A DNA stretch of 64,000 nt from Methanoculleus receptaculi (GCF_033472595.1 NZ_CP137642.1:1178001-1242000); one strand, 5' to 3'; counted from the stretch's first letter, positions 1-64,000 are shown. Numbers and translations: made by a program. Notes: generated from the letters alone by a model not told the origin.

Positions 1-762
1 CCGCAGTTCTGGAGTCATGATCGGAGATGGCGCCTCCTCAAGCAGTTTCTGGTGCCGGCGCTGGATTGAGCACTCGCGGTCGTAGAGGTGGACGATGTGC
101 CCCGCCCCATCAGCAAGGATCTGGATCTCCAGATGGCGCGGCTTTTCGAGGTACTTCTCCACAAAGATGGTAGGGTCGCCAAACGTAGACTCTGCGATCC
201 TCCTCCCCTTCTCGATCGCCTCCTCGAGCTGGTCATCGTTCTCGACGATATGCATGCCGATACCGCCGCCGCCAGCGCTCGCCTTCACGATCACCGGGTA
301 GCCGATCTCGGCTGCGACCTTCCTCGCCTCATCGATGCTGGTGACACCCTCCGGGGTGCCTGGAAGAACAGGGACGCCGGCCTCCCGCATCATCCGTTTC
401 GACTCGATCTTTGAGCCCAGGATCTCGATCGTCTTCCAGGACGGGCCGATGAAAGTCAGACCCTCTTCCTCGACCAGTTTTGCAAACCCGGCGTTCTCGG
501 CGAGGAACCCATAGCCGGGGTGGATCGCCTCCGCCCCGCTCTTCTTCGCCACGTCGCAGATCCGCTCCTTGTTCAGGTAACTCTTCGAAGGGTGCGCCTC
601 CCCGACACAGAACGCCTCATCAGCGTACTGGACGTGAAGCGCATTCCTGTCGGGCTCAGAATAGATCGCAACCGTCTCGATGCCAAGCTCCCTGCAGGCA
701 CGCATGACCCGGATGGCGATCTCGCCACGGTTGGCGATAAGGATCTTGTCAAAGTAAGTCAT
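1..762 (-). CDS. pycA: Pyruvate carboxylase subunit A, biotin carboxylase (partial, N-terminal 254 residues)
   Basis: ATP-dependent carboxylation of biotin is the first half-reaction of pyruvate carboxylase, which supplies oxaloacetate to the incomplete TCA branch of methanogens. The visible part begins [19 protein letters not shown], the usual biotin carboxylase N-terminus. [10 protein letters not shown] lies near residues 81-90 and the glycine-rich ATP-grasp loop [11 protein letters not shown] near 160-170. [12 protein letters not shown] follows near 229-240. The frame is open to the window edge, so the C-terminal half is missing here. The gene follows pycB with a 14-bp gap and is surely cotranscribed. 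Biotin uptake and ligase genes upstream in the same direction fit a pyruvate carboxylase rather than acetyl-CoA carboxylase, which archaeal methanogens do not need for lipids. Confidence 0.93.
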
Positions 763-776
763 CGCGCAAACAGCCC

Positions 777-2537
777 TCACTCAATGATCATCAAAACATC
801 GCCGTTCTGCACAACGTCCCCCACATTCACAAAGATCTCCGTGACCCTTCCGTCGCGAGGGCTGGGGATGGGGTTCTCCATCTTCATAGCCTCGAGAACT
901 ATGAGTGTATCACCCTTCCGGACGGTGCCCCCCCGCTCGACCATAACCTTAAGGACCATCCCCTGCATGTTGCTCTTGACAGCGCCAGGGAGATCCCCGC
1001 GGGGTGGTGCCCCCCTTACCGGCTGCGCCGCTCCTGCAGCCAGAGGCTCGACCGCACCTCCATCCACGGTCATTATCCGGACAGAGAAGATCTCACCGTC
1101 CACCTCGACCTCCATGGAGTGCGGGATCCCCGCAATCCCCATCGGCGCAGCCTGCGGCACCTTGTCAGGGATAATCTCCTGCTTGCACTCGCCCCGGAGG
1201 AACGAAGGAGCGATGTTCGGATAGAGGATGTAGGTAAGAACATCCTCCTCCATGGAGATCAGACCCTGTTCCATCGCCTCCTTCTTCATCTTCTCATAGA
1301 TCGGTTCAAGCAGATCCGCCGGGCGAACGGTTATCGGGTCCTCATCACCTATGATCCGCCTCCTGATCTCCGGGCTGATCGGGGCCGGTGGGCGGCCGTA
1401 GAACCCGAGAACATAGTCCTTCACCTCACGGGTCACATTCTGGTAGCGCTCCCCGCCCATGAGGACGTTGAAGACCGCCTGGGTGCCCACAATCTGGCTT
1501 GTCGGTGTCACAAGCGGCGGGTAGCCGAGATCCTCCCTCACCTTTGGGATCTCGCGGAGCACCTCATCCAGGCGGTCGAGCGCGTCCTGCTCCTTGAGCT
1601 GCGAGACCAGGTTTGATATCATCCCGCCCGGGAGCTGGTAGATCAGAACATCCGAGTCGACCCGTTCGGAGATGGGGTTTAAGAGCGGTTCATATTTCCC
1701 ACGTATCTCGCGGCAGATGTTGCGGACTTTCCGCAGTTTGAAGAGGTCGATACCTGTATCGCGTGATGTTCCCGCAACGCTTGCGATGACGCTCTCCGTC
1801 GGAGGCTGCGAGGTGCCAAGAGCAAACGGCGACATCGCTGTATCAAGGATATCCACGCCGGCATCGATCGCCGCCTGGTAACTCATCGGAGCAACACCGC
1901 TCGTGCAGTGCGAGTGAAGACAGACCCTGACATCCGCCACACCCTTGATCCCGGTGATCAGGTCACGGGCATCGTGCGGCATGATCAGGCCGGCCATATC
2001 CTTGATGCAGATCGAATCACAGCCAAGCGAGTAGAGTTCCTCTGCCATACCGATGAAGCCCTCAACGGAGTGAACAGGGCTTGTCGTGTATGATATCGCA
2101 CCCTGGAGATGCGCCCCGACGTTCCTGACCTCCTCCATTGCTTTCTTCATATTCCGGATATCGTTCAGTGCATCAAACACCCGAAATATATCGACCCCGT
2201 TTCGCGCCGCCGCTTCAACAAACTTCTCCACCACATCATCAGGATAGTGTCGATAGCCCACGAGGTTCTGGCCGCGCAGGAGCATCTGGATTGGGGTGCG
2301 CTTCAGTTCGGCCTTCAGCGCTCGCAGGCGCTCCCAGGGGTCATCATTGAGAAACCTGATGCAGGTATCAAAGGTCGCCCCGCCCCAGGCCTCGACAGAG
2401 AAGAACCCCACATCATCGATGGCACGGGCAAGCGGGATCATATCCTCCGTCCGCAGACGGGTGGCAATGAGCGACTGATGGGCGTCCCTGAGCGTGGTAT
2501 CTGTGATATTGAGTGGACCTAAACTGGCAGCACACAT
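777..2537 (-). CDS. pycB: Pyruvate carboxylase subunit B (carboxyltransferase plus biotin carrier)
   Basis: Transfers the carboxyl group from biotin to pyruvate. The 586-residue product opens with the HMGL-like carboxyltransferase barrel ([17 protein letters not shown] near the N-terminus). It ends with a biotinyl domain whose [10 protein letters not shown] motif puts the biotinylated lysine near residue 552. The size fits separate-subunit archaeal PycB. I chose the ATG at 2537 because GAGGTG lies 9 bases upstream; a TTG at 2573 would add 12 unconserved residues. An oxaloacetate decarboxylase alpha subunit is the close alternative, but the adjacent biotin carboxylase subunit supports PycB. 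It lies directly downstream of the biotin transporter genes, so one message may encode cofactor supply and enzyme. Confidence 0.94.
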
Positions 2538-2593
2538 CGAATAATACACCTCGAAGGGCTGAGAAAATATCAATAAAGCCTTTCAAAAGTTCA

Positions 2594-3244
2594 TCATAAT
2601 AATATAAAAACGTCGCGAATGAGAAGGGCAGGCAAGAGGCTGAGTAAAAACGCGGATACCGATGCCAGAATCTCGTTTAAACTCGTCTGGAAACGCGGAC
2701 AGATTACTCCGCCCGCCGTGTAGCCCCTGATGGTGAGCAGCCGCGCAATCTCGTCGGCCCGCCGGATCTCCGTGATGACAAGAATGAGTGTGAGCGGCAC
2801 AATAGAGCGTAGACCGGGCCGGATCCCCTTCAACCTCATGGCAACCGCCACCTGCTCGATCTCCTCCCGGATAACCCCAAGACCGGCAAGCCCCATCTCG
2901 GCGATGAGCCCAATATCAAATCCTGTACGGGTCCCGAACGCCCAGACCGAGACGGCAAGCGCCTCGCCCTCCTCCGTCGCGGAATAAGCCCATGCCGCAA
3001 TAAGGAGGATCATACTCATCCTGGTGAAGTAGGAGAGTCCGTCGCCGCCACCCCATGCAGAGACGAGCGCTGTCAGGCCGATCATGGCAAAGAGGGGGAG
3101 GAGGACGCGGGGCCGCGGCAGGGCGTCTGTGCGCGGTGTCGCAGCCAGCCACCATATAAAAGCGCCAAACGCCCCCCAGACGCTCAAGAATGAGCCAAGC
3201 GAGAGGACGGTGAGAGAAAAAAACCTCAGTCGCGGATCCTGCAT
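2594..3244 (-). CDS. Energy-coupling factor transporter transmembrane subunit (EcfT/BioN type)
   Basis: A 216-residue membrane protein with about five hydrophobic segments. The C-terminal half carries the two arginine motifs typical of EcfT coupling helices: AMRLKGIRPG near residue 138 and IARLLTIRGY near residue 169. In this family the helices contact the ATPase pair. The start overlaps the end of the upstream ATPase gene by 19 bp, and pycB begins 57 bp downstream. With BioY and two ATPases in the same run, this looks like a dedicated biotin ECF transporter and not a shared module. The family is also annotated CbiQ, but no cobalt-specific component is present. Confidence 0.88.
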   Translation of the reverse strand: MQDPRLRFFSLTVLSLGSFLSVWGAFGAFIWWLAATPRTDALPRPRVLLPLFAMIGLTALVSAWGGGDGLSYFTRMSMILLIAAWAYSATEEGEALAVSVWAFGTRTGFDIGLIAEMGLAGLGVIREEIEQVAVAMRLKGIRPGLRSIVPLTLILVITEIRRADEIARLLTIRGYTAGGVICPRFQTSLNEILASVSAFLLSLLPALLIRDVFILL

Positions 3245-3924
3245 AACGCCTCACGTGCATCGGCGAGCCTGATGTTCTCCGGCCGCGCACCTCTCTCCAG
3301 GGCGCAGGCAAGGTATGCCGGGGCGTGCCGCCACGAGGGGATGGCCCCGGGAACGCTCCCGCGTTCGATCAGGGCGCCATCCTCCATCTCCCAGATGGCA
3401 TCCACCCGCGGGAGAACCGATTGTTCGTGCGAGAAGATGACCGTTATCCCGGACCAGCGCTCCTCGATCATGCTGCAGACCCATCTCTTTCTCTCGCAGT
3501 CCAGCGAACTGAACGGTTCGTCGAGCAGCAGCAGGTCGGGATCCCTGATGAACGCACAGGCCAGGGTTAGCCGTTTCAGTTCACCGCGGCTGAGGTGAAA
3601 TGGATCCTCGTCCGCCCGCTCTTCAAGGTCTGCAAGCGCAAGCACCTCATCCGGGGCGAGTCCCCAGGAAGCAGCCTCCCGCTCAACCGTCGGCGCTGTG
3701 ATCTGGTGTTCAGGGAACTGGAGCAGGAGCAGAACCGAGTTGACGCCCTGCCGTTGAACGGTGCCGCTGGCCGGGGTGATGAGACCCGCAAGCAGGATGG
3801 CAAGCGTCGATTTCCCGCTCCCCACCGGGCCGCTCACAATGTGGACGCCCTCATCGAAGGTGCCGTTTGCACGCAGGCAGAACCCATCACGTGAAAAGAC
3901 CACCTCTCCAACTTCAACCCTCAT
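3226..3924 (-). CDS. ECF transporter ATPase, second copy
   Basis: ABC-type ATPase of 232 residues that would power biotin import with its neighbour. Walker A GPVGSGKST is near residue 33, the signature region LSRGELKRL near residue 113 and Walker B LLLLDEPFSSLD near residue 131. The signature reads LSRGE rather than LSGGQ, a mild divergence suggesting specialisation in an asymmetric ATPase pair. The ATG overlaps the stop of the preceding ATPase gene by 4 bp (ATGA), so translation is probably coupled. It shares only family-level similarity with that neighbour, so the pair is an old heterodimer and not a recent duplication. Confidence 0.9.
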   Translation of the reverse strand: MRVEVGEVVFSRDGFCLRANGTFDEGVHIVSGPVGSGKSTLAILLAGLITPASGTVQRQGVNSVLLLLQFPEHQITAPTVEREAASWGLAPDEVLALADLEERADEDPFHLSRGELKRLTLACAFIRDPDLLLLDEPFSSLDCERKRWVCSMIEERWSGITVIFSHEQSVLPRVDAIWEMEDGALIERGSVPGAIPSWRHAPAYLACALERGARPENIRLADAREALCRIRD

Positions 3925-4592
3925 CCACGGAGCCTCCAGACTGTCGGGTAGTAGCAGGTTGTCTTGAGGACCTCAAAGACCTCTTCCGGAGTCCCCTTAT
4001 ACCGGACGCGGCCACCTTCCATGAAAATGACACAGTCTGCCAGTGCCGCGGCATCCATCGACTGAGTGCACCAGAGGATGTGAGCGGCCGGGCTCTGCTG
4101 CACCACCTGCCTGAGGCGTTCGGCTGTCATGGCATCCAGGTGAGAATCGGCCTCGTCAAGGAGAAGAACCTCGGGCTCGCCGGCACAGGCCGCAGCCAGC
4201 GCGGCCAGGGCCTTCTCACCGCCGGAGAGGGTGGATACCCTCTTTTCGAGGAGGTGGCCGATGCCGACCTGTGTCGCAGCCGCCCGGACGATCCTCTCCG
4301 TCTCCGGGCAGGGTTGGTGGCGGAACCTTGGCGTCGATGCGATCTCATCGTAGACCCGGGAGAAGAGCAGCGTCCGGTCAGGAAACTCCCCGACCCAGCC
4401 AACCCTCAGCGATGATGGCGATCGCCCCAGGATCCGGACCGTCCCGGTTCCGGGCTCATCGATCCCCGAGCAGACCTCAAGCAACGTTGTCTTTCCGCTG
4501 CCGTTTGGCCCAATGACGGCAATATGGCGTGAGTCCAGCATAAGATCCGGGATATCAAGCACCCGGTGCCTCAGATCGTTTATACGGATCAT
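3921..4592 (-). CDS. ECF transporter ATPase, first copy
   Basis: ABC ATPase of 223 residues, partner of the next gene in a probable heterodimer. Walker A GPNGSGKTT lies near residue 29, signature LSGGEKALAAL near residue 118 and Walker B EVLLLDEADSHLD near residue 138. The chosen ATG at 4592 overlaps the bioY stop as ATGA. The frame stays open for 40 codons further upstream, but that stretch lies inside bioY and has non-protein-like composition. The product lacks a membrane domain, consistent with the separate-subunit plan of ECF systems. Confidence 0.9.
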   Translation of the reverse strand: MIRINDLRHRVLDIPDLMLDSRHIAVIGPNGSGKTTLLEVCSGIDEPGTGTVRILGRSPSSLRVGWVGEFPDRTLLFSRVYDEIASTPRFRHQPCPETERIVRAAATQVGIGHLLEKRVSTLSGGEKALAALAAACAGEPEVLLLDEADSHLDAMTAERLRQVVQQSPAAHILWCTQSMDAAALADCVIFMEGGRVRYKGTPEEVFEVLKTTCYYPTVWRLRG

Positions 4593-5089
4593 GCCACCCG
4601 CTTCCCGATGGTGTATGCGGCCGCGGCCTTCACCACGTCGCCGACTATAAACGGCGCAACCCCGAGAAGGATCGCCTGAGGGATGGAGAGCGAGGCGGAG
4701 AAGGAGAGCCACGCAACACCGAAGACATAGGTGACTGCGGTCGCCGCAAACAGCCCTGACACACGGATTTTCGTGGATTTATGCTCGTAGGCAACTCCGG
4801 TGATGAGAGCAGCCGGGATGAAACCTACCAGAAACCCTCCGGTAGGCCCAAGGAGTATCCCGAGACCCGCTGCGCCGTTGTGAAAGACCGGGAGGCCGGC
4901 AGCGCCCAGCAGAACGTAGAGGGTAACCGGGATAACGCCGCAGCGTTTCATGACGATGCCAGCAAGAAGCACAAATAGGGTCTGGAGGGTGAGCGGGACC
5001 GGCGGCAGCGGAATGGAGAGCCAGCTCCCCGCAGCGATCAACGCGATAAACGTGCCACTGAGGGCAAGAATCCTGGCCCGCCTGATCAT
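4589..5089 (-). CDS. bioY: Biotin transporter substrate-binding subunit BioY
   Basis: S component of the biotin ECF transporter, 166 residues with about six hydrophobic helices. The BioY hallmark PLPPVPLTLQTLFVLLAG is near residue 27. The glycine-rich stretch LLGAAGLPVF and GPTGGFLVGF follow near residues 60 and 82, matching the family's biotin-binding side. GGAGGG precedes the ATG by about 7 bases. The ECF ATPases and EcfT follow with overlapping starts. No biotin synthesis genes are in the window, so salvage feeding the neighbouring BirA and pyruvate carboxylase is the simplest reading. Confidence 0.95.
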   Translation of the reverse strand: MIRRARILALSGTFIALIAAGSWLSIPLPPVPLTLQTLFVLLAGIVMKRCGVIPVTLYVLLGAAGLPVFHNGAAGLGILLGPTGGFLVGFIPAALITGVAYEHKSTKIRVSGLFAATAVTYVFGVAWLSFSASLSIPQAILLGVAPFIVGDVVKAAAAYTIGKRVA

Positions 5090-5129
5090 CTCAACCCTCC
5101 CATAATGAGACGGATGGCAATAAAAATCC

Positions 5130-5149
5130 TGTCAACAAAAAAATAGACA
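5130..5149. promoter_or_regulatory. Imperfect inverted repeat upstream of bioY, possible biotin operator
   Basis: TGTCAAC and ATAGACA flank six A bases; five of seven positions pair as an inverted repeat. It sits in the 77-bp gap between birA and bioY, about 40 bp before the bioY start. The upstream gene encodes a BirA with a DNA-binding domain, and such BirA proteins repress biotin genes. The arms are not a clean match to the known bacterial BirA box, so this is only a candidate. Confidence 0.25.
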
Positions 5150-5166
5150 GATGGTTGAGAGGATGA

Positions 5167-6153
5167 TCAGATCTGGAAACAGTCCCCGGCTATTACTCTC
5201 TCAATCTTTCCGTTATCCTTTCTGATGATGAGGGCACCGTGTTCATCGATATCTATAGCCTCGCCGGAGAAGGTCTTGTTGACCGTCCGGATGGCTACCC
5301 GGCGATCGAGCGTCAGGGAGAGGCTCTTCCACTCGCGGATGACGGACTCGTACTCCCCGTCATCGAGCTGCATGTAGCGCAGCTCAAACTCGCGCAGGAT
5401 CCGGGCTAAGAGCGAGACACGATCAACCGGGTGACCGACCTCTGCCGCGAGAGTCGTCACGGTCTCCCTCAGCGGCGGCGAGAGTTCATCCAGGGCGACG
5501 TTTGCGTCTATCCCCATCCCCAGGAGGGCGTAATGAACCGTGTCGGCCTCAGCAGAGATCTCCAGGAGCAGGCCCGCGACCTTCTTGTCGCCGATGAAGA
5601 TGTCGTTTGGCCACTTGATGAGTGCGCTGAGGTCATACTCCTTGCGGATGGCACGGGCGATCGCGATCGACCCGGCCATGGTGATCATGAAGAGGTGATC
5701 GAGCGGGATCCTCGGTTTCAAGATTATGGTGGCCCAGATCCCGCCGGCAGGTGAGACCCAGGCGCGCCCGAGCCTCCCCACCCCACCGGTCTGCTCCTCT
5801 GCAATGATCACCATACCATGCAGTTTCTCCGGATCAGTCTCGGCAATAAGCCTTTTTGCAACCCAGCCAGTGGAGGCAGTGCGATCAAAGTGGCGGATCT
5901 GCCTGCCTATGACCCTTGTGCGCAGTTTCTTGGTGAGTTCATATGGAAGAAGCTGATCGGTCCTGGCCTCCAGGCGGTAGCCTTCCGCCCGTGATGATGA
6001 TATACGGTATCCCAGTCGCCGGAGTTCGCGTATCTGCTTCCAGACAGCCGATTGACTGATCCCCAGGTGCTCTGCAATCTCTTCACCCGAGATCGGGCCG
6101 GGCGACTCTTCAAGAATCTTCAGGACTCTGATTGCCGTTTCGTTCATGTCCAT
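5167..6153 (-). CDS. birA: Biotin--[pyruvate carboxylase] ligase with N-terminal repressor domain
   Basis: Activates biotin with ATP and attaches it to the PycB lysine. The 328-residue protein starts with a winged helix-turn-helix (ISGEEIAEHLGISQSAVWKQIREL, near residues 20-43), typical of BirA forms that also repress biotin genes. The ligase domain has GGVGRLGRAW near residue 121 and the catalytic-site KWPNDIF near residue 179, then a small C-terminal domain. The ATG at 6153 overlaps the stop of the DUF2111 gene as TAATG, with AAAGGT just upstream. bioY follows after a 77-bp gap that may hold an operator. The enzymatic role is secure; the repressor role is inferred from the domain. Confidence 0.95.
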   Translation of the reverse strand: MDMNETAIRVLKILEESPGPISGEEIAEHLGISQSAVWKQIRELRRLGYRISSSRAEGYRLEARTDQLLPYELTKKLRTRVIGRQIRHFDRTASTGWVAKRLIAETDPEKLHGMVIIAEEQTGGVGRLGRAWVSPAGGIWATIILKPRIPLDHLFMITMAGSIAIARAIRKEYDLSALIKWPNDIFIGDKKVAGLLLEISAEADTVHYALLGMGIDANVALDELSPPLRETVTTLAAEVGHPVDRVSLLARILREFELRYMQLDDGEYESVIREWKSLSLTLDRRVAIRTVNKTFSGEAIDIDEHGALIIRKDNGKIERVIAGDCFQI

Positions 6154-6596
6154 TACCTTTTCGCTGCAGGTGACTCGGTCGGGAGCGGGCATGGATCCTC
6201 GCCGCAGACCTCTCTCCGGATCGCCGAGGCCTGCTCCATGAAATCCGCCAGATCGAAGATCCCGGTCAGGTCAACTATACCGATTGCAGCGATGGCACTG
6301 CCCTCCCCGTCCTTTATCGGTGCCACCACCACCGGGGTCCCCTTGTAAGGCCCACTCTCCGGTCGGACCCGTTTTGTGACGTTCCCGGCGAGCACCGCCT
6401 CGAGAACCGGGCCGGTGTAGGCGGTGTCGATAACCCTCCCCTCTTCGAGACGAACGCCCGGATTATCACGTGACCGTGCCGTGACGGGCAGCCGGTTGAG
6501 CAGTTCGTGGATGCACGCCGCAAGCGGGGCGAGATCGCGTGCACCTGAAGACGCGGAGATGACGTATTGATCCATGGCCGTATCCATACTCTTCAT
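6153..6596 (-). CDS. DUF2111 family protein
   Basis: A 147-residue soluble protein of the methanogen-associated DUF2111 family. The recognisable core runs from YVISASSGARDLAPLA through GPVLEAVLAGNV and GPYKGTPVVVAPIKDGEG to AAIGIVDLTGIFDLADFM. The pattern of a conserved glycine-rich sheet resembles small ligand-sensing domains, but no function is established. The ATG at 6596 is the first plausible start; internal ATGs at 6587 and 6575 are possible. The stop overlaps the birA start as TAATG. This tight coupling makes a role near biotin or protein modification worth testing, but that is inference. Confidence 0.83.
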   Translation of the reverse strand: MKSMDTAMDQYVISASSGARDLAPLAACIHELLNRLPVTARSRDNPGVRLEEGRVIDTAYTGPVLEAVLAGNVTKRVRPESGPYKGTPVVVAPIKDGEGSAIAAIGIVDLTGIFDLADFMEQASAIRREVCGEDPCPLPTESPAAKR

Positions 6597-6606
6597 CACG
6601 GTTGAT

Positions 6607-7185
6607 CTAAAATAAGGTTTCCCTATCAGCGCACGAGAAGTTCGCCAAAAATTCTCGTGATGGGTATTCATGGACGCTGGTGACCAGGATCACACCGTCA
6701 CCGGTCTCCTTCATGATCAGGACGGTCTCCCCGGCCGGTGTGGCGGCAAGAGTCTTCCCGCCGTGTGATGGAAACGTTCCATCGCACTCGACAGCGTCCA
6801 GATCGTAGCCTGAGAGGAGGGTGTTGTAAGGGCTATCAGCGGTAAACCGGACGGCGCGGGGGCCGTAGGAATGCAGATACGTCACCGGGATGGGTAGCCA
6901 GTCGTAGGTGTTCTGATGGGGAGATGCTGCACCAAAGACCAGTATCCTCCCCCCTCTCTCGACGAAACGCTCAATCCGATCGCTTGAGGCCCGCAGAGCC
7001 GGCAGGAGTTTTGAGTATGCGGGATTCGCAAACCCTGTAGGCACGATCAGCGCTGCAAAACTGCCGCGCCAGAACGGTGTTGCAAGCATGTGCGGGGTGA
7101 CCGTCTCACAGGATGCACCGCAGTCCTCGATCAGCCGCGAGAAGACAAGAGGTGTATCCCAGAGCAGCCCGACTCTGCAGGTCAT
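6607..7185 (-). CDS. Uncharacterised protein with glutamine amidotransferase-like fold
   Basis: A 192-residue protein beginning MTCRVGLLWDTPLVFSRL. Alternating beta-alpha segments (FAALIVPTGFANPAYSKL, then IERFVERGGRILVFGA) look like a class I glutamine amidotransferase or ThuA-like fold. No clear nucleophile-elbow cysteine is seen at the expected position, so amidotransferase activity is doubtful. The start overlaps the rtcB stop as ATGA, so translation is probably coupled to the RNA ligase. DUF2111 follows 11 bp downstream. I do not recognise a named family; the fold call is moderate and the function unknown. Confidence 0.68.
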   Translation of the reverse strand: MTCRVGLLWDTPLVFSRLIEDCGASCETVTPHMLATPFWRGSFAALIVPTGFANPAYSKLLPALRASSDRIERFVERGGRILVFGAASPHQNTYDWLPIPVTYLHSYGPRAVRFTADSPYNTLLSGYDLDAVECDGTFPSHGGKTLAATPAGETVLIMKETGDGVILVTSVHEYPSREFLANFSCADRETLF

Positions 7186-8618
7186 CCCTTGATCACCCCC
7201 AGCGGTTCCAGCCTGGCAACGATCGCGGAGAGGCCTGCTTCGTGCACCACACGGACAACCTCCTGGCTTGGTTTGTAGGCCTGGGGCGCCTCCTCCGCGA
7301 TGGCCGCATCGCTGTGCGCACGTACCACGATCCCTTCCCCTGCCAGTTGTTCCCGGACATCCCTCCCGAGAACCTCCTTCTTCACCTTCGACCTGCTGAG
7401 CACGCGGCCGGCGCCGTGGCAGGTGCTGCCCCACGTCTTCTGCATCGCGGTCGTTGTGCCGCAGAGGAGGTAGGAGGGTGTTCCCATGCTGCCGGGGATG
7501 ATCACAGGCTGGCCGACCGCGGCGTATTCCCGGGGTATCTCCAGGGTTTTCGGCCCGAAAGCGCGTGTTGCACCCTTGCGGTGGACACAGACCTCTGTAA
7601 GTCTACCATCGATCTCGTGGCGCTCGAACTTGGCGACGTTATGGGCGACGTCGTAGACAGGCTGCATCTCGTCATACTCGATCCCGAACAGTTTTGCAAA
7701 TACGTTCCTGGCCTCGTGCATGATCACCTGCCGGTTTGCCCAGGCATAGTTTGCAGCGCAGACCATCCCGCCGTAGTAGCCCCGCCCCTCAGGGGAGTCG
7801 ATTGGAGCGCAGGCAAGCTGGCGGTCAGGGAGGTGTATGCGGTATTTGCTGAGCGCCGCCTCGAGGTTTCGGAGGTGATCGGTTGCAACCTGGTGGCCAA
7901 GCCCGCGTGAACCGCAGTGAACCATGAAACAGACCTGTCCCTCTTTGAGCCCGAAGGTCTCTGCTGCAGCAGGGTCAAGAATCTCGCGCACCGCCTGAAC
8001 CTCCAGGAAATGGTTTCCCGCGCCGAGCGTCCCGAGTTGCGGCACGCCGCGCTGGCGTGCCTTCGAACTGACCGCGTCGGGGTCAGCCCCGCTCATCGCG
8101 CCCTCCGCTTCACAGCGGGCGAGATCGGCCTCTGTGCCGAACCCGCGCTCGACTGCCCAGCGCGCGCCATCGACCATAACCCTGGTGAGATCCTTATTTG
8201 ATATCCGCAGGCTGCTCTTTGCCCCGACGCCTGTAGGTATTGCGGCAAAGAGCCTCTCGATCAGTTCACGTCTCTTCCCGGCAAGGTCAGCACGGGTCAG
8301 GGGTGTTGTGATCAGACGGACACCGCAGTTGATATCAAACCCGACCCCGCCGGGGGATATGACGCCTTCAGTCATATCGAATGCGGCGACCCCACCTATG
8401 GGAAACCCGTATCCCCAGTGGATGTCAGGCATGGCAAGCGAGTGCTTCACGATTCCAGGCATCGTCGCGACGTTTGCGACCTGTCGCACCGCACCCTCTT
8501 CAAGCGTTTCGGCGAGCGCTTCCGAGAGGAAGAAACGTCCCGGGACGCGCATGCCCGGGACGTAACCGATCGGGATCTCCCACTCGAGGTCGCCAACCCT
8601 ATTGATTCCGGCAAGCAT
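7182..8618 (-). CDS. rtcB: tRNA-splicing ligase RtcB
   Basis: GTP- and manganese-dependent RNA ligase that joins tRNA halves after intron removal and heals broken RNA. The 478-residue length and residues match archaeal RtcB. DINCGVR places the metal cysteine at 98, GAGNHFLE the histidine at 203 and VHCGSRGLGHQ a histidine at 234. HNVAKFE gives a histidine at 326, and CHGAGR places the histidine that carries GMP at 401. No intein interrupts it, although RtcB is often an intein host. GGGAG precedes the ATG by about 9 bases. Its activating partner archease lies 14 bp upstream. Confidence 0.97.
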   Translation of the reverse strand: MLAGINRVGDLEWEIPIGYVPGMRVPGRFFLSEALAETLEEGAVRQVANVATMPGIVKHSLAMPDIHWGYGFPIGGVAAFDMTEGVISPGGVGFDINCGVRLITTPLTRADLAGKRRELIERLFAAIPTGVGAKSSLRISNKDLTRVMVDGARWAVERGFGTEADLARCEAEGAMSGADPDAVSSKARQRGVPQLGTLGAGNHFLEVQAVREILDPAAAETFGLKEGQVCFMVHCGSRGLGHQVATDHLRNLEAALSKYRIHLPDRQLACAPIDSPEGRGYYGGMVCAANYAWANRQVIMHEARNVFAKLFGIEYDEMQPVYDVAHNVAKFERHEIDGRLTEVCVHRKGATRAFGPKTLEIPREYAAVGQPVIIPGSMGTPSYLLCGTTTAMQKTWGSTCHGAGRVLSRSKVKKEVLGRDVREQLAGEGIVVRAHSDAAIAEEAPQAYKPSQEVVRVVHEAGLSAIVARLEPLGVIKG

Positions 8619-8632
8619 ATGGAATAACTCCC

Positions 8633-9040
8633 TCAGACATCAAGTATGATCTCAACCACATAACCCTCTTCCTCTCTCCTGATCTCAAGCCCGGAGTAGG
8701 AAACACCCTTGATGAGCGTCCCGCCCGAGTGACGGTCAGGATCGAACGGCTCGCCCCCCAGAACCGCGGTGAGGCCGGTGCCCTTGATCTGGACATCAAA
8801 GGTGCAGAAGACGAGATTCTCAACATCGGTGATGAAGAGCAGTTCCGAGAGGTAGTCAAACAGCAGGGATTCGAGGTTCTCCGCCTCGAGTTCGATCCTT
8901 CGCTCGACACCCCTGTCCTTGCAGCGTCCATACATCGCCTGGAAGATCGCCCTGCCCGCCTCGGCAAAGATCTCCTCCAGGGTCGCGCCCCGCACCCGCA
9001 GACGGAGATCGGCGGTGTGCTCCAGCTCATCAAAACTCAT
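8633..9040 (-). CDS. Archease, RtcB activator
   Basis: A 135-residue acidic protein that speeds RtcB guanylation and turnover. It shows the archease pattern: FDELEHTADLRLRVRG at the N-terminus with conserved acidic residues, LLFDYLSELLFITD in the middle and the C-terminal GYVVEIILDV. In known archeases the metal-binding aspartates are at the early HTAD motif and at the final D near the C-terminus; both are present. It lies 14 bp upstream of rtcB and 3 bp downstream of a small unknown gene. Confidence 0.95.
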   Translation of the reverse strand: MSFDELEHTADLRLRVRGATLEEIFAEAGRAIFQAMYGRCKDRGVERRIELEAENLESLLFDYLSELLFITDVENLVFCTFDVQIKGTGLTAVLGGEPFDPDRHSGGTLIKGVSYSGLEIRREEEGYVVEIILDV

Positions 9041-9043
9041 GAT

Positions 9044-9313
9044 CTAGTAATCATTGTAAAAGATGGGGATCATACCTCTGTGGATACAATCGAGGTAGCG
9101 CGCCTGGTACTTGGAGACGTAGACGGTATAGTCACCAACCGGGATCTGCAGGTCGGTTGTTTTCGGCGGTTTGACAGATACCGGCAGGAGGATGGGTCCC
9201 CCACAGGATGTGCTCACCCTGAAATCGTGTTTCCTTCGGAGGATGTATGACCGGACATCCTCAGTTATGTATATGCCCTGTGACTGGCCTGGCTCCTCAA
9301 CGTCGCTGTGCAT
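9044..9313 (-). CDS. Small uncharacterised protein ahead of archease
   Basis: An 89-residue protein with no signal peptide or membrane segment. Residues 15-35 (IYITEDVRSYILRRKHDFRV) and the C-terminal half (PVGDYTVYVSKYQARYLDCI) look like a compact mixed alpha/beta domain. I do not recognise the family. Its stop lies 3 bp before the archease start, so the two are almost certainly cotranscribed. A role in RNA repair or in the same stress response is suggested only by position. Archaeal-like codon use and the tight spacing support a real gene. Confidence 0.62.
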   Translation of the reverse strand: MHSDVEEPGQSQGIYITEDVRSYILRRKHDFRVSTSCGGPILLPVSVKPPKTTDLQIPVGDYTVYVSKYQARYLDCIHRGMIPIFYNDY

Positions 9314-9378
9314 GATTGATCACCTATCTTGGTGTTTTGTGTAAAAAGAGGTATGGGTTTTCCTGTTTCCAGAGGGGG

Positions 9379-9693
9379 CTATGCAGTCCCCAGGACGCCT
9401 GCCACCAGGTCAACGTATTGCTCCTTCAGTTCATAGACAGAGTTCGTCCCCTCGACGTTTCGTCTCACGTGCAGGATGCCTATCCGCGATGCAATTATGC
9501 CGACCATGGATGCGATGGAGTGGTAGGTGATTGTAAAGCGTTTGCGCAGTGTCTCGTAGATCTGTGGTATGGTGAGCACCCGGACCTTCACGAAGAGACC
9601 GAGCACCTCATGCCGGAGTCCATCCCGGTCGCGTGAGAGGTAACTTTTGAGTCGCTCCTCTATCTCTTTTTTGAGCTCCGCCGGGGATCTCAT
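9379..9693 (-). CDS. DUF2551 family protein, probable winged-helix regulator
   Basis: A 104-residue protein matching the methanogen DUF2551 family. LLGLFVKV-like and LTIPQIYETLRKRFTITYHS segments read as a winged helix-turn-helix, followed by a wing-like SRIGILHVRR stretch. It is the first gene of the leftward train, preceded by a strong TATA box and a perfect inverted repeat. A likely role is transcription control, perhaps of its own operon, but no target is known. The 65-bp gap to the next gene leaves open whether it is cotranscribed with the archease-rtcB genes. Confidence 0.8.
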   Translation of the reverse strand: MRSPAELKKEIEERLKSYLSRDRDGLRHEVLGLFVKVRVLTIPQIYETLRKRFTITYHSIASMVGIIASRIGILHVRRNVEGTNSVYELKEQYVDLVAGVLGTA

Positions 9694-9712
9694 ATGTGTT
9701 TGTAATTGTGTA

Positions 9713-9726
9713 TTTTATATATATCT
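9713..9726 (-). promoter_or_regulatory. TATA-box promoter of the DUF2551 gene
   Basis: On the minus strand the stretch reads AGATATATATAAAATA, a strong archaeal TATA box. Its centre is about 27 bp before the ATG at 9693, so the message would be nearly leaderless. Confidence 0.55.
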
Positions 9727-9768
9727 TTTCATTTTATTCATTTATCGGATATTCTGACACCTGGACGA

Positions 9769-9785
9769 GAATTGTCTGACAATTC
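9769..9785. promoter_or_regulatory. Perfect 8+1+8 inverted repeat upstream of the DUF2551 promoter
   Basis: GAATTGTC-T-GACAATTC is a perfect palindrome with a one-base centre, about 45 bp upstream of the TATA box. The dyad symmetry suits a dimeric regulator such as a winged-helix protein. The position suggests an activator or looping site; the binding protein is unknown. Confidence 0.4.
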
Positions 9786-9864
9786 ATGATCATATCCGTT
9801 CTAATGACGCCGGTGCCGGCCGGGGTGGATAAGATCTTCGGGGGTTTCTCACCGGGAACCGGCT

Positions 9865-9907
9865 GAGTGGAGTCAACTTCTGGCAATCTACCGATCGGGA
9901 ATTGCCA
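9865..9907 (+). repeat. Dispersed 43-bp intergenic repeat, copy 1
   Basis: Matches 38455-38497 at 35 of 43 positions by eye, with no gaps. The shared cores are CAACTTCTGG and GGAATTGCCA. Both copies lie in long gene-free gaps, so this is probably a decayed mobile or structural element and not coding. Confidence 0.5.
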
Positions 9908-10118
9908 ATCTGTGGAACAAAGTTCCCCCTTATCTCTTGCATCCCTCCGAAATAGCGCTGCAAAAAAACCAGATGATGCCGCTGTGACCCGAAGCCTGCC
10001 GTGCCATGGAGGGATGAACGCCTTCCCTGGTTTTCTCAGAGCCCGGGCAAATCAGATCTGAAGTTTCCCGCCTTTGCGCTCCCGGCAGGTGTTCTGGCCG
10101 CTCAACAACACCATCGCT

Positions 10119-10130
10119 GAATAAATAAGA
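10119..10130 (+). promoter_or_regulatory. TATA-box promoter of the hexulose-phosphate synthase gene
   Basis: GAATAAATAAGA is centred about 26 bp before the ATG at 10151. The spacing predicts transcription starting at or very near the start codon, so a leaderless message. Confidence 0.5.
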
Positions 10131-10150
10131 TCCCTGCCATACCCTAGTGC

Positions 10151-11440
10151 ATGGCAACGCCTACTCTCCAGGTGGCGCTCGATCTCCTCGACCTCGATCG
10201 TGCGGTAGAGATCGCGGCTGAGGCTGTCCAGGGCGGTGCGGACTGGATCGAGGTCGGGACGCCCCTGATCAAGAGCGAGGGGATGCGGGCGGTGCGGACG
10301 CTCCGGGAACGCTTCCCCAACAACGAGATTGTCGCTGACATGAAGATCGCCGACACCGGGGCGATCGAGGTGGAGATGGCCGCAAAGTCCGGCGCCGGTA
10401 TCGTCTGCATCCTCGCTGACGCTGACGACGCAGTGATTGCAGAGGCTGTCCGTTCAGCCCGCAAGTACGGCGTCCGGCTCATGGCCGACCTCATCAACGT
10501 CAGCGACCCCCTTGCCAGGGCCCGTGAAGTTGCGGGGCTCGGCGTCGACTACATCAACGCCCACGTCGGTATCGATCAGCAGATGATCGGCAGATCATCA
10601 CTTGACCTCCTCCACCGCCTTACCGGCGAGGTGAACGCCCCCATCGCCGTTGCCGGGGGACTGGATGCGGGGACAGCGTCCGCAGCGGTTGCCGCCGGGG
10701 CCACGATCGTCATCGTGGGCAGCAACATCATCAAGGCCGCCGACGTGACCGCAGCGACCCGCCGGGTCAGGGAGGCAATCGACCACCCCGAGATTCGGCC
10801 GCGGGAGAAGGAGAGCCCCGATGCTGTCATCCGCCGGCTCTTTGAGGCAGTCTCTGCGCCAAACGTCACCGACGCCATGCACCGGAAGGGCGCGATGGCG
10901 GGCATAATCTCAATCTGCGGCAGGGTCAGGGCTGTCGGCCCCGCCGTCACCGTCCGGACAGTTTCTGGAGACTGGGCAAAACCTGTCGAGGCGATCGACA
11001 TCGCCAGACCCGGTGATGTGCTGGTCATCAGTAACGACGGCCGAAAGGATATCTCACCGTGGGGCGAACTTGCCACCCACTCTGCGAAGAACCGGCGTCT
11101 TGCAGGCATCGTCATAGACGGCGCCGTGCGGGACGTCGACGATATCCGCGAGATGGGTTTCCCCGTCTTTGCTACAGCAACCGTCCCGAACGCCGGGGAG
11201 CCTCTGGGTCTTGGGGAGATCAACACCGAGATCCTCTGCTGCGGTCAGGAGGTCCGGCCCGGCGACTGGATCGTCGCCGACGAGAGCGGTGTCGTGGTGG
11301 TTCCGCGGGAGCGGGCCTACGAGATCGGCCGGCGCGCGATGGAGGTCCGGAAGACTGAAGAGCGGATCCGGGAGGAGATCCGGCGCGGACGGACGCTCTC
11401 AGAGGTCTCAGAACTCCTGAAATGGGAGAAACGACGCTGA
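10151..11440 (+). CDS. Bifunctional 3-hexulose-6-phosphate synthase / RraA-like protein
   Basis: A 429-residue fusion. Residues 1 to about 210 form an orotidine-phosphate-decarboxylase-type barrel with the active-site motif ADMKIADTGAIE near residue 62 and a phosphate-binding AVAGGLDAG and VIVGSNII. This matches hexulose-6-phosphate synthase, which in archaea runs in reverse to make ribulose 5-phosphate from fructose 6-phosphate. Residues from about 225 form an RraA-like domain with GDVLVISNDG and the GIVIDGAVRDVDDI motif. RraA-like proteins are often class II aldolases and only sometimes RNase E regulators; here the role is unknown. The gene appears monocistronic, ending 43 bp before the next start. 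Confidence 0.92.
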   Translation: MATPTLQVALDLLDLDRAVEIAAEAVQGGADWIEVGTPLIKSEGMRAVRTLRERFPNNEIVADMKIADTGAIEVEMAAKSGAGIVCILADADDAVIAEAVRSARKYGVRLMADLINVSDPLARAREVAGLGVDYINAHVGIDQQMIGRSSLDLLHRLTGEVNAPIAVAGGLDAGTASAAVAAGATIVIVGSNIIKAADVTAATRRVREAIDHPEIRPREKESPDAVIRRLFEAVSAPNVTDAMHRKGAMAGIISICGRVRAVGPAVTVRTVSGDWAKPVEAIDIARPGDVLVISNDGRKDISPWGELATHSAKNRRLAGIVIDGAVRDVDDIREMGFPVFATATVPNAGEPLGLGEINTEILCCGQEVRPGDWIVADESGVVVVPRERAYEIGRRAMEVRKTEERIREEIRRGRTLSEVSELLKWEKRR

Positions 11441-11459
11441 AATGCTGGAATAACCGGGA

Positions 11460-11471
11460 TTCCCCGGGGAA
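11460..11471. promoter_or_regulatory. Perfect 12-bp palindrome before the DUF1538 operon
   Basis: TTCCCCGGGGAA lies 12 bp before the ATG at 11484, in the 43-bp gap after the hexulose-phosphate synthase gene. It could be an operator for the DUF1538-PII operon or part of a terminator hairpin. No T-tract follows. Confidence 0.3.
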
Positions 11472-11483
11472 AGTAATCCAGAT

Positions 11484-12176
11484 ATGCAGGAGTTAAGAGA
11501 CGAACTGGCCGAGGTTCTGCAGGCAGTCATCCCGATAGTCCTCGTCATCATCATCCTCGAGATCTTCGTGCTCCAGGCCTCGCCTGCCGATCTCCTCCAC
11601 TTCCTGCTCGGCAGCGGCATGGTGGTCCTGGGGATCGCGCTCTTTCTCACGGGTGTCAAGTCAGGGATCCTGCCCATGGGTGAAGCGATCGGTTCAGAAC
11701 TGCCCGCCAGAGGATCGATTACACTGATCATCATCGCGGTCTTCTTCTTCGGGTTCTTTGCCACGGTGGCGGAACCTGACGTTCGTGTCCTCACCGATAT
11801 GGTGGATACCGTCTCCGGCGGCGGGATCGCTCAGGGCCCCCTGATAGTAGTCATCGGTGTCAGCGTCGGGTTCTTTGCCACTGTGGGCGTTCTCCGGATA
11901 GTTGCGGGGGTGCCCATAGGCCACCTCTTTGCCGCCGGATACGGTCTTGTCCTCCTCCTTGCGCTCATAACCCCACCGGAGTTCCTCGCCGTCGCCTTCG
12001 ACGCAGGCGGGGTCACGACCGGACCGCTGACGGTGCCGGTAATCCTGGCGCTCGGAGCCGGGGTGAGCAGAGTCCTTGCGGGCCGATCGCCGATCACAGA
12101 CGGGTTCGGGCTGATAGGTCTGGCCTCGATCGGGCCAATACTTGGCGTCATGTCGATGGGGGTGATCTTCTTCTGA
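11484..12176 (+). CDS. DUF1538 family membrane protein, first half-gene
   Basis: A 230-residue integral membrane protein with about six to seven hydrophobic helices. Family-like motifs are FFATVAEPDVRVL near residue 92, FDAGGVTTGPLTVP near residue 172 and ITDGFGLIGLASIGPI near residue 208. Bacterial members are commonly a single long protein with two such halves; here each half has its own gene. The next gene carries the same three motifs. A PII-like regulator follows, pointing to a transporter controlled by an intracellular signal. The substrate is unknown. Confidence 0.84.
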   Translation: MQELRDELAEVLQAVIPIVLVIIILEIFVLQASPADLLHFLLGSGMVVLGIALFLTGVKSGILPMGEAIGSELPARGSITLIIIAVFFFGFFATVAEPDVRVLTDMVDTVSGGGIAQGPLIVVIGVSVGFFATVGVLRIVAGVPIGHLFAAGYGLVLLLALITPPEFLAVAFDAGGVTTGPLTVPVILALGAGVSRVLAGRSPITDGFGLIGLASIGPILGVMSMGVIFF

Positions 12177-12181
12177 TAGCA

Positions 12182-12904
12182 GTGGCGCTGCTTGAAGGGC
12201 TTGACGGAGTCATCATTGAGGTTGCACAGGCGTTGATCCCCCTGCTTGTCTTCTTCCTGGGCTTCCAGTTCTTCTACCTCAAACTCCCGCGCGGATACAT
12301 CGTAAACCTGACACGCGGTATCCTGTTTACCGCTATAGGGATGATCCTCCTTCTCCAGGGCGTCCGGGCTGCGTTCATCCCCGCGGGGCACGAGATCGGG
12401 GAGGCGCTCGCCACGCTCGAGCAGCAGTGGATCTTCCTCCCGTTCGGGTTTTTCCTGGGTTTTCTCACCACCTACGCCGAGCCCGCCGTTCGTGTCCTCT
12501 GCTACCAGGTTGAGGAGGCCTCGAGCGGTTCAATCCGGCAGTCCCTCATCCTCTACGCGCTATCTCTCGGTGTCGCCGTCTCGGTCGCGTGCGGGATGCT
12601 CCGTCTCGTCTACGGCATCTCGCTGCTCTGCTTCGTCATCCCGGGCTACGTGCTGGCCCTCATCCTCCTCCACTTCTCGGATGAGGACTTTATCGGGATC
12701 GCGTTTGATTCAGGAGGTGTCGCCACCGGCCCGATGGCGGTCACTTTCCTCCTATCCCTTGCCGTCGGGGTTGCTGCCGGGATCGAGGGGCGAGACCCTG
12801 TCGTGGACGGGTTCGGGCTGATAGCGCTGATAGCGCTTGCCCCAATCCTCTCGGTGCTGATGCTCGGCATCTTCTACAGGAGAAGAAAAGGTGAAACAAG
12901 ATGA
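12182..12904 (+). CDS. DUF1538 family membrane protein, second half-gene
   Basis: A 240-residue membrane protein paralogous to its neighbour. It has FLTTYAEPAVRVL near residue 100, FDSGGVATGPMAV near residue 175 and VVDGFGLIALIALAPI near residue 207. The GTG start lies 5 bp after the upstream stop. A two-gene heterodimer in which each half contributes one inverted repeat is a reasonable model. The stop overlaps the PII-like gene start as ATGA. The extreme C-terminus (FYRRRKGETR) is basic and probably cytoplasmic, where a PII-like protein could dock. Confidence 0.84.
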   Translation: MALLEGLDGVIIEVAQALIPLLVFFLGFQFFYLKLPRGYIVNLTRGILFTAIGMILLLQGVRAAFIPAGHEIGEALATLEQQWIFLPFGFFLGFLTTYAEPAVRVLCYQVEEASSGSIRQSLILYALSLGVAVSVACGMLRLVYGISLLCFVIPGYVLALILLHFSDEDFIGIAFDSGGVATGPMAVTFLLSLAVGVAAGIEGRDPVVDGFGLIALIALAPILSVLMLGIFYRRRKGETR

Positions 12905-13245
12905 GCAATGATTATGGTAATGAACTGATCGTCACGGTTGTAAAACGGGGCTGGTCCGAGCCTGTGCTCGAGGCGGCCCGCGGCGCCGGGGCTGAGGGAG
13001 CGACCATCATCTTTGGCCGCGGAACCGGTATTCATGAGGGAAAGACGCTTCTCGGGATCGCCATCGAGCCCGAGAAAGAGGTGATCTTGACAGTCGTCGC
13101 CGCCGAACGGACGGACGCTGTGCTCGATGCAATCATCGCCGCCGCAGAACTGGATCAACCGGGGATGGGCCTTGCATTCGTCCTTCCTATCCGGCGTGTT
13201 GCAGGGAGGGTTCACATGTTCCGCAAAAATGAGGTGGCAGAGTAG
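12901..13245 (+). CDS. PII-like nitrogen/energy-signal regulator
   Basis: A 114-residue protein with the ferredoxin-like PII fold. The elements are NELIVTVVKRGWSEPVLEAARGAG (first beta-alpha), GATIIFGRGTG (T-loop base), KEVILTVVAAERTDAVLDAI (second beta-alpha) and a C-terminal GRVHMFR. The T-loop region is short and lacks the tyrosine site of GlnB, so it is better called PII-like than GlnB. The 4-bp overlap with the DUF1538 gene suggests it gates that membrane complex, as PII proteins do with ammonium or bicarbonate transporters. The ligand is unknown. Confidence 0.84.
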   Translation: MSNDYGNELIVTVVKRGWSEPVLEAARGAGAEGATIIFGRGTGIHEGKTLLGIAIEPEKEVILTVVAAERTDAVLDAIIAAAELDQPGMGLAFVLPIRRVAGRVHMFRKNEVAE

Positions 13246-13717
13246 GGGCCGGTGGACCGGTAACTCCAGGCCGCACCCTGGTTTGATGCTGAACCTCTCC
13301 CGCGATGTATTCCTGAGGGGGATCTGCAAATCGCCGCAGACGGTCGACCGCCTGGGTGTGGAGGCAGCGATCAGGCTGTCACGGAGCGGCCTCCTAACAA
13401 AAGGTCCATTGAAATCGCGTTTCCATCCCCGATATCTCACGCACTGCCCCCGCCCCCGGGCGATGGCGGGTGTCCCGGCGAGAGAGGTTTTCAGTGAGAC
13501 GCGAGCGAGAGGGGCGGGGCGATTTCCCCTTGATACACTGCCAAGGGAGTGCATATCCGGTGTCACGGTGAGGACCTCGCTGTAAAAATCATCTCTTCCT
13601 CCCGGACAGGGCTTCCCACCACCAACTGTCACGGATTATCCCCGGGAAAAAGTTTGTGGGTTTATGCGCCGGCTCTCTTAACCCGCCGACCCCGGGTTCG
13701 TCCGTTTCAGGGTGTCT
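13246..13717. other. Convergent intergenic region with a degenerate repeat
   Basis: A 472-bp gap between two converging genes. A short hairpin (CCGGT-GG-ACCGG, 13249-13260) lies just after the PII gene stop. Around 13494-13550 the sequence resembles 35230-35334: shared ACGCGAGCGA, then CCCCTTGATACACTG followed by an AGGGAG block. No convincing protein frame is seen. Confidence 0.5.
13526..13550 (+). repeat. Degenerate intergenic element, copy 1
   Basis: Core CCCCTTGATACACTG then AGGGAG. Similar cores lie at 35306-35334 and 39097-39122, each in a long gap. The purine-rich end pairs imperfectly with the pyrimidine-rich start, giving a small hairpin. The similarity was judged by eye. Confidence 0.35.
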
Positions 13718-14152
13718 TCACGAACGGCCGGGGAGTCTCAGGAGTTCTCCGCCGTGGTCCAGTATCTTTTGGATGGCATCCTCGACCTGGTCCACGCGAA
13801 GGATCAGAACAGCCGCATCTTTACCGGAGTATGCATAGGCATACTCTATGTTGATCCCGGCATCCCCGAGCACCGAGGCTATCTCCGAGAGTCCTCCGGG
13901 CTCATCGCGCATCTTCACCCCGATGACATCGGTGAACGAGACGCGGAACCCGAGTTCGGTCAACGTTCGGTAGGCATCGTCCGGCCGGTCTACAAGCGCG
14001 CGAACGACACCGAACCCGTCCGCCTCGGCTATGCTGAACGCCAGGATGTTAATCCTGGCATCGCGCAGCGCAGCAGCAATTGCTGCAAGCCGTCCCGGCC
14101 GGTTCTCCGAGAAGACCGAGATCTGTTTGATGATATAAGGTGACTTCTCCAT
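13718..14152 (-). CDS. Tandem ACT-domain amino-acid sensor
   Basis: A 144-residue protein made of two ACT domains. The first contains ISVFSENRPGRLAAIAAALRD and INILAFSIAEADGFGVVRALVD. The second contains DEPGGLSEIASVLGDAGINIEYAYAY and AVLILRVDQVEDAIQ. The ENRPGRL and DEPGGL turns are the usual ligand-binding glycines. ACT pairs of this kind sit beside arylacetate-CoA ligases in methanogens, where they probably sense an aromatic amino acid. Its start overlaps the stop of the upstream ligase gene by one base (TAATG), so it is the third gene of a coupled trio. Confidence 0.86.
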   Translation of the reverse strand: MEKSPYIIKQISVFSENRPGRLAAIAAALRDARINILAFSIAEADGFGVVRALVDRPDDAYRTLTELGFRVSFTDVIGVKMRDEPGGLSEIASVLGDAGINIEYAYAYSGKDAAVLILRVDQVEDAIQKILDHGGELLRLPGRS

Positions 14153-15462
14153 TACAATGACCTCCTGTCTATAACTTTCCTGGATTTGCCCTCAAACCGC
14201 GGAAGAGTCCCCGGTTCGACCAGTTCAACCTCCACGCTCACGTTGAGCGAACTCTTGAGACGGTGCTCCACCTTCCTCTTGATCACCATGAGATCAGGGA
14301 TCCTGTCGGAGAATGCCTCCTCGCTCACCTCCACCCGCACGAGCATCGAGTCGAGCGCACCCTTCCGATCGACGACGATCTGGAAATGCTTCCCGACCTC
14401 GGGTATCTCAAGCAGCGTATGCTCCACCTGTGATGGGAATACGTTGATACCCCGGACGATCAGCATATCGTCAACCCTGCCGCGTATCCGACCGATACGC
14501 GGGTGTGTCCGGCCGCAGGCGCAGCGATCCGTATCGATAACTGTAAGGTCACCCGTCCGGTAGCGGACCATCGGGAGCGCCTCTTTCTGGAGCATCGTGA
14601 CGGTGAGTTCCCCCTCCTCACCGGCTTCAAGAACCTCGCCGGTCGCGGGGTCAACAACCTCCAGGAGCGCCAGGTCTCCCCAGATGTGGATCCCCTGCTG
14701 CTCGCTGCACTCCGTGAACATCGGGCCTGAGAGTTCGCTCGTCCCGTAGATGTCGTAAGCACGGATCCCGAGCCAGTCCTGGATCCGCGTTCGCATCTGC
14801 TCCGACCACGGTTCGGCGCCCAGGAAACCCATCTGGAGGTCGGTGTCGTCCCGTATCGAGATGCCCATCTTCTCCGCCACCTCACCGATGTGGAGGAGGT
14901 AGGAGGGGGTGCAGGCGATGGCGGTGACGTGGAGATCCTGCATCAGTTCCACCTGGCGCTCGGTGTTCCCGACGCTTGTCGGGAGCACCGTTGCCCCGAG
15001 ACGTTCGGCGCCGTAGTGTGCACCAAGCCCTCCGGTGAAGAGCCCGTAGCCGTAACTCACCTGAACAACGTCCCCCCGGCCAAGACCACAGGAGGAGAAC
15101 GCCCGTGCGAGAGACTCGCTCCAGTTTGCGATGTCGCGCTCTGTATACCCGACGACGGTCGGTTTTCCTGTTGTCCCGGAGGAGACATGGTACCTGACCA
15201 GTTCGCTCCGCTCGACGGCGAATATCTTATCCGGGTAACCGTCGCGCAGGTCTGACTTGTACATAAACGGAAGTTTCGCGAGATCCTCAAGATTTTTTAT
15301 ATCGTCGGGGTGGACGTCGTGCTCCTTCATCCTGCGCCGGTAGAACTCGTTAAAACTGTAGAGCCGGTATACCTGGGATTTGAGGAGCTTGAACTGGAGC
15401 CGCTGGAGTTCATCAATCGGCATCTCCTCGATCCGGGGGTTCCAGGGCGGCATCTCAGGCAT
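14152..15462 (-). CDS. paaK: Phenylacetate-CoA ligase family enzyme, copy A
   Basis: An AMP-forming acyl-CoA ligase of 436 residues. The adenylate-binding loop is YHVSSGTTGKPTVVGYT near residue 93, and AYDIYGTSELSGPMFTEC near residue 236 is the A5-like motif. MVRYRTGDLTVID near residue 303 and GRVDDMLIVRGINVFPSQ near residue 331 mark the hinge. In methanogens such enzymes activate phenyl-, indole- or hydroxyphenylacetate for reductive carboxylation to aromatic amino acids, a known salvage route. It overlaps the second ligase gene by 8 bp. The two copies differ enough for distinct substrates. Confidence 0.92.
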   Translation of the reverse strand: MPEMPPWNPRIEEMPIDELQRLQFKLLKSQVYRLYSFNEFYRRRMKEHDVHPDDIKNLEDLAKLPFMYKSDLRDGYPDKIFAVERSELVRYHVSSGTTGKPTVVGYTERDIANWSESLARAFSSCGLGRGDVVQVSYGYGLFTGGLGAHYGAERLGATVLPTSVGNTERQVELMQDLHVTAIACTPSYLLHIGEVAEKMGISIRDDTDLQMGFLGAEPWSEQMRTRIQDWLGIRAYDIYGTSELSGPMFTECSEQQGIHIWGDLALLEVVDPATGEVLEAGEEGELTVTMLQKEALPMVRYRTGDLTVIDTDRCACGRTHPRIGRIRGRVDDMLIVRGINVFPSQVEHTLLEIPEVGKHFQIVVDRKGALDSMLVRVEVSEEAFSDRIPDLMVIKRKVEHRLKSSLNVSVEVELVEPGTLPRFEGKSRKVIDRRSL

Positions 15463-16747
15463 TCCCCCGCCGGTCTATGACACGTCTTGCCTTCCCCTCG
15501 AACCGCGGCAGAGACGCCGGCTCCACCAGTCGCACCGCTGTCCGCAGCCCGAGTGTGTTCTGAAGCTCAGTCGATATCTTTTTCTGGATGCGGGCGAGGT
15601 CCTGAAGTTCGCCGGAGAACGAGACCTTGCTCATCTCTATCTCGATCGTCATCTCATCAAGATGTTTTACACGGTCGATATATACCATGAACTGATCCCC
15701 GACCTCGGGAAGGCTACGCAGTACATGCTCAATCTGGGAGGGGAAGACGTTGATCCCGCGGATGACCAGCATATCGTCGCACCTGCCGGTGATCCGCTCG
15801 ATCTTCTGGCCGCGGCCGCAGGCGCAGCCGTCCTCATCCATCAATCGAGTAATGTCGCCGGTACGGTAGCGGATGAGCGGCATCGCCTCCTTGACAAGCG
15901 GTGTGATGACAAGTTCGCCCCGCTCCCCGGGATCGAGGCGCTCCCCGGTCGCGGGGTCGATGACCTCAACCAGGTAAGAGTCGTGCCAGATATGGAGCCC
16001 GTCCCTCTCCGGGCACTCAAACGCCACACCGGGTCCGTACATCTCCGAGAGCCCGTAACTGTCGTAGGCTTTCAGCCCAAGACGGCGTTCGAGCTCGCCC
16101 CTCATGCTCTCTGACCAGGGTTCAGCCCCGAATATTCCTGTTTTGAGGGTATCCAGGCTCTTTCCCATCGATTCTGCCACCTCAGCGAGATGGAGGGCGT
16201 AACTGGGGGTGCAGTGGATGGCGGTCACCCCGAAGTCCTCGATCATCTCGATCTGGCGGCGGGTGTTCCCGGTTGCGCTCGGGATCACGGTCATCCCGAT
16301 CTTCTCGGCGCCGTAGTGGAACCCGAGCCCTCCTGTGAAAAGCCCGTAATTGACAGCGTTCTGAAAGATGTCGTCTTCTCCAAGCCCGATCATCGTCATG
16401 TTTCGCGCGATCAGTTCCGACCAGTTCTCCAGATCCTGCCGGGTGTAGCCGACAACAGTCGGTTTCCCGGTCGTCCCGGATGTGGTGTGGATCCGGACAA
16501 CCTCTTTCAGGGGGACGGCAAAGAGCCCGAACGGGTATCCGGCCTGGAGATCCTTTTTTGTGGTGAAAGGAAGTCTTTCCACGTCCTCAAGCGTCTTTAT
16601 GTCGTCAGGCGAGACGCCAGCCTCTTTCATCCTTCTCTGGTATAGTCCGGTCTTCCCGGCCTGGTGCAGTGACCACTTCAGCCGTTTAATCTGGAGATCC
16701 GCAAGTTCGTCGCCCCGGATCGTCTCCATCGCCCTGTTCCAGAACAT
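15455..16747 (-). CDS. paaK: Phenylacetate-CoA ligase family enzyme, copy B
   Basis: A 430-residue acyl-CoA ligase and the first gene of the ligase-ligase-ACT trio. It shows IHTTSGTTGKPTVVGYT, AYDSYGLSEMYGPGVAFEC, LIRYRTGDITRLMDEDGCACG and GRCDDMLVIRGINVFPSQ. I chose the ATG at 16747 (MFWNRAMETI), the usual family N-terminus; an ATG at 16795 would add 16 residues without family resemblance. A cysteine pair in CACGRGQ suggests the small structural loop common to this family. The likely role is activation of an arylacetate for aromatic amino acid synthesis from external acids. Confidence 0.92.
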   Translation of the reverse strand: MFWNRAMETIRGDELADLQIKRLKWSLHQAGKTGLYQRRMKEAGVSPDDIKTLEDVERLPFTTKKDLQAGYPFGLFAVPLKEVVRIHTTSGTTGKPTVVGYTRQDLENWSELIARNMTMIGLGEDDIFQNAVNYGLFTGGLGFHYGAEKIGMTVIPSATGNTRRQIEMIEDFGVTAIHCTPSYALHLAEVAESMGKSLDTLKTGIFGAEPWSESMRGELERRLGLKAYDSYGLSEMYGPGVAFECPERDGLHIWHDSYLVEVIDPATGERLDPGERGELVITPLVKEAMPLIRYRTGDITRLMDEDGCACGRGQKIERITGRCDDMLVIRGINVFPSQIEHVLRSLPEVGDQFMVYIDRVKHLDEMTIEIEMSKVSFSGELQDLARIQKKISTELQNTLGLRTAVRLVEPASLPRFEGKARRVIDRRGNA

Positions 16748-16903
16748 AGTTGGTATCCCATCGGTCTTTTGCCGGCAGAAGGGGCTCTCTCCCATCTACC
16801 GGCGGCGCTACTCCCCGGCGGGATGCCAGAGCCGCACCGCCGGGCGCAGTCTCTCTTTTAGGTTTGGGGGCAGTGCGGAAAAGGTTTGTCAATGGATGGC
16901 ACG

Positions 16904-17929
16904 CTACACGCTGACACCCATCATCTCCGGGCTGAGGGGGTCGGGCCATCCGGCTCTCTCCTCACGGAACGCCTCGATAACAAATTCTACAAACATCTGC
17001 GCTTCCTCCGGGTGCGGGACGTTGCGCGGAACGGTGATCGCGTATACTATCGGCTGGCCGATCCGCTCGCTGCCGATGGACTGGAACCGCTGGAACCCCA
17101 GGTTCACGCGCACCTTTCCGTAATAGTCGGCGTGTTCCGCTGAACCGAGGTTTATCTCGGGGGGAAGGTCGATCCAGTGGAGCCCGTGCTCCTCGGCAAC
17201 GCTCCGGTACTCAAAAGCGTAGTCGATCCCGCCGGCATCAAGGAGGGAGAGGAGGTAGATGCTCCCGTCCCGTATGGCAACCTTCTCTGTTGCGGGTCTC
17301 ATCCGTTCGGGGAGGTTTATTGTGATCATCCCGTCCTGAAGTTGAGGCCTGATCGGGGGATCGAATGCACCACCGATGATCTCATCAAAGAGCCCTGGCT
17401 CGTTGTAGTAATCCTCTGCAAGCGCTGTCACCATAAGCGCCCGGTAACCGCAGGAATCGAGCATCGGGTTTGAGAAACCCACCCGCACCTCCGGCCTGGC
17501 CAGGGTGCGGTACCAGTTCTCGGGCGTGATCTCGTCTGCACCCCTGCTACGGTCGGTGTAGGCGATCACGATCTCGTTCTCGGCAAAGGGGATGTACCAG
17601 TCGGTGTAGTCCTCTTCGCCCTTGCCCATCGGGATGTACATCATGTCCGGTATGAGGGACGCGTCGGCGACTGCGACGACATCGATGGGCCGCTGGAGGT
17701 CGGTCACCTGCCGGATGGCCTGGATACTCCCGTGCCCCTCGAGCTGAACGTCGATCTCGGGGTGCTGGTTCTCGAACTCAGCCTCTATCTGCTCAAACGG
17801 GTATAGAAGGCTCCCGGCCGGGACAACCTTGAGGACGGTGCGTTCCTGATCTGACCACGTACAGCCCGCAGCGGTTGCAAGGATGATGAGAAGGCCAAGC
17901 ACCGCCAGGAAGGCTGCACTCCGGCTCAT
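16904..17929 (-). CDS. wtpA: Tungstate/molybdate-binding lipoprotein WtpA
   Basis: Extracellular solute-binding protein for tungstate uptake, 341 residues. A hydrophobic signal ends in LATAAGC, a lipobox with the anchoring cysteine near residue 23. The mature protein has VVPAGSLLYPFEQIEAEF, RPIDVVAVADASLIPDMM, VGFSNPMLDSCGYRA and IVYAITVPRNVPHPEEAQMFVEF, the standard WtpA/ModA order. Tungsten feeds formylmethanofuran and formate dehydrogenases in these methanogens. Its ATG overlaps the stop of a sulfite-oxidase-like lipoprotein gene by 4 bp. No WtpB permease or WtpC ATPase gene is in the window, so it is an orphan binding protein here. Confidence 0.9.
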   Translation of the reverse strand: MSRSAAFLAVLGLLIILATAAGCTWSDQERTVLKVVPAGSLLYPFEQIEAEFENQHPEIDVQLEGHGSIQAIRQVTDLQRPIDVVAVADASLIPDMMYIPMGKGEEDYTDWYIPFAENEIVIAYTDRSRGADEITPENWYRTLARPEVRVGFSNPMLDSCGYRALMVTALAEDYYNEPGLFDEIIGGAFDPPIRPQLQDGMITINLPERMRPATEKVAIRDGSIYLLSLLDAGGIDYAFEYRSVAEEHGLHWIDLPPEINLGSAEHADYYGKVRVNLGFQRFQSIGSERIGQPIVYAITVPRNVPHPEEAQMFVEFVIEAFREERAGWPDPLSPEMMGVSV

Positions 17930-18498
17930 CTTCTTCTGACCTCGATCTTATCGACCCACTTCACCCAGGGGCTCCCTTCGGTGATGACGTCAGGCGTCTC
18001 TGATATGACAACAAGTCTGAGCGGGCCGCCGTTGTCGTGGGCCAGGGGTTTCCCGTCACAGTCGTAGGCCAGGATGACCTGGAGCGGCGGAGAGGGGATC
18101 TCGTGCAGGTTCTCATCGAAAGTAAAGAGTTCTTCACCCCTCACCTGCGCAGCATCAAAGACCCACATGTAGCCGTCCGGCGCTGAGACGTAGACGAGAT
18201 CGTCCTCTCCGACCCCGCCCACCATACCGAGCAGGTCGGTCAGGAGCACCCCCCGGTAACGGTTCGGGCCGTACCTGATCCCGACCGTGGAGACCGCATA
18301 CCCGTAACCCTCGACGGCGTCCATCTCCCTGATCTCATCGAGGCTGAGCACAATCTCGGTATCGCCAAGAAGCGTCAGGTTCCAGGGCGGGTAGTCGTCA
18401 GTCTCAGCCGTCCCGAGGCATCCGGCCGCGAGGGCCAGAAGGCCGATGGAGACCAGTATGAGGAGGGTGGGGTATGCCCTGCGGCGCACAGGGATCAC
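17926..18498 (-). CDS. Exported lipoprotein with sulfite-oxidase-like (molybdopterin-type) domain
   Basis: A 190-residue protein with a signal ending in LALAAGC, a lipobox. The rest matches the beta fold of the Oxidored_molyb domain: NLTLLGDTEIVLSLDEIREM, GVLLTDLLGMVGG, DLVYVSAPDGYMWVFD, LILAYDCDGKPLAHDNGGPLRLVV as a broken pattern, and a final WVKWVDKIEV. The cysteine that binds molybdenum in true sulfite oxidases is not at its usual place, so it may be a binding or structural domain. The GTG start overlaps the upstream stop, and its own stop overlaps wtpA. This double overlap links the fold to tungstate binding. Confidence 0.8.
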   Translation of the reverse strand: MIPVRRRAYPTLLILVSIGLLALAAGCLGTAETDDYPPWNLTLLGDTEIVLSLDEIREMDAVEGYGYAVSTVGIRYGPNRYRGVLLTDLLGMVGGVGEDDLVYVSAPDGYMWVFDAAQVRGEELFTFDENLHEIPSPPLQVILAYDCDGKPLAHDNGGPLRLVVISETPDVITEGSPWVKWVDKIEVRRR

Positions 18499-19337
18499 GC
18501 CCCTCCTCTCCTGGCGCAGAGGATCGCTGCTCCAGCGACCGCGAGAACCGTCACCAGCAGGGAGAGCGGGGCCTCTGTTGGTTCGGCAGCCGTCCCCGCC
18601 GGGGTGGTGAGGGATCCCGCCAGGGCTCCTTTCTCACCCTGGTAGCCACCGGTGTAAACCCTGATCTCATCCACCCACTTCACCGTAAGACCGCTTGTCG
18701 AGGGGTAGAGACCGTCGTAGAAGTGCTGGGCGGCATCAGGGAGCGTCTCGTGCATGTCCCAGTTTCCATAGACGTGGAGCCCTTCGGGGTTGGTGGAGTT
18801 GTCCGCGAAGAAGACAAGCCTCATCCCGGTGTAGTAGTCCGGAACGTAGCCTGTCCCCTGCCTCTCGCCGACCTCAGGATCGCCGCCGTTGTACCAGCAG
18901 ACCCCTATTGGGCCCTGGCGTGGGTCAGGTTCGTAGACGTTCTCGTATGGAAACTCGACGTGGTAGCCGTCGACCGCCTTCACCATGATCTCATCACCGG
19001 GCCCGGCGCCGCCGACCAGTTCGGCAAGATCGCGAATGTTGGTCCCCTTAACCGCCCCCCTGTCCTTGAAGTTGGTCGTCTCGTTCGGGTCCCATTTGTC
19101 CCCCTCAAACACGGGGCCCTGGTGGTAGTAGTGGGTCACACCGTCCCCGAGGACCGGGAGGTTCTCTTCCATCCAGCGGTAGTCGACCGTCGTCTCGTTT
19201 AAGATGGTGACTCCGTCGGCACCGATCTTTACTATCCGCAGTTCGGTCGTCGGTGCCGCTGATACGGCGCCGATCACCAGTATGCTCACGCAGAGGAGCG
19301 CGAGCAGAATCCGTCTGATCTCTGCATGCAAATCCAT
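18495..19337 (-). CDS. Exported surface protein with a sulfite-oxidase-like domain and C-terminal anchor
   Basis: About 280 residues. A signal peptide (LLALLCVSILVIGAVSA) precedes TTELRIVKIGADGVTILNE, the start of a domain shared by four proteins in this cluster. Further shared blocks are DGVTHYYHQGPVFEGDKW, GAVKGTNIRDLAELVGG, and GMRLVFFADNSTNPEG. A Thr/Pro/Glu linker and a hydrophobic segment (LSLLVTVLAVAGAAILCA) followed by RRGGA end the protein, a typical archaeal membrane anchor. The start at 19337 gives a one-base overlap with the upstream stop (TGATG); upstream ATGs at 19346 and 19340 are possible. The function is unknown. Confidence 0.75.
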   Translation of the reverse strand: MDLHAEIRRILLALLCVSILVIGAVSAAPTTELRIVKIGADGVTILNETTVDYRWMEENLPVLGDGVTHYYHQGPVFEGDKWDPNETTNFKDRGAVKGTNIRDLAELVGGAGPGDEIMVKAVDGYHVEFPYENVYEPDPRQGPIGVCWYNGGDPEVGERQGTGYVPDYYTGMRLVFFADNSTNPEGLHVYGNWDMHETLPDAAQHFYDGLYPSTSGLTVKWVDEIRVYTGGYQGEKGALAGSLTTPAGTAAEPTEAPLSLLVTVLAVAGAAILCARRGGA

Positions 19338-20512
19338 CATCTCCATAATTCTGGTAGTCTTGTTACACCTGCAACTGATGGGAAGACGCTCCACCACCCC
19401 GCCGGGAGGCGGACCGTCTCAATGACAAAACCCCGCGGGTAGAGCACAACCTCATCGTCAATAACCTTTGCAACCGGTATCATCTCTATGATGATCGATT
19501 CAGGGCTGACTCTCGCCCGGAGGTAGCCGAGCGTCTCCTCGCACCCCATTCGATATCCCTCAGGCTTCTCATCCGCAAGCGGGTAGAATGGGGCGCCACC
19601 GCAACCGATAACAAAATATTCTGTGCCGTTCACGCTGTAGCGCTCGTAAGCATGGGTGTGCGCGCTAAAGACAGCGTCGACACCATTCTCCGAGAAGATC
19701 TCAGCCCACTCGGCCCTGATCCCCAGGTCACCGCCCGGGCGTTTCCGATCGGCGCTGAACGGCGGGTGGTGGAACGCCACGATCTTTCGTGGCAGAGGGG
19801 ATCTGAGGTCTTCCTTGAGCCAGGCCGTCCGGTTCGCCATATCCGCCCAGGCGCGATCATTGCTGTCGAGGACGGTCACGTGGAGGCTTCCAGCATCAAA
19901 GGAATAGTCTGTGGGGACGGCAAAGATCCTGGAGAACGCCTCTGCGGTGCCGTCGTGGTTGCCTGCCACCGGAACCAGGGTTGTCTTCCTGAGCGCCTCT
20001 CCTGCCGCAGCGAAGAACTCATCCCACTCGGAGTCGTCGCAGACAAAGTCCCCGGTGTGGAGTAGAAAGAGGAACTCTTCCTCTTCGGCGATCCTCTCTG
20101 CCACAAGGCGGTGCCGGTCGGCCTGGGTGAAGAGGGGTTTCTGGCCGCGGGTGTCGCCGTATATGATACACGTAAACTCCAGGTCACCGAACGTCCTGAA
20201 CCTGCAGTCTCCTGTTGTCTCGTTCCCGCTGACCACACGGTAGCGGTAGGTTTTTGCCGGGGAGAGGTCGCTGAGGTGGGCGTGCCGGATACCCCCCTCC
20301 GTCCCGGATGAGGGTATGCGGTTGGTCTCGCCGCCTTCGACCGGGGCGTACTCCACCCATCCAGCGGTATCGCCGGTTGCCTTCCAGGAGACCACCGCCG
20401 AGTTGCTGGTGGTGTTGGTGACATAGGGCCCCCACACGATGCCGGCTGACGCTGCCTGAATGAGCAACAGCGCAACCGTCGCAGTTGCAAGTAAAGTGCA
20501 GTAACGTCTCAT
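19337..20512 (-). CDS. Exported metallophosphoesterase (purple acid phosphatase-like)
   Basis: A 391-residue secreted protein. After the signal peptide comes a fibronectin-like domain (GPYVTNTTSNSAVVSWKA to TYRYRVVSG). A calcineurin-like phosphoesterase follows with the metal motifs YGDTRG near residue 119, GDFVCDDSEWD near 154, PVAGNHDGT near 182, AFHHPPFS near 246 and SAHTHAYER near 287. This order matches purple acid phosphatase-type enzymes that release phosphate outside the cell. It lies 7 bp downstream of the 966-residue surface protein and its stop overlaps the next gene. It is the only clear enzyme in the cluster. Confidence 0.88.
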   Translation of the reverse strand: MRRYCTLLATATVALLLIQAASAGIVWGPYVTNTTSNSAVVSWKATGDTAGWVEYAPVEGGETNRIPSSGTEGGIRHAHLSDLSPAKTYRYRVVSGNETTGDCRFRTFGDLEFTCIIYGDTRGQKPLFTQADRHRLVAERIAEEEEFLFLLHTGDFVCDDSEWDEFFAAAGEALRKTTLVPVAGNHDGTAEAFSRIFAVPTDYSFDAGSLHVTVLDSNDRAWADMANRTAWLKEDLRSPLPRKIVAFHHPPFSADRKRPGGDLGIRAEWAEIFSENGVDAVFSAHTHAYERYSVNGTEYFVIGCGGAPFYPLADEKPEGYRMGCEETLGYLRARVSPESIIIEMIPVAKVIDDEVVLYPRGFVIETVRLPAGWWSVFPSVAGVTRLPELWR

Positions 20513-20519
20513 CTCTCAC

Positions 20520-23420
20520 TCACTCCTCCAGGGTCACCAGGCACCGGGTCGTCGCCCCCGCTTTCACAAGCACATCTTCGACGGTCCTGGAATCGTTCTC
20601 AGAGACCACACGGACGTCGTATGTGCCGATGCTCATCCCGGTGAATGTATGCGGGGTCTTCTCGCCGGTGTAGCGCCCGTAAAGGTATATCCTGGCGTCA
20701 GGAACGTTGCTCTCGACCAGGAGGTCACCGCTGGTGTATTCCTGGAGAGTGCAGGTTATGACGCCGCCGTTCCTCGAGCCTTCCGGTATCGTGATCACAT
20801 CGTCAGCGGGGAGATAGCCCGGCATCGAGACCAGAATCCGGTGCCGCCCTGGCGAGAGTCCATCTATCCGGCAGGGGGTTCTCTCATCTGTGGGGAAACC
20901 ATCGATGAAGACAAGCGCGCCTGGCGGGTTCGACTTGACACTGAGGGATACGGTCTCACCGGTCCAGGGTTCGATCACGAATCTCATACCGTCTTCAACC
21001 GGCGCGGGCAGGGAGGAGGAGAGGTAGCGTCCCTCGTGCACGACGGTTGCCCAGCCCCATACCCCCTCTACCTCCCCCTCGCCAGGGATGGTGCCGGCGC
21101 GAAAGAGGCCGTTTAAGGTGAACCTCTCACCCCTGTAGGCCTCAGACTCGACCCGGACGGTCTTTCTGCTTGAGGGAGCCACGCCATCGAGATGGACGGG
21201 CGCGATAGCGTCCGGGTAGACCCAGGCCTGGACGGTCTCAAACCGGTAACCGGGCTCCTCCTGCCCTGGATACGTTGTGCTCGCCTCGACCTGGATGGTA
21301 TGCAGCCCCTCACGGAGGCCGTAGATAACGCGGGGCGTCTGGCGCGAGAGTTTTTTGTTGTCCACGATGATCGTCATCCCCGGCGGATATGAGGTGATGT
21401 AAACCCCGCCCGAGTGGTTCTTCACGACCAGATTCACTGTGGGTGTCGCAGTCGGGGTGGGTCGTGCCTCTTCGGGGACGGTGGTCTCCTCAACCTCGGG
21501 GAGATCTATCGTGGTATTCTGTTCCGGTTCTTCGGTTGAGAACCCGAAGATCCCGGAAAGGAATCCGAGTAGCCTCTCGATAAGAGACTTCCGGGCCTCT
21601 ACCGGTGGTGGCGAGGGTTCCGGCATACCGTCGGTGGTGGTCAGGCTGAGGATGACGCCCCTGATCACCGCGTCCTCTCCTTCCAGGCGGAGTTCGTTTG
21701 ATGATTCATTCAGGCAGGCCAGCACGTCATACTCCGTGATCGCGGGTTCGCCTTGCGGGATCCCGGTTATGCTGTGGCCGTTGAACCTGGCGGTGATATT
21801 ACCGGTACCCACGATCAGCAGCCTGGCGGCAGAGACCCGGGAAAGGTCGGGCGCCGGTTCAAACCTAACAGAACTCTCTCCATCCGGGATGAGGAGCCCC
21901 TCGCCTATCCAGCATATGAAGGAGGATGCGTTCTCGTCCACCTCCGCTGTCAGGAGGAGACCGCCGGGGATGACACCTGGCGGGCAATGTGCCGTAAACG
22001 TGGTGCCGTTCTCACCGGTAAGGTTTGCGGCAAACGTCGCGGCAGCCGCGGTGGTGTATCGCCGGTCAGGGTTGACCCCTTCGAACTCCGGTTCACCGGC
22101 GCTCCTGTTATCGATGTAGATGTAACCCCGCCCCTTCGCCCCGTCAGGGAGGCGGTAACTCACCACGCTCCCGTTGGCGGTGGTGGAGATGTTTGCCGGG
22201 AGAACGTCAACCCTCCCGCGGAACTCAAACGGCCCGAGCAGCGAAAACTGTGTGGCGTTGCCCGGCGTTGCATTTATCGATGCCTCCGGGAGGGTTTCAG
22301 GCACGCTCTCGTTTACGGGGATGAGGACGAGATCCAGAATGCTGTACTCGTCCTCCTCGACCACAACAGTCCGGGTGGCGTTCCGGTAACCCGGCAGCAC
22401 AAGTTCGATCGTGTGCTCTCCGACCGGCACCTCCTCCATGACGGTGTCGGTGTAGAGCCCGGTCGCCTCGCCGTTGAGGATGATGCTGGCGTTGGTCGGG
22501 ACGGATGAGACGGCGATCTTCCCGGTGATGGGGGTAAGGTTGAACTCGACCTCCGTGATCTGGTTTGCCCCGACCATGACCCACCTCTCATCGGGCTGGA
22601 CGTAACCCTCCTTCTCAACCACGACGGAGTGACTCCCCACCTCGATGCCGGTGAGGGTGTATGGTGTCTCATACCCCGTATCCTCACCATCCAGGAAGAT
22701 GGGTGCCCCGGATGGGGTTGAGTTCACGTGGATGCCGCCAGTGGGCTCCTCCTCGCTGTAGATGAGGATCTCGCTTATGTACTGGACGGAGAGCCCGGTT
22801 GTTGTTGGATACTCACCGCTGTAGAAGTACCAGTATTCCTCGTCAAAGCACTCGTGCATGTCCCATACGCCGAAAGCGTGGACACCGTCGGGGTTTGTGG
22901 AGGTATCTGCAAAGAAGACAAGACGCATGCCCGAACGGTAGTCGGGGACGTATCCGTCTTCATTGTGGTACCATGTTATGACCATCGGCCCCTGGCGGGG
23001 TTCAGGTTCGTAGACGTTTCGGTAGGGAAACACCCTTGAGAGTCCGTCGGATGCCTTGATCCTGACGGTCTCGTCCTCCTTCATCCCGCCGACAAGGTCG
23101 CAGATATCCTTGAGGTCGGTTCCCTTCACCGCGCCCATATCCTTCTCAAGGACGTTTGTATCCTCTTCGGGGTTCCAGGGGTCACCCTCAAATACGGGGC
23201 CCTGGTGGTAGTAGTGTGTCACACCGTCACCCTGGATGGGTAGGTTTGACTCAAGCCAGCGGTAGTCAACCGTTGTCTCGTTTAGGATGGTCACGCCGTC
23301 TGCTGCATACCTGACGATGTGGAGTTCGGTTGTCGCTGCCATGGCAGCAGGTGCTGCCAGCGCAAGCAGCAGGCAGAGCGCAAGGATCGCAGGGTGTCTG
23401 ATATAGTGGTCTGATGACAT
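20520..23420 (-). CDS. Large exported surface protein: sulfite-oxidase-like plus PEGA domains
   Basis: A 966-residue protein. The signal peptide (LALCLLLALAAPAAMA) precedes a sulfite-oxidase-like domain starting TTELHIVRYAADGV, to about residue 235. Two PEGA domains follow (IHVNSTPSGAPIFLDG and IAVSSVPTNASIILNG). A long middle region of about 230 residues with a conserved tryptophan-poor beta pattern resembles the methanogen DUF3344-type surface domain. A Thr/Pro/Glu linker and at least three further PEGA-like repeats (VYITSYPPGMTIIVDN, LSVKSNPPGALVFIDG, LLVESNVPDARIYLYG) reach the C-terminus. There is no C-terminal membrane anchor. PEGA repeats are often cell-surface stalks. The ATG at 23420 has GGAG 7 bases upstream. 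Confidence 0.77.
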   Translation of the reverse strand: MSSDHYIRHPAILALCLLLALAAPAAMAATTELHIVRYAADGVTILNETTVDYRWLESNLPIQGDGVTHYYHQGPVFEGDPWNPEEDTNVLEKDMGAVKGTDLKDICDLVGGMKEDETVRIKASDGLSRVFPYRNVYEPEPRQGPMVITWYHNEDGYVPDYRSGMRLVFFADTSTNPDGVHAFGVWDMHECFDEEYWYFYSGEYPTTTGLSVQYISEILIYSEEEPTGGIHVNSTPSGAPIFLDGEDTGYETPYTLTGIEVGSHSVVVEKEGYVQPDERWVMVGANQITEVEFNLTPITGKIAVSSVPTNASIILNGEATGLYTDTVMEEVPVGEHTIELVLPGYRNATRTVVVEEDEYSILDLVLIPVNESVPETLPEASINATPGNATQFSLLGPFEFRGRVDVLPANISTTANGSVVSYRLPDGAKGRGYIYIDNRSAGEPEFEGVNPDRRYTTAAAATFAANLTGENGTTFTAHCPPGVIPGGLLLTAEVDENASSFICWIGEGLLIPDGESSVRFEPAPDLSRVSAARLLIVGTGNITARFNGHSITGIPQGEPAITEYDVLACLNESSNELRLEGEDAVIRGVILSLTTTDGMPEPSPPPVEARKSLIERLLGFLSGIFGFSTEEPEQNTTIDLPEVEETTVPEEARPTPTATPTVNLVVKNHSGGVYITSYPPGMTIIVDNKKLSRQTPRVIYGLREGLHTIQVEASTTYPGQEEPGYRFETVQAWVYPDAIAPVHLDGVAPSSRKTVRVESEAYRGERFTLNGLFRAGTIPGEGEVEGVWGWATVVHEGRYLSSSLPAPVEDGMRFVIEPWTGETVSLSVKSNPPGALVFIDGFPTDERTPCRIDGLSPGRHRILVSMPGYLPADDVITIPEGSRNGGVITCTLQEYTSGDLLVESNVPDARIYLYGRYTGEKTPHTFTGMSIGTYDVRVVSENDSRTVEDVLVKAGATTRCLVTLEE
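22744..23390 (-). repeat. Near-identical 647-bp block, copy 1 (within the 966-residue protein gene)
   Basis: Ungapped match to 24267-24913 with about two dozen differences by eye. It encodes the signal peptide and sulfite-oxidase-like domain. Differences concentrate near 23180-23270, leaving long stretches identical, as expected after gene conversion. Confidence 0.85.
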
Positions 23421-23518
23421 GCTCTTTCTCCAGCGTCTCGATGAAAATGGGGGTGCCGGCTAACCCCCTAATGGAAAAGATTGGGTGTGTTCTGGACATG
23501 CACCCCGGTTTTCCAGCA

Positions 23519-24943
23519 TCATGCGCCGATGGCAGCTAGCGTCCTGGCTCCTGTCATGTAGACCCAGTAGCCCTGCATAGGCTCCATCGTGCGTTCCTCA
23601 CCGTGCCGGCCGGTGGCGCCCCTGACGATCGAGATCTCGTATTCCTGGCTTTCTGCATCAAACCCGATCAGGGTTGTCCAGTGATCGCCCAGAGAGAGCA
23701 GGGTGTTTGCAGCGGACTCGGGAACGGTGTCGGTGAACCCGATCGCGTTCCAGCCTTTGCCCAGGCTCTTTGTTGGCGGAACCTGCGGACCGCCTGGAGC
23801 GAAGGTCAGGGGAACTGTGCAGGCCTCGGTTGCATAGACCCAGACACCATCGAGCGGCTTGAAGGCATCGGCTGAGGCCGCTGCTTTCCACTCATGTGTG
23901 AGCCCGTCATAGAGCAGGATGGAGTGGCCGGCGGTATCGACGCTGCCGTAGATGGCCGCGAATGTATCTGAGCCATCCATGAGCCGTTTCGGCGTGGAGA
24001 TGAAGTTCCAGCCCTCCTCAAGGCTGATCACGATGTCGGGTTCAGGAGGAAGCGGTGTCAGCACAACCGGATCGGGACGACTGCATTCATCCATCTCAAC
24101 GGTGACGCTCATGGTTACACTCTGGTATCCTGACAGCCGGAGTTCGATCGTGTGCTCACCCACAGGAACATCTTCCAGGGTCGCGTTGGTCTGCAGCCCC
24201 GTATCGATACCGTCAAGGTAGATCGCCGCGCCGGCCGGGATCGAGGACACATAGACACTCCCGGCAGGCTCCTCATTGCTGTAGATGAGGATCTTGCTTA
24301 TGTACTGGACGGAGAGCCCGGTTGTTGTTGGATACTCACCGCTGTAGAAGTACCAGTATTCCTCGTCAAAGCACTCGTGCATGTCCCATACGCCGAAAGC
24401 GTGGACACCGTCGGGGTTTGTGGAGGTATCTGCAAAGAAGACAAGACGCATGCCCGAACGGTAGTCGGGGACGTATCCGTCTTCATCGTGGTACCATGTT
24501 ATGACCATCGGCCCCTGGCGGGGTTCAGGTTCGTAGACGTTTCGGTAGGGAAACACCCTTGAGAGTCCGTCGGATGCCTTGATCCTGACGGTCTCGCCCT
24601 CCTTCATCCCGCCGACAAGGTCGCAGATATCCTTGAGGTCGGTCCCCTTCACCGCGCCCATATCCTTTTCAAGGACGTTTGTATCCTCTTCGGGGTTCCA
24701 CTTATCCCCCTCAAATACGGGGCCCTGGTGGTAGTAGTGTGTCACACCATCACCCTGGACGGGGAGATTTTCCTCAAGCCAGGTGTAGTCAACCGTTGTC
24801 TCGTTTAGGATGGTCACGCCGTCTGCTGCATACCTGACGATGTGGAGTTCGGTTGTCGCTGCCATGGCAGCAGGTGCTGCCAGCGCAAGCAGCAGGCAGA
24901 GCGCAATGATCGCCCGGTGCATGATTGAATTTTTGGGTATCAC
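23519..24943 (-). CDS. Exported surface protein: sulfite-oxidase-like, PEGA and GWNFISTP-type domains
   Basis: A 474-residue protein. The signal and first domain (to about residue 230) are nearly identical to the 966-residue protein. One PEGA repeat (VYVSSIPAGAAIYLDG) follows. The last 155 residues form a beta domain (ISLEEGWNFISTPKRL, AGHSILLYDGLTHEW, DGVWVYATEACTVPL, KGWNAIGFTD, PMQGYWVYMT) nearly identical to the end of the 1238-residue protein. The protein thus looks like a mosaic of its two neighbours. A GTG start at 24943 has AGGAG 9 bases upstream; an ATG at 24922 is the alternative. No membrane anchor is seen at the end. Confidence 0.78.
   Translation of the reverse strand: MIPKNSIMHRAIIALCLLLALAAPAAMAATTELHIVRYAADGVTILNETTVDYTWLEENLPVQGDGVTHYYHQGPVFEGDKWNPEEDTNVLEKDMGAVKGTDLKDICDLVGGMKEGETVRIKASDGLSRVFPYRNVYEPEPRQGPMVITWYHDEDGYVPDYRSGMRLVFFADTSTNPDGVHAFGVWDMHECFDEEYWYFYSGEYPTTTGLSVQYISKILIYSNEEPAGSVYVSSIPAGAAIYLDGIDTGLQTNATLEDVPVGEHTIELRLSGYQSVTMSVTVEMDECSRPDPVVLTPLPPEPDIVISLEEGWNFISTPKRLMDGSDTFAAIYGSVDTAGHSILLYDGLTHEWKAAASADAFKPLDGVWVYATEACTVPLTFAPGGPQVPPTKSLGKGWNAIGFTDTVPESAANTLLSLGDHWTTLIGFDAESQEYEISIVRGATGRHGEERTMEPMQGYWVYMTGARTLAAIGA
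23533..24029 (-). repeat. Near-identical 497-bp block, copy 1
   Basis: Ungapped match to 26092-26588, encoding the C-terminal GWNFISTP-type domain. Most positions are identical, with small clusters of changes near 23750-23830. Confidence 0.85.
24267..24913 (-). repeat. Near-identical 647-bp block, copy 2 (within the 474-residue protein gene)
   Basis: Partner of 22744-23390 at a constant offset of 1523 bp. It includes the signal peptide coding region, so sequence homogenisation covers the export signal as well as the domain. Confidence 0.85.
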
Positions 24944-24980
24944 AATTCTCCTCTCCTGAACTAAAATTAAAATCCTCTGA

Positions 24981-26066
24981 CTATCTCCTCCTCATAAGGA
25001 CGTATGCTGCAACCGCGATGACGAGGACGATAACGATTCCGATCACCCAGACCGGGAACGCAGCCGGCTCTCCTTCAGGTACAGGTGTAGCCTCCGTTTC
25101 AGGCGATGGTGTGGCCTCGGGGGATCTCCACGCAAGCGCGAAGATGCTGAAATGCGAGACCTCAGCCGTGATGGTTCTGGTCGCGGGATCAACCGTCGCC
25201 GCGATCTCCTGCCATTCCCCGCTATCGGGGTTGTACCACATGACCGTCGGCTTCAGCCCTTCGTCGATCCTCGCCCACTCATCCTCTGGGAGTGTATAGG
25301 TGAGGCTGATCGGCGGGTCGAAGGTTGCGCCGTCAGGGCCGCATGAAAGGGCTATGGCGAGAGTCGCGCCGGGTGGCGCCGGCGGGACTTCCGCGGGGTC
25401 GACCTTTGTGCATGTGACAGAGGTGAGAGGGTTGCCTCCAGCATCAAGGGCGGTTGTAGCCTCAGGTATCGTCAATGCAGCAACCTCGTCCTCCGTCCTG
25501 ACCACCACCGGTTCGAGCAGCACGCCTGCGGTCGATGTGGTCAGGGTGGCCTCTTTTGTGAAGATCACCGGGGCGGTGGGGGCTCCGGGTTCGTAAACAA
25601 CCTCTGATCCAGGTGAACCGGAGGTGCCCTTACCTCCCCCTCCCCCACCGCCGCCGGTGCTGCCGCCAGGTGGCGTGGTGGGTGTGGCCTCCGCGGCAAC
25701 GTTCAGGTCGAGGGCTGTTACCGCACCGGAGGTGAAGTTTGCAGTCCCGGCGGCAACCCTCCCGTTGACCAGAAAGGTTATCGACGCCCCCTCCTGGTCA
25801 GCGGCTGCCGTCACGATCAGGCGGTTCCCGAGGCTCGGGTCGGGACTGCCGTAGCGTCCCGCCTCCACGGTCACGACAGAACCGCACTCCACTCCATCGA
25901 TCGTGGCGGTGATCTCGGTCCCTGCCGGTGCCGCGGATCCGCCTATCATCACCTTCCCGTAGAACTCATGCGGCAGAACGGGGGGAGATCCCTCCGTTGC
26001 TGCCGCTGCCCCGGCGACAAGCCCGAGGAGGAGCAGGAGCACGATACCGTGTTGTTTCAACCCCAT
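24981..26066 (-). CDS. Membrane-anchored surface protein with glycine-rich linker
   Basis: About 361 residues. After the signal (HGIVLLLLLGLVAGAAA) comes a small beta domain (HEFYGKVMIGGSAAPAGTEITA to AAGTANFTSG), like the carrier beta domains in other methanogen surface proteins. A linker of threonine, proline and nine or so consecutive glycines follows. Then a 170-residue domain (EVVYEPGAPTAPVIFT to VSHFSIFALAW) that resembles ZU5 or self-assembly beta modules, and a final membrane helix (FPVWVIGIVIVLVIAVAAYVL) with MRRR. I chose the ATG at 26066, with GAGG 9 bases upstream; a TTG at 26081 overlaps the upstream stop. The role is unknown, possibly anchoring the unanchored neighbours. Confidence 0.68.
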   Translation of the reverse strand: MGLKQHGIVLLLLLGLVAGAAAATEGSPPVLPHEFYGKVMIGGSAAPAGTEITATIDGVECGSVVTVEAGRYGSPDPSLGNRLIVTAAADQEGASITFLVNGRVAAGTANFTSGAVTALDLNVAAEATPTTPPGGSTGGGGGGGGKGTSGSPGSEVVYEPGAPTAPVIFTKEATLTTSTAGVLLEPVVVRTEDEVAALTIPEATTALDAGGNPLTSVTCTKVDPAEVPPAPPGATLAIALSCGPDGATFDPPISLTYTLPEDEWARIDEGLKPTVMWYNPDSGEWQEIAATVDPATRTITAEVSHFSIFALAWRSPEATPSPETEATPVPEGEPAAFPVWVIGIVIVLVIAVAAYVLMRRR

Positions 26067-26077
26067 ACACTTCATCC

Positions 26078-29000
26078 TCAAGCACCTATTGCAGCAAGCG
26101 TGTCGGCATCGGTCATGTAGACCCAGTAGCCCTGCATAGGCTCCATCGTGCGTTCCTCACCGTGCCGGCCGGTGGCGCCCCGGATGATCGAGACCTCGTA
26201 TTCCTGGCTTTCTGCATCAAACCCAATCAGGGTTGTCCAGTGATCGCCCAGAGAGAGCAGGGTGTTTGCAGCGGACTCGGGAACGGTGTCGGTGAACCCG
26301 ATCGCGTTCCAGCCCTCGCCCAGGTCCTTTGTTGGCGGGGTTTCAGGTCCGGCCGGAGCAAATGTCAGGGGAACTGTACAGGTCTCGTTTGCATAGACCC
26401 AGACACCATCGAGCGGCTTGAAGGCATCGGCTGAGGCCGCTGCTTTCCACTCCTGTGTGAGCCCGTCGTAGAGCAGGATGGAGTGGCCGGCGGTATCGAC
26501 GCTGCCGTAGATGGCCGCGAATGTGTCTGAGCCATCCACGAGCCGTTTCGGCGTGGAGATGAAGTTCCAGCCCTCCTCAAGGCTGATCGTGGCGTTGGCT
26601 TCCGGGGGTTCCTCGACGACCGGCACACCGGTGAGCACGATCTCATCGATGCTCCCGACCCTCTGCTTGTTGGAGGTCAGGGCGGAGCCGACAAGTTTGA
26701 GCGGCCAGGTCTTGCCATCCTTTGGAAGCGGGGCGCCGTCGATCTCGTCGGCGACGATGATGTTGTTGTTCCGCGCAACAAACGAACTGTTGAATGTGGC
26801 GGAGAAGTCGTCATCGGTGCCCTTTGTGCCGTCAGCGCCGTAATCGATGACGGTCACGTTGTAGCCCGCCGCCGCGAGATCGTCACGGAATGGGTTTGTG
26901 CCGTAATCGTGCTTGTTTCCATCGTCAACCCAGCCACATAGGAGCCAGAGCGGCATCCCCGACCAGACACGCCCCTCATCATCCGTCCAGGTGGCACCGT
27001 GCCCGCCCATCGTGCAGGCTTTGCCCGACTCAAAGTAGGACCGGCTGATGGTGTCGGTGATGGCGCCTGTCAGGATGAGGTTCCAGTCCTCCCGTGCACC
27101 CGGCTTGATAGCGATGGTCGCGATATTTTTGTTGGATACACCGGCGGCCGAGGGATACTGAATGCCGCTGTCCCAGTAGTAGTGCCAGTAGTCTTCGGCG
27201 AGGCACGTCCGCATGTCGTCGTTTCCAAAGATTCCGTCTGAAGTGTTGAAGAAGAGGCGCGGGCCGTCACTGTAGTCGGGGACGTAGCCCCGCCCCTCCG
27301 CCCACCAGGCGACTATGGCCTCGCCCTGACGTTCGAGCGGTTCGTAGATGTTGGTGTAGTTGAGTTTGACCTTGTAGCCGTCGGAGGCTATGAGTTCGAT
27401 CTCACCACCCTCGGGGACGCCGCCGACAAGGTCGCAGAGGTCGCGGATCGCCGTTCCCTTCACGACGTTATCGACTTTGGCGGGGTCTACGTTGATGTCT
27501 TCTGCAGGGTTCCAGAGGTCATCTGGATCAAAGGTTGGGCCCTGGAACCTGAGTCGAACACCGTTATCCCCGCCGATGACGTCCAGATTTGCTTCCATCC
27601 ACTGGATGGTCTTTGTCGTCTCGTTTACAACGGTCACACCGTCCGAGGCGTAGCGGACGACCCGGATGGACGGGGGTTCCTCCGGCTCCTGGAAGTCGAC
27701 GAGCTGGATACGCTGGACGTTCCCGATACTCTTGCTCCCGGTTGCCCCCTCGCCGACGAGGCGGAGCGGATAGGCGCTCCCGGTGATCGGGGTGCCGTTG
27801 ACCATGTTTGCAACGATGTAGTTGTTCGGGTTTGTCAGGATATCCTGGCTTGAGAACTCCTTGCTGTAGGGGTTATCCCCGCCCGAAGAGACGATCACGG
27901 TATAACCGGCTTGGGCAAGCGCGTTGTTGAAGGCTCCTGAACCGTGCATGACGTCATCATCGACCCAGCCGCAGAGGACCTTCAGCGGGACGCCGCTCCA
28001 GGTGCTCACGCCGTCGTTGTAGGTCTTCGTGTGGTAGCCGCACGCTTCGAACTCTTCCTTCGTAAGAAGGTCCGTAACCTTTGGCCCCTCCAGGCTGAGC
28101 GTCCACTCCGACTCGGTGACCTCGTCGGGGAGGCCCTCGAGGATGATCGACGCGATGCTGCCGATCCTCTGTTTTCCGGAGGTCACGCCAGGCCCGACAA
28201 GTTTCAGCGGGGCGCCGTTATCCTCGGTGAGCGGTGCTGCGTTCATCTTGTTTGCAACGATGAACGAGTTGTTCCGGGCGATATCGGCGCTGTTGAAAGT
28301 GGCGGAAAAGCCGTCGGCCGCGCTCACGCGCACGGTGTAGCCCGCCGCCGCCCGTGTGTCGTTCAGCGTCCAGTGATTCCCGGTCGCCACGTCGTCTACA
28401 ACGGCTGCAAGATACCAGAGCGGGATACCCGTCCAGACCTGTTCGCTGCTATCGGTGTAACTCGTGCCGTGGCATTCAGCACCCTCCTCGAACTCGGCCT
28501 GTGTGAGTGTCCGGTTGAAAGCGCCGGAAAGCGTGATCTCCCAGCCTTCGGAGGGTTCGGAGAGGCCGATGAGTTCGATCTCGGCAATGCCGCCGATCTT
28601 CTGGCCGGCACTCACGTTGGGACCGATGAGCTGGAGCGGCCAGCAGGGTTTGTTCTTATCGCCGATGGTCTCCGGGAGCGACTCGCCGTTTAAGGTGTTT
28701 GCGACGATGATGCCATCGTTCCTCGCGATGCTTGCGCTATCAAAGTTGATAGAGTAGTTATCGCTTGAGGTGACCTTGATCGAGTAGCCCTCTGCGGCGA
28801 GGTCGTCGTTGAAAGCGCCGGGGCCGTGCCTCAGATCGTCATCGACAAGGCCGATGAGGTACCACAGGGGCATCCCGCTCCAGGCATCACCGTTATCGTC
28901 GGTGTATGTGGCGACATGTCCGCAGTTCACCCCGTCCTCAAAGTAGTCCTGGCCGACCTCCTCCGTTCGTGCACCGATGAGGCTGACGCTCCAGGTGGCC

Positions 29001-29794
29001 GGCTCGAGAGGTGTCTCATCGGAGTCCTCAAGACCCACGGTGATCGTGATCAGCGCTGTTGCGGTCTCCGGCGTCGGGTCACTGCCGTAGCAGAAGACAA
29101 CCTCATCACCTTCGGCAAGGGCGACGACGTTGATGGCGTCGCTTTGACTCTCGTAACCGTCCTTCAATACACCGTTGACGTAACACGCCCATTCGGCCGT
29201 TCTTTTGATGTAGAGGTAGCCATCGATATCATCTAGCAGGAGAACTCTATTATCATCTGCCCAGCGCTTGTCGGTGACGTTGTAGGTGAAACCCTTCTGT
29301 TCCGATACCTTCTGGAGGGCGCCAAGCGGGGTCCGGTTGCTGACGGTGTAGGTCACTCCGGAGTTGTAAGCGGTGCACTCGAAAGTGCCGTTATCCAGCG
29401 CAACCGTTCCGTTGAAAAGGACGGTCTCGCCAGAGAGGATGCCGATGGATTCGTCATCCGGTTCTTCTTCGGCCGTCACCATCGGTTCAACCGTTGGTGT
29501 CCCCTCTGGCTCTTCCCCGGTGGCTGCTGTCGGTTCAACCGTTGGTGTCCCCTCCGGCTCTTCCCCGGTGGCTGCTGTCGGTTCAACCGTTGGTGTCCCC
29601 TCCGGATCTTCCCCGATGGTTGCTGTCGGTTCATCGGTGGATGTCACTTCAGGGCCAGGATTGGTATTCGCTATACCATCTCCGGGGCTCACGTTCCCGC
29701 CCGGAAGAGTCTCCCCGACTGCCGGCAGCACCAGCAGTGAGCATAACAGCAGTACGAACAGAGCGTACTGAATCTTTTTCGGCTTTTCGTTCAT
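26078..29794 (-). CDS. Giant exported protein with five sulfite-oxidase-like domains and a DUF4430-like domain
   Basis: A 1238-residue secreted protein. Order: signal peptide; a Thr/Pro/Glu linker of three 16-residue repeats; a DUF4430-like domain (ECTAYNSGVTYTVSN to DEVVFCYGSDP), a family related to the corrinoid-binding end of transcobalamin. Five sulfite-oxidase-like domains follow; four share a Cys/His pair about 12-16 residues before a W-S/T-G-x-P-L motif (such as NCGHVATYTD and ACTMGGHGATWTD), while the fourth is the TTELHIV type seen next door. A GWNFISTP-type domain ends it, with no anchor. The start at 29794 (MNEKPKKIQYAL) begins a clean signal peptide; an earlier frame start at 29848 adds 18 residues. 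It is the first gene of the cluster. Confidence 0.78.
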   Translation of the reverse strand: MNEKPKKIQYALFVLLLCSLLVLPAVGETLPGGNVSPGDGIANTNPGPEVTSTDEPTATIGEDPEGTPTVEPTAATGEEPEGTPTVEPTAATGEEPEGTPTVEPMVTAEEEPDDESIGILSGETVLFNGTVALDNGTFECTAYNSGVTYTVSNRTPLGALQKVSEQKGFTYNVTDKRWADDNRVLLLDDIDGYLYIKRTAEWACYVNGVLKDGYESQSDAINVVALAEGDEVVFCYGSDPTPETATALITITVGLEDSDETPLEPATWSVSLIGARTEEVGQDYFEDGVNCGHVATYTDDNGDAWSGMPLWYLIGLVDDDLRHGPGAFNDDLAAEGYSIKVTSSDNYSINFDSASIARNDGIIVANTLNGESLPETIGDKNKPCWPLQLIGPNVSAGQKIGGIAEIELIGLSEPSEGWEITLSGAFNRTLTQAEFEEGAECHGTSYTDSSEQVWTGIPLWYLAAVVDDVATGNHWTLNDTRAAAGYTVRVSAADGFSATFNSADIARNNSFIVANKMNAAPLTEDNGAPLKLVGPGVTSGKQRIGSIASIILEGLPDEVTESEWTLSLEGPKVTDLLTKEEFEACGYHTKTYNDGVSTWSGVPLKVLCGWVDDDVMHGSGAFNNALAQAGYTVIVSSGGDNPYSKEFSSQDILTNPNNYIVANMVNGTPITGSAYPLRLVGEGATGSKSIGNVQRIQLVDFQEPEEPPSIRVVRYASDGVTVVNETTKTIQWMEANLDVIGGDNGVRLRFQGPTFDPDDLWNPAEDINVDPAKVDNVVKGTAIRDLCDLVGGVPEGGEIELIASDGYKVKLNYTNIYEPLERQGEAIVAWWAEGRGYVPDYSDGPRLFFNTSDGIFGNDDMRTCLAEDYWHYYWDSGIQYPSAAGVSNKNIATIAIKPGAREDWNLILTGAITDTISRSYFESGKACTMGGHGATWTDDEGRVWSGMPLWLLCGWVDDGNKHDYGTNPFRDDLAAAGYNVTVIDYGADGTKGTDDDFSATFNSSFVARNNNIIVADEIDGAPLPKDGKTWPLKLVGSALTSNKQRVGSIDEIVLTGVPVVEEPPEANATISLEEGWNFISTPKRLVDGSDTFAAIYGSVDTAGHSILLYDGLTQEWKAAASADAFKPLDGVWVYANETCTVPLTFAPAGPETPPTKDLGEGWNAIGFTDTVPESAANTLLSLGDHWTTLIGFDAESQEYEVSIIRGATGRHGEERTMEPMQGYWVYMTDADTLAAIGA
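26092..26588 (-). repeat. Near-identical 497-bp block, copy 2
   Basis: Partner of 23533-24029 at a constant offset of 2559 bp. It lies at the 3' end of the giant gene, as copy 1 lies at the 3' end of its own gene. Confidence 0.85.
29484..29627 (-). repeat. Three tandem 48-bp repeats in the surface giant
   Basis: Units start at 29484, 29532 and 29580, with a partial fourth at 29628. Each codes for 16 residues (GTPTVEPTAATGEEPE or a close variant). The in-frame unit length means copy number changes would lengthen the linker without breaking the protein. Confidence 0.9.
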
Positions 29795-29872
29795 GGAATC
29801 AACCTTTCGTAAGTCATCCCCTTCCCCGGACTTATTCCGGAAAAGCAACGACTTAGACTGGAACCGGCGTAC

Positions 29873-29884
29873 GTAAATATTTTA
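29873..29884 (-). promoter_or_regulatory. TATA-box promoter of the surface cluster
   Basis: On the minus strand TGTAAAATATTTACG, an AT-rich box about 85 bp before the ATG at 29794, would give a leader of roughly 55 bases. It is directly next to two palindromes upstream. Confidence 0.4.
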
Positions 29885-29885
29885 C

Positions 29886-29911
29886 AGTTAATTAACTACC
29901 TTAAGTTAACT
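29886..29911. promoter_or_regulatory. Two nested AGTTAA palindromes, possible operator
   Basis: AGTTAATTAACT (29886-29897) and AGTTAACT (29904-29911) are both perfect palindromes sharing the AGTTAA half-site, 6 bp apart. They sit just upstream of the surface-cluster TATA box and about 105-130 bp before cas1, so they could serve either gene. Confidence 0.4.
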
Positions 29912-30015
29912 AGAATGCGCTACTACCCGCCGGGCACCATAAACACCTTCCATATCCGGCCAATCGATGCATTAATCACCCAAAACTCCCCAATACTCCT
30001 TTCCGGGGTGCGTCG

Positions 30016-30954
30016 ATGACAGAGGCAGGAACCTGGCTCCCTGTATTCGGGTATGGGGGGCACATCAAGGCAACGACACAGGAGGTCATCATATCACGCG
30101 GGAGCAAGACCTCTCGTTACCCTCTTGAGAGGGTGAGCCACCTCCTGATCGTCGGCGGGCATACCCTCCATACCTCGGCGGTGACAAACCTCCTCAAATC
30201 CGGCGCTGCAATCACGTTCTTCGATATCGACGGCACGCCCGTCGGCTATCTCTACCCATACGGCTACCGGCCGGACGAGGCTGTAAGGCTTGCCCAGGAA
30301 CGGGCCGCACCACACAGGTTTGCCCAGCCGCTTGCCATGGCCGCTCTCCAGTCCAGGCTCCTCCTCCTTGGAGAACTCTCTGACCGCGGCGGCGGTGAGG
30401 CCATATTTTATGCAGGGGAACTCGAGTTCCTCCACCAGGTCAGGGAGGAGCTCGAGATCTCGGTCACGATGGATGAACTGCGGAGGCTCTCGCGCCTCAC
30501 CACCGACATGTACTACGAGATCCTGGCCCGCACCGTCCCGCCTGAACTCGGGTTCCGGCGCAGGACGACTCCCCCGCACACCGATCCCGTCAACACAATG
30601 TTCTCGCTCGGTTACGCGATGCTGTATGGAAACTGCTGCGTCTCGGTGGTCGGAGCGCACCTCAATCCCGACCGGGGCATGCTCCATGAAGGCCCCGGTG
30701 GTCTGGTGTATGACCTCATCGAACCGCAGAAAGCCTCAATGATAGACCGGGTCGTCCTTCGCTTTGCAGGGGAGGAGGTATCCACTGACGATTACGAGTG
30801 CGGGGAGAAGAGGTGCTACCTCGATCCGGCTATTGTGAACCGGCTGAGCGAAGCACTCCGCGATTCCATCGATCAGGATCGTCTTGATGCCCAGGTCAGA
30901 ATCCTGCGCGACGCCCTCCTCTCAAATGCCGGGTTTCAGGTGCTCTACAGGTAG
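30016..30954 (+). CDS. cas1: Stand-alone Cas1 family protein, catalytic glutamate apparently replaced
   Basis: A 312-residue Cas1. The N-terminal beta domain includes SHLLIVGGHTLHTSAV, and the helical domain has NTMFSLGYAMLYGNCCVSVVG, HLNPDRGMLHEG and LVYDLIEPQK. The metal ligands in known Cas1 are Glu, His and Asp. His224 and Asp233 are present, but the place of the glutamate (pattern E-G-x-x-x-R-x-Y) reads LSRLTTDMYYEIL, giving Ser159 there. No cas2, other cas gene or repeat array is nearby, and no casposon polymerase or terminal repeats. It is therefore a solo Cas1, probably not a normal spacer integrase. It converges with acylphosphatase, overlapping by 10 bp. Confidence 0.88.
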   Translation: MTEAGTWLPVFGYGGHIKATTQEVIISRGSKTSRYPLERVSHLLIVGGHTLHTSAVTNLLKSGAAITFFDIDGTPVGYLYPYGYRPDEAVRLAQERAAPHRFAQPLAMAALQSRLLLLGELSDRGGGEAIFYAGELEFLHQVREELEISVTMDELRRLSRLTTDMYYEILARTVPPELGFRRRTTPPHTDPVNTMFSLGYAMLYGNCCVSVVGAHLNPDRGMLHEGPGGLVYDLIEPQKASMIDRVVLRFAGEEVSTDDYECGEKRCYLDPAIVNRLSEALRDSIDQDRLDAQVRILRDALLSNAGFQVLYR

Positions 30955-31226
30955 TAACCGCTCCGCTGGATGCTGAACTCTGAGAAGTTGACCAGCGGGA
31001 TCTCCCGCTGGACGATCTCCCTGATTATGACATGCGGGCAACTGTAGAGCATGGAGACGAACTTATCCAGGATGCCCGGTTCGGCGGTTGCGATAATTCG
31101 CACCCTGCCGTCCGGGAGGTTCATCACCTCACCCACGACACCGAGATTGGTGGCGATCCTTTTGACGCATGCGCGAAAACCGATACCCTGAACCCGTCCT
31201 GCAACGCTGATCTCGATCGTCTTCAC
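30945..31226 (-). CDS. acyP: Acylphosphatase
   Basis: Hydrolyses carboxyl-phosphate bonds of small acyl phosphates. The 93-residue protein has the signature GRVQGIGFRACVKRIA, with the phosphate-binding arginine, and EVMNLPDGRVRIIA, with the catalytic asparagine. The GTG start overlaps the stop of the 1185-residue helical protein gene as GTGA, so it is translated from the same message. Its 3' end overlaps the convergent cas1 gene by 10 bp. Confidence 0.93.
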   Translation of the reverse strand: MKTIEISVAGRVQGIGFRACVKRIATNLGVVGEVMNLPDGRVRIIATAEPGILDKFVSMLYSCPHVIIREIVQREIPLVNFSEFSIQRSGYYL

Positions 31227-34200
31227 AGCCAGTACTCCTGAATGATCCCTATGGACATATCCAGTTCGTCATATATCGATTCTCGTGTTGCCCGGTCACG
31301 GATGTTCAGCACCTCGTTCACCGCCAGATCCAGAAGATTGCCAGCGCGGTCCTCGTAACGCGCCGCATGGAGACGGCAGGCCATATCTCCGAGCGCAATC
31401 GCCCGCCGGGAGAGAGGCCTGATCTTGCCAGCCTCATCCAGTGCACAGCGAAGCATCCTCTCTGCGATCTCGTGCTGCCCGGCGTCACGGGCGAAGACGT
31501 AGACCTCGGTGTAATAGATCGCCCTCTTCATCCGGTCGGGCGCTGCGCCTATCGCGCGGTCGAGTGCGGCCATATCCTTTCTGGTGCAGTCGCCACGCCG
31601 CAACCGCTCGCGGAAGTCCAGGACGCTGCCATAGACCGTACCATCCCATGACCTGGGCGCGAGATTATCGTTCTGGACCATCAGGATATAGCGGACTCTC
31701 TCATCCTCGATTGCTGAGGCGATAGCGGTTGCCCGTTCCATGGCGGATATGCTCCCGGTTGTGCGGTAGAGGTGGTAAAGCATCCCGGCCATCCGCAGTT
31801 GCGTCATGGCGGTGATGAACGGAATCCGGATGGAACCGGCGGTTCTCTCCATGCTCTCAAGGATCAGTTCGATCGCATCCTCATCGCCGGATCTCCCGAC
31901 AAACCGCGCCGCATAAAAGAGCATCGGGAGTCTGGCGTAAACAGAGGGTATGCCTGCTACGGCCTGGCAGATCATCGAGACGACCTCCTTTCTCACCGCA
32001 GGTTCGTCGGCCATATCATAGACCGCCGAAAGCGCGTCCACGCGGTCGATCGGGTCTTCGATCCTCCGGGCCTGCTCGATGGCCCAATCGAGGTCTTTCT
32101 TCCCATCGGTTGCAGCACAGATCTCCCTGAAGGCATAGACCAGATGCTTTCTGACGAGATCCTCCCTCTCCTCTCCTGCAGACCCAACCATCTTTTCCGC
32201 TTCAGCGAGGTAGTCTCTGGCCGCTCTGTGGTCGAGTGCGGCCATAAGACCTGCCAGGTCGGAGAGCATGATCAGACGAACCGCCGGGTCAGGGATCTCA
32301 TCGATCGTCTCATGGAGCCTCCTTATGATACTCTCGGCCCGCTCTGCCTCGCCGAGGACGAGGTAGGCGCTTGCAACCCGGTAGATGCCGGAGTAGCGCG
32401 AATAGAGATCGGCTGTGTGCTTGAAGAGGCGGTGCATAAGGTCGAGGACGGGGGGTGAAGCCGTAGCCCCATCGATCCCCTCAAGGAGGTACGCCGTCGC
32501 ATCATAGGGGTTGGCGGAGTCAAACTCCTGTGTCTGCTCTGTGAAGGGCGTGAGGATCCTCTGGATCATCGCGGTCCGCTCATGCTCGTTCTCGTTCTCC
32601 AGCGAGAACAGAGCCATAGGGATCACAAGGACGGCATCCCTGGAGTCCTGCATCTGTTTGAGCATGATATCGATGCAGTCTGTTATCCTGATCTGGATCT
32701 CCGACGGCGGTGCCCCCGTCTTCAGGAGGGTGAGCGCGGTCTCGAAGGGTTCAAGGATACCCTCAAATGACCCCGGTATGACACCGGAGTGGCAGTCCAC
32801 GATCCGGGTACAACCGACCCGGATGTAACCCTCGATGAGGGTCTCGAGGAGGTGCTGTAGGTGGGGATCAGGGTTTTGAACCAGGGTCCGGGCGGCTTCA
32901 TCAAGCGCCTGGAGTGAACGGTGCTTGACGCCATAGGTGACCAGTCCCTGGACGATGCTCTCGATCGTGGCCATACACTGATCAGGCGCAAGGAGAGATG
33001 TCGAGAGGATCCGCATACTCTGGAGCAGGTCGGGGTCGTCTTCCCGGATGGCAAGCGCGGCCACGTGGTTCACGATATCGGCAAGCGCACCGGCCCGCCT
33101 CTTCTGTTCCACGACCTCGCAGGCGAGAGCGGTTGAGTCCTGGAGAAGGCGGCGGTCGTTCCTGGCGGCGCCGATCCGTGCCATCTCAACTGCGATCTTT
33201 GAGAACGCCTCGTCACGCAGACCCGGATCCACGATCTGGTTCAGGAGGTCCAGCAGTGCAGCAGGCCCTCTCTCCTGGACGAAACCGCGCTCGAGCAGAA
33301 TGCTGCCGCACTCGAGTAGGAGCCTGTCCTGTGATTGGTGCACCGCTGCGAGTTCCTTTATGGCCGGCATATGCCCGGCAACCTCATCGAGACTGCACTC
33401 CCTGCAGAACCCGGTCACCGCCTGCTGGATCAGTGGGTCGGCGATCCCGGTCCCCTCTCCGGCGAGGAGGTTCTCGCGTATGAACCCTATCTCATTGCGG
33501 TGGATACCTTCTATGATCAGTTTGATGCTGGTCCTGAACAACGCCGGGGTCTCATGCGGGTTACCCGCTTTCTTCAGGACGAGAACCGCCTGCCGGAAGT
33601 CGCCCACCCGGTATAGAGTCTCGCTGATCTGGTGGTAAAGCGTGGCGGCCTTTGCCTTATCGCTGCAGTCATCTACCAGCGGCAGGATGTTATGGAGAAC
33701 AGCCGGGTTGCCGCTCCTGGTGGCGATGGTGATCCCGGCGCTGACGATACCTTCGATTGGTGGCAGGGTGCTGTTCTCATTGCGGGCGACAAACTCAAAC
33801 ACCTTCTCAAAGAACCATCCATCGCCACTCCGCTCCGCCTTGGCCAGGAGTTCATGGGCGATTATCCTGGCTGTCCAGGGGTTTTTAGCGGCAAGTTCCA
33901 CGACCTGTCTGTATGCATCTTCCCTGTCCTGGTGGTGGTCGAGGAGTTCTCCGGTCAGTCTCGCCACGATCTCTGCCAGCCGTTCCTGCCGGGTCTTGCG
34001 AAGCGAGTCCAGGATATTCTTTATATCAGCGATCTCTGCTTTGAGGGGAGATCTCCAGGCGGCGTTCACGATACCGGAGATGGTGCTGATGCGCTGGACC
34101 TTCTGGTCTATTCCGGCGGCAACAGATAGCCCCTGGATCAGGAGGTCAGGGTCATCCGAAACCATACCAACGGCGGCAATCGCCCGGGCCAATCCAGCGC

Positions 34201-34780
34201 GGAGCCTGGATCGCTCTGAAAGGGTTTTGATCTCGGGGAGCATTGCGAGAACGCCATGCAGGATCTCGATGTTGCGATGCTCCTCGCCGTAGTGGATCAG
34301 CAGGGGGATGGTCTCGGATAGGATCTCCGAGCGGTATTTGCGGATGCTGATGGCTTCGAGGGTTTTTTGCGCTGTCTCGATGTACTGCTTCTTCCCCGTA
34401 TCCATTGCGAGAAGAACAAGGTCACGTGAGATCCTGGCGAGCAGTGCTGATTGCTGGCCTTTGCGGTTGAGCTTGCCGGCAAGGGCAAATACGGCAGAAA
34501 ACCAGGCTTCGTCTGCGGTATCGATGTACCGGGCTATGGCGCGGCGGGATGCCTCGATAACCTCTTCATCTGTCGGTTCGGTGATCAGGTTCAGTATACG
34601 TGGATCTCCTCTCTCAAAAGCCGCTCTGGTGATAGCGGCGTTCACCTGCGCATAGAGCGGCTGCTTTCCTTTCCGTGTGCGTGTCGTCGAGATCTCGCGG
34701 AGAGCTTCTTTGAGTTCAAGGGGGTTGCCGGAGGTTACGGCGGATTTTACCCTCTCCTCTATCGGTATGCTCTTATCCAT
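31223..34780 (-). CDS. Very large alpha-helical repeat protein of unknown function
   Basis: A 1185-residue soluble protein without signal peptide, membrane segment or catalytic motif I recognise. The whole length is amphipathic helices in pairs, with recurring A-x-A-x-x-x-G-D and R-x-x-x-L spacing (for example LARAIAAVGMVSDDPDLLIQGL and YRVGDFRQAVLVLKKAGNPHETPALF), as in tetratricopeptide or HEAT-type solenoids. It carries phrases such as DDPDLLQSM and RNDRRLLQDS at intervals, suggesting old internal duplications. The start at 34780 (MDKSIPIEERVKSAV) was chosen; a TTG at 34831 is possible. It is coupled to acylphosphatase downstream. A scaffold is the likeliest role, but this is inference. 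Confidence 0.75.
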   Translation of the reverse strand: MDKSIPIEERVKSAVTSGNPLELKEALREISTTRTRKGKQPLYAQVNAAITRAAFERGDPRILNLITEPTDEEVIEASRRAIARYIDTADEAWFSAVFALAGKLNRKGQQSALLARISRDLVLLAMDTGKKQYIETAQKTLEAISIRKYRSEILSETIPLLIHYGEEHRNIEILHGVLAMLPEIKTLSERSRLRAGLARAIAAVGMVSDDPDLLIQGLSVAAGIDQKVQRISTISGIVNAAWRSPLKAEIADIKNILDSLRKTRQERLAEIVARLTGELLDHHQDREDAYRQVVELAAKNPWTARIIAHELLAKAERSGDGWFFEKVFEFVARNENSTLPPIEGIVSAGITIATRSGNPAVLHNILPLVDDCSDKAKAATLYHQISETLYRVGDFRQAVLVLKKAGNPHETPALFRTSIKLIIEGIHRNEIGFIRENLLAGEGTGIADPLIQQAVTGFCRECSLDEVAGHMPAIKELAAVHQSQDRLLLECGSILLERGFVQERGPAALLDLLNQIVDPGLRDEAFSKIAVEMARIGAARNDRRLLQDSTALACEVVEQKRRAGALADIVNHVAALAIREDDPDLLQSMRILSTSLLAPDQCMATIESIVQGLVTYGVKHRSLQALDEAARTLVQNPDPHLQHLLETLIEGYIRVGCTRIVDCHSGVIPGSFEGILEPFETALTLLKTGAPPSEIQIRITDCIDIMLKQMQDSRDAVLVIPMALFSLENENEHERTAMIQRILTPFTEQTQEFDSANPYDATAYLLEGIDGATASPPVLDLMHRLFKHTADLYSRYSGIYRVASAYLVLGEAERAESIIRRLHETIDEIPDPAVRLIMLSDLAGLMAALDHRAARDYLAEAEKMVGSAGEEREDLVRKHLVYAFREICAATDGKKDLDWAIEQARRIEDPIDRVDALSAVYDMADEPAVRKEVVSMICQAVAGIPSVYARLPMLFYAARFVGRSGDEDAIELILESMERTAGSIRIPFITAMTQLRMAGMLYHLYRTTGSISAMERATAIASAIEDERVRYILMVQNDNLAPRSWDGTVYGSVLDFRERLRRGDCTRKDMAALDRAIGAAPDRMKRAIYYTEVYVFARDAGQHEIAERMLRCALDEAGKIRPLSRRAIALGDMACRLHAARYEDRAGNLLDLAVNEVLNIRDRATRESIYDELDMSIGIIQEYWL

Positions 34781-34846
34781 CTTATCCAGCGGCCTCCCGT
34801 GGTATACCCTGCACACCCCATCACCAAGCAATAGGATTGTTGCACC

Positions 34847-34862
34847 TCTATATAAATTTTAT
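34847..34862 (-). promoter_or_regulatory. TATA-box promoter of the helical protein gene
   Basis: On the minus strand AAATTTATATAGAGG lies about 70 bp before the ATG at 34780. A transcript start near 34827 would rule out the TTG at 34831 and leave a leader of about 47 bases. Confidence 0.45.
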
Positions 34863-34999
34863 TTCCTGATGTTCTATAATATTTCACGTTATGGGCAATT
34901 TAGTAACTAAAATGTCCGGACTGCATGGAGATTAATGACAGGTATATCTCAGTGGTAAAATATTTTTCTCAATATACCTGCTGTTGAAATGCGGGCATC

Positions 35000-35030
35000 A
35001 AACCAGTAGCCTGCTTCCCGGTTTGATAAA
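35000..35030. repeat. ATCAAACC hairpin, copy 1
   Basis: ATCAAACC, 15 bases, then GGTTTGAT. The same 8-base stem with a different loop recurs near 38290-38320, and a single GGTTTGATG half occurs near 13280. Stem conservation with loop change suggests a structured element. Confidence 0.45.
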
Positions 35031-35305
35031 CCTCTGCATGGACGGATTTGGGGTGGTAACTTCGCCGCGAACCGCCGCGCCCATCCGGATCCGGGGTGGC
35101 CGGGGTTTTTGCGAGACGGCATCCCACGGAGAATAGAGATACGGGGGGTCGACGCCGGGTGAGATGCTGAAGAGGGAGGAGGTAGCGGAGCGGCCGGTGG
35201 TAGGGGTGTTTCCAGAGGTTAAAACAGTGTCGCAGTGACACGCGAGCGACAGGGAAGGGGGATGTTCCACACCCTCCCCGGCGAGCCCCTCCTCCAGGGG
35301 GCGAT

Positions 35306-35334
35306 TCCCCCTTCATACACTCTCAGAGGGAGAG
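35306..35334 (+). repeat. Degenerate intergenic element, copy 2
   Basis: Core CCCCCTTCATACACTCTCAG then AGGGAG, similar to 13526-13550 and 39097-39122. Upstream shared text (ACGCGAGCGA) extends similarity with copy 1. Confidence 0.4.
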
Positions 35335-35430
35335 ATCCTCTCTCTGCCGCCAACGTGAAGACCCTGTTGAAATCCTGTTTCTGGTCCCCATCGGCAATCA
35401 CAACTCACTGCCCCGCCCTCTCCGCCGCAT

Positions 35431-36819
35431 TTACGGTGCACCGGCATCGGGGACTCTCTTCGCCAGAACCTGCGCGATCTCCTGGTAGAGACCGTCTGCA
35501 ACGCGCGGATCCTTTGCCTCGACCATTATCCTGACCATCGGTTCTGTGCCCGATGGCCGCACCAGCGCCCACGCGTTCTCTCTCAGGATCTTTATCCCGT
35601 CGATCTTCTCGATCTTCTCCCCCGAGAATGCCTCCTCGACGGCGCGAACGAGAGTGTGGGGCTCCTTTGTGCGGTACTTCTCCTTGATCAGGTGGTATGC
35701 AGGGAGTTCGTCGATTATCCCTGAGAGTCTTCTTCCTTTATGACTGGCGAGAACTGCAACCATCATGGCGGCGGTCATACCGCCGTCGCGGCAGAACTGG
35801 TGGTCGGGGTAGATCAGACCTCCGTTTCCTTCGCCCCCGAAGACGACATCCTTTCCGGCGGCTATCAGTTCGATCATCCTTCTTGCAACATAGATGCTCC
35901 CCACCGGCGTGTAATCGACGCTGCAACCGTGCCTCTCCGCGATCTCCCTGATCAGGCTGGACGTGGCAACCGGGGTGACTATGACCCCACCTCTCTTCCT
36001 CGAGCAGATGTAGTCCTCGATCAGCCCGAACTCACAGTTCTCCTCGACGTATCGCCCTCTATCGTCGATAAATACCGCCCGATCGGCGTCGCCATCGTGG
36101 GCGACCCCGAAATCGGCGCCGGTGGCAACGACCATCTCTGCGAGTGGCTGCAGGCCTTCGGGGCTCGGTTCGGGCATTCGGCCCGGGAACGTGCCATCGA
36201 GACGGGCGTTGATCGTATGAACCCTGCAGCCCAGTCTGGAGAGGATGATCGGGGTGGTGAGCGCCGCCGGCCCTGAACCCGGATCGACGACAACGGTCAT
36301 CCCCTCCCCGATGCCGGGAGGAAAGTGGGATGCAATGGCCTCGATGTAGTCTTCAAGCATATCGGGGACGGCGCTCTCCCTGCCGACCGCGTCCCACGCG
36401 GCAAGATCGAAATCTTCGGCAAAGAACCTCTCCTCGAGGTTGATGGTCTCCTCATCGGACATCTCGGTGCCGTCGGGCTCGATCACCTTTACACCGTTAT
36501 ACTCTGGCGGGTTGTGCGATGCGGTGATCATGGCGCCGCCGGAGAACCGGCCGGTCCTTATGATGTACTGCAGCGCCGGGGTCGGGAGGATGCCGAGGTC
36601 CAGCACGTCACAGCCGGTCATCAGGAGCCCGGCCTTGAGGGCGTGGCTCAGAGCCTCGCCGGACGTTCTCGTGTCCCTGCCGACCGCGATCGTCCCCTTT
36701 CTCATCGATCCAAGCGCGGCACCGATCTTATAGACGAGCATGGGCGTCATCGTCTCTCCGGTCACTCCGCGCACACCGTTTGTCCCAAACATACGTTTCG
36801 TCTTTTGCATCTCATCCAT
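35431..36819 (-). CDS. glmM: Phosphoglucosamine mutase / phosphohexomutase
   Basis: Converts glucosamine 6-phosphate to glucosamine 1-phosphate for UDP-N-acetylglucosamine and glycan synthesis. The 462-residue protein has MFGTNGVRG at the N-terminus, the phosphoserine loop TASHNPPEYNG near residue 99, the magnesium loop HDGDADR near 241, the sugar loop GGEGNGG near 331 and the phosphate-binding RPSGTEPMVR near 432. The ATG at 36819 overlaps the stop of the MobB-MoaE gene by one base (TGATG). Archaeal members also act on glucose or mannose phosphates, so the exact substrate is not certain. Confidence 0.92.
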   Translation of the reverse strand: MDEMQKTKRMFGTNGVRGVTGETMTPMLVYKIGAALGSMRKGTIAVGRDTRTSGEALSHALKAGLLMTGCDVLDLGILPTPALQYIIRTGRFSGGAMITASHNPPEYNGVKVIEPDGTEMSDEETINLEERFFAEDFDLAAWDAVGRESAVPDMLEDYIEAIASHFPPGIGEGMTVVVDPGSGPAALTTPIILSRLGCRVHTINARLDGTFPGRMPEPSPEGLQPLAEMVVATGADFGVAHDGDADRAVFIDDRGRYVEENCEFGLIEDYICSRKRGGVIVTPVATSSLIREIAERHGCSVDYTPVGSIYVARRMIELIAAGKDVVFGGEGNGGLIYPDHQFCRDGGMTAAMMVAVLASHKGRRLSGIIDELPAYHLIKEKYRTKEPHTLVRAVEEAFSGEKIEKIDGIKILRENAWALVRPSGTEPMVRIMVEAKDPRVADGLYQEIAQVLAKRVPDAGAP

Positions 36820-37529
36820 CACTCCTCAGGTAGTTTCAGTTCTTGTCTCAGCCGTTCGATGGCACTCACTGCCGCTGTAAACGCCTCCTGCCCCTCTTCT
36901 GCAAGTATAGCGATATGGATTATATCTCTCCTGTGATAAACCCGGGCGCCGAGGATGCCAGGAAGGCTTTCGATCTCTCCTTGGACTCTCTCTGTCAGGT
37001 CATTATTGGTGCGCTCCTCATCTGTCCGCTCCCTGATGATACCGCTGAACGTGAGGATTGACCCCGCATGAGAGACCCCGCAGTCGTGCTTGAGCTCTCT
37101 GACCAGCCCTTCCATGGTGTAGTAATCCTCGAACCTATCGAGCGCGGCAACCACGTCGCCGACAGAGGGGTCGCGCAGCAGGGTCTTCTCGCACTCAAGG
37201 TCGCCTATCACGATCCGCGGGAACACCCGTGCCTTGAACCCCTCCAGGATGGCATACCTGACGCCGGCGTTGCAGAGTGTCTCGAGGGCGCTGTTGAGAT
37301 CGGTCTCCTGCGAGATGAAGACCGACTTCTCCTCGTCGACGCCGCAGGATATAGCAGCATTTGATTCATAGTATGCTGTGGTGTCCTTCCCGGGCTCAAT
37401 ATAGAAACCGTGATGCCCCAGGTGTTTGACCACGCCCACGGGCCCGTGGGGAGAGAGCGCCACAATCAGGCTCTTTATGAACGTGGTTTTACCGGCGTTT
37501 GATCTGCCAACGACCTGTATGACCTTCAT
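36819..37529 (-). CDS. MobB-MoaE fusion, molybdenum cofactor protein
   Basis: A 236-residue protein. The first 150 residues form a MobB-type GTPase with Walker A GRSNAGKTT near residue 8, VVKHLGHHGFYIEPGKDT and a switch-like AILEGFKARVFPRIV. The rest matches MoaE (AGSILTFSGIIRERTDEE and ARVYHRRDIIHIAILA). The protein stops at ELKLPEE, before the region that normally carries the paired catalytic lysines of MoaE, so the second domain is probably not a working synthase subunit. It is coupled to the DUF5806-like gene upstream (ATGA) and glmM downstream. Tungsten or molybdenum cofactor is needed by methanogen dehydrogenases. Confidence 0.86.
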   Translation of the reverse strand: MKVIQVVGRSNAGKTTFIKSLIVALSPHGPVGVVKHLGHHGFYIEPGKDTTAYYESNAAISCGVDEEKSVFISQETDLNSALETLCNAGVRYAILEGFKARVFPRIVIGDLECEKTLLRDPSVGDVVAALDRFEDYYTMEGLVRELKHDCGVSHAGSILTFSGIIRERTDEERTNNDLTERVQGEIESLPGILGARVYHRRDIIHIAILAEEGQEAFTAAVSAIERLRQELKLPEE

Positions 37530-38080
37530 CTCATCTCCTCCTCTTCATCGTTCTGTGCACCTCGATCACCTTCCTGGCCGGGCCTGGTCTTCAGGATGAC
37601 CGAGGCCGCCTCAGCCACGCCACGCATCACTTCAGTGATCCTGTCCTCTATATCGATCTCATCATCGAGGTTCAGGCTTGTCCCCTCAACCTCAAGCAGG
37701 AACCGGGCAACCTCGCTTGCCTCAAAAAGGATCTCATCGAGTTCTTCTGCGGTGAAGAAACCGCACATGGCGCCGTAGAAGAATGTGGCGCCGGCTTTCT
37801 TCACCTTTTTCTTGAACGAACTCCGTGCCTGGTTGACCGCTTGCGGGGTGTATGTGTCTACCATGAACGGGCAGAGTTTGGGGAGGTTCTCGCCGATGAA
37901 TGTCATCTCCGAGCCGCTGGAGGTCTTGAAATCCGCGCAGAGGCGCGCGATAGCCCACTCGCGGGCGGTGATGTAGGTGTGCTTGCGCAGGAACTGGTTG
38001 ACCCGCTTATAGGTGGCACCGTCTACCTTCTTGAATTTCTGGTAGCGGTTCGGGTCTTTGAGGTTCTCAGGGTCATCCAT
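37526..38080 (-). CDS. DUF5806-like archaeal protein
   Basis: A 184-residue protein starting MDDPENLKDPNRYQKFKKVDG. Family-like stretches are TYKRVNQFLRKHTYITAREWAIARLCADF and YTPQAVNQARSSFKKKVKKAG, rich in aromatic and basic residues. FFYGAMCGFFTAEELDEILFE follows. I match this to the DUF5806 family seen in haloarchaea and Methanomicrobiales, from memory of the pattern. The acidic tail (QNDEEEEMR) is disordered. It is the first gene of a coupled trio with MobB-MoaE and glmM. Function unknown. Confidence 0.72.
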   Translation of the reverse strand: MDDPENLKDPNRYQKFKKVDGATYKRVNQFLRKHTYITAREWAIARLCADFKTSSGSEMTFIGENLPKLCPFMVDTYTPQAVNQARSSFKKKVKKAGATFFYGAMCGFFTAEELDEILFEASEVARFLLEVEGTSLNLDDEIDIEDRITEVMRGVAEAASVILKTRPGQEGDRGAQNDEEEEMR

Positions 38081-38454
38081 TTTACTATCCTCTTGTTGGT
38101 TTTGCTATTTCAATAAGGCTGGTCTGGACAGGGGAGGGGAGTTTTATTCTTCCGCCAGTTCTTCCAGACCAACCAGTGGGGGATAGATCGGGACTTTCCG
38201 CGTCGGGTCTGGCTGTGATTCCATAAGAGACCTGGTTTTCAACCAGGATATGGTTTATGAAGGGTGAATCTCACATTATGGAGTCCATCAAACCGGGTCG
38301 CTCGCGGTTTGATACCCATAAATAACCATCGCGCGAAACGTCTTTTTGCGGTTGATCACTACCGCCCGGCCGCTCGAGAGGGGGTGATATCTCCGGTGGC
38401 CGTGCCAGGGAGCGAAACGGAGATTTTTGGAAGAACTCGCTGATAACCTGTGTT

Positions 38455-38497
38455 GAGTGAAGCCAACTTCTGGAACTGTATTGATCTGGAATTGCCA
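38455..38497 (+). repeat. Dispersed 43-bp intergenic repeat, copy 2
   Basis: Partner of 9865-9907 (35 of 43 positions identical, no gap). Flanks do not align well, so similarity seems limited to this core. Confidence 0.5.
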
Positions 38498-39096
38498 GTA
38501 AGGAGGTTTCGGTGAGAGCCTGAGAAATGGTCATCTCCAAAAAATCCCGTCTGAATCCCTCTTCACCTCGCGCTGTTCTTCCCGCACCGCCCCCTGGCAG
38601 ACCATCATCACCCGGACAAATGTATAGCAACATATGGTTTATGATCCTCTTCCCAGGGCACTGTTCCGCAGGGTTGAGGGGGGCGCCCTGGCGCGTTATA
38701 TTTAATTTCTGGCGTTTCAGGGGTGTTTTGGTCTCACACGCTTTTCAGCGCTGGAAGGCGCCGGGTTTCCAGGTGCTCGGACTATTGATGCCGGCAAAAT
38801 CTTTTGCAGAGAGGACAACTGACCCGTCACTGCGTTCCACAGGCCCCGGGCTGCAAAACCTGGCGGGATTATCGGTCATCCAATGAGAAGAGCGCATTTT
38901 CCTGTGATCGTCGATCCCGGACACCTTCATATCGCGCTTTTAAGCCAGGATCGCGCCCTTTGTTGAAGGGTGGGTTGCCAGGGGAAGCGATCTGGCGTCC
39001 ATACCAGTCTCTGGAGGTCGTTTATATGCAAGGGTGGTCTGTGGCCGGGGAGGGTGGCATGTTCACATCACTTTTTACTTTCACACCGCGCGGTAA

Positions 39097-39122
39097 AGGG
39101 TTCATATACTCTCAAGAGAATG
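39097..39122 (+). repeat. Degenerate intergenic element, copy 3
   Basis: AGGGTTCATATACTCTCAAG then AGAATG, the weakest of three related cores. It is preceded by TTTCACACCGCGCGG, which loosely matches the upstream part of the other copies. Confidence 0.3.
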
Positions 39123-39229
39123 TATTCAACAGGGTTCTGCCCCCCTCCTTCCACCAGGAGGTGGCGGACCCGCATCATACCTCCTAACTCCGATCCAATC
39201 AGCATATCTCCCACAACTTTTTTGGGGCA

Positions 39230-39246
39230 CCCCGGACAGTCCGGGG
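39230..39246. other. Perfect CCCCGGAC hairpin
   Basis: CCCCGGAC-A-GTCCGGGG, a perfect 8-bp stem with one central base, preceded by a T-run. It lies about 150 bp before xerA and could be a terminator-like or regulatory structure. Confidence 0.35.
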
Positions 39247-39395
39247 CGTTCTGGCTGTGGGTCGGGGTTTGCATCACTGTTGAGGGAGCATCTTAAGATC
39301 GTGTATCTGGTCGCCCCCCGCCGGGTATGGATAAGTTGCGGGGAATAGGCATTTACCGCAATTTTGATATGCTTTGATATTTAATTCATTCTCCA

Positions 39396-40313
39396 ATGGA
39401 AAACGTCTCTTTCTCAGAATGGATCGATCGGTTCGGTGGTTACCTTCGGATGCGGAACTACTCCCCCAGAACCATCGAGAAATACATTCAGACACTCCGG
39501 CGTTTTGCACGCTATGCCTGGGTCCGTGAGAACCTGGATCCCGACGGCGCCGGGTTCGATGATACATTGCTCGACGACGCTTTGCTGGATGCAGACGTCA
39601 ACGTATCAACAGCGCTCGTAACCGATTTCTTCTCATACCTCGCCGAGAGGCGGGATTACCAGCCGCGGACGCTCCACCGGATGATCTCGACGCTCTCCTC
39701 GTTCTACCGTTACCTCTACGTCCAGGGTGCGGTTGCCGTCGACCCCATGATCGGGGTGGAACGTCCCCGGATCAAGAATCAGGAGTTGAAATACCTCAAA
39801 CACAGTCAGGTTATCCGGTTGATAAACACGATCGAGAACGAGCGAGACCGGCTGATAGTTCGCCTGATATACGCAACGGGCGTCCGCGTGTCGGAACTCT
39901 GTTCCATAAGTATAGAGGATATCGACTTTGAGGATCACACGATCCGGGTCAGGGGAAAAGGGGACAAGATCCGGACGGTATTCATCGACGACGAGACGCT
40001 TGAGGAGGTCGGGCGGTTTATAGGCAACAAGATTGCAGGACCGCTATTCCCCGGTCAGCAGGGAAAGCACCTCTCGCCCCGGACTGTCCAGCACATATTC
40101 AGGCAATACGCCCCTCCAGGGATAACACCGCATAAGATCCGGCATTCCTACGCAAGCGAACTCTACCGGCGTTCAAAGAACCTCCGTGTCGTGCAAGAGA
40201 ACCTGGGGCACTCATCCATCAAGACAACCGAGATCTACCTGCATACCGACATAGACGAACGTAAACGCGTCTATCAGCGGTATTTCCCACTCTCAAACGG
40301 GGGAGATGAGTAG
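39396..40313 (+). CDS. xerA: Tyrosine recombinase XerA
   Basis: A 305-residue recombinase of the XerA type, which resolves chromosome dimers at dif in archaea. The N-terminal SAM-like domain (SEWIDRFGGYLRMRNYSPRTIEKY) is followed by the catalytic domain with Arg164 (ATGVRVSEL), Lys188 (RVRGKGDK), His246 and Arg249 (HKIRHSYASEL), His272 (LGHSSIKTT) and the nucleophile Tyr281. All active-site residues are present. It stands alone, with no integrase accessory genes, phage genes or flanking repeats, so a housekeeping role is more likely than a mobile element. A possible 28-bp dif-like site follows at 40338. Confidence 0.92.
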   Translation: MENVSFSEWIDRFGGYLRMRNYSPRTIEKYIQTLRRFARYAWVRENLDPDGAGFDDTLLDDALLDADVNVSTALVTDFFSYLAERRDYQPRTLHRMISTLSSFYRYLYVQGAVAVDPMIGVERPRIKNQELKYLKHSQVIRLINTIENERDRLIVRLIYATGVRVSELCSISIEDIDFEDHTIRVRGKGDKIRTVFIDDETLEEVGRFIGNKIAGPLFPGQQGKHLSPRTVQHIFRQYAPPGITPHKIRHSYASELYRRSKNLRVVQENLGHSSIKTTEIYLHTDIDERKRVYQRYFPLSNGGDE

Positions 40314-40337
40314 AGGAGATACCTTCCCGATGGGATG

Positions 40338-40365
40338 ATAAACCATATGATGCTATATGTATACA
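40338..40365. promoter_or_regulatory. Candidate dif-like site or epimerase promoter
   Basis: Two 11-base arms (ATAAACCATAT and ATATGTATACA) flank a 6-base spacer, the layout of archaeal dif, with 6 of 11 arm positions pairing. It lies 25 bp after xerA. The same AT-rich text could be the TATA box of the epimerase gene, so the dif reading is weak. Confidence 0.2.
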
Positions 40366-40431
40366 AGGTGGGGGGGCTTATGGCCGCACACCGGCAACGC
40401 TCAAATCAAAGGAACACCAATCTGATTTTGC

Positions 40432-41367
40432 ATGCGCTACATCGTCACCGGCGGGGCGGGGTTCATCGGTTCCGGTCTCGCGGATCGGCTGGCAGCCGAT
40501 GGTCATGAAGTTTTGATAGTAGATAACCTCTCTTCCGGGCGGCGCGAGAACATCGAGCACCTCCTCGGCAACCCCTACGTGACGTTTGTAGAGGGAAGCG
40601 TCACCAACCTGGATCTGCTCCTGGATCTCTCTCTCGGTGCGGACGGAATATTTCACCAGGCGGCCATCGCATCCGTCCCCCGCTCTGTTGCGGCCCCGCT
40701 GGAAACAAACGAGGTTAACGTGACCGGGACGCTGAACCTTCTGTGGGCCGCGAAGGAGTGCGGTGTGCCGGCGGTCGTGGCCGCCTCCACATCGGCGATC
40801 TACGGCGATGAACCGGTCTTTCCAAAAGAGGAGAGCATGCCGCCGGCGCCACTCTCTCCTTACGCTGTCTCAAAACTCGCTGGTGAATACTACGGCAGAG
40901 TCTTTTCCGATCTCTACGGTGTCAGGACGGTCTTCCTGCGCTACTTCAACGTCTATGGACCCAGACAGGACCCGAATTCCGATTACGCCGCGGTGATCCC
41001 GAAGTTTATCACCCGGCTGATCGAGGGCAGGCCGCCGATAATCTACGGCGACGGCGAGCAGACCCGGGACTTCATCTTCGTCGCCGATGTGGTGCGGGCA
41101 AACATCATGGCGATGGAGAGCAGCGCATCTGGGGTCTTCAACATCGCTGGCGGGAGCAGGATCAGCCTCAATCAACTTGCATCCATCCTCTCGGCGATCA
41201 CCGGTGTAAATCGCCAGCCGGTGTATGATCAGCCCCGACCAGGAGACGTGCGCGATTCGGTCGCCGCGATATCACGTGCCCGGGAGGCTTTTGGCTTCAC
41301 CCCCCGCTACACCCTGGAGGAGGGTCTCCGGGAGACGGTGGCCTGGTTCAGGAAGATGGTGGGGTGA
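40432..41367 (+). CDS. NAD-dependent sugar-nucleotide epimerase (GalE/RmlB-like)
   Basis: An extended short-chain dehydrogenase of 311 residues. The Rossmann motif TGGAGFIGSGLADRL is at the N-terminus, the catalytic serine is in ASTSAIYGD near residue 124, and YxxxK appears as SPYAVSKLAGEY near residue 144. NVYGPRQDP and DGEQTRDFIFVADV follow, typical of UDP-glucose 4-epimerase-like enzymes. The exact sugar cannot be read from motifs. It precedes mannose-1-phosphate guanylyltransferase, pointing to surface glycan supply. Confidence 0.88.
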   Translation: MRYIVTGGAGFIGSGLADRLAADGHEVLIVDNLSSGRRENIEHLLGNPYVTFVEGSVTNLDLLLDLSLGADGIFHQAAIASVPRSVAAPLETNEVNVTGTLNLLWAAKECGVPAVVAASTSAIYGDEPVFPKEESMPPAPLSPYAVSKLAGEYYGRVFSDLYGVRTVFLRYFNVYGPRQDPNSDYAAVIPKFITRLIEGRPPIIYGDGEQTRDFIFVADVVRANIMAMESSASGVFNIAGGSRISLNQLASILSAITGVNRQPVYDQPRPGDVRDSVAAISRAREAFGFTPRYTLEEGLRETVAWFRKMVG

Positions 41368-41480
41368 GGAGGAGATAACCGGATCTCGTCTTCCTGCCCG
41401 GGCAAACCCCAGGTCTTTATCTCCAGCAGGTACAAAATTAGACTGCAACAACCGGTGCCGTGCGGCACGGGGTCGATTTC

Positions 41481-42836
41481 ATGAAGACTATCATACTTGC
41501 AGGCGGGAGCGGCACCCGCCTCTTCCCGCTCTCACGAGAACACTATCCAAAACAGTTCATCCCCCTGCTCGACGATGAGTCCCTCTTCCAGAATACCGTG
41601 AAGAGAGCGCTCCTCCTCTCAACCCCGCAGGAGATCACGATAGTCACCAACGCCGAACATCGGTTCCTGGTCAGGGACCAGCTCGCCGCCATAGGGTGCG
41701 ACTGCCGCGTCCTGGTGGAACCGGTGGGCAGGAACACCCTTCCGGCGATCTACCACGGTGTTCAGGAGATAACGCGGGAGAACGGTCCGGATACCGTCGC
41801 GGTCCTCCCATCGGATCACCTGATCACCGCGACAGGGGAGTTTCAGGAGGCGTTCCGCCTGGCGGAGCGGTTTGCAAAGGACTACCTTGTGGTCTTCGGG
41901 GTGCGCCCAACCTCGCCGCACACCGGATACGGCTATATCCGACCGGGAGAGCCCCTCGGCTGCGGCGGTGCGAGGGTGGATGCCTTTGTCGAGAAGCCCG
42001 ACCTTGAGACCGCCAGGAGTTACGTCGCCGATGGTTACCTCTGGAACTCCGGGATGTTCTGTTTTGATGCAGGGCTCTTTCTCTCCGAGTGCGAGGTCTG
42101 TGCACCGGAGGTTGTCCGGGCGTTTGAGCAACCCATGGAAGAGGCCTACAACGCGACACCTGCTCTCTCCATCGACTACGGGGTGATGGAGAAGACGCGG
42201 CGGGCGGCGGTTGTGCCGCTCGAATCCGACTGGAGCGATGTTGGGAACTTCGACGCAGTATACGCTGCCCTTCCTAAGAACAGCGATGGTAACGCTGTCC
42301 GGGGTGAGCATATCGGGATCGACTCCTCTGGAAACCTGATCATCACCGACAGCCTTGTGGCCACCGTCGGTGTCCATGAGATTGCCATCGTCGAGACGAA
42401 GGATGCAATCCTGGTTGCCGCACGCGACGAGGCGCAGCGGGTCGGCGAGATCGTGAAAGCCCTCCGCGATAAGGGGGATACGCGTGCGCTATTTCACACG
42501 CAGGTTCACCGCCCCTGGGGTTCCTACACGAACCTGGAGGAGGGGCGGTCGTACAAGATCAAGCGGGTCACCGTCCCGCCGAAACGGCGGCTATCGCTCC
42601 AGATGCACCACCACCGGTCGGAGCACTGGGTGGTGGTCACCGGATGCGCCGAGGTGACGATCGGGGATAAGACCTTCCTGGTCAGGAACGGCGAGTCCAC
42701 CTTCGTTCCTGCAGGAACGGTTCACCGGCTTGCAAACCCGGGCATCCTGCCGCTTGAGCTGATCGAGGTCCAGATCGGGGAGTATACCGGTGAGGACGAC
42801 ATCGTCCGGTTCGAAGACGATTTCGACAGGAGTTAG
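41481..42836 (+). CDS. Mannose-1-phosphate guanylyltransferase / mannose-6-phosphate isomerase
   Basis: A bifunctional 451-residue enzyme making GDP-mannose. The nucleotidyltransferase part has ILAGGSGTRLFPLSREHYPKQF at the N-terminus, EPVGRNTLPAI near 78, DHLITATGEF and VEKPD near 168. The C-terminal cupin (HRPWGSYTNLEEG, LQMHHHRSEHWVVV, FVPAGTVHRLAN) is the isomerase half with metal histidines. I chose the ATG at 41481 since LAGGSGTRL normally follows the start closely; an upstream GTG at 41460 adds seven residues. GDP-mannose feeds glycan or mannosylated lipid synthesis. Confidence 0.93.
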   Translation: MKTIILAGGSGTRLFPLSREHYPKQFIPLLDDESLFQNTVKRALLLSTPQEITIVTNAEHRFLVRDQLAAIGCDCRVLVEPVGRNTLPAIYHGVQEITRENGPDTVAVLPSDHLITATGEFQEAFRLAERFAKDYLVVFGVRPTSPHTGYGYIRPGEPLGCGGARVDAFVEKPDLETARSYVADGYLWNSGMFCFDAGLFLSECEVCAPEVVRAFEQPMEEAYNATPALSIDYGVMEKTRRAAVVPLESDWSDVGNFDAVYAALPKNSDGNAVRGEHIGIDSSGNLIITDSLVATVGVHEIAIVETKDAILVAARDEAQRVGEIVKALRDKGDTRALFHTQVHRPWGSYTNLEEGRSYKIKRVTVPPKRRLSLQMHHHRSEHWVVVTGCAEVTIGDKTFLVRNGESTFVPAGTVHRLANPGILPLELIEVQIGEYTGEDDIVRFEDDFDRS

Positions 42837-42938
42837 GTGCCGGGTGGGGCACCCCACAAAAACCGATATAATCCCGTGATGCGTACCCATATGGGCCGGT
42901 AGCCACAGTTAGGTGTCTGCCCCCGGTTTTGTTTCCCT

Positions 42939-43011
42939 ACCCCCGTGGTGTAGCGGTCAATCATGCAGGACTTTGGATCCGGCGACGGCGGTTCGAATCC
43001 GCCCGGGGGTA
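42939..43011 (+). tRNA. tRNA-Gln (anticodon TTG)
   Basis: Acceptor arms ACCCCCG and CGGGGGT pair over 7 bp, with A as discriminator. The T-arm GGCGG-TTCGAAT-CCGCC is perfect. The anticodon loop CTTTGGA gives TTG for glutamine. The anticodon stem CAGGA/TCCGG has one A-G mismatch where a G-C pair is expected. No intron. CCA is not encoded. An accessory island begins just downstream. Confidence 0.9.
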
Positions 43012-43052
43012 TGAAAACTTCATGTTCACTACCCGAGGCATAGTTTTTCTAA

Positions 43053-43259
43053 GAATGGCGCGAGATTGGGGAGCAATTCGAACGGTGCATCAGATCTACC
43101 GATCCCCTTATTGCGGCATTATCGGGGAGGGTGCCAGCGAGTTTGATTGATGAGGAAATTCGCTATAGGATGGACATTTTCATGTCCCTGATGAAGTTAG
43201 AGCCTGCTGCCGACAGACACCTCGGATTCGGATCATGGGGTGTGTTGTATCCTAAGGGA
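43053..43259 (+). pseudogene. Possible gene remnant without start codon
   Basis: An open frame of about 69 codons with protein-like composition (for example WREIGEQFERCIRSTDPL, ASLIDEEIRYRMDIFMSL and HLGFGSWGVLYPKG) right after an in-frame stop. No ATG starts it at a plausible place, and the reading seems to lose sense after 43259. I do not recognise the family. It may be the tail of a gene broken by island insertion. Confidence 0.3.
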
Positions 43260-43385
43260 AAATCTGGAGACACAGGAACAGACTGAATACGATATGGATG
43301 AGTTCATCCCAAAAAGGTCTCCAAACCTCGGTATACCCTAATCGGGGCCCTTAATTCTCAGGTATCCGCCATCTGAGCCAGGAGG

Positions 43386-43466
43386 GTGAAACGGTTTTCC
43401 ATTGGCTATCGCCATTCGGGGGCGGGGCCGGGAGGGGGTGTCCCCCTCCCGGTAGTGCCGTTTCAC
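43386..43466. repeat. Nested perfect inverted repeats (cruciform-like element)
   Basis: Outer arms GTGAAACGG (43386-43394) and CCGTTTCAC (43458-43466) are perfect. Inside, CCGGGAGGGGG (43428-43438) and CCCCCTCCCGG (43442-43452) pair over 11 bp with a TGT loop. The 81-bp unit could be a small transposon relic or a strong terminator-like structure. No second copy was noticed. Confidence 0.6.
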
Positions 43467-43689
43467 ATGAAAAATCCCATCGAAATCGGAAACGGAGTCC
43501 TGGTTGTCGCGCTTCCAACCGCGACGTACCCGCGGTTTATCACCCTTCGGGGATTTCCATCAGGTGCGCCTGTGGCCGAACGCCGCCTCATGACCGTTTT
43601 GGGACAACCTCAATGGCAAGCCTCTACGTCGGGGAGTATCATCCGGAGGGAAGGCAAACTTAATACTCCACATTCTCCTATAGCGGGCT

Positions 43690-43917
43690 ATGGTGACGAC
43701 GATCCAACTCAAACCCGAGACCAAGGCTCGCCTGGACGATGTAAAACTCCACCCACGAGAAACCTACGACGAGACTTTGAACCGTCTCCTGGATATGGCA
43801 TTTGATCCGGAACCGCTTTCCGAAGAGTCCATGAGGAGAATTGAAGAAGCCCTTGAAGACATTCGGGCCGACAGAGTTCGTCCTTTCGAGGAATATGTTC
43901 AGGAACGAGGCCTATGA
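43690..43917 (+). CDS. Antitoxin, ribbon-helix-helix-like
   Basis: A 75-residue acidic protein starting MVTTIQLKPETKARLDDVKLHPRE. The short strand then helices pattern (TIQLKPETKARLDD, then ETYDETLNRLLDM) fits small VapB/RelB-type antitoxins that bind DNA with the first strand. Its stop overlaps the toxin start as ATGA, the usual toxin-antitoxin layout. A TATA-like CTTAATAC lies about 25 bp upstream, suggesting a leaderless message. Its toxin partner is frameshifted, so the antitoxin may now have no target. Confidence 0.78.
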   Translation: MVTTIQLKPETKARLDDVKLHPRETYDETLNRLLDMAFDPEPLSEESMRRIEEALEDIRADRVRPFEEYVQERGL

Positions 43918-44187
43918 TATGGCGACTGCTAATCACGGCGGGTGCCGAGGGGGACCTCAATAAAATCCCTGAAACTGATAGCAAACGAATTAAGGAAGAG
44001 CTTTATGCTCTGGCAGATGAACCGCACCCCAAATCTTACGTTAAAAAAGATAAAGGGGCACTCACGCAGTCCCCTATACTCTTTTCGTGTTGGGCGGTAT
44101 CGAGCGATTCTCATCATCGAGGGCAATACAATGATAGTCACCCTGGTCGAGGTCGGAAACCAAAGTAAAGTCTATCGGAAATATTGA
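43914..44187 (+). pseudogene. RelE-type toxin with a frameshift
   Basis: Two frames read a single RelE-like toxin. The first (MIWRLLITAGAEGDLNKIP to YVKK) continues in a second frame (IKGHSRSPLYSFRVGRYRAILII to KVYRKY), joined at the A6 run 44043-44048. Removing one A restores an approximately 90-residue toxin with the RVGRYRAI core and C-terminal tyrosine of the family. The shift needed is +1, unlike the common -1 slippage on A-runs, so mutation or a sequencing error is likelier than programmed frameshifting. Confidence 0.75.
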
Positions 44188-44450
44188 GTCCGCCTACTAC
44201 TGAGATGATCTGCACGGTATGCCTGGGGTACTGGACTTAAAGTTCTGATATTGCCCTCGGGTATTTGATTCTGTTTATCTCTCTACGTGAAGAATGGTTC
44301 AGTGTTTTGAGTAAATCTCACAATCATCCTGGGTTAGCGGGAACACCTGAGCGTTACAAATGGGAGAAGACGAGTCTTCAAGCGGTGAAGTCACCTATTT
44401 TTATGGTGTCCCGCTCTAATAACACAATAACCGGGAGAGAGGTTGATTAC

Positions 44451-45680
44451 ATGATTGCGAATGAGGAAGAGCAAGCGGAGGTCCGTTCGGCCCGCGTGCT
44501 GCTACCCACCATCCCCGGTCAGGTGACCCCGGATACACCTCTGGAGTCACTAAACCTGAACTGGCGAGAGAGGGACCTGCCTGAAAAGGAGAGGACCAAA
44601 CATGTTCACCGGCTACACCCCTACCTCGGGAAGTTTATACCACAGTTGACCGAGGTTTTTCTACGCAAATACTTCGGGCGGGGTCAAACGGTGCTGGACC
44701 CTTTCGTGGGCTCTGGCACAACGCTTGTTCAGGCAAACGAACTCGGCATAAATTCCATCGGTTACGATATATCGGCTTTTAACGTTCTCCTCTGCCGGGC
44801 AAAAACAGCGCATTATGATATCTCTGAGATGCAGAGAGAGGTGTTGGATATACTCGCAAGAGTGAAAGCCGCTACCCAGATCAGTTCGTCACAGCGTTCC
44901 CTGACCGGCGAGGTGATCGAGACGCTCTCGATATCCGGGATGGACAACGAGTACCTCCAGCAGTGGTTTGCCCCACGTGCGCTGAGCGAACTGCTGACGT
45001 ATCGCTCATTCATTGAGACGGGAGACTATCAGTATACGGATCTGCTCAAGGTCATACTCTCGCGGGCAGCGCGTTCCGCACGGTTAACGACACACTTTGA
45101 TCTGGACTTTCCGAAAAGGCCCGTTACCGAACCATACTGGTGCTATAAACATTCAAGAATCTGTTCTCCAACCGAGGAGGCATTCAAGTTCCTCAATAGA
45201 TACAGTAAGGACACGATCAAAAGGGTAAAGCAATTCCAGGAAATTCGCACGGATGCGTCGGTGCAGTTATTTCATGAGGACTCACGTAAAGCCACCTATC
45301 CAGAGAATAACGGTATTTTTACAAGCCCGCCGTACGTTGGCCTGATCGACTATCACGAACAGCACGCTTATGCCTACCACCTCCTCGGTTTGCAGGACAT
45401 GCGCGAATCTGAGATTGGGGCTGCGTCCAATGGTTCCAGCATGAAGGCGCAGGAACGGTACAAAAAAGATATCGCAGAGGTATTCTGCCGCGCATCGGAG
45501 TTCATGCCTGCAGGAAGCAGAATAATTGTTGTAGCCAACGATCGGGCTAACCTCTACGGTGATGTTGCGGATATGGTTGGTGTTGAGGTTGAGGGTATCA
45601 TAAACCGGTGCGTCAATCGTCGTACCGGGAGACGGTCGGGAGAGTTTTATGAATCAATCTTCGTCTGGCGTAAATGTTGA
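44451..45680 (+). CDS. DNA methyltransferase, probable N4-cytosine type, of a TdeIII-like system
   Basis: A 409-residue AdoMet-dependent methylase. The AdoMet loop LDPFVGSGTT is near residues 82-91 and the catalytic loop TSPPYVG near 291-297; SPPY is typical of N4-cytosine enzymes. The order (binding loop first) and the long spacer form the specificity region. The ATG at 44451 has GAGG 8 bases upstream, and the frame upstream has no family resemblance. The downstream endonuclease gene overlaps its end by 32 bp and resembles TdeIII, whose site is reported as GGNCC; sharing that site is inference. Its AT content is above the core genes, as expected for acquired DNA. Confidence 0.88.
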   Translation: MIANEEEQAEVRSARVLLPTIPGQVTPDTPLESLNLNWRERDLPEKERTKHVHRLHPYLGKFIPQLTEVFLRKYFGRGQTVLDPFVGSGTTLVQANELGINSIGYDISAFNVLLCRAKTAHYDISEMQREVLDILARVKAATQISSSQRSLTGEVIETLSISGMDNEYLQQWFAPRALSELLTYRSFIETGDYQYTDLLKVILSRAARSARLTTHFDLDFPKRPVTEPYWCYKHSRICSPTEEAFKFLNRYSKDTIKRVKQFQEIRTDASVQLFHEDSRKATYPENNGIFTSPPYVGLIDYHEQHAYAYHLLGLQDMRESEIGAASNGSSMKAQERYKKDIAEVFCRASEFMPAGSRIIVVANDRANLYGDVADMVGVEVEGIINRCVNRRTGRRSGEFYESIFVWRKC

Positions 45681-46351
45681 TGAGAGATCAAATAAAAAGC
45701 GTGGCTCTCTGGTGATTGATGAAGAGACGCGAGCAAGAATCAAGGGTTTCCTGGAGGGTTTTGTCGAGAATATTGTGGCCACATATCGAGGGAGGGAGAT
45801 CGAGCCTTACGAAACACCTTCGTCATATCTGTCCAGGAGATCTTCTGGAGGGGAGCTGAAAGCCATTTCACGCAGGTATAATCCCGTCAGAACTTCTTCG
45901 AATTAATCAGTTTGAGAGGGGGTTCAGTACAAGTTTAGGGAACAGTTTTGAGGAATGTGCCCGTTTGATAGCGCTACAGCATCATAAGGAGGCTATACGA
46001 GGATACGCTACAACAGGAGACGTCAGTCGCGCTGCGATGGTTGAGATCGAACAGCAGGTCAGAGTTTTTGAACGAGCAGCTAAAAAGGGCGAAGAGAGGC
46101 CATCTTTAAATGAGATGGTTGGCGCTGTTTTAGATGCCCGGAGATCTGATGATCTTGTCCCTTTGAAAGTAACGGCGGATCTCTACATTGAAGCAGATGA
46201 CGGCAGAAGATTCTATTTTGAGATAAAGTCCCCCATGCTCAATAAGGGGCAGTGTCTGGAGGTCACACAGAGATTATTGCGGTTCCATCTTATTGCAGGA
46301 GGCAAAAACAGCCCTATGAACCCGGGCGGAGAGATTGCGCATCGGCCCTGA
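45649..46351 (+). pseudogene. TdeIII-like restriction endonuclease, frameshifted and truncated
   Basis: The first frame (MNQSSSGVNVDERSNKK to SGGELK) is continued in another frame reading KPFHAGIIPSELLRIN, FERGFSTSLGNSFEECARL, then ADLYIEADDGRRFYFEIKSP and KGQCLEVTQRLLRFHL. The switch is at the AAA run 45859-45861, where one extra A shifts the frame. EIKSP looks like the PD-(D/E)xK catalytic core. After KNSPMN the reading departs from the family and stops at 46351, so the C-terminus is lost too. As read, the enzyme is dead while the methylase is intact. Confidence 0.8.
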
Positions 46352-46683
46352 TGCTGCAGGGATTCAGGTTTCCGTCTTTTGAGGTGCATCCCTCCAATCG
46401 CAGAAAACGTTATCCGTCTCCGAGTCAGGATGTTTTATCGATACCGCGATGTCATGAACCCTGGAGACTGGCAACCCGGGGTGTGACCGACTCTTTGCCG
46501 ATAACCGTGTATCCAGGGCAGTGACTCTCATGGAACCCGGGAGGTTCGCGTTCTCGCCCGGAGTTTGCCTTTTGGGAGAAGACCGCGGCGTGAAGGCGCA
46601 CCCGGCAACTGGCGGAAAAGATCTCACGAGTGCTCAATACCTGGCAGGGTGAGAGACCACTCAAACCGTTATACCAGAACAAA
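46352..46683. other. Region between the broken endonuclease and the IS element
   Basis: 332 bp with no supported gene. It may contain the original promoter of the radical SAM gene that the IS now separates, and the lost 3' end of the endonuclease. GTTATACC near 46668 is a weak TATA-like site. Composition is mixed. Confidence 0.4.
46680..46683. repeat. Target site duplication CAAA, left
   Basis: CAAA directly before the IS left end is repeated at 48863-48866 after its right end. Four bases is within the range for IS21-family insertions. The exact duplication indicates a recent insertion. Confidence 0.6.
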
Positions 46684-46771
46684 TGTCAACGGCGGCGTAA
46701 CTTTGTGCACTTTCGGCGGTCTAAAAGTGTACACCTGCTAACCCTCAAGGACGTACTTGAGGGGCGTAGCT

Positions 46772-48016
46772 ATGTTCACTGTGGAGGAATTTCTCATGAT
46801 CCGCGACTTGCATCATCAGGGGCTGAACATCAGCCAGATCTCCCGGGAGACGGGATATCATCGAAACACAGTGCGAAAATATCTTGCTGCCCAAACCGTG
46901 CCAATACCGGCTTCCCGCAGGACACGACCGAGCAAACTCGATCCATACAAGGCGTACATTCAGCAGCGCATCCGCGACTACCCCCTGAGCGCCGCCCGGA
47001 TCTACCGCGAGATCCAGGAGATGGGATTTAACGGAAAGTACACCATCGTCAAGGACTACATCCGGGAGATCCGGCCACCCACGCGTGTACCGGCGGTCTT
47101 CCGGTATGAGACCGAACCCGGTGTCCAGGCGCAGGTGGACTGGGGTGAGTGCGGACATCTGGATGTCGATGGACGGCGGAGGAAACTGTACTGCTTCAGC
47201 ATGATCCTCGGCTATTCGCGAATGCGGTATGCGGTCTTCACCCTCTCCACAGATACCTCCACCCTCATCCAGTGCCACCTCAATGCCTTCGAATACTTCG
47301 GCGGGTATACCGAGGAGATCCTGTATGACAACATCAAAACGGTGGTCCTCAAACGGGCGCTCCGCGCCGGCGACCACCAGTGGAACCCGAAGTTCGAGGA
47401 CTTCTTCTCGCATCATGGGTTCATTCCCCGGCTCTGCAAACCCTACTGTCCCCAGACCAAAGGGAAGATTGAAAATACCATTGGCTACGTTAAACGCGAC
47501 TTCCTCCTCGGAGGAACCTTCTCATCCCTCGACGACATGAACCGGCAGCTCCTGCAGTGGTGCAACCGGGTCAACGCCGAACCCCACGGCACCACCCACG
47601 AGATCCCGGTTGAACGGCTGCAACAGGAGAACCTCAAGCCCCTGATCGGGATCCCGCCCTACCGGCTGCGCCAGGAAGAGCACCGGAAGATCTCGCGTGA
47701 AGCGTACATCTCCTATCTTGGCAACCGCTACTCGGTGCCCTACCGATTCGCCGGGAGAGAGGCGATTCTGGAGATCCAGCGCGATCAGATGACCGTCAGG
47801 GTCGGCACCGAGATCATCTGCTCGCATACCATCGTTCCCGGGCATGCCCGGATCATCCGGGAGAAGGAACACTTCTCCGGCCTTCTTGCCGAGGTCATGC
47901 GCTGTAACGCTCAATCGGAAACGGCCTCACGGCCGCTCTTCCGGATGGTCGGCCCTGAGGTTGAACACCGACCGCTCTCGGTTTATGAGGGGTTCTCCGG
48001 GGAGGTGCAGTTATGA
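46772..48016 (+). CDS. istA: IS21 family transposase IstA
   Basis: A 414-residue DDE transposase. The N-terminal helix-turn-helix (MIRDLHHQGLNISQISRETGYHRNTVRKYL) precedes the catalytic core with VDWGECGHLDVDG (first Asp), ILYDNIKTVVL (second Asp) and KGKIENTIGYVKRDF (Glu). The ATG at 46772 has GAGGGG 7 bases upstream; a TTG at 46757 is possible. The length is close to the family norm and no lesion is seen, so it should be active. Confidence 0.93.
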   Translation: MFTVEEFLMIRDLHHQGLNISQISRETGYHRNTVRKYLAAQTVPIPASRRTRPSKLDPYKAYIQQRIRDYPLSAARIYREIQEMGFNGKYTIVKDYIREIRPPTRVPAVFRYETEPGVQAQVDWGECGHLDVDGRRRKLYCFSMILGYSRMRYAVFTLSTDTSTLIQCHLNAFEYFGGYTEEILYDNIKTVVLKRALRAGDHQWNPKFEDFFSHHGFIPRLCKPYCPQTKGKIENTIGYVKRDFLLGGTFSSLDDMNRQLLQWCNRVNAEPHGTTHEIPVERLQQENLKPLIGIPPYRLRQEEHRKISREAYISYLGNRYSVPYRFAGREAILEIQRDQMTVRVGTEIICSHTIVPGHARIIREKEHFSGLLAEVMRCNAQSETASRPLFRMVGPEVEHRPLSVYEGFSGEVQL

Positions 48017-48786
48017 GTGCCCTGATCTACGAGCGGGTGCATGATAATCTGAATCGTCTGAAGTTGACGACGATCGAGGCGCTCCTGGATAACTACCTCG
48101 AAATCGCCGCAAAGGAGGAGTGGTCAACCCTGGAACTCCTCGACTGTCTCCTGGATCAGGAGGTGAAGAGTAAAGAGGAGCGTGCTCTTGAGTTCCGGAT
48201 GCGGCTGGCCGCGTTTCCCATGGAAAAGAGACTCGAGGATTTCGATGTCAGTTTTCAACCCTCTCTCGATCCCGCGGTGATTCGGGATCTGGCGTCTCTG
48301 CGGTTTGTCCATCACGCGGAGAATGTTGTCTTCCTGGGGCCTCCGGGAGTGGGGAAGACCCATCTGGCTCTGGCTCTCGGTCACGAGGCGGTGAAACAGG
48401 GGTTCCGGGTCTCCTATGTGAATGCATCCAGTCTCATTGAGCGGCTGATGAAAGCGAACCGGGAGAACAAACTTGAAGAGCGGATTAAGGCGCTCACGAA
48501 GTTTCATCTCCTGATCATCGATGAGATGGGATACTTGCCGTTCGACAGCGAAGGTGCCCACTGTTTCTTCAGTCTGATCTCAAGGCGGTATGAGAAGTCA
48601 TCGACGATCTTCACCTCGAACAAGTCCTACGGGGAGTGGGGGGAGATCTTCGGTGACCATGTGATCGCTGCAGCGGTGCTGGATAGGATCCTCCATCATT
48701 GTACGACGATTAACATCAAAGGCGACAGCTACCGCCTGAAAGAACGGCGGAAACAGGGGCTCTTCTCCAATACGCTTCCGGGATGA
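48013..48786 (+). CDS. istB: IS21 family helper ATPase IstB
   Basis: A 257-residue DnaC/AAA-type ATPase that selects target DNA and assists IstA. Walker A GPPGVGKTHLA is near residue 110 and Walker B HLLIIDEMGYLP near residue 167. The arginine-rich end fits the family. Its ATG overlaps the istA stop by 4 bp (ATGA), the usual coupling in IS21. Confidence 0.95.
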   Translation: MSALIYERVHDNLNRLKLTTIEALLDNYLEIAAKEEWSTLELLDCLLDQEVKSKEERALEFRMRLAAFPMEKRLEDFDVSFQPSLDPAVIRDLASLRFVHHAENVVFLGPPGVGKTHLALALGHEAVKQGFRVSYVNASSLIERLMKANRENKLEERIKALTKFHLLIIDEMGYLPFDSEGAHCFFSLISRRYEKSSTIFTSNKSYGEWGEIFGDHVIAAAVLDRILHHCTTINIKGDSYRLKERRKQGLFSNTLPG

Positions 48787-48862
48787 AAAAAGATAGGTTT
48801 ATGGACTCAAGTGTACACTTTTATTCCGCCCAAATCTGTACACTTTTACGCCGCCGTTGACA

Positions 48863-48866
48863 CAAA
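48863..48866. repeat. Target site duplication CAAA, right
   Basis: Right copy of the duplication. Longer matches (5 bp) are not supported. Confidence 0.6.
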
Positions 48867-48881
48867 AAGGAGGTAGGCAAT

Positions 48882-50366
48882 TTGAAGATACCTGATGGAG
48901 ATTGCAGGATTGTCCTGACCGCGGATCGCACTCTCATGAGCGATTATCATCATAACGAATTTCTGGGGTTTGGAGCATGCGCCCCACCAAACGTCCTCCC
49001 AAACTGGTTTTATAAGTGGCTCTTCTTCCCGCCCATAAAGACAGAGGGCGGAGTGCCAGTCGCTGCACCATATGGTCTGCGGAAGATCGAGGGCGAACTG
49101 GCACTGGAAGGGTTTGATGCGGTGGTGGTCGATCCCGACCATCTGGGCAAATACCTTGAGAATGCAAAAGTTCTGAGCGTATATGTCATGGATCCTTTCG
49201 GTCTGGGCCCGGCATCAAGCACCTTCGCCTTCTTCCTTCAGAAAGAACCGTTCCTGGCCGAGTATTTCCGTAAATTGATGAGCAGCAAAGAGATAAAAGA
49301 GGCAAAAGAGCGCGGCCTCAAGGTTATCCTCGGCGGCCCCGGCGTCTGGCAGTTCAAATATAGGCCTGAGTTCGCCAGGAAGTATGGGATTGACTGCATC
49401 ATTGAGGGCGAAGGTGAGAAGGTCATTGGAAAGATTGTCCGGGCTGCACTGAACGACGAAAACCTCCCAGAATATTATGAGGTACCTCCTGAAGAGGTTC
49501 CATCTCTGGAAGAGATACCGGGGATCATCGCCCCCTCTATCAACGAGTTCGTTGAGATCGGCCGTGGGTGTTGCAGAGGGTGCAGGTTCTGCAACGTAAC
49601 CCTGAGGCCTTTGAGGTGGTACCCATACGAAAAGATCCTGAAAGAGATTGAGGTAAACCGAAAGACCGGAAACGGTGTCTGCCTTCATGCCGAGGACGTG
49701 ATGCTCTACGGCTCAAGGAACACCATTCCAGACGCCGAGAAACTCACCAGACTTCACGAGATTGTCTCGGATAAGTGCGATGGGATAGGATGGAGCCACT
49801 GCTCTCTTGCGGCGGTCGCATCGAGCCCGAAACTCTTCTCGCAGGTTGCCGAGATCATACTCCAGAAACAGTCCTGGTGGGGTGCCGAGGTCGGTATAGA
49901 GACCGGTTCCGCGGAACTGGCAAAGAAGATTATGCCTGCAAAAGCCCATCCATTCAAGGTCGAGGAGTGGCCGGAAGTCATCCGCACCGGGATGGGCCTG
50001 ATGCACGACAACATGCTGGTGCCGGCATGCACCCTGATCGTGGGCGGGCCGGAGGAGACTGAGGACGATCTCATCAAGACCATAGAGATGATGGACGATC
50101 TCAGGGATATCAGAAGCCTGATCGTGCCCTTATTCTTCGTTCCGATGGGCAGGTTCAGGGATGAGGAGTGGTTTGATGAGACTGAGATGAACAGCCTCCA
50201 CCAGGAACTTCTGTTAATGTGTTTGAGGCATGACCTCTACTGGGCAGACAGCCTGATCGATCTCTCGATCGGGCGAGACTGGCCCGGCAAACTCAGGACC
50301 TCCTTCTATAAACTCTTTTTAGAGCTGGTCAAACGGAGGATAGAACGTGAAGGGGTAGAGATCTGA
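48882..50366 (+). CDS. B12-binding-like radical SAM protein of unknown function
   Basis: A 494-residue protein. Residues 1 to about 185 resemble a cobalamin-binding-type domain (GLKVILGGPGVWQFKYR and DCIIEGEGEKVIGKIV). The radical SAM cluster motif CCRGCRFC (C-x3-C-x2-C) is near residue 229, and GVCLHAEDVMLYG and GAEVGIETGSAELAKKI follow. The TTG start at 48882 has a strong AGGAGGT 8 bases upstream. The B12 loop D-x-H-x-x-G is not seen, so cobalamin use is doubtful. The IS element inserted 15 bp before the ribosome site, so the native promoter is cut off and expression may now depend on the IS. Confidence 0.85.
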   Translation: MKIPDGDCRIVLTADRTLMSDYHHNEFLGFGACAPPNVLPNWFYKWLFFPPIKTEGGVPVAAPYGLRKIEGELALEGFDAVVVDPDHLGKYLENAKVLSVYVMDPFGLGPASSTFAFFLQKEPFLAEYFRKLMSSKEIKEAKERGLKVILGGPGVWQFKYRPEFARKYGIDCIIEGEGEKVIGKIVRAALNDENLPEYYEVPPEEVPSLEEIPGIIAPSINEFVEIGRGCCRGCRFCNVTLRPLRWYPYEKILKEIEVNRKTGNGVCLHAEDVMLYGSRNTIPDAEKLTRLHEIVSDKCDGIGWSHCSLAAVASSPKLFSQVAEIILQKQSWWGAEVGIETGSAELAKKIMPAKAHPFKVEEWPEVIRTGMGLMHDNMLVPACTLIVGGPEETEDDLIKTIEMMDDLRDIRSLIVPLFFVPMGRFRDEEWFDETEMNSLHQELLLMCLRHDLYWADSLIDLSIGRDWPGKLRTSFYKLFLELVKRRIEREGVEI

Positions 50367-50524
50367 GCGCAGGCGGCAGTCCCCGCGTATTGCCCTGGTA
50401 TGAGGATGGGCGTGGTCGGTGATGCGGTTGCAGCGCTGATCAGCGGAGATTCAAATGGATCATGAGCGGGCGCATCCGGTTCCAGATGCTGGCAGGTCAC
50501 AGGCGCCCCGGAACAAAAAAAAGA

Positions 50525-52366
50525 TCAAATGAACCGTGGCCTCCTCGAGAGGCAGCCCGGCGTGTAGAGCGGGCGGAACGGTTTCCCGTCGGTCTCCATT
50601 CTCACCGCCTGGATGAGTTCGCTCTCGGTCATCGTCTCCCGGCATGGTCGTTTCTTCTCCGAGAGCCTCCTGATGGTGACCGTGAGCCTGCCGGTCTCGG
50701 CCTCCAGGTCGCCGATCATAACGACGTAGGGCACCCAGTCCATCCCGGCCTCCCGGACCTTCCTGTTCACACTCTCGTCCCGGTCGTCGATGTCAACCCG
50801 GATGCCTGCCGCCTTCAGCCGGCCGGCTATATCCTCGGCAAACCAGACGTGCCGCTCTGCCACCGGTACCAGCCGCACCTGGGTCGGCGCAAGCCAGGTC
50901 GGGAACGATGGCACCTCCTGGGTCGCGGTGTTCTCGAGCATTGCGCAGATCACCCGTTCGATCGAACCCGTCGGCGAGCAGTGGAGGATTGGAGGATGGA
51001 TCTCTTGTCCCTCAGGTGTGTAGTAACTGATATCGAACCGCCTGGCGCTCTCTATATCGATCTGGACGGTCGGGTTCTCGATCGGCCTGCCCTGCGCATC
51101 GATCGCCGCAAGGTCCGCCTTCGCGATCCAGTAATGGCTCCGCTCAGAGAGGATATCGATCAGCATCGGCACCCCCGAATTTGCGACGATCTTCTTCACC
51201 CAGGGTTCATACTGCTCAAAGAAGTCCCGGGTGCACCTGAAGACCCCGACAAGCGGCGTCTCGAGGTCGCGGCCGCTCTTCCAGCCCATCGCCAGTTGCT
51301 CCTCGAACGCCGCAAGCGCATCATCCATGTCCAGGCAGAGTGTGTGCATATCAGGCATCGTGAAAGCGCGGAGACGTTTTAGCCCGATAACCTCGCCCTT
51401 CTGCTCGTGGCGGAACGAGTATGTCGAGAGCTCGTAGAGTTTCATTGGCAGAGTGTTTGGCGAGATGTGCATGCTGTTCATGATGGAGAACATGCCGAAA
51501 CACGCCGCAAACCGCAGCATCATATCACGGTTGCCGCTCTTGAACCGGTACTGCCGCTCCCCGAACCTGGCGGCATGCTCCGCAATAGCCTTATCCGCGA
51601 GGTCATACATCACCGGGGTCTCCACCGGCATCGCACCGTAATCGAGCACCTGCGAGAGGACATAATCGGCAAGAAGGTCGCGGATCAACTTGCCCCGGGG
51701 CATCCAGCGGAGGTGGCCGACGTCCGAGCGCGGTTCATAATCCACAAGTTCCTTCGCCCGCATCAGATCAACGTGGGCCGGCTCGACCCCTTCCTGCCCA
51801 GCGTAACCGATCTCCTTCTGGACAAGGCAGGCAAACGGCGTATTTCCAGCCGCGTAGTCAGCGGCGTCCCGGCGCTCGCCCTCGGGTGTGATGACGAAGA
51901 ACTCATGCTCGATCTCCTTCTTTGCGGCGGCCGCAACCCCTCCCCCCGGGACGATCGTCCTTGAGAGCTCGGACAGCGGATGACCCTTACAGGAGAGAGA
52001 GAACGCCTTATACCAGCCAAAAGGCGCCCTTCTCACAACAAAACCGTCCTCCTGCTCCCGGAGCGCCTCCTCAATATTCCGGAGAGCGCTAACCGCCACC
52101 TCCGGTGACGCCAGGTCGGAGGAGAGGTGTGCGTAGGGGTAGATCATTATATTGGTCGTGCCGAGTTGCCTGGCTGTGTTGACGATCTCCTCGACCGCCT
52201 GCCGGACGGCATCATCGATATTCTCCTCGTCGAGAGACTCTACCGCGCAGAAGACAGCAAGCGCCTCATCGAGTCCGTCCTTCAGGACGGCATCCTCTTC
52301 GGCGGCCTTCGTCTTCTTCCGTGCCTCATACTCGATATGATCAGAGTGGATCAGAAGAAGTCGCAT
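50525..52366 (-). CDS. thrS: Threonyl-tRNA synthetase, archaeal type
   Basis: A 613-residue synthetase. Residues 1-140 are the archaeal editing domain related to D-aminoacyl-tRNA deacylase ([28 protein letters not shown]), which removes serine from tRNA-Thr. The class II core has [10 protein letters not shown], with a zinc-binding cysteine, motif 2 [17 protein letters not shown] with DMHT, and motif 3 [12 protein letters not shown]. The anticodon-binding domain ends the protein. It appears to be a single gene, with 158 bp before the radical SAM gene end. Confidence 0.96.
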
Positions 52367-52501
52367 TGGTATCCCCAGTTGAATCGTTCAATGTCTGTTT
52401 TCCTGCTATATAGTGCATAACGCTCGTCGGCCGGTGCCGCACCAACGAGAGCGACCCGACCTCGCGGCGGCGGCGTTTTTGCCGTGTCGTCAGCACCCTC
52501 A

Positions 52502-53059
52502 TCAGGTGCGGCGCGCGTTCTCATGGTAGCGGGAGAGCGTCGCCTGCCGCTGGTTTATATACTTTGCATCCTTCTTCATGTAGTAGGGGCGCGCGGCACG
52601 GTCGGTGTGGTAGAAGACCAGCTGTCCGATCGCCATCCCGGCGTAGACCCGCACCGGTCTGGAGTTCACGTTGCACATCTCAAGCGTGATCGTCCCCCGG
52701 AACCCCGCATCGATCCAGCCTCCCGTCTGGTGGAGTTCGACCCCCAGGCGTGCGATGCTGCTCTTTCCCTCGATGCTTGCCACGATATCGTCGGGAAGGT
52801 CGATCGACTCCAGCGTCTCGCCAAGCAGGAACTGACCAGGCGCAAGTACAATAGAGTCGGCCACGGTCTCCTCAGTCCCCGCGAAGATGGTCTCCTTCTC
52901 AAAAGGATCGATCACCATATCCCCCGGAACGTACCAGACAAAGTGCGACCCAAGCCTGATATCCAGCGAGTTTGGCTGGATCAGGTCGGGATCATATGGT
53001 TCAACCTTTATATGCCCCCGCCTGATCCAGTCCTCTATCTGCCAGTCGACAAGAATCAT
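52502..53059 (-). CDS. dcd: dCTP deaminase (possibly bifunctional with dUTP diphosphatase)
   Basis: A 185-residue trimeric nucleotide enzyme. It has [29 protein letters not shown] and the active-site glutamate in [12 protein letters not shown] near residue 128. [15 protein letters not shown] follows. Archaeal relatives, such as the one of Methanocaldococcus, combine deaminase and diphosphatase activities; motifs alone do not separate the two here. The enzyme supplies dUMP for thymidylate. It lies 22 bp downstream of trmJ. Confidence 0.9.
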
Positions 53060-53081
53060 TCTATCACATCTCTCCTGCAGA

Positions 53082-53780
53082 CTATTCCTTGTTTTCGAGA
53101 TGCCACTCCGCCCGCCGCATCAACCCGTGCAGCGTGCTCACCTCACGGGTCGTCAGTTTAGTCCGGCCAAGCACACGGCGGATGAGTGTCAGCGTGTTCT
53201 CCCGCTTGAAATCCGGGTGTTCGATCCGGTCGAGAAACGCGTCTATGTGACTGTAGAGCGACTCCATCTCGACTGGCCCGGCCAGCAGATACGTCCCGCG
53301 CGGCAGGTCGGCAAGTTCGTAGCAGAGGATACCAACAGCGTGGGAGAGGTTAAGGATGGGGTAGACCTCCGATGTGGGGATGGTGCAGATCAGGTTGGCG
53401 CGCTCAAGTTCGGCGTTCGAGAGTCCCCAGTTCTCCCTCCCAAAGAGGATCGCGACCGATCCATCGATATCTGCGATGATCTCCCTGACCTCCGCCGGCG
53501 TGTAGTAGGGCATCCGCATCGGGGTGCAGACCGATTTGCTCACCTCACCGGTTGTCGCGACAACAAAGTCGAACTCACGGTAGACCTCGTCGATCGTCAT
53601 CCGCCGGGCGGAATCAAGGACGTCGCGAGCATGGGATGCGCGCATGATGGCATCATCGCCAAGCGCGCAGGGGTTGACAAGCACCAGACGGCCGAAACCG
53701 AAGTTCTTCATCACCCTTGCGGTAAACCCGACATTCCCATCGTAAAGGGGTTCGACCAGGACGATAGAGATCTCTGGCAT
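53082..53780 (-). CDS. trmJ: tRNA 2'-O-methyltransferase TrmJ-like
   Basis: A 232-residue SPOUT methyltransferase. The N-terminus [25 protein letters not shown] carries the conserved N-x-G-x-x-x-R element, and the knot region has [16 protein letters not shown] near residue 110 and [18 protein letters not shown] near 133. These match TrmJ, which methylates position 32 of tRNAs. The C-terminal helical extension ([15 protein letters not shown]) is typical of the archaeal form. It sits 9 bp after the lipid synthase gene. Confidence 0.9.
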
Positions 53781-53789
53781 ACTCTCTTT

Positions 53790-54485
53790 TCAGTGCACCG
53801 CCCGGACAGTCGCCCGGAGCACCTCGATCCCTTCCTCGTAGACCGCGTTTCCTACAACGATGGTGTCGGCATACCGACCCATCTCAGCAGCCTGTTTGGC
53901 CGAACGTATCCCCCCGCCGTAGTAGATGATGGCATCATGGACCGCTCCGGCCGCCGCCTGCACGACCCGCGGATCCCCGTATCTCCCGCTGTACTCGATG
54001 TAGACGATCGGGAACCTGAAGTAACGGTCAGCCACCTGTGCAAACGCTGACACCTCCCTCGCAGAGAGGTTGCAGTCCGCCCCTGTCACCCGGCCGACCG
54101 CCGAGTCCGGGTTGAGGACTATGTAGGCCTCCGGCACAACCATATCCCATTTTATGCCATCGCCGTTGCTGAGGAGCCAGGTGTAGTGTTTCCCGACGAT
54201 CCAGCGGACGTCGTCTGTGTTCAGCACGCTCGGCACAAAGAGGTGGTCGACCCCGCCGTCGAATATGGCGCAGTCGGGGCTCGCCGGCTCGACCACCACC
54301 GGCAGCCCGTAAAGGGAGACCTGGTCAAGCAGTTCAAGGAGGTTCTCTCGTGTCACGTTCAGCGTGCCCGAGAGCATAAGGGCATCGGTTCCGCTTGTTG
54401 CGATCTCCTCAACGGCTCCGGGGGGGAGGCGTTTATCGGGATCCAGTTTTGTCACGTGGGTCCACGTCTTCCAGTTGGCGTGCAT
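53790..54485 (-). CDS. Geranylgeranylglyceryl phosphate synthase
   Basis: Makes the first ether bond of archaeal membrane lipids from glycerol 1-phosphate and geranylgeranyl diphosphate. The 231-residue TIM barrel has THVTKLDPDKRL near residue 9, VEPASPDCAIFDGGVDHLF near 66, YIEYSGRYGD near 167 and the phosphate-binding IIYYGGGIRSAKQAAEM near 185. These fit the archaeal group with GGGIR. Its ATG is 6 bp after topA, so it shares a message with it. Confidence 0.94.
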   Translation of the reverse strand: MHANWKTWTHVTKLDPDKRLPPGAVEEIATSGTDALMLSGTLNVTRENLLELLDQVSLYGLPVVVEPASPDCAIFDGGVDHLFVPSVLNTDDVRWIVGKHYTWLLSNGDGIKWDMVVPEAYIVLNPDSAVGRVTGADCNLSAREVSAFAQVADRYFRFPIVYIEYSGRYGDPRVVQAAAGAVHDAIIYYGGGIRSAKQAAEMGRYADTIVVGNAVYEEGIEVLRATVRAVH

Positions 54486-54491
54486 CGTCTC

Positions 54492-57287
54492 TCACTTCAG
54501 GTGGCCGATGTAGTCATGGATCCTGGCCTTCGGGATGCCGGTGATTGAGGAGACCATCTCCGGGTCAGCCTCAAGGAGTGTTTCGGCATTGTATACCCCC
54601 GCAAGGTGTAGTCTCTGAAGGGTCGCCTCGCCCAGCCCCGGAATCTCCAGGAGTTCTTTTCGTCCGCGTTCGATCGCCTGTCTGGTGATCTTTGGCGGGG
54701 TGGGGCGGCCAAGATGCCTGCATACCAGATCCACATGTTTATGTACGGTTTCCGGGTTAATGCCGGTTTTGCCTGCTAGGTAGGGGATGGGGAGGTAACA
54801 GAGATCCTCGGGGCGGCTGATGCCGGCCTCAAGGTACTTCTTCAGGCTGACAGCAGGAACCCCCGCCTCCCTCAAGGCGCGTTCGCCGGAGAGCCGGCGC
54901 GCTTCATCGAGCAGCTCGTTTGCAGCCGTCTCGGGGATTCCCGCTTTCTTGAGCGTTGCAACCTCGGCCTGAGAGAGCGCGTGGAGATCGCCGATCCCCT
55001 CATCGAGGAGGCTCTTAAAGATCTTTGCGTGGCTCCGCCCTTTCCTCGGGGGGACTATCTTCCGGACGAGTTTCCGCAGTTCCGACCTTCTGCGAAGAAC
55101 CTCAAGCGCATCTTCCGCCTCCCCTGCAAGCCCTCTCGCCTCCTCGATACCGATACCCAGGGCCTCTGCGAGCTCTTCTGGTGGCATGCCCGCGATATCG
55201 GAGACTGTGTATATGTGCTGTTCGTGCAGACGCTGCAGCAGGTCATCGGTCATCGAGGGCATGAGGTAAAGCGCCTCGATGTTGGAGGAGATATGGTTGC
55301 AGAGCGGGCAACCGAGGTCCCAGGGGCGGGCGCCTTTCTTGATCAGGCGGATGTGAGCGAGGTTGTGCTTCTCGCAGGTCTCATCCGTCCTGATGGCCCT
55401 GCCCCAGGCTGTGCCGGGCAAACTGATGTTGAACCGGCACTCCGGGTAGCCGTTGCATCCGATGAACTGGGAAGCCCCGCTATGCCGGATCCGGAGATCT
55501 CTGCCGCAGACTGGGCAGGAGCCGACGGTACGCTCCTCAGCGGTCTGCTCCATGATCTCGTTTCCGATCTCCGACTCGTGCGCCTCAAGATTGTCAAAGA
55601 CCTGGTGCAGCATCTGGCGCGACTCGTGGATGACATCGTCACGGGAGCGCCGGCTCTGTTTTATGAGCTGCATGTGCTCCTCAAGCGTACGGGTCATCTC
55701 GGGTTCGGTGATCGTCGCGGCATGGTTGTCGAGCGCGTCTATGACCGCCCTGCCGACAAGCGTCGGCCGGAGCGGGTTTCCCTCCACGTACCGGCGTGAG
55801 ATCAGTTTCCCGATCACCTCGTGCCGGGTGCTCTTTGTGCCGAGTCCGAGCTCCTCCATAACCTGGATGAGCCGGCTCTGAGAGTAGCGTGCGGGGGGTT
55901 GCGTCTCTTTCTCTTCGAGTTTCACCTCCCTTATCGGCAGTTTCTCGCCCTGTCCGATCGCGGGAAGGATGGTCTCCTTCGCCTCCGAGTATGGGTAGAC
56001 CCGGCGCCATCCCGCCTCTATGAGCCTGCCGCCCGCGGCGCGGTAGGTCTCACCAGAAGCATCAAATGTATACCGGGTGGTCGCCCATTTTGCGTCCGGG
56101 GAGAGTGTTGCCAGGAACCGTCGCACAACCAGTTCGTAAACCTTCCATTGCTCCTCCCCGAGAACCTCACGGGTCGCTGCCGCGGTCGGGTGGATGGGAG
56201 GATGGTCGGTGCTCTCCTTCTTGCCCCGGGTCGGTTTGGAGCGCCGGTTCTGCTGGACCCAGGCGACGTCCTTATCAAAGACCCCTCCCTTCAGGGTCTC
56301 CAGGATGCCGTTCAGGTTCAGCGACCCCGGGTAGACCGTGTTGTCCGTCCGGGGATAGGAGATGTAACCGTTCATATAGAGCCCCTCAGCGATCCGCATC
56401 GCGTTTGCCGCCGAGAACCCGAGTCTGGCCGCCGCGACTATGAAGGTCGTGGTATCAAACGGTGTCGGCGCACGGTCGACCTTCTGCCCCTCTTTTACTT
56501 CCGTGACAACAAGCGGCTCTTTCGTCCTCTCCTTTGCGGTGAATGCCGCGTCGCGGTCAGTGAACCGGCCGGTGGTGTGTCGGGCCTCAAAGGTTGTTCT
56601 GTCCTTCTCGGTCGTGAGCGAGAGCACCCAGTATGTCTGGGGGACAAAGTTCTCGATCTCGCGTTCCCGGTCGACGATCATGGCAAGCGTCGGGCTCTGG
56701 ACGCGGCCGACGGAGAGGATATCCCTGCCGCCACGGCGTGCCGCAAGGCTGAGGAACCGGGTCAGCGCCGCCCCCCACATCAGGTCGACCGTCTGGCGGG
56801 CTTCACCTGCGGCCGCCAGGTCAAAATCGAGTTCGACTGGGTTTTCAAAGGCCGCCCGTATCTCCGCCGGGGTTATCGCCGAGAACCGGGCGCGGTTGAC
56901 CCTGACGTCGGGGTTCACCGCACGCACAAGTTCGTAGGCCTCTTTGCCGATCAGTTCCCCCTCGGTATCGTAATCGGTGGCGATGGTGACGAGATCGGCC
57001 TTCTTCGCAAGTTTCTGGATGAGGTTGACTATCTTCTTCTCGGTCGGTTTCTTGACTGTCCCAGCATCGATGAGGGTGCGCGGGGTGTGGGTTGTGCTGC
57101 GCCAGTTTGCGTAGCCCGGTTCAAAGTCCACCTCAACCACGTGCCCCTTTAGGCCCACAACAGTCCTGTTGTCGAACGAGTAGGTGAAGACACTTCCATC
57201 TTTTGTTGTCTTCACCTTCTCGTCGCCTGCAAGGATCTGCGCGATCCGCTTGGCCGAGATGTTCTTCTCTGCGATTATAAGGTGCAC
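54492..57287 (-). CDS. topA: DNA topoisomerase I (type IA) with C-terminal helix-hairpin-helix domains
   Basis: A 931-residue type IA topoisomerase. The toprim domain includes ATDYDTEGELIG near residue 103, LSVGRVQSPTLAMIV near 191 and the active-site tyrosine in NGYISYPRTDNT near 306-317 (Tyr311). Two zinc-binding stretches follow (SCPVCGRDLRIRHSGASQFIGC and LGCPLCNHI). The last 280 residues hold several helix-hairpin-helix repeats (LAEALGIGIEEARGLAG, LLEIPGLGEATLQRLHLAGV), a feature of Methanomicrobiales enzymes that aids DNA binding. It begins 7 bp after gatB. Confidence 0.94.
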   Translation of the reverse strand: MHLIIAEKNISAKRIAQILAGDEKVKTTKDGSVFTYSFDNRTVVGLKGHVVEVDFEPGYANWRSTTHTPRTLIDAGTVKKPTEKKIVNLIQKLAKKADLVTIATDYDTEGELIGKEAYELVRAVNPDVRVNRARFSAITPAEIRAAFENPVELDFDLAAAGEARQTVDLMWGAALTRFLSLAARRGGRDILSVGRVQSPTLAMIVDREREIENFVPQTYWVLSLTTEKDRTTFEARHTTGRFTDRDAAFTAKERTKEPLVVTEVKEGQKVDRAPTPFDTTTFIVAAARLGFSAANAMRIAEGLYMNGYISYPRTDNTVYPGSLNLNGILETLKGGVFDKDVAWVQQNRRSKPTRGKKESTDHPPIHPTAAATREVLGEEQWKVYELVVRRFLATLSPDAKWATTRYTFDASGETYRAAGGRLIEAGWRRVYPYSEAKETILPAIGQGEKLPIREVKLEEKETQPPARYSQSRLIQVMEELGLGTKSTRHEVIGKLISRRYVEGNPLRPTLVGRAVIDALDNHAATITEPEMTRTLEEHMQLIKQSRRSRDDVIHESRQMLHQVFDNLEAHESEIGNEIMEQTAEERTVGSCPVCGRDLRIRHSGASQFIGCNGYPECRFNISLPGTAWGRAIRTDETCEKHNLAHIRLIKKGARPWDLGCPLCNHISSNIEALYLMPSMTDDLLQRLHEQHIYTVSDIAGMPPEELAEALGIGIEEARGLAGEAEDALEVLRRRSELRKLVRKIVPPRKGRSHAKIFKSLLDEGIGDLHALSQAEVATLKKAGIPETAANELLDEARRLSGERALREAGVPAVSLKKYLEAGISRPEDLCYLPIPYLAGKTGINPETVHKHVDLVCRHLGRPTPPKITRQAIERGRKELLEIPGLGEATLQRLHLAGVYNAETLLEADPEMVSSITGIPKARIHDYIGHLK

Positions 57288-57293
57288 TCTGGA

Positions 57294-58709
57294 TTACACC
57301 TCGCCTGTATCTATGTATTCGGCCACGATTCGACCGAGTTCCCGCGGATCCGCCCGACCGCGGGTCTCTTTCATCACCTGACCGACCAGGAAGTTCAGCG
57401 CGCCTTTCTTCCCCGCCCGGTAGTCGGCAACCGCCTGCGGGTTTGCGGCAATCACGTCACGGATGACATCCGCAAACTCCTCGCCCTCACCCCTTACCAG
57501 GCCTTCGCGTTTGACTATCACGGCGGGAGGTTCACACGGCCTTCCAGCGGCGCAGGCATCAAGCATTTCACGCAGCACCTGGACTGCAACGGTATCGGTG
57601 ATGGTTCCTGATCTGATGAGTGCCAGGAGTTCTATGAATCGGTTGGCGGGAACGTCGGTGATCCGCATCCCGCGGTAGTTGAGTTCTCCAAGCAGCGTGT
57701 CGGCCACCCAGGTTGCTGCGAGGAAGGGATCGACGTAGGCGACCTCCTCGTAGAAATCAGCGAGTCTGGGATCGCCGGTCAGTGTCCTCGCGTGGTTTAA
57801 CGATATCCCGTACTCTGCCATGAACCTCTCTTTCCGGGCGGTGGGCAGTTCGGGCAGTTCGATCCCGGTGACCAGGTCGGCGACCCGGAACGGTCGGAGA
57901 TCTGGTTCGGTGAAGTAGCGGTAGTCCTGCTCCTCCTCCTTGCTGCGGGCGGATGTGGTTATCCCTCGCGCTTCCATGAAGTGCCGGGTCTCTCGTCCAA
58001 CCTTCTGGCCTCGCCGAAGGAGGTTCCTCTGCCGGGTCACCTCGAAGGTGAGGGCCTTCTCGACACCCTTGTAGGATGAGATGTTCTTGACCTCGACCCG
58101 CTCAGAGCCTTCGAGCGAGATGTTTGCATCGACACGGAGTCCTCCTTCACGGTCGCCGTCGAAGACCTCGAGGTATTCCAGGATCGCCCGAAGCCTGTTG
58201 AGAAACCGGCGCGCCTCCTGAGGTGAGCGTAGATCGGGTTCCGTGACTATCTCAAGCAGCGGGATGCCGGAACGGTTGTAGTCGACGAGCGAGTAACCTG
58301 ACCCGCTCGCGACGTGGATGAGCCTTCCCGGGTCCTCTTCGAGGTGTATACGGCTGATGCGGACGATCTTTTCATGACCCTCGTCGTCCTCGATCTCGAC
58401 CGTCCCCGCGACCGCGAGCGGTTTGTCATACTGGGTGATCTGGTATCCCTTCGGGAGGTCGGGGTAGAAGTAGTTCTTCCGGGCAAACTCCGACTCTTCC
58501 AGCACCTCCATGTTGAGGGCTTTTGCCACCTTCAGGCCGTGTTCGACAGCTCGTACGTTCAGTCTGGGGAGCGCACCAGGCAGACCGAGACAGATGGGGC
58601 AACAGTGGGTGTTGGGCTCGTCGTCCCGGTAGTCTGTTGAGCAACCGCAGAAGAGTTTTGTTGCGGTGGATAACTGGACATGAACCTCAAGCCCGATGAT
58701 CGTCTTCAT
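57294..58709 (-). CDS. gatB: Aspartyl/glutamyl-tRNA amidotransferase subunit B
   Basis: A 471-residue kinase-like subunit that activates Asp- or Glu-tRNA. It has the cysteine set LFCGCS and HCCPICLGLPGALP near residues 18-50, VKNISSYKGVEKALTFE near 210 and ARKEERF-like GFMAEYGISL in the middle, then the C-terminal YqeY-like tail (FLVGQVMKETRGRADP). Many archaea make Asn-tRNA with GatCAB and Gln-tRNA with GatDE; the second enzyme is not in the window. The ATG overlaps the gatA stop by 4 bp. Confidence 0.94.
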   Translation of the reverse strand: MKTIIGLEVHVQLSTATKLFCGCSTDYRDDEPNTHCCPICLGLPGALPRLNVRAVEHGLKVAKALNMEVLEESEFARKNYFYPDLPKGYQITQYDKPLAVAGTVEIEDDEGHEKIVRISRIHLEEDPGRLIHVASGSGYSLVDYNRSGIPLLEIVTEPDLRSPQEARRFLNRLRAILEYLEVFDGDREGGLRVDANISLEGSERVEVKNISSYKGVEKALTFEVTRQRNLLRRGQKVGRETRHFMEARGITTSARSKEEEQDYRYFTEPDLRPFRVADLVTGIELPELPTARKERFMAEYGISLNHARTLTGDPRLADFYEEVAYVDPFLAATWVADTLLGELNYRGMRITDVPANRFIELLALIRSGTITDTVAVQVLREMLDACAAGRPCEPPAVIVKREGLVRGEGEEFADVIRDVIAANPQAVADYRAGKKGALNFLVGQVMKETRGRADPRELGRIVAEYIDTGEV

Positions 58710-60010
58710 CGCCCTGCCCCCTGCTCGTAGGCGTATGCGGCATCGATGACCCGCTCATCCTCAAACCGTCTTCCCATCACCTGGAGACCAACCGGGAGAC
58801 CGTCCACTCTGCCGGCGCAAGGCACGGATATCGCCGGGATACCGGCAAGGTTTGCCGGCACCGTCAGGATATCGGATAGGTAGAGTGAGAGGGGGTCGGT
58901 CTTCTCGCCAACCCGGAATGCAACGGTAGGCATTGTAGGTCCGGCGATTATATCTGCGCTGCGGAACGCCCGTTCGAAGTCCAGTCTGATGTTCCGGCGC
59001 GCTATCTGTGCTTTTGCGTAATATCGGCCGGCGTAGCCTGCGGAGAGGGCAAATGTGCCGAGCATGATCCGGCGCCTGACCTCGGTGCCGAACTTTTCTC
59101 GCCGGATCTCCCTGTAGGCCTCGTGCCAGGGTTTTCTGATATCGGCTGCAGGGCCGTAGCGAATACCGTCGAACCGGGCCAGGTTCGAGGAGGCCTCGCC
59201 TGTGCAGATTACGTAGTAGGCGGCGAGCGCATACCGCATCCCCGGGATGCTGACCGGGACTGTCCGGGCACCCAGGTCCTCCAGGACACCGATGGCGTCC
59301 CTGACGGTCTCTGCAACGCGGGCGTCCACCCCCTCCCCAAAGTACTCATCGGGTATCCCGACCCGGAGCCCATCAACATTGGCTGATGGCTGATGATCGT
59401 AGGGGCGGTCGATCATCGTTGAGTCGCGGGGATCGTGTCGCGCGATCACGGAAAGCAGTCTTGAGACGTCCTCCACCGTCCGGGCCATCGGCCCTATCTG
59501 TTCGAGGGAGTTGGCGTAGGCGATAAGCCCGTAGCGTGAGACCCTGCCGTATGTGGGTTTGAACCCCACGATACCGCAGAAGGCTGCGGGGCACCGGATC
59601 GAGCCGCCGGTATCGGTGCCAAGCGCCATCGGGACGAGCCCTGCGGCGACGGCGGCGGCGCTCCCGCCGGACGAACCGCCGGGAACCCGCGAGGTGTCGA
59701 CGGGATTTGTTGTGGGGCCGAAAGCGCTCGTCTCGGTGGTTGTGCCCATACCGAACTCGTCCATGTTGGTCTTGCCGACTATGGCGGCACCCGCCCCTTT
59801 GAGGAGTTCCACGACGTGGGCGTCATACGGCGGGATGTAACCTTCGAGGATCCTCGAGCCGCAGGTGGTCCTGATGCCCGCTGTTGAGATGTTGTCCTTG
59901 ACCGCGATGGCGGTGCCGGCGAGCGCCCCATCGGAGAACGGCGCTTCGCTGCAGGTGGTGATGAAGGCGTTGTAGCGGTCATCCGGTGTGAATTCAAGGG
60001 TTCCCGCCAC
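58706..60010 (-). CDS. gatA: Aspartyl/glutamyl-tRNA amidotransferase subunit A
   Basis: The amidase subunit that frees ammonia from glutamine, 434 residues. The Ser-cisSer-Lys triad is visible: AGTAIAVKDNIS with the lysine near residue 33, GGSSGGSAAAVAAG with the serines near 112-117, and GTDTGGSIRCPAAFCG near 134. The neighbouring gatB and gatC complete the complex. It follows gatC directly. It is coupled to gatB by a 4-bp overlap. Confidence 0.94.
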   Translation of the reverse strand: MAGTLEFTPDDRYNAFITTCSEAPFSDGALAGTAIAVKDNISTAGIRTTCGSRILEGYIPPYDAHVVELLKGAGAAIVGKTNMDEFGMGTTTETSAFGPTTNPVDTSRVPGGSSGGSAAAVAAGLVPMALGTDTGGSIRCPAAFCGIVGFKPTYGRVSRYGLIAYANSLEQIGPMARTVEDVSRLLSVIARHDPRDSTMIDRPYDHQPSANVDGLRVGIPDEYFGEGVDARVAETVRDAIGVLEDLGARTVPVSIPGMRYALAAYYVICTGEASSNLARFDGIRYGPAADIRKPWHEAYREIRREKFGTEVRRRIMLGTFALSAGYAGRYYAKAQIARRNIRLDFERAFRSADIIAGPTMPTVAFRVGEKTDPLSLYLSDILTVPANLAGIPAISVPCAGRVDGLPVGLQVMGRRFEDERVIDAAYAYEQGAGR

Positions 60011-60280
60011 TCACATCACCCTTGGCGCCTTGATAAACCCGTTCTCCGTCGATCCTGCGTTCTCCAGCACTTTTTTCTGCGGGAGTGAGGGCCGGGGCTC
60101 ATCCTCCCGAAAGACGTTCACCATCCCGCTCTCGGGGGCGCTTTCGCCTTCTACGGTATTGAGAATCTCAAAATAGTCCAGAATCGCGTTAAACTGGCTC
60201 GTGAACTCCGAGATCTCCTCTTTTGAGATCCCGATATCCGCAAGTTCTGCTATATGCTCTATCTCCCTCTCAGTGATCAT
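60011..60280 (-). CDS. gatC: Aspartyl/glutamyl-tRNA amidotransferase subunit C
   Basis: An 89-residue linker subunit that holds GatA and GatB together. It shows ERE IEHIAELADIGISKEE with the helices of GatC, FTSQFNAILDYFEILNTVE and a C-terminal proline-rich part (EDEPRPSLPQKKVLENAG). The ATG overlaps the end of the asparagine-synthase-like gene by 11 bp. The order gatC-gatA-gatB in one direction is a standard operon. Confidence 0.92.
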   Translation of the reverse strand: MITEREIEHIAELADIGISKEEISEFTSQFNAILDYFEILNTVEGESAPESGMVNVFREDEPRPSLPQKKVLENAGSTENGFIKAPRVM

Positions 60281-61268
60281 GTTCCGCCCTGCTGATCTCG
60301 GTTAAGTACCGTTGTATCGATTTTTTATAACCATTGTCACATGCGAGGTTCCGGATGGTCCTGTAGATCCCGCTCCCGTATTGCATCGCTTTCTTCTCCG
60401 TCCAGGCAATCTCGGCGGGGATGTGGCGTTCTGCGATCACGCGGAGGGGGTATTTTCTCACACCACCGCGCACCCTCATCGATGCCGGGATGGTATGCGC
60501 GGCGCGCAGCACCCGGAGATCTTGGTATGGCATGGAGAAGTAAGCACCGTGCAGCGCCGCAACCGCCTGATCCCGTGCCCGCTGGCGCGGAAGATCCGCG
60601 AAGTCGCGCTCGAGTTCCGCCGCAAGGTCTGTGGAGGAGAGGTAGCGGGCGTAGCCGCCGAAGATCTCGTCTGCCCCCTGGCCTGCCAGGATCCGGGTAT
60701 GCCCCTGCTCTTTTGCCAGGGCCACAACGAAGTATAATGTTGTTGCGATCGAGGCGTCGACCGGATTCAGAGAGCCGGGAATGACCCGGATGATGCGGGA
60801 AAGCGCGTCCGCAACTTCATCCTTTCCAGGCGATATGACCGTGAGGTCGAGATCCATCGTCCTGGCGGCTTTTGTTGCAACCGCGAGGTCGTGCGACCCT
60901 GGGAGCCCCACGGTCACGCAGGGGAGGCGGGCGAGGTGGGCGATGAGAGCGGAGTCGACCCCGCCGGAGAACGCCACAACACCTTCATCGCTCCGGAGCT
61001 CGACCGCGGTGACGATCGCCTCCTCAAGGCTGCAGGGAGGGGGATCGGGGTTTACCCGGGCAACCGGCCGCCCGCCGCAGCAGATGGTTCCCGGGGGGAC
61101 GGGGCCGGGCATTATACCGAGGTTGTCCCGCGCGGTGCAGTCATCCCACTCGAGGAGGAACTCGCCGCCGCAGCGGGCAGGGCTCTTCGGGTTTGCGGCA
61201 AGCATCCGCTCAAGTTCGGCAGTGGTAAGCCGGACTCCGTCGTGTTCGATCCAGCCCTTCAGTCTCAT
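60270..61268 (-). CDS. Asparagine-synthase-like protein without glutaminase domain
   Basis: A 332-residue protein with the C-terminal asparagine synthase ATP-pyrophosphatase fold: VVAFSGGVDSALIAHLA near residue 107, GLPGSHDLAVATKAARTM, and AGQGADEIFGGYARYL near 207. The glutamine-hydrolysing domain that begins with cysteine in AsnB is missing; the N-terminus (MRLKGWIEHDGVRLTTAE) is a short different region. The start at 61268 gives the best family fit; the frame is open 96 codons upstream without resemblance. It overlaps gatC, so it is cotranscribed with the tRNA-dependent amidation enzyme. Its substrate and amino donor are unknown. Confidence 0.82.
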   Translation of the reverse strand: MRLKGWIEHDGVRLTTAELERMLAANPKSPARCGGEFLLEWDDCTARDNLGIMPGPVPPGTICCGGRPVARVNPDPPPCSLEEAIVTAVELRSDEGVVAFSGGVDSALIAHLARLPCVTVGLPGSHDLAVATKAARTMDLDLTVISPGKDEVADALSRIIRVIPGSLNPVDASIATTLYFVVALAKEQGHTRILAGQGADEIFGGYARYLSSTDLAAELERDFADLPRQRARDQAVAALHGAYFSMPYQDLRVLRAAHTIPASMRVRGGVRKYPLRVIAERHIPAEIAWTEKKAMQYGSGIYRTIRNLACDNGYKKSIQRYLTEISRAEHDH

Positions 61269-61560
61269 GCAACCGCTCTTTTGCACTCTATGCCGCCCGG
61301 GGGATTCTGATCGCGTGGGGTGTGGTTTGAAATAATGGTTGCTGTGGTTTTCATCGATGTCGCCTTGAAGGCGCCGCGCAAGAACCATACCGCCATGGGT
61401 GCTGGGAGCAGGGGGAGAGATTCGCGAGATGTCGCTTCCCGTAGAACATCTCCTGCGGTCTGGCTGTTTAAGGGGAAATGGGCCATCCCCCTGCATGAAA
61501 GCCCCGATAGATGCCGTGCTCCGGGTGCAGCACAAGATTTCAGGAGAGTGTCTCAAAAAA
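61269..61560. other. Intergenic region before the asparagine-synthase-like gene
   Basis: About 292 bp separate the fructose bisphosphatase stop from the chosen start at 61268. The long frame crossing it looks non-protein-like. It probably holds the promoter of the asparagine-synthase-gatCAB operon, but I see no clear TATA box. Confidence 0.4.
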
Positions 61561-62658
61561 TTACTTTGGGATATCTTCCCAGCGGTCTTTAAACTCTTTC
61601 TCGACAGCTGGGAGGGTGGTGTACTCCATCTCGCTCAGGGAGAGTCGGTGCGGCTCGAAAGGTCCATGGGCCCTCATCATATTGGAGAGTTCACAGCACT
61701 GCAGGCGGACACCGTCAAATGCCGGGTCGTCGAACATATCCGCAGGCCCGATCAGCCTGCCGTTGCAGACCTGGAACCCGAGGCAGATGACCCGTGGCGG
61801 CCCATCGAACTGTGTGCAGTTTGCATCACAGACACCCACGGGCATGAACGGCCCGTGATGTGAGCCGCGCATCCAGCCCGCCACAAGGATTGGTGTCCTG
61901 AATGGGTCGAGAACCTCACCAACCGCCGGGAACCCGCTCTGCGCCCTGATGATCATGACAGGGTCGTCCTTGCCGACATAGCGCCCGGCAATCAGGCTCA
62001 GCCGCTGTGTGCTGGTGGAAGCCGCGATAATGCCGTTCTTCTTCCAGACATACTTGATCACGTAGCGGCTCGGTGCCCCGATATAGGCCAGGAGGCTGTA
62101 GGACTCCTCCGGCGTACTGAACCTGATCCTCCTCTTCTCCATGACATCATGGACCTCGAATATGAATCCCTCGTGGAGCGAGGGGTCGATGACGAGACCG
62201 GACGTGTTGAAGGGGTCGGCAAAGATCTTGTAAAGGAAGTAGTTCCAGGCTCCAGGCTCTGTCTTGTCGGCCATGAAGATCAGGACGGGATCAGATCCAC
62301 GCTCCTCAAACTCCATCTCGGCAACACCGGGCCCCATACCCTTGACGTTGCCGCTGAACGAATCGCCGAGCAGGTCCTGGCCGGCGCCGTAGAGTTTCAT
62401 CTCCCTGGCAATCCCGGCACACTCCATAAATATGTCCCAGGCCAGCCTGTGGATCTCTTCATCGTCCTCACCCCTGGTATGAGTCATGATAAGCTCCAGG
62501 TCGTCACCGCAGTGGGTGACATAGGAGTCGATGATGAGGTTGCCTTCTGCCTCTTTAAGCCGCCGGGCGGCTGCCTCGAGGATCTTCGGGTGAGTTCGGG
62601 AATGTCCCGGAAAACTGCCTACGTCTGCTTTAATCACGGATACAGTAGTCTTAACCAT
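61561..62658 (-). CDS. Archaeal fructose-1,6-bisphosphatase (FBP aldolase/phosphatase)
   Basis: A 365-residue gluconeogenic enzyme of the archaeal class V type, which in many archaea has both aldolase and phosphatase activity. Clear motifs: TVSVIKADVGSFPGH at the N-terminus, HCGDDLELIMTH near residue 49 with metal ligands, DLLGDSFSGNVKGMGPG near 95, LIFMADKTEPGAWNYFLYK near 126 and MRGSHHGPFMPVGVCDA near 262. The length is standard. No close neighbour in the same direction shares its message: the asparagine-synthase-like gene starts 292 bp further on. Confidence 0.95.
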   Translation of the reverse strand: MVKTTVSVIKADVGSFPGHSRTHPKILEAAARRLKEAEGNLIIDSYVTHCGDDLELIMTHTRGEDDEEIHRLAWDIFMECAGIAREMKLYGAGQDLLGDSFSGNVKGMGPGVAEMEFEERGSDPVLIFMADKTEPGAWNYFLYKIFADPFNTSGLVIDPSLHEGFIFEVHDVMEKRRIRFSTPEESYSLLAYIGAPSRYVIKYVWKKNGIIAASTSTQRLSLIAGRYVGKDDPVMIIRAQSGFPAVGEVLDPFRTPILVAGWMRGSHHGPFMPVGVCDANCTQFDGPPRVICLGFQVCNGRLIGPADMFDDPAFDGVRLQCCELSNMMRAHGPFEPHRLSLSEMEYTTLPAVEKEFKDRWEDIPK

Positions 62659-62721
62659 AATTCTTCACCACTGGTTGAACGGGCCGGATGCCCCTATGCC
62701 CTATGAGTAGATGATAGGTAC

Positions 62722-62737
62722 ACTGTATATGTAAGTG
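62722..62737 (-). promoter_or_regulatory. Possible TATA box of the fructose bisphosphatase gene
   Basis: On the minus strand ACTTACATATACAG lies about 70 bp before the ATG at 62658. It is the only AT-rich candidate in the gap; the spacing implies a 40-base leader. Confidence 0.3.
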
Positions 62738-62809
62738 TTGTTGCCCTCAAAAATAGGTTGCTCGTGGGGCTCCCACCTCACCGGCTGTTCCAGCGGGGCA
62801 GACAGACGA

Positions 62810-63061
62810 TCAATCGATCCTGATCGGTCTGCCCCTTGAAAACCTGACCTCTAGAACTCCGTGCCTGTATCTTGACTCCATCGAGTCCGGATCCACCGGC
62901 GGCAAATCGATCGAGGCCACCTGGCTCTCACCTGCAATGATCGTCAGTGTGCCGTTGATGAACAGCAGCCGGATCTCATGCTCCTCAAATCCAGGAAGGT
63001 CTGCTGCAACCGTTACATCGTTATCGGTCGTGTAGATCTCGACTGTCGGCTCCATGTTCAT
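62810..63061 (-). CDS. Hsp20/alpha-crystallin-like domain protein
   Basis: An 83-residue protein matching the core of small heat-shock proteins: VEIYTTDNDVTVAADLPGFEEHEIRLLFINGTLTI, then a final GVLEVRF before the basic SRGRPIRID. The usual C-terminal I-x-I anchor appears as IRI. It is short for the family, which normally has an N-terminal arm. The frame stays open about 38 codons upstream (for example AGEDGIDPPDEEVETIG) but has no ATG, GTG or TTG start there. A longer product from a rare start, or an upstream frameshift, is possible. Downstream of cdc48 in the same direction. Confidence 0.75.
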   Translation of the reverse strand: MNMEPTVEIYTTDNDVTVAADLPGFEEHEIRLLFINGTLTIIAGESQVASIDLPPVDPDSMESRYRHGVLEVRFSRGRPIRID

Positions 63062-63319
63062 CCCGATGGTTTCAACCTCTTCATCCGGTGGATCGATCCC
63101 GTCTTCTCCTGCCTGGCTATTCCCGACGCCCTTAACACCGATCCTGAAACCGCATGCAATCGTCCTGCCCGGTTCCTAGTGCTCCATGAGGCGTCTTATC
63201 GGTGCGTTGATCAGTTCAAAGGTGTCTCCCGGTGTCGCGCTCACCCCAATCGCATCTGAGGGTGGGGGCCCTGCTGGACCCCCGGATAGAGGGCCTCACG
63301 GGCTGCTGGGGATACCTCC
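63062..63319. other. Region between Hsp20-like gene and cdc48
   Basis: About 258 bp. After the cdc48 stop a GGAGG ribosome site and a short open frame ending in TFELINAPIRRLMEH appear on the minus strand, but no clean start joins them. An acidic open stretch leads into the Hsp20-like gene. It may be a degraded N-terminal extension. Confidence 0.35.
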
Positions 63320-64000
63320 TCAGAAGGCCGTGCCCATCTGAGCCATCGGACGTTCCAGTTTCTTCTTCAAGTCCTCTGTGAGGCGCTTGATCTCGCCAAA
63401 GTCCTTCTTCCTTGCGTATACCGCATTTTTGAGGGCGCTTGTGAGATCTTTGACTTCCTGTTCGGTCTTGTCGGTCTCCTGCAGCCTGGCACGTTTGATC
63501 ATCGAGCTGGCCTCCTCGAGCAGCGACCGCTGCTCCTGGTTGTAGAGGAACTTCCAGGCCTGGCGCTCGTAATCTTCCAGGTGTTCGAGATCGAGCGTGC
63601 CCTTCACGCGGCCGAGGGCCTCCTCGAAGTGCTTCTTCGTGATCCTGACGTTGCCGATCGCCTGGCGCCGCTCCTCCTCACTCTTTTCGCCCATTGCAGT
63701 GATGAACTCGCGCATTGCGGCCAGTTTCGCCTCGCGGACGAGCGCCTCTATGTCAGCACCGACATACCCCTCCGTCCTATCGACCAGTTCGTCGATGTTG
63801 ACGTCTTTTGCCAGTATATCCTTGTTCCGGAGGTAGACCTCAAAGATCTTCTTCCTGCTCTCCCTGTCTGGCGGCGGGACGTATATGACCCTGTCAAGCC
63901 TGCCGGGGCGAAGCAGCGCCTCATCCAGCATGTCCGGGCGGTTGGTAGCGCCAAGAACCATGACGTTCTTGAGCTCCACAAGACCGTCGAGCTCCGTCAG
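63320..64000 (-). CDS. Cdc48/VAT-type AAA ATPase (partial, C-terminal 226 residues)
   Basis: The C-terminal end of a Cdc48 homologue that unfolds ubiquitin-like or tagged substrates for the proteasome. Visible in the second AAA domain: LTELDGL, MVLGATNRPDMLDEALLRPGRLDRVIYVPPPD with sensor 1 and arginine fingers, then EGYVGADIEALVREAKLAAMREF. The helical tail (KDFGEIKRLTEDLKKKLE) ends in MGTAF, without the hydrophobic-tyrosine-X ending used to dock on the proteasome. The N-terminal domain and first AAA domain lie beyond the window edge. Confidence 0.93.
   Translation of the reverse strand: MTELDGLVELKNVMVLGATNRPDMLDEALLRPGRLDRVIYVPPPDRESRKKIFEVYLRNKDILAKDVNIDELVDRTEGYVGADIEALVREAKLAAMREFITAMGEKSEEERRQAIGNVRITKKHFEEALGRVKGTLDLEHLEDYERQAWKFLYNQEQRSLLEEASSMIKRARLQETDKTEQEVKDLTSALKNAVYARKKDFGEIKRLTEDLKKKLERPMAQMGTAF

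Follow-up and report, generated by a model that had tools for sequence, protein, structure and literature searches.

The gene wtpA1 of Methanoculleus receptaculi, encoding a predicted tungstate/molybdate substrate-binding lipoprotein, stands at the end of an operon of surface-protein genes, next to genes for proteins with the fold of sulfite oxidases (SUOX fold). We consider it fairly likely that these genes encode surface proteins that assist a WtpABC-type tungstate/molybdate importer as an accessory module: SUOX proteins would capture a tungsten (W) or molybdenum (Mo) ligand, and WtpA1 would deliver the oxyanion to WtpB-WtpC. Conserved linkage, co-occurrence with the transporter, a domain fusion and the fold support such an extracellular accessory module for W/Mo acquisition.

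WtpABC is a tungstate/molybdate ABC importer of Pyrococcus furiosus, and structures exist for several WtpA proteins (AF0094, MA0280, MJ1186, PH0151 and PF0080). These archaea depend on W or Mo, both of which are scarce, for their formylmethanofuran and formate dehydrogenases, and to our knowledge the only known W/Mo uptake routes are oxyanion ABC importers.

Organization of the wtpA1 operon

The window, that is the whole stretch of 64,000 nucleotides analyzed here, is part of a complete genome of 1.98 Mb. The closest named relative in our scan of species genomes was Methanoculleus sp. isolate Yes49-05. The whole operon is located on the minus strand (16904-29794) and has the genes for Sox300, SoxLp and WtpA1 at its end. 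A reading of the sequence only had confined the unit to 16904-19397; the genes in this part are indeed a real conserved unit, which extends further upstream.

The wtpA1 gene (16904-17929) encodes 341 aa with the lipobox TAAGC. The protein scores 347 bits with TIGR03730 (cut-off 243) and 325 with the second WtpA model NF003196, below the cut-off of 355, and is the only full WtpA match found in the genome. As the sequence-only reading had stated, wtpA1 starts inside the stop codon of a gene for a SUOX-like lipoprotein: the SoxLp gene (17926-18498; 190 aa, lipobox LAAGC, PF00174 with E=2.5e-13) and wtpA1 overlap as ATGA, and this overlap is kept in most Methanoculleus orthologues. The gene before it encodes Sox300 (18495-19337), an exported protein with a C-terminal membrane anchor, and overlaps the SoxLp gene as GTGA. 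This overlap had also been read correctly; the start proposed with it, GTG 19397, lies inside the phosphoesterase gene and is an unlikely one. Sox300 probably starts with an ATG at about 19337-19340, which is followed by a predicted Sec signal, and would therefore comprise about 280 aa. It has no match in Pfam or NCBIfam. The SUOX fold ascribed to it was found to be a remote but real kinship, with hhalign giving 98% over 39 columns against SoxLp and Foldseek returning PruR as the top, though weak, match of the Sox300 model (pLDDT 72; E=0.014, prob 0.99).

Upstream of Sox300, an exported, purple-acid-phosphatase-like metallophosphoesterase is encoded (19337-20512; PF00149 5.5e-16, PF16656 1.2e-9); its gene occurs in 20/38 well-covered WtpA1 loci, only about one half. 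It is preceded by the gene for a 966-aa surface protein (20520-23420; PF08308 7e-56), in which five PEGA stretches follow an N-terminal domain that resembles Sox300 in alignments, and by that for a second, shorter Sox300-like/PEGA protein of 474 aa (23519-24943; PF08308 1.3e-13), which is almost a copy of the 966-aa protein's N-terminus. Then come a 366-aa exported protein with a C-terminal membrane anchor (24981-26081), which gave no family match in the Pfam or NCBIfam search and was assigned by synteny, being an operon member across Methanoculleus, and a 1256-aa surface protein (26078-29794; PF00174 1e-19) that combines a Sox300-like domain with four SUOX repeats and probably starts with the ATG at 29794.

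WtpA1 is linked to SUOX-type genes in archaea and bacteria

The WtpA proteins of 60 relatives fall into a WtpA1 group, 54-89% identical to the window protein, and a WtpA2 group with about 40-46% identity. Archaeal and bacterial WtpA1 proteins form one clade (SH-aLRT 100), a distinct subfamily separate from WtpA2 and from the WtpA proteins of known structure. Annotation of the neighborhoods in these relatives showed that Sox300-SoxLp is located directly before WtpA1 wherever the contigs reached, while WtpA2 belongs to tup/wtp clusters, which lack SoxLp.

From about 85,000 species genomes, a scan yielded 80 named WtpA1 loci. The archaeal ones belong to Methanomicrobiales, Methanophagales (ANME-1), ANME-2c, Argoarchaeum and Methanosaeta, the bacterial ones to bins of Chloroflexota, Acetothermia and Actinomycetes. 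A SUOX-type gene directly precedes wtpA1 in all 75 loci that have room upstream. Among 197 genomes drawn phylum-wide, 22 have a SoxLp above 230 bits, and a WtpA match adjoins it in every one of them (22/22; match edges not more than about 205 bp apart); by our own count, 78 of the 99 WtpA genes above the cut-off in this draw have no adjoining SoxLp. On a Chloroflexota contig, WtpA and a C-terminal SUOX domain are joined in one protein (L164:7431-8807), and in a Methanolinea cluster TupA, a TupA-WtpA fusion, a phosphoesterase and more SUOX proteins are encoded beside wtpA1. WtpA frames of 450-740 aa were also considered as SUOX fusions; the ones examined turned out to be WtpA-TupA or WtpA-ModA-like proteins or to end in a tail that contains no SUOX domain. 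In-frame TGA codons in three WtpA1 matches are most likely normal stops inside the match, because the genes are complete open reading frames of the expected length.

Gene order is conserved between families and even domains, far beyond chance. The loci are related to one another and hence not independent, but the split of the linkage over archaea and bacteria, the differing surrounding genes and a fusion protein argue against mere inertia. The survey across Methanomicrobiales proposed with the sequence-only reading thus revealed conserved linkage of wtpA with SUOX domains. We found no paper in the open-licence literature that links SUOX-fold proteins to WtpA.

SoxLp resembles the pterin-binding protein PruR

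SoxLp was modelled with AF2 using 59 orthologues (pLDDT 92). Foldseek ranks PruR (7kom, E=1e-7) first among the PDB matches of the model; sulfite dehydrogenases and oxidases come next. PruR, an exported, periplasmic protein of the PruR-DcpA/DTB systems, has a SUOX fold without the Mo-ligating Cys, binds small pterins and works with the partner DcpA (PMC13259868). SoxLp is also a small, exported protein with a cofactor-less SUOX fold, and its gene is likewise located upstream of a partner gene and coupled to it. The pterin-site Tyr and Trp of PruR are apparently conserved: Tyr110 and Trp178 of SoxLp are invariant (59/59 orthologues), PruR Trp160 aligns with Trp178 in a global hhalign alignment, and Tyr104 was equated with Tyr110 by the DGY/NDY motif only. 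SoxLp differs from PruR in being a lipoprotein, in having WtpA, an ABC substrate-binding protein, as its partner instead of DcpA/DTB, and in carrying Thr/Ser close to the Mo-Cys position, where PruR has Trp. In addition, it keeps the GPxR and VKW segments (GPLR and VKW in SUOX enzymes). Because PruR lacks these segments, which are common to SoxLp and the SUOX enzymes, the ligand need not be a simple pterin.

The similarity to sulfite oxidases and sulfite dehydrogenases (PF00174) concerns fold and sequence (1ogp, 2xts), but SoxLp and Sox300 have no conserved Mo-ligating Cys and no dimerization domain, and export is of the Sec type here. Among the 59 SoxLp orthologues no Cys is conserved in residues 60-86, the Mo-ligand segment; the most frequent one, at position 81, occurs in 36/59 and is a Tyr in the window protein. 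Sec and lipoprotein signals were found as had been predicted, with a lipobox in 47/59 SoxLp orthologues and no conserved twin Arg that would indicate Tat export.

We infer that SoxLp and the other SUOX-fold surface proteins capture a W- or Mo-bearing ligand outside the cell. This ligand could be a W/Mo-pterin from other cells, which is plausible but unproven, or simply the oxyanion. WtpA1, co-translated with SoxLp, would then take the oxyanion to WtpB-WtpC, and the phosphoesterase may help to release what the SUOX proteins have bound. The earlier preference for a scavenged oxyanion or pterin over the export of loaded cofactor is favored by the modelled fold, the closest solved relative of which is an exported pterin-binding protein. 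A tentative proposal is the scavenging of tungsto- or molybdopterins: the Cys-less SUOX proteins would bind W/Mo-pterins set free by other cells, the phosphoesterase would trim them and the specialized WtpA would import the freed metal or cofactor.

WtpB-WtpC accompanies WtpA1

The absence of wtpB and wtpC noted in the sequence-only reading applies to the surroundings of wtpA1 in the window and not to the genome, where a wtpB-wtpC pair without a substrate-binding gene is located at C1:466892-468824, 0.73 Mb from wtpA1. Relatives carry wtpA2-wtpB-wtpC at this position; therefore, wtpA2 appears to have been lost, which orphaned wtpB-wtpC and left WtpA1 as the only WtpA. Of the 71 loci with room downstream, 25 have a wtpB/modB- or ATPase-type gene not more than 600 bp after wtpA1, Methanolinea being one example; in two thirds of the loci with room, there is no wtpB within this distance. 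Among genomes that are at least 90% complete, wtpB is present in 6/6 with only WtpA1 and in 0/12 without any WtpA (Fisher p=5e-5, uncorrected for kinship). Thus, WtpBC tracks WtpA1 in relatives, and the notion of a missing transporter had to be given up.

These data bear on whether the proteins serve sensing and not uptake. SoxLp and WtpA1 might signal the presence of W/Mo or pterin outside the cell to another protein, as PruR does to DcpA, with WtpA1 no longer feeding a transporter. PruR, the closest fold, is a signalling protein coupled to a receptor gene (PMC13259868), and wtpB is not adjacent in most WtpA1 loci; however, no receptor-type gene recurs in the clusters, wtpB-wtpC comes after WtpA1 in many lineages and wtpB is kept in all of the above WtpA1-only genomes. 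Since WtpBC is present in the genome, tracks WtpA1 and directly follows it in many loci, transport is likelier than pure sensing, which we regard as unlikely. For the surface system suggested earlier, which would capture or sense W, Mo or their cofactor, the link to W/Mo uptake is strong.

A promoter element possibly shared with other W/Mo importer genes

A 25-bp element, GTTAACTTAA-N4-GTTAATTAACT, is found upstream of the operon (29886-29910, minus strand), where it is a candidate operator, and upstream of related SUOX genes. A matrix trained on the promoters of the operon and the SUOX genes alone was applied to 260 kb of other loci, and seven of its ten best matches precede a tupA, wtpA2 or modA gene by 15-130 bp (mean for column-permuted matrices 3.2; 6/300 as good as the real matrix). 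Co-regulation of the operon with these genes is thereby suggested, no more. A second copy of GTTAACTTAA, at C1:1573376, was considered as a mark of another W gene; it adjoins a superoxide dismutase gene, and no link was found.

The window genome also encodes ModABC, TupABC and a second Mod-like importer. TupABC and ModABC are W/Mo importers with a similar promoter element in relatives, and TupA is fused to WtpA in Methanolinea, but their substrate-binding proteins belong to other families and no SUOX partner was seen.

Cys-containing repeats and surface domains

In each SUOX repeat of the 1256-aa protein, a Cys precedes W-x-G-[MIV]-P-L; counted over all loci, 84/98 such repeats have C..H. As these repeats keep the Cys and SoxLp is without it, the different domains may bind different ligand states. 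The repeats, together with the GPLR and VKW segments of SoxLp, would also fit SUOX proteins that are externally assembled, sulfite-oxidase-like molybdo- or tungsto-enzymes, with WtpA1 as the metal supplier of these enzymes or of the cell. The Sec-type signals, the SoxLp ligand segment without a conserved Cys and the lack of any recurring electron-transfer partner gene in the clusters make this improbable. We give equally little credence to SUOX/PEGA proteins with a structural or adhesive role whose only tie to wtpA1 is a common operon: PEGA repeats, size and the anchors of several members agree with such a role, but the linkage survives between archaea and bacteria in differing gene surroundings, including the WtpA-SUOX fusion.

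The oxyanion site of WtpA1

The residues of the WtpA site are numbered as published (PMC4139814, PMC10221389). The metal ligand Asp160 aligns with an Asp in all WtpA1 sequences, and the pocket Ser is also kept. Glu218, the second metal-coordinating carboxylate, is replaced by Ser in WtpA1, and a new Glu is present in the (F/W)EYRSVA strand. Most WtpA2 proteins of Methanomicrobiales show the same swap and also carry Ser at Glu218, with Ala in two. Without Glu218, affinity or ligand may differ from those of Pyrococcus WtpA; taken together, the residues kept, lost and gained make binding of an oxyanion by WtpA1 likely, though not assured. WtpA1 shares with the known WtpABC system the TIGR03730 match, the pocket Ser, Asp160 and WtpB/WtpC, which are encoded in the genome or, in relatives, downstream, but it differs in its separate subfamily, the Ser at Glu218, its obligate SUOX-fold partner and the detached wtpBC in M. 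receptaculi. That WtpA1 and the SUOX proteins transport a different oxyanion, or some small organic ligand, instead of W/Mo, to which the loss of Glu218 and the WtpA1-specific motifs HGSIQ and NPMLDACG could point, is very improbable in view of the retained Asp160 and pocket Ser, of WtpBC being common to WtpA1 and W transporters, and of TupA in the Methanolinea cluster.

Implications for tungsten and molybdenum acquisition

For the accessory module that we favor, the pairing of a WtpA subfamily with a pterin/Moco fold on the cell surface, found in both domains, hints at an unrecognized step of W/Mo acquisition in methanogens and methane oxidizers. It also provides a testable function for many proteins that are annotated only as 'molybdopterin-dependent oxidoreductase'.

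WtpA metal site and protein fusions

Alignments of WtpA1, the group of the window protein, and WtpA2, the group encoded in tup/wtp clusters, showed that Methanomicrobiales members of both carry serine (alanine in two) at the position of the tungsten ligand Glu218, and a new glutamate within the adjacent strand (F/W)EYRSVA. In several archaea, two oxyanion-binding proteins are joined in a single polypeptide, as TupA-WtpA, WtpA-TupA or WtpA-ModA-like fusions (genes at L107:5477-7426, L176:3511-5364, L177:3036-4835 and L179:3045-5159).

Genomic surroundings

Two Sox300-like/PEGA genes lie side by side at window 20520-24943; their N-terminal 220 residues are near-identical, and the pair is, judged by sequence, a recent tandem duplication. 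A Cas1-like gene (30016-30954), divergent from the SUOX operon, probably has no relation to it; such a gene also adjoins the operon at L052 and L054. After wtpA1 follows a pair of phenylacetate-CoA-ligase-like genes (14152-16795), as in many Methanoculleus genomes.

Archaeal-type copies of the cluster on L104 and L140, contigs assigned to Clostridiaceae and Omnitrophota, probably reflect binning errors. In another Methanomicrobiales genome, a SUOX/PEGA-type protein gene adjoins tupABC-wtpA2 (L085:2471-5110).

The genome of the window contains an orphan wtpB-wtpC pair adjoining tupABC (L018:11893-13825, corresponding to C1:466892-468824), and the pair is likewise orphaned in the closest relative, G002. 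In both genomes it is apparently what remained after loss of wtpA2.
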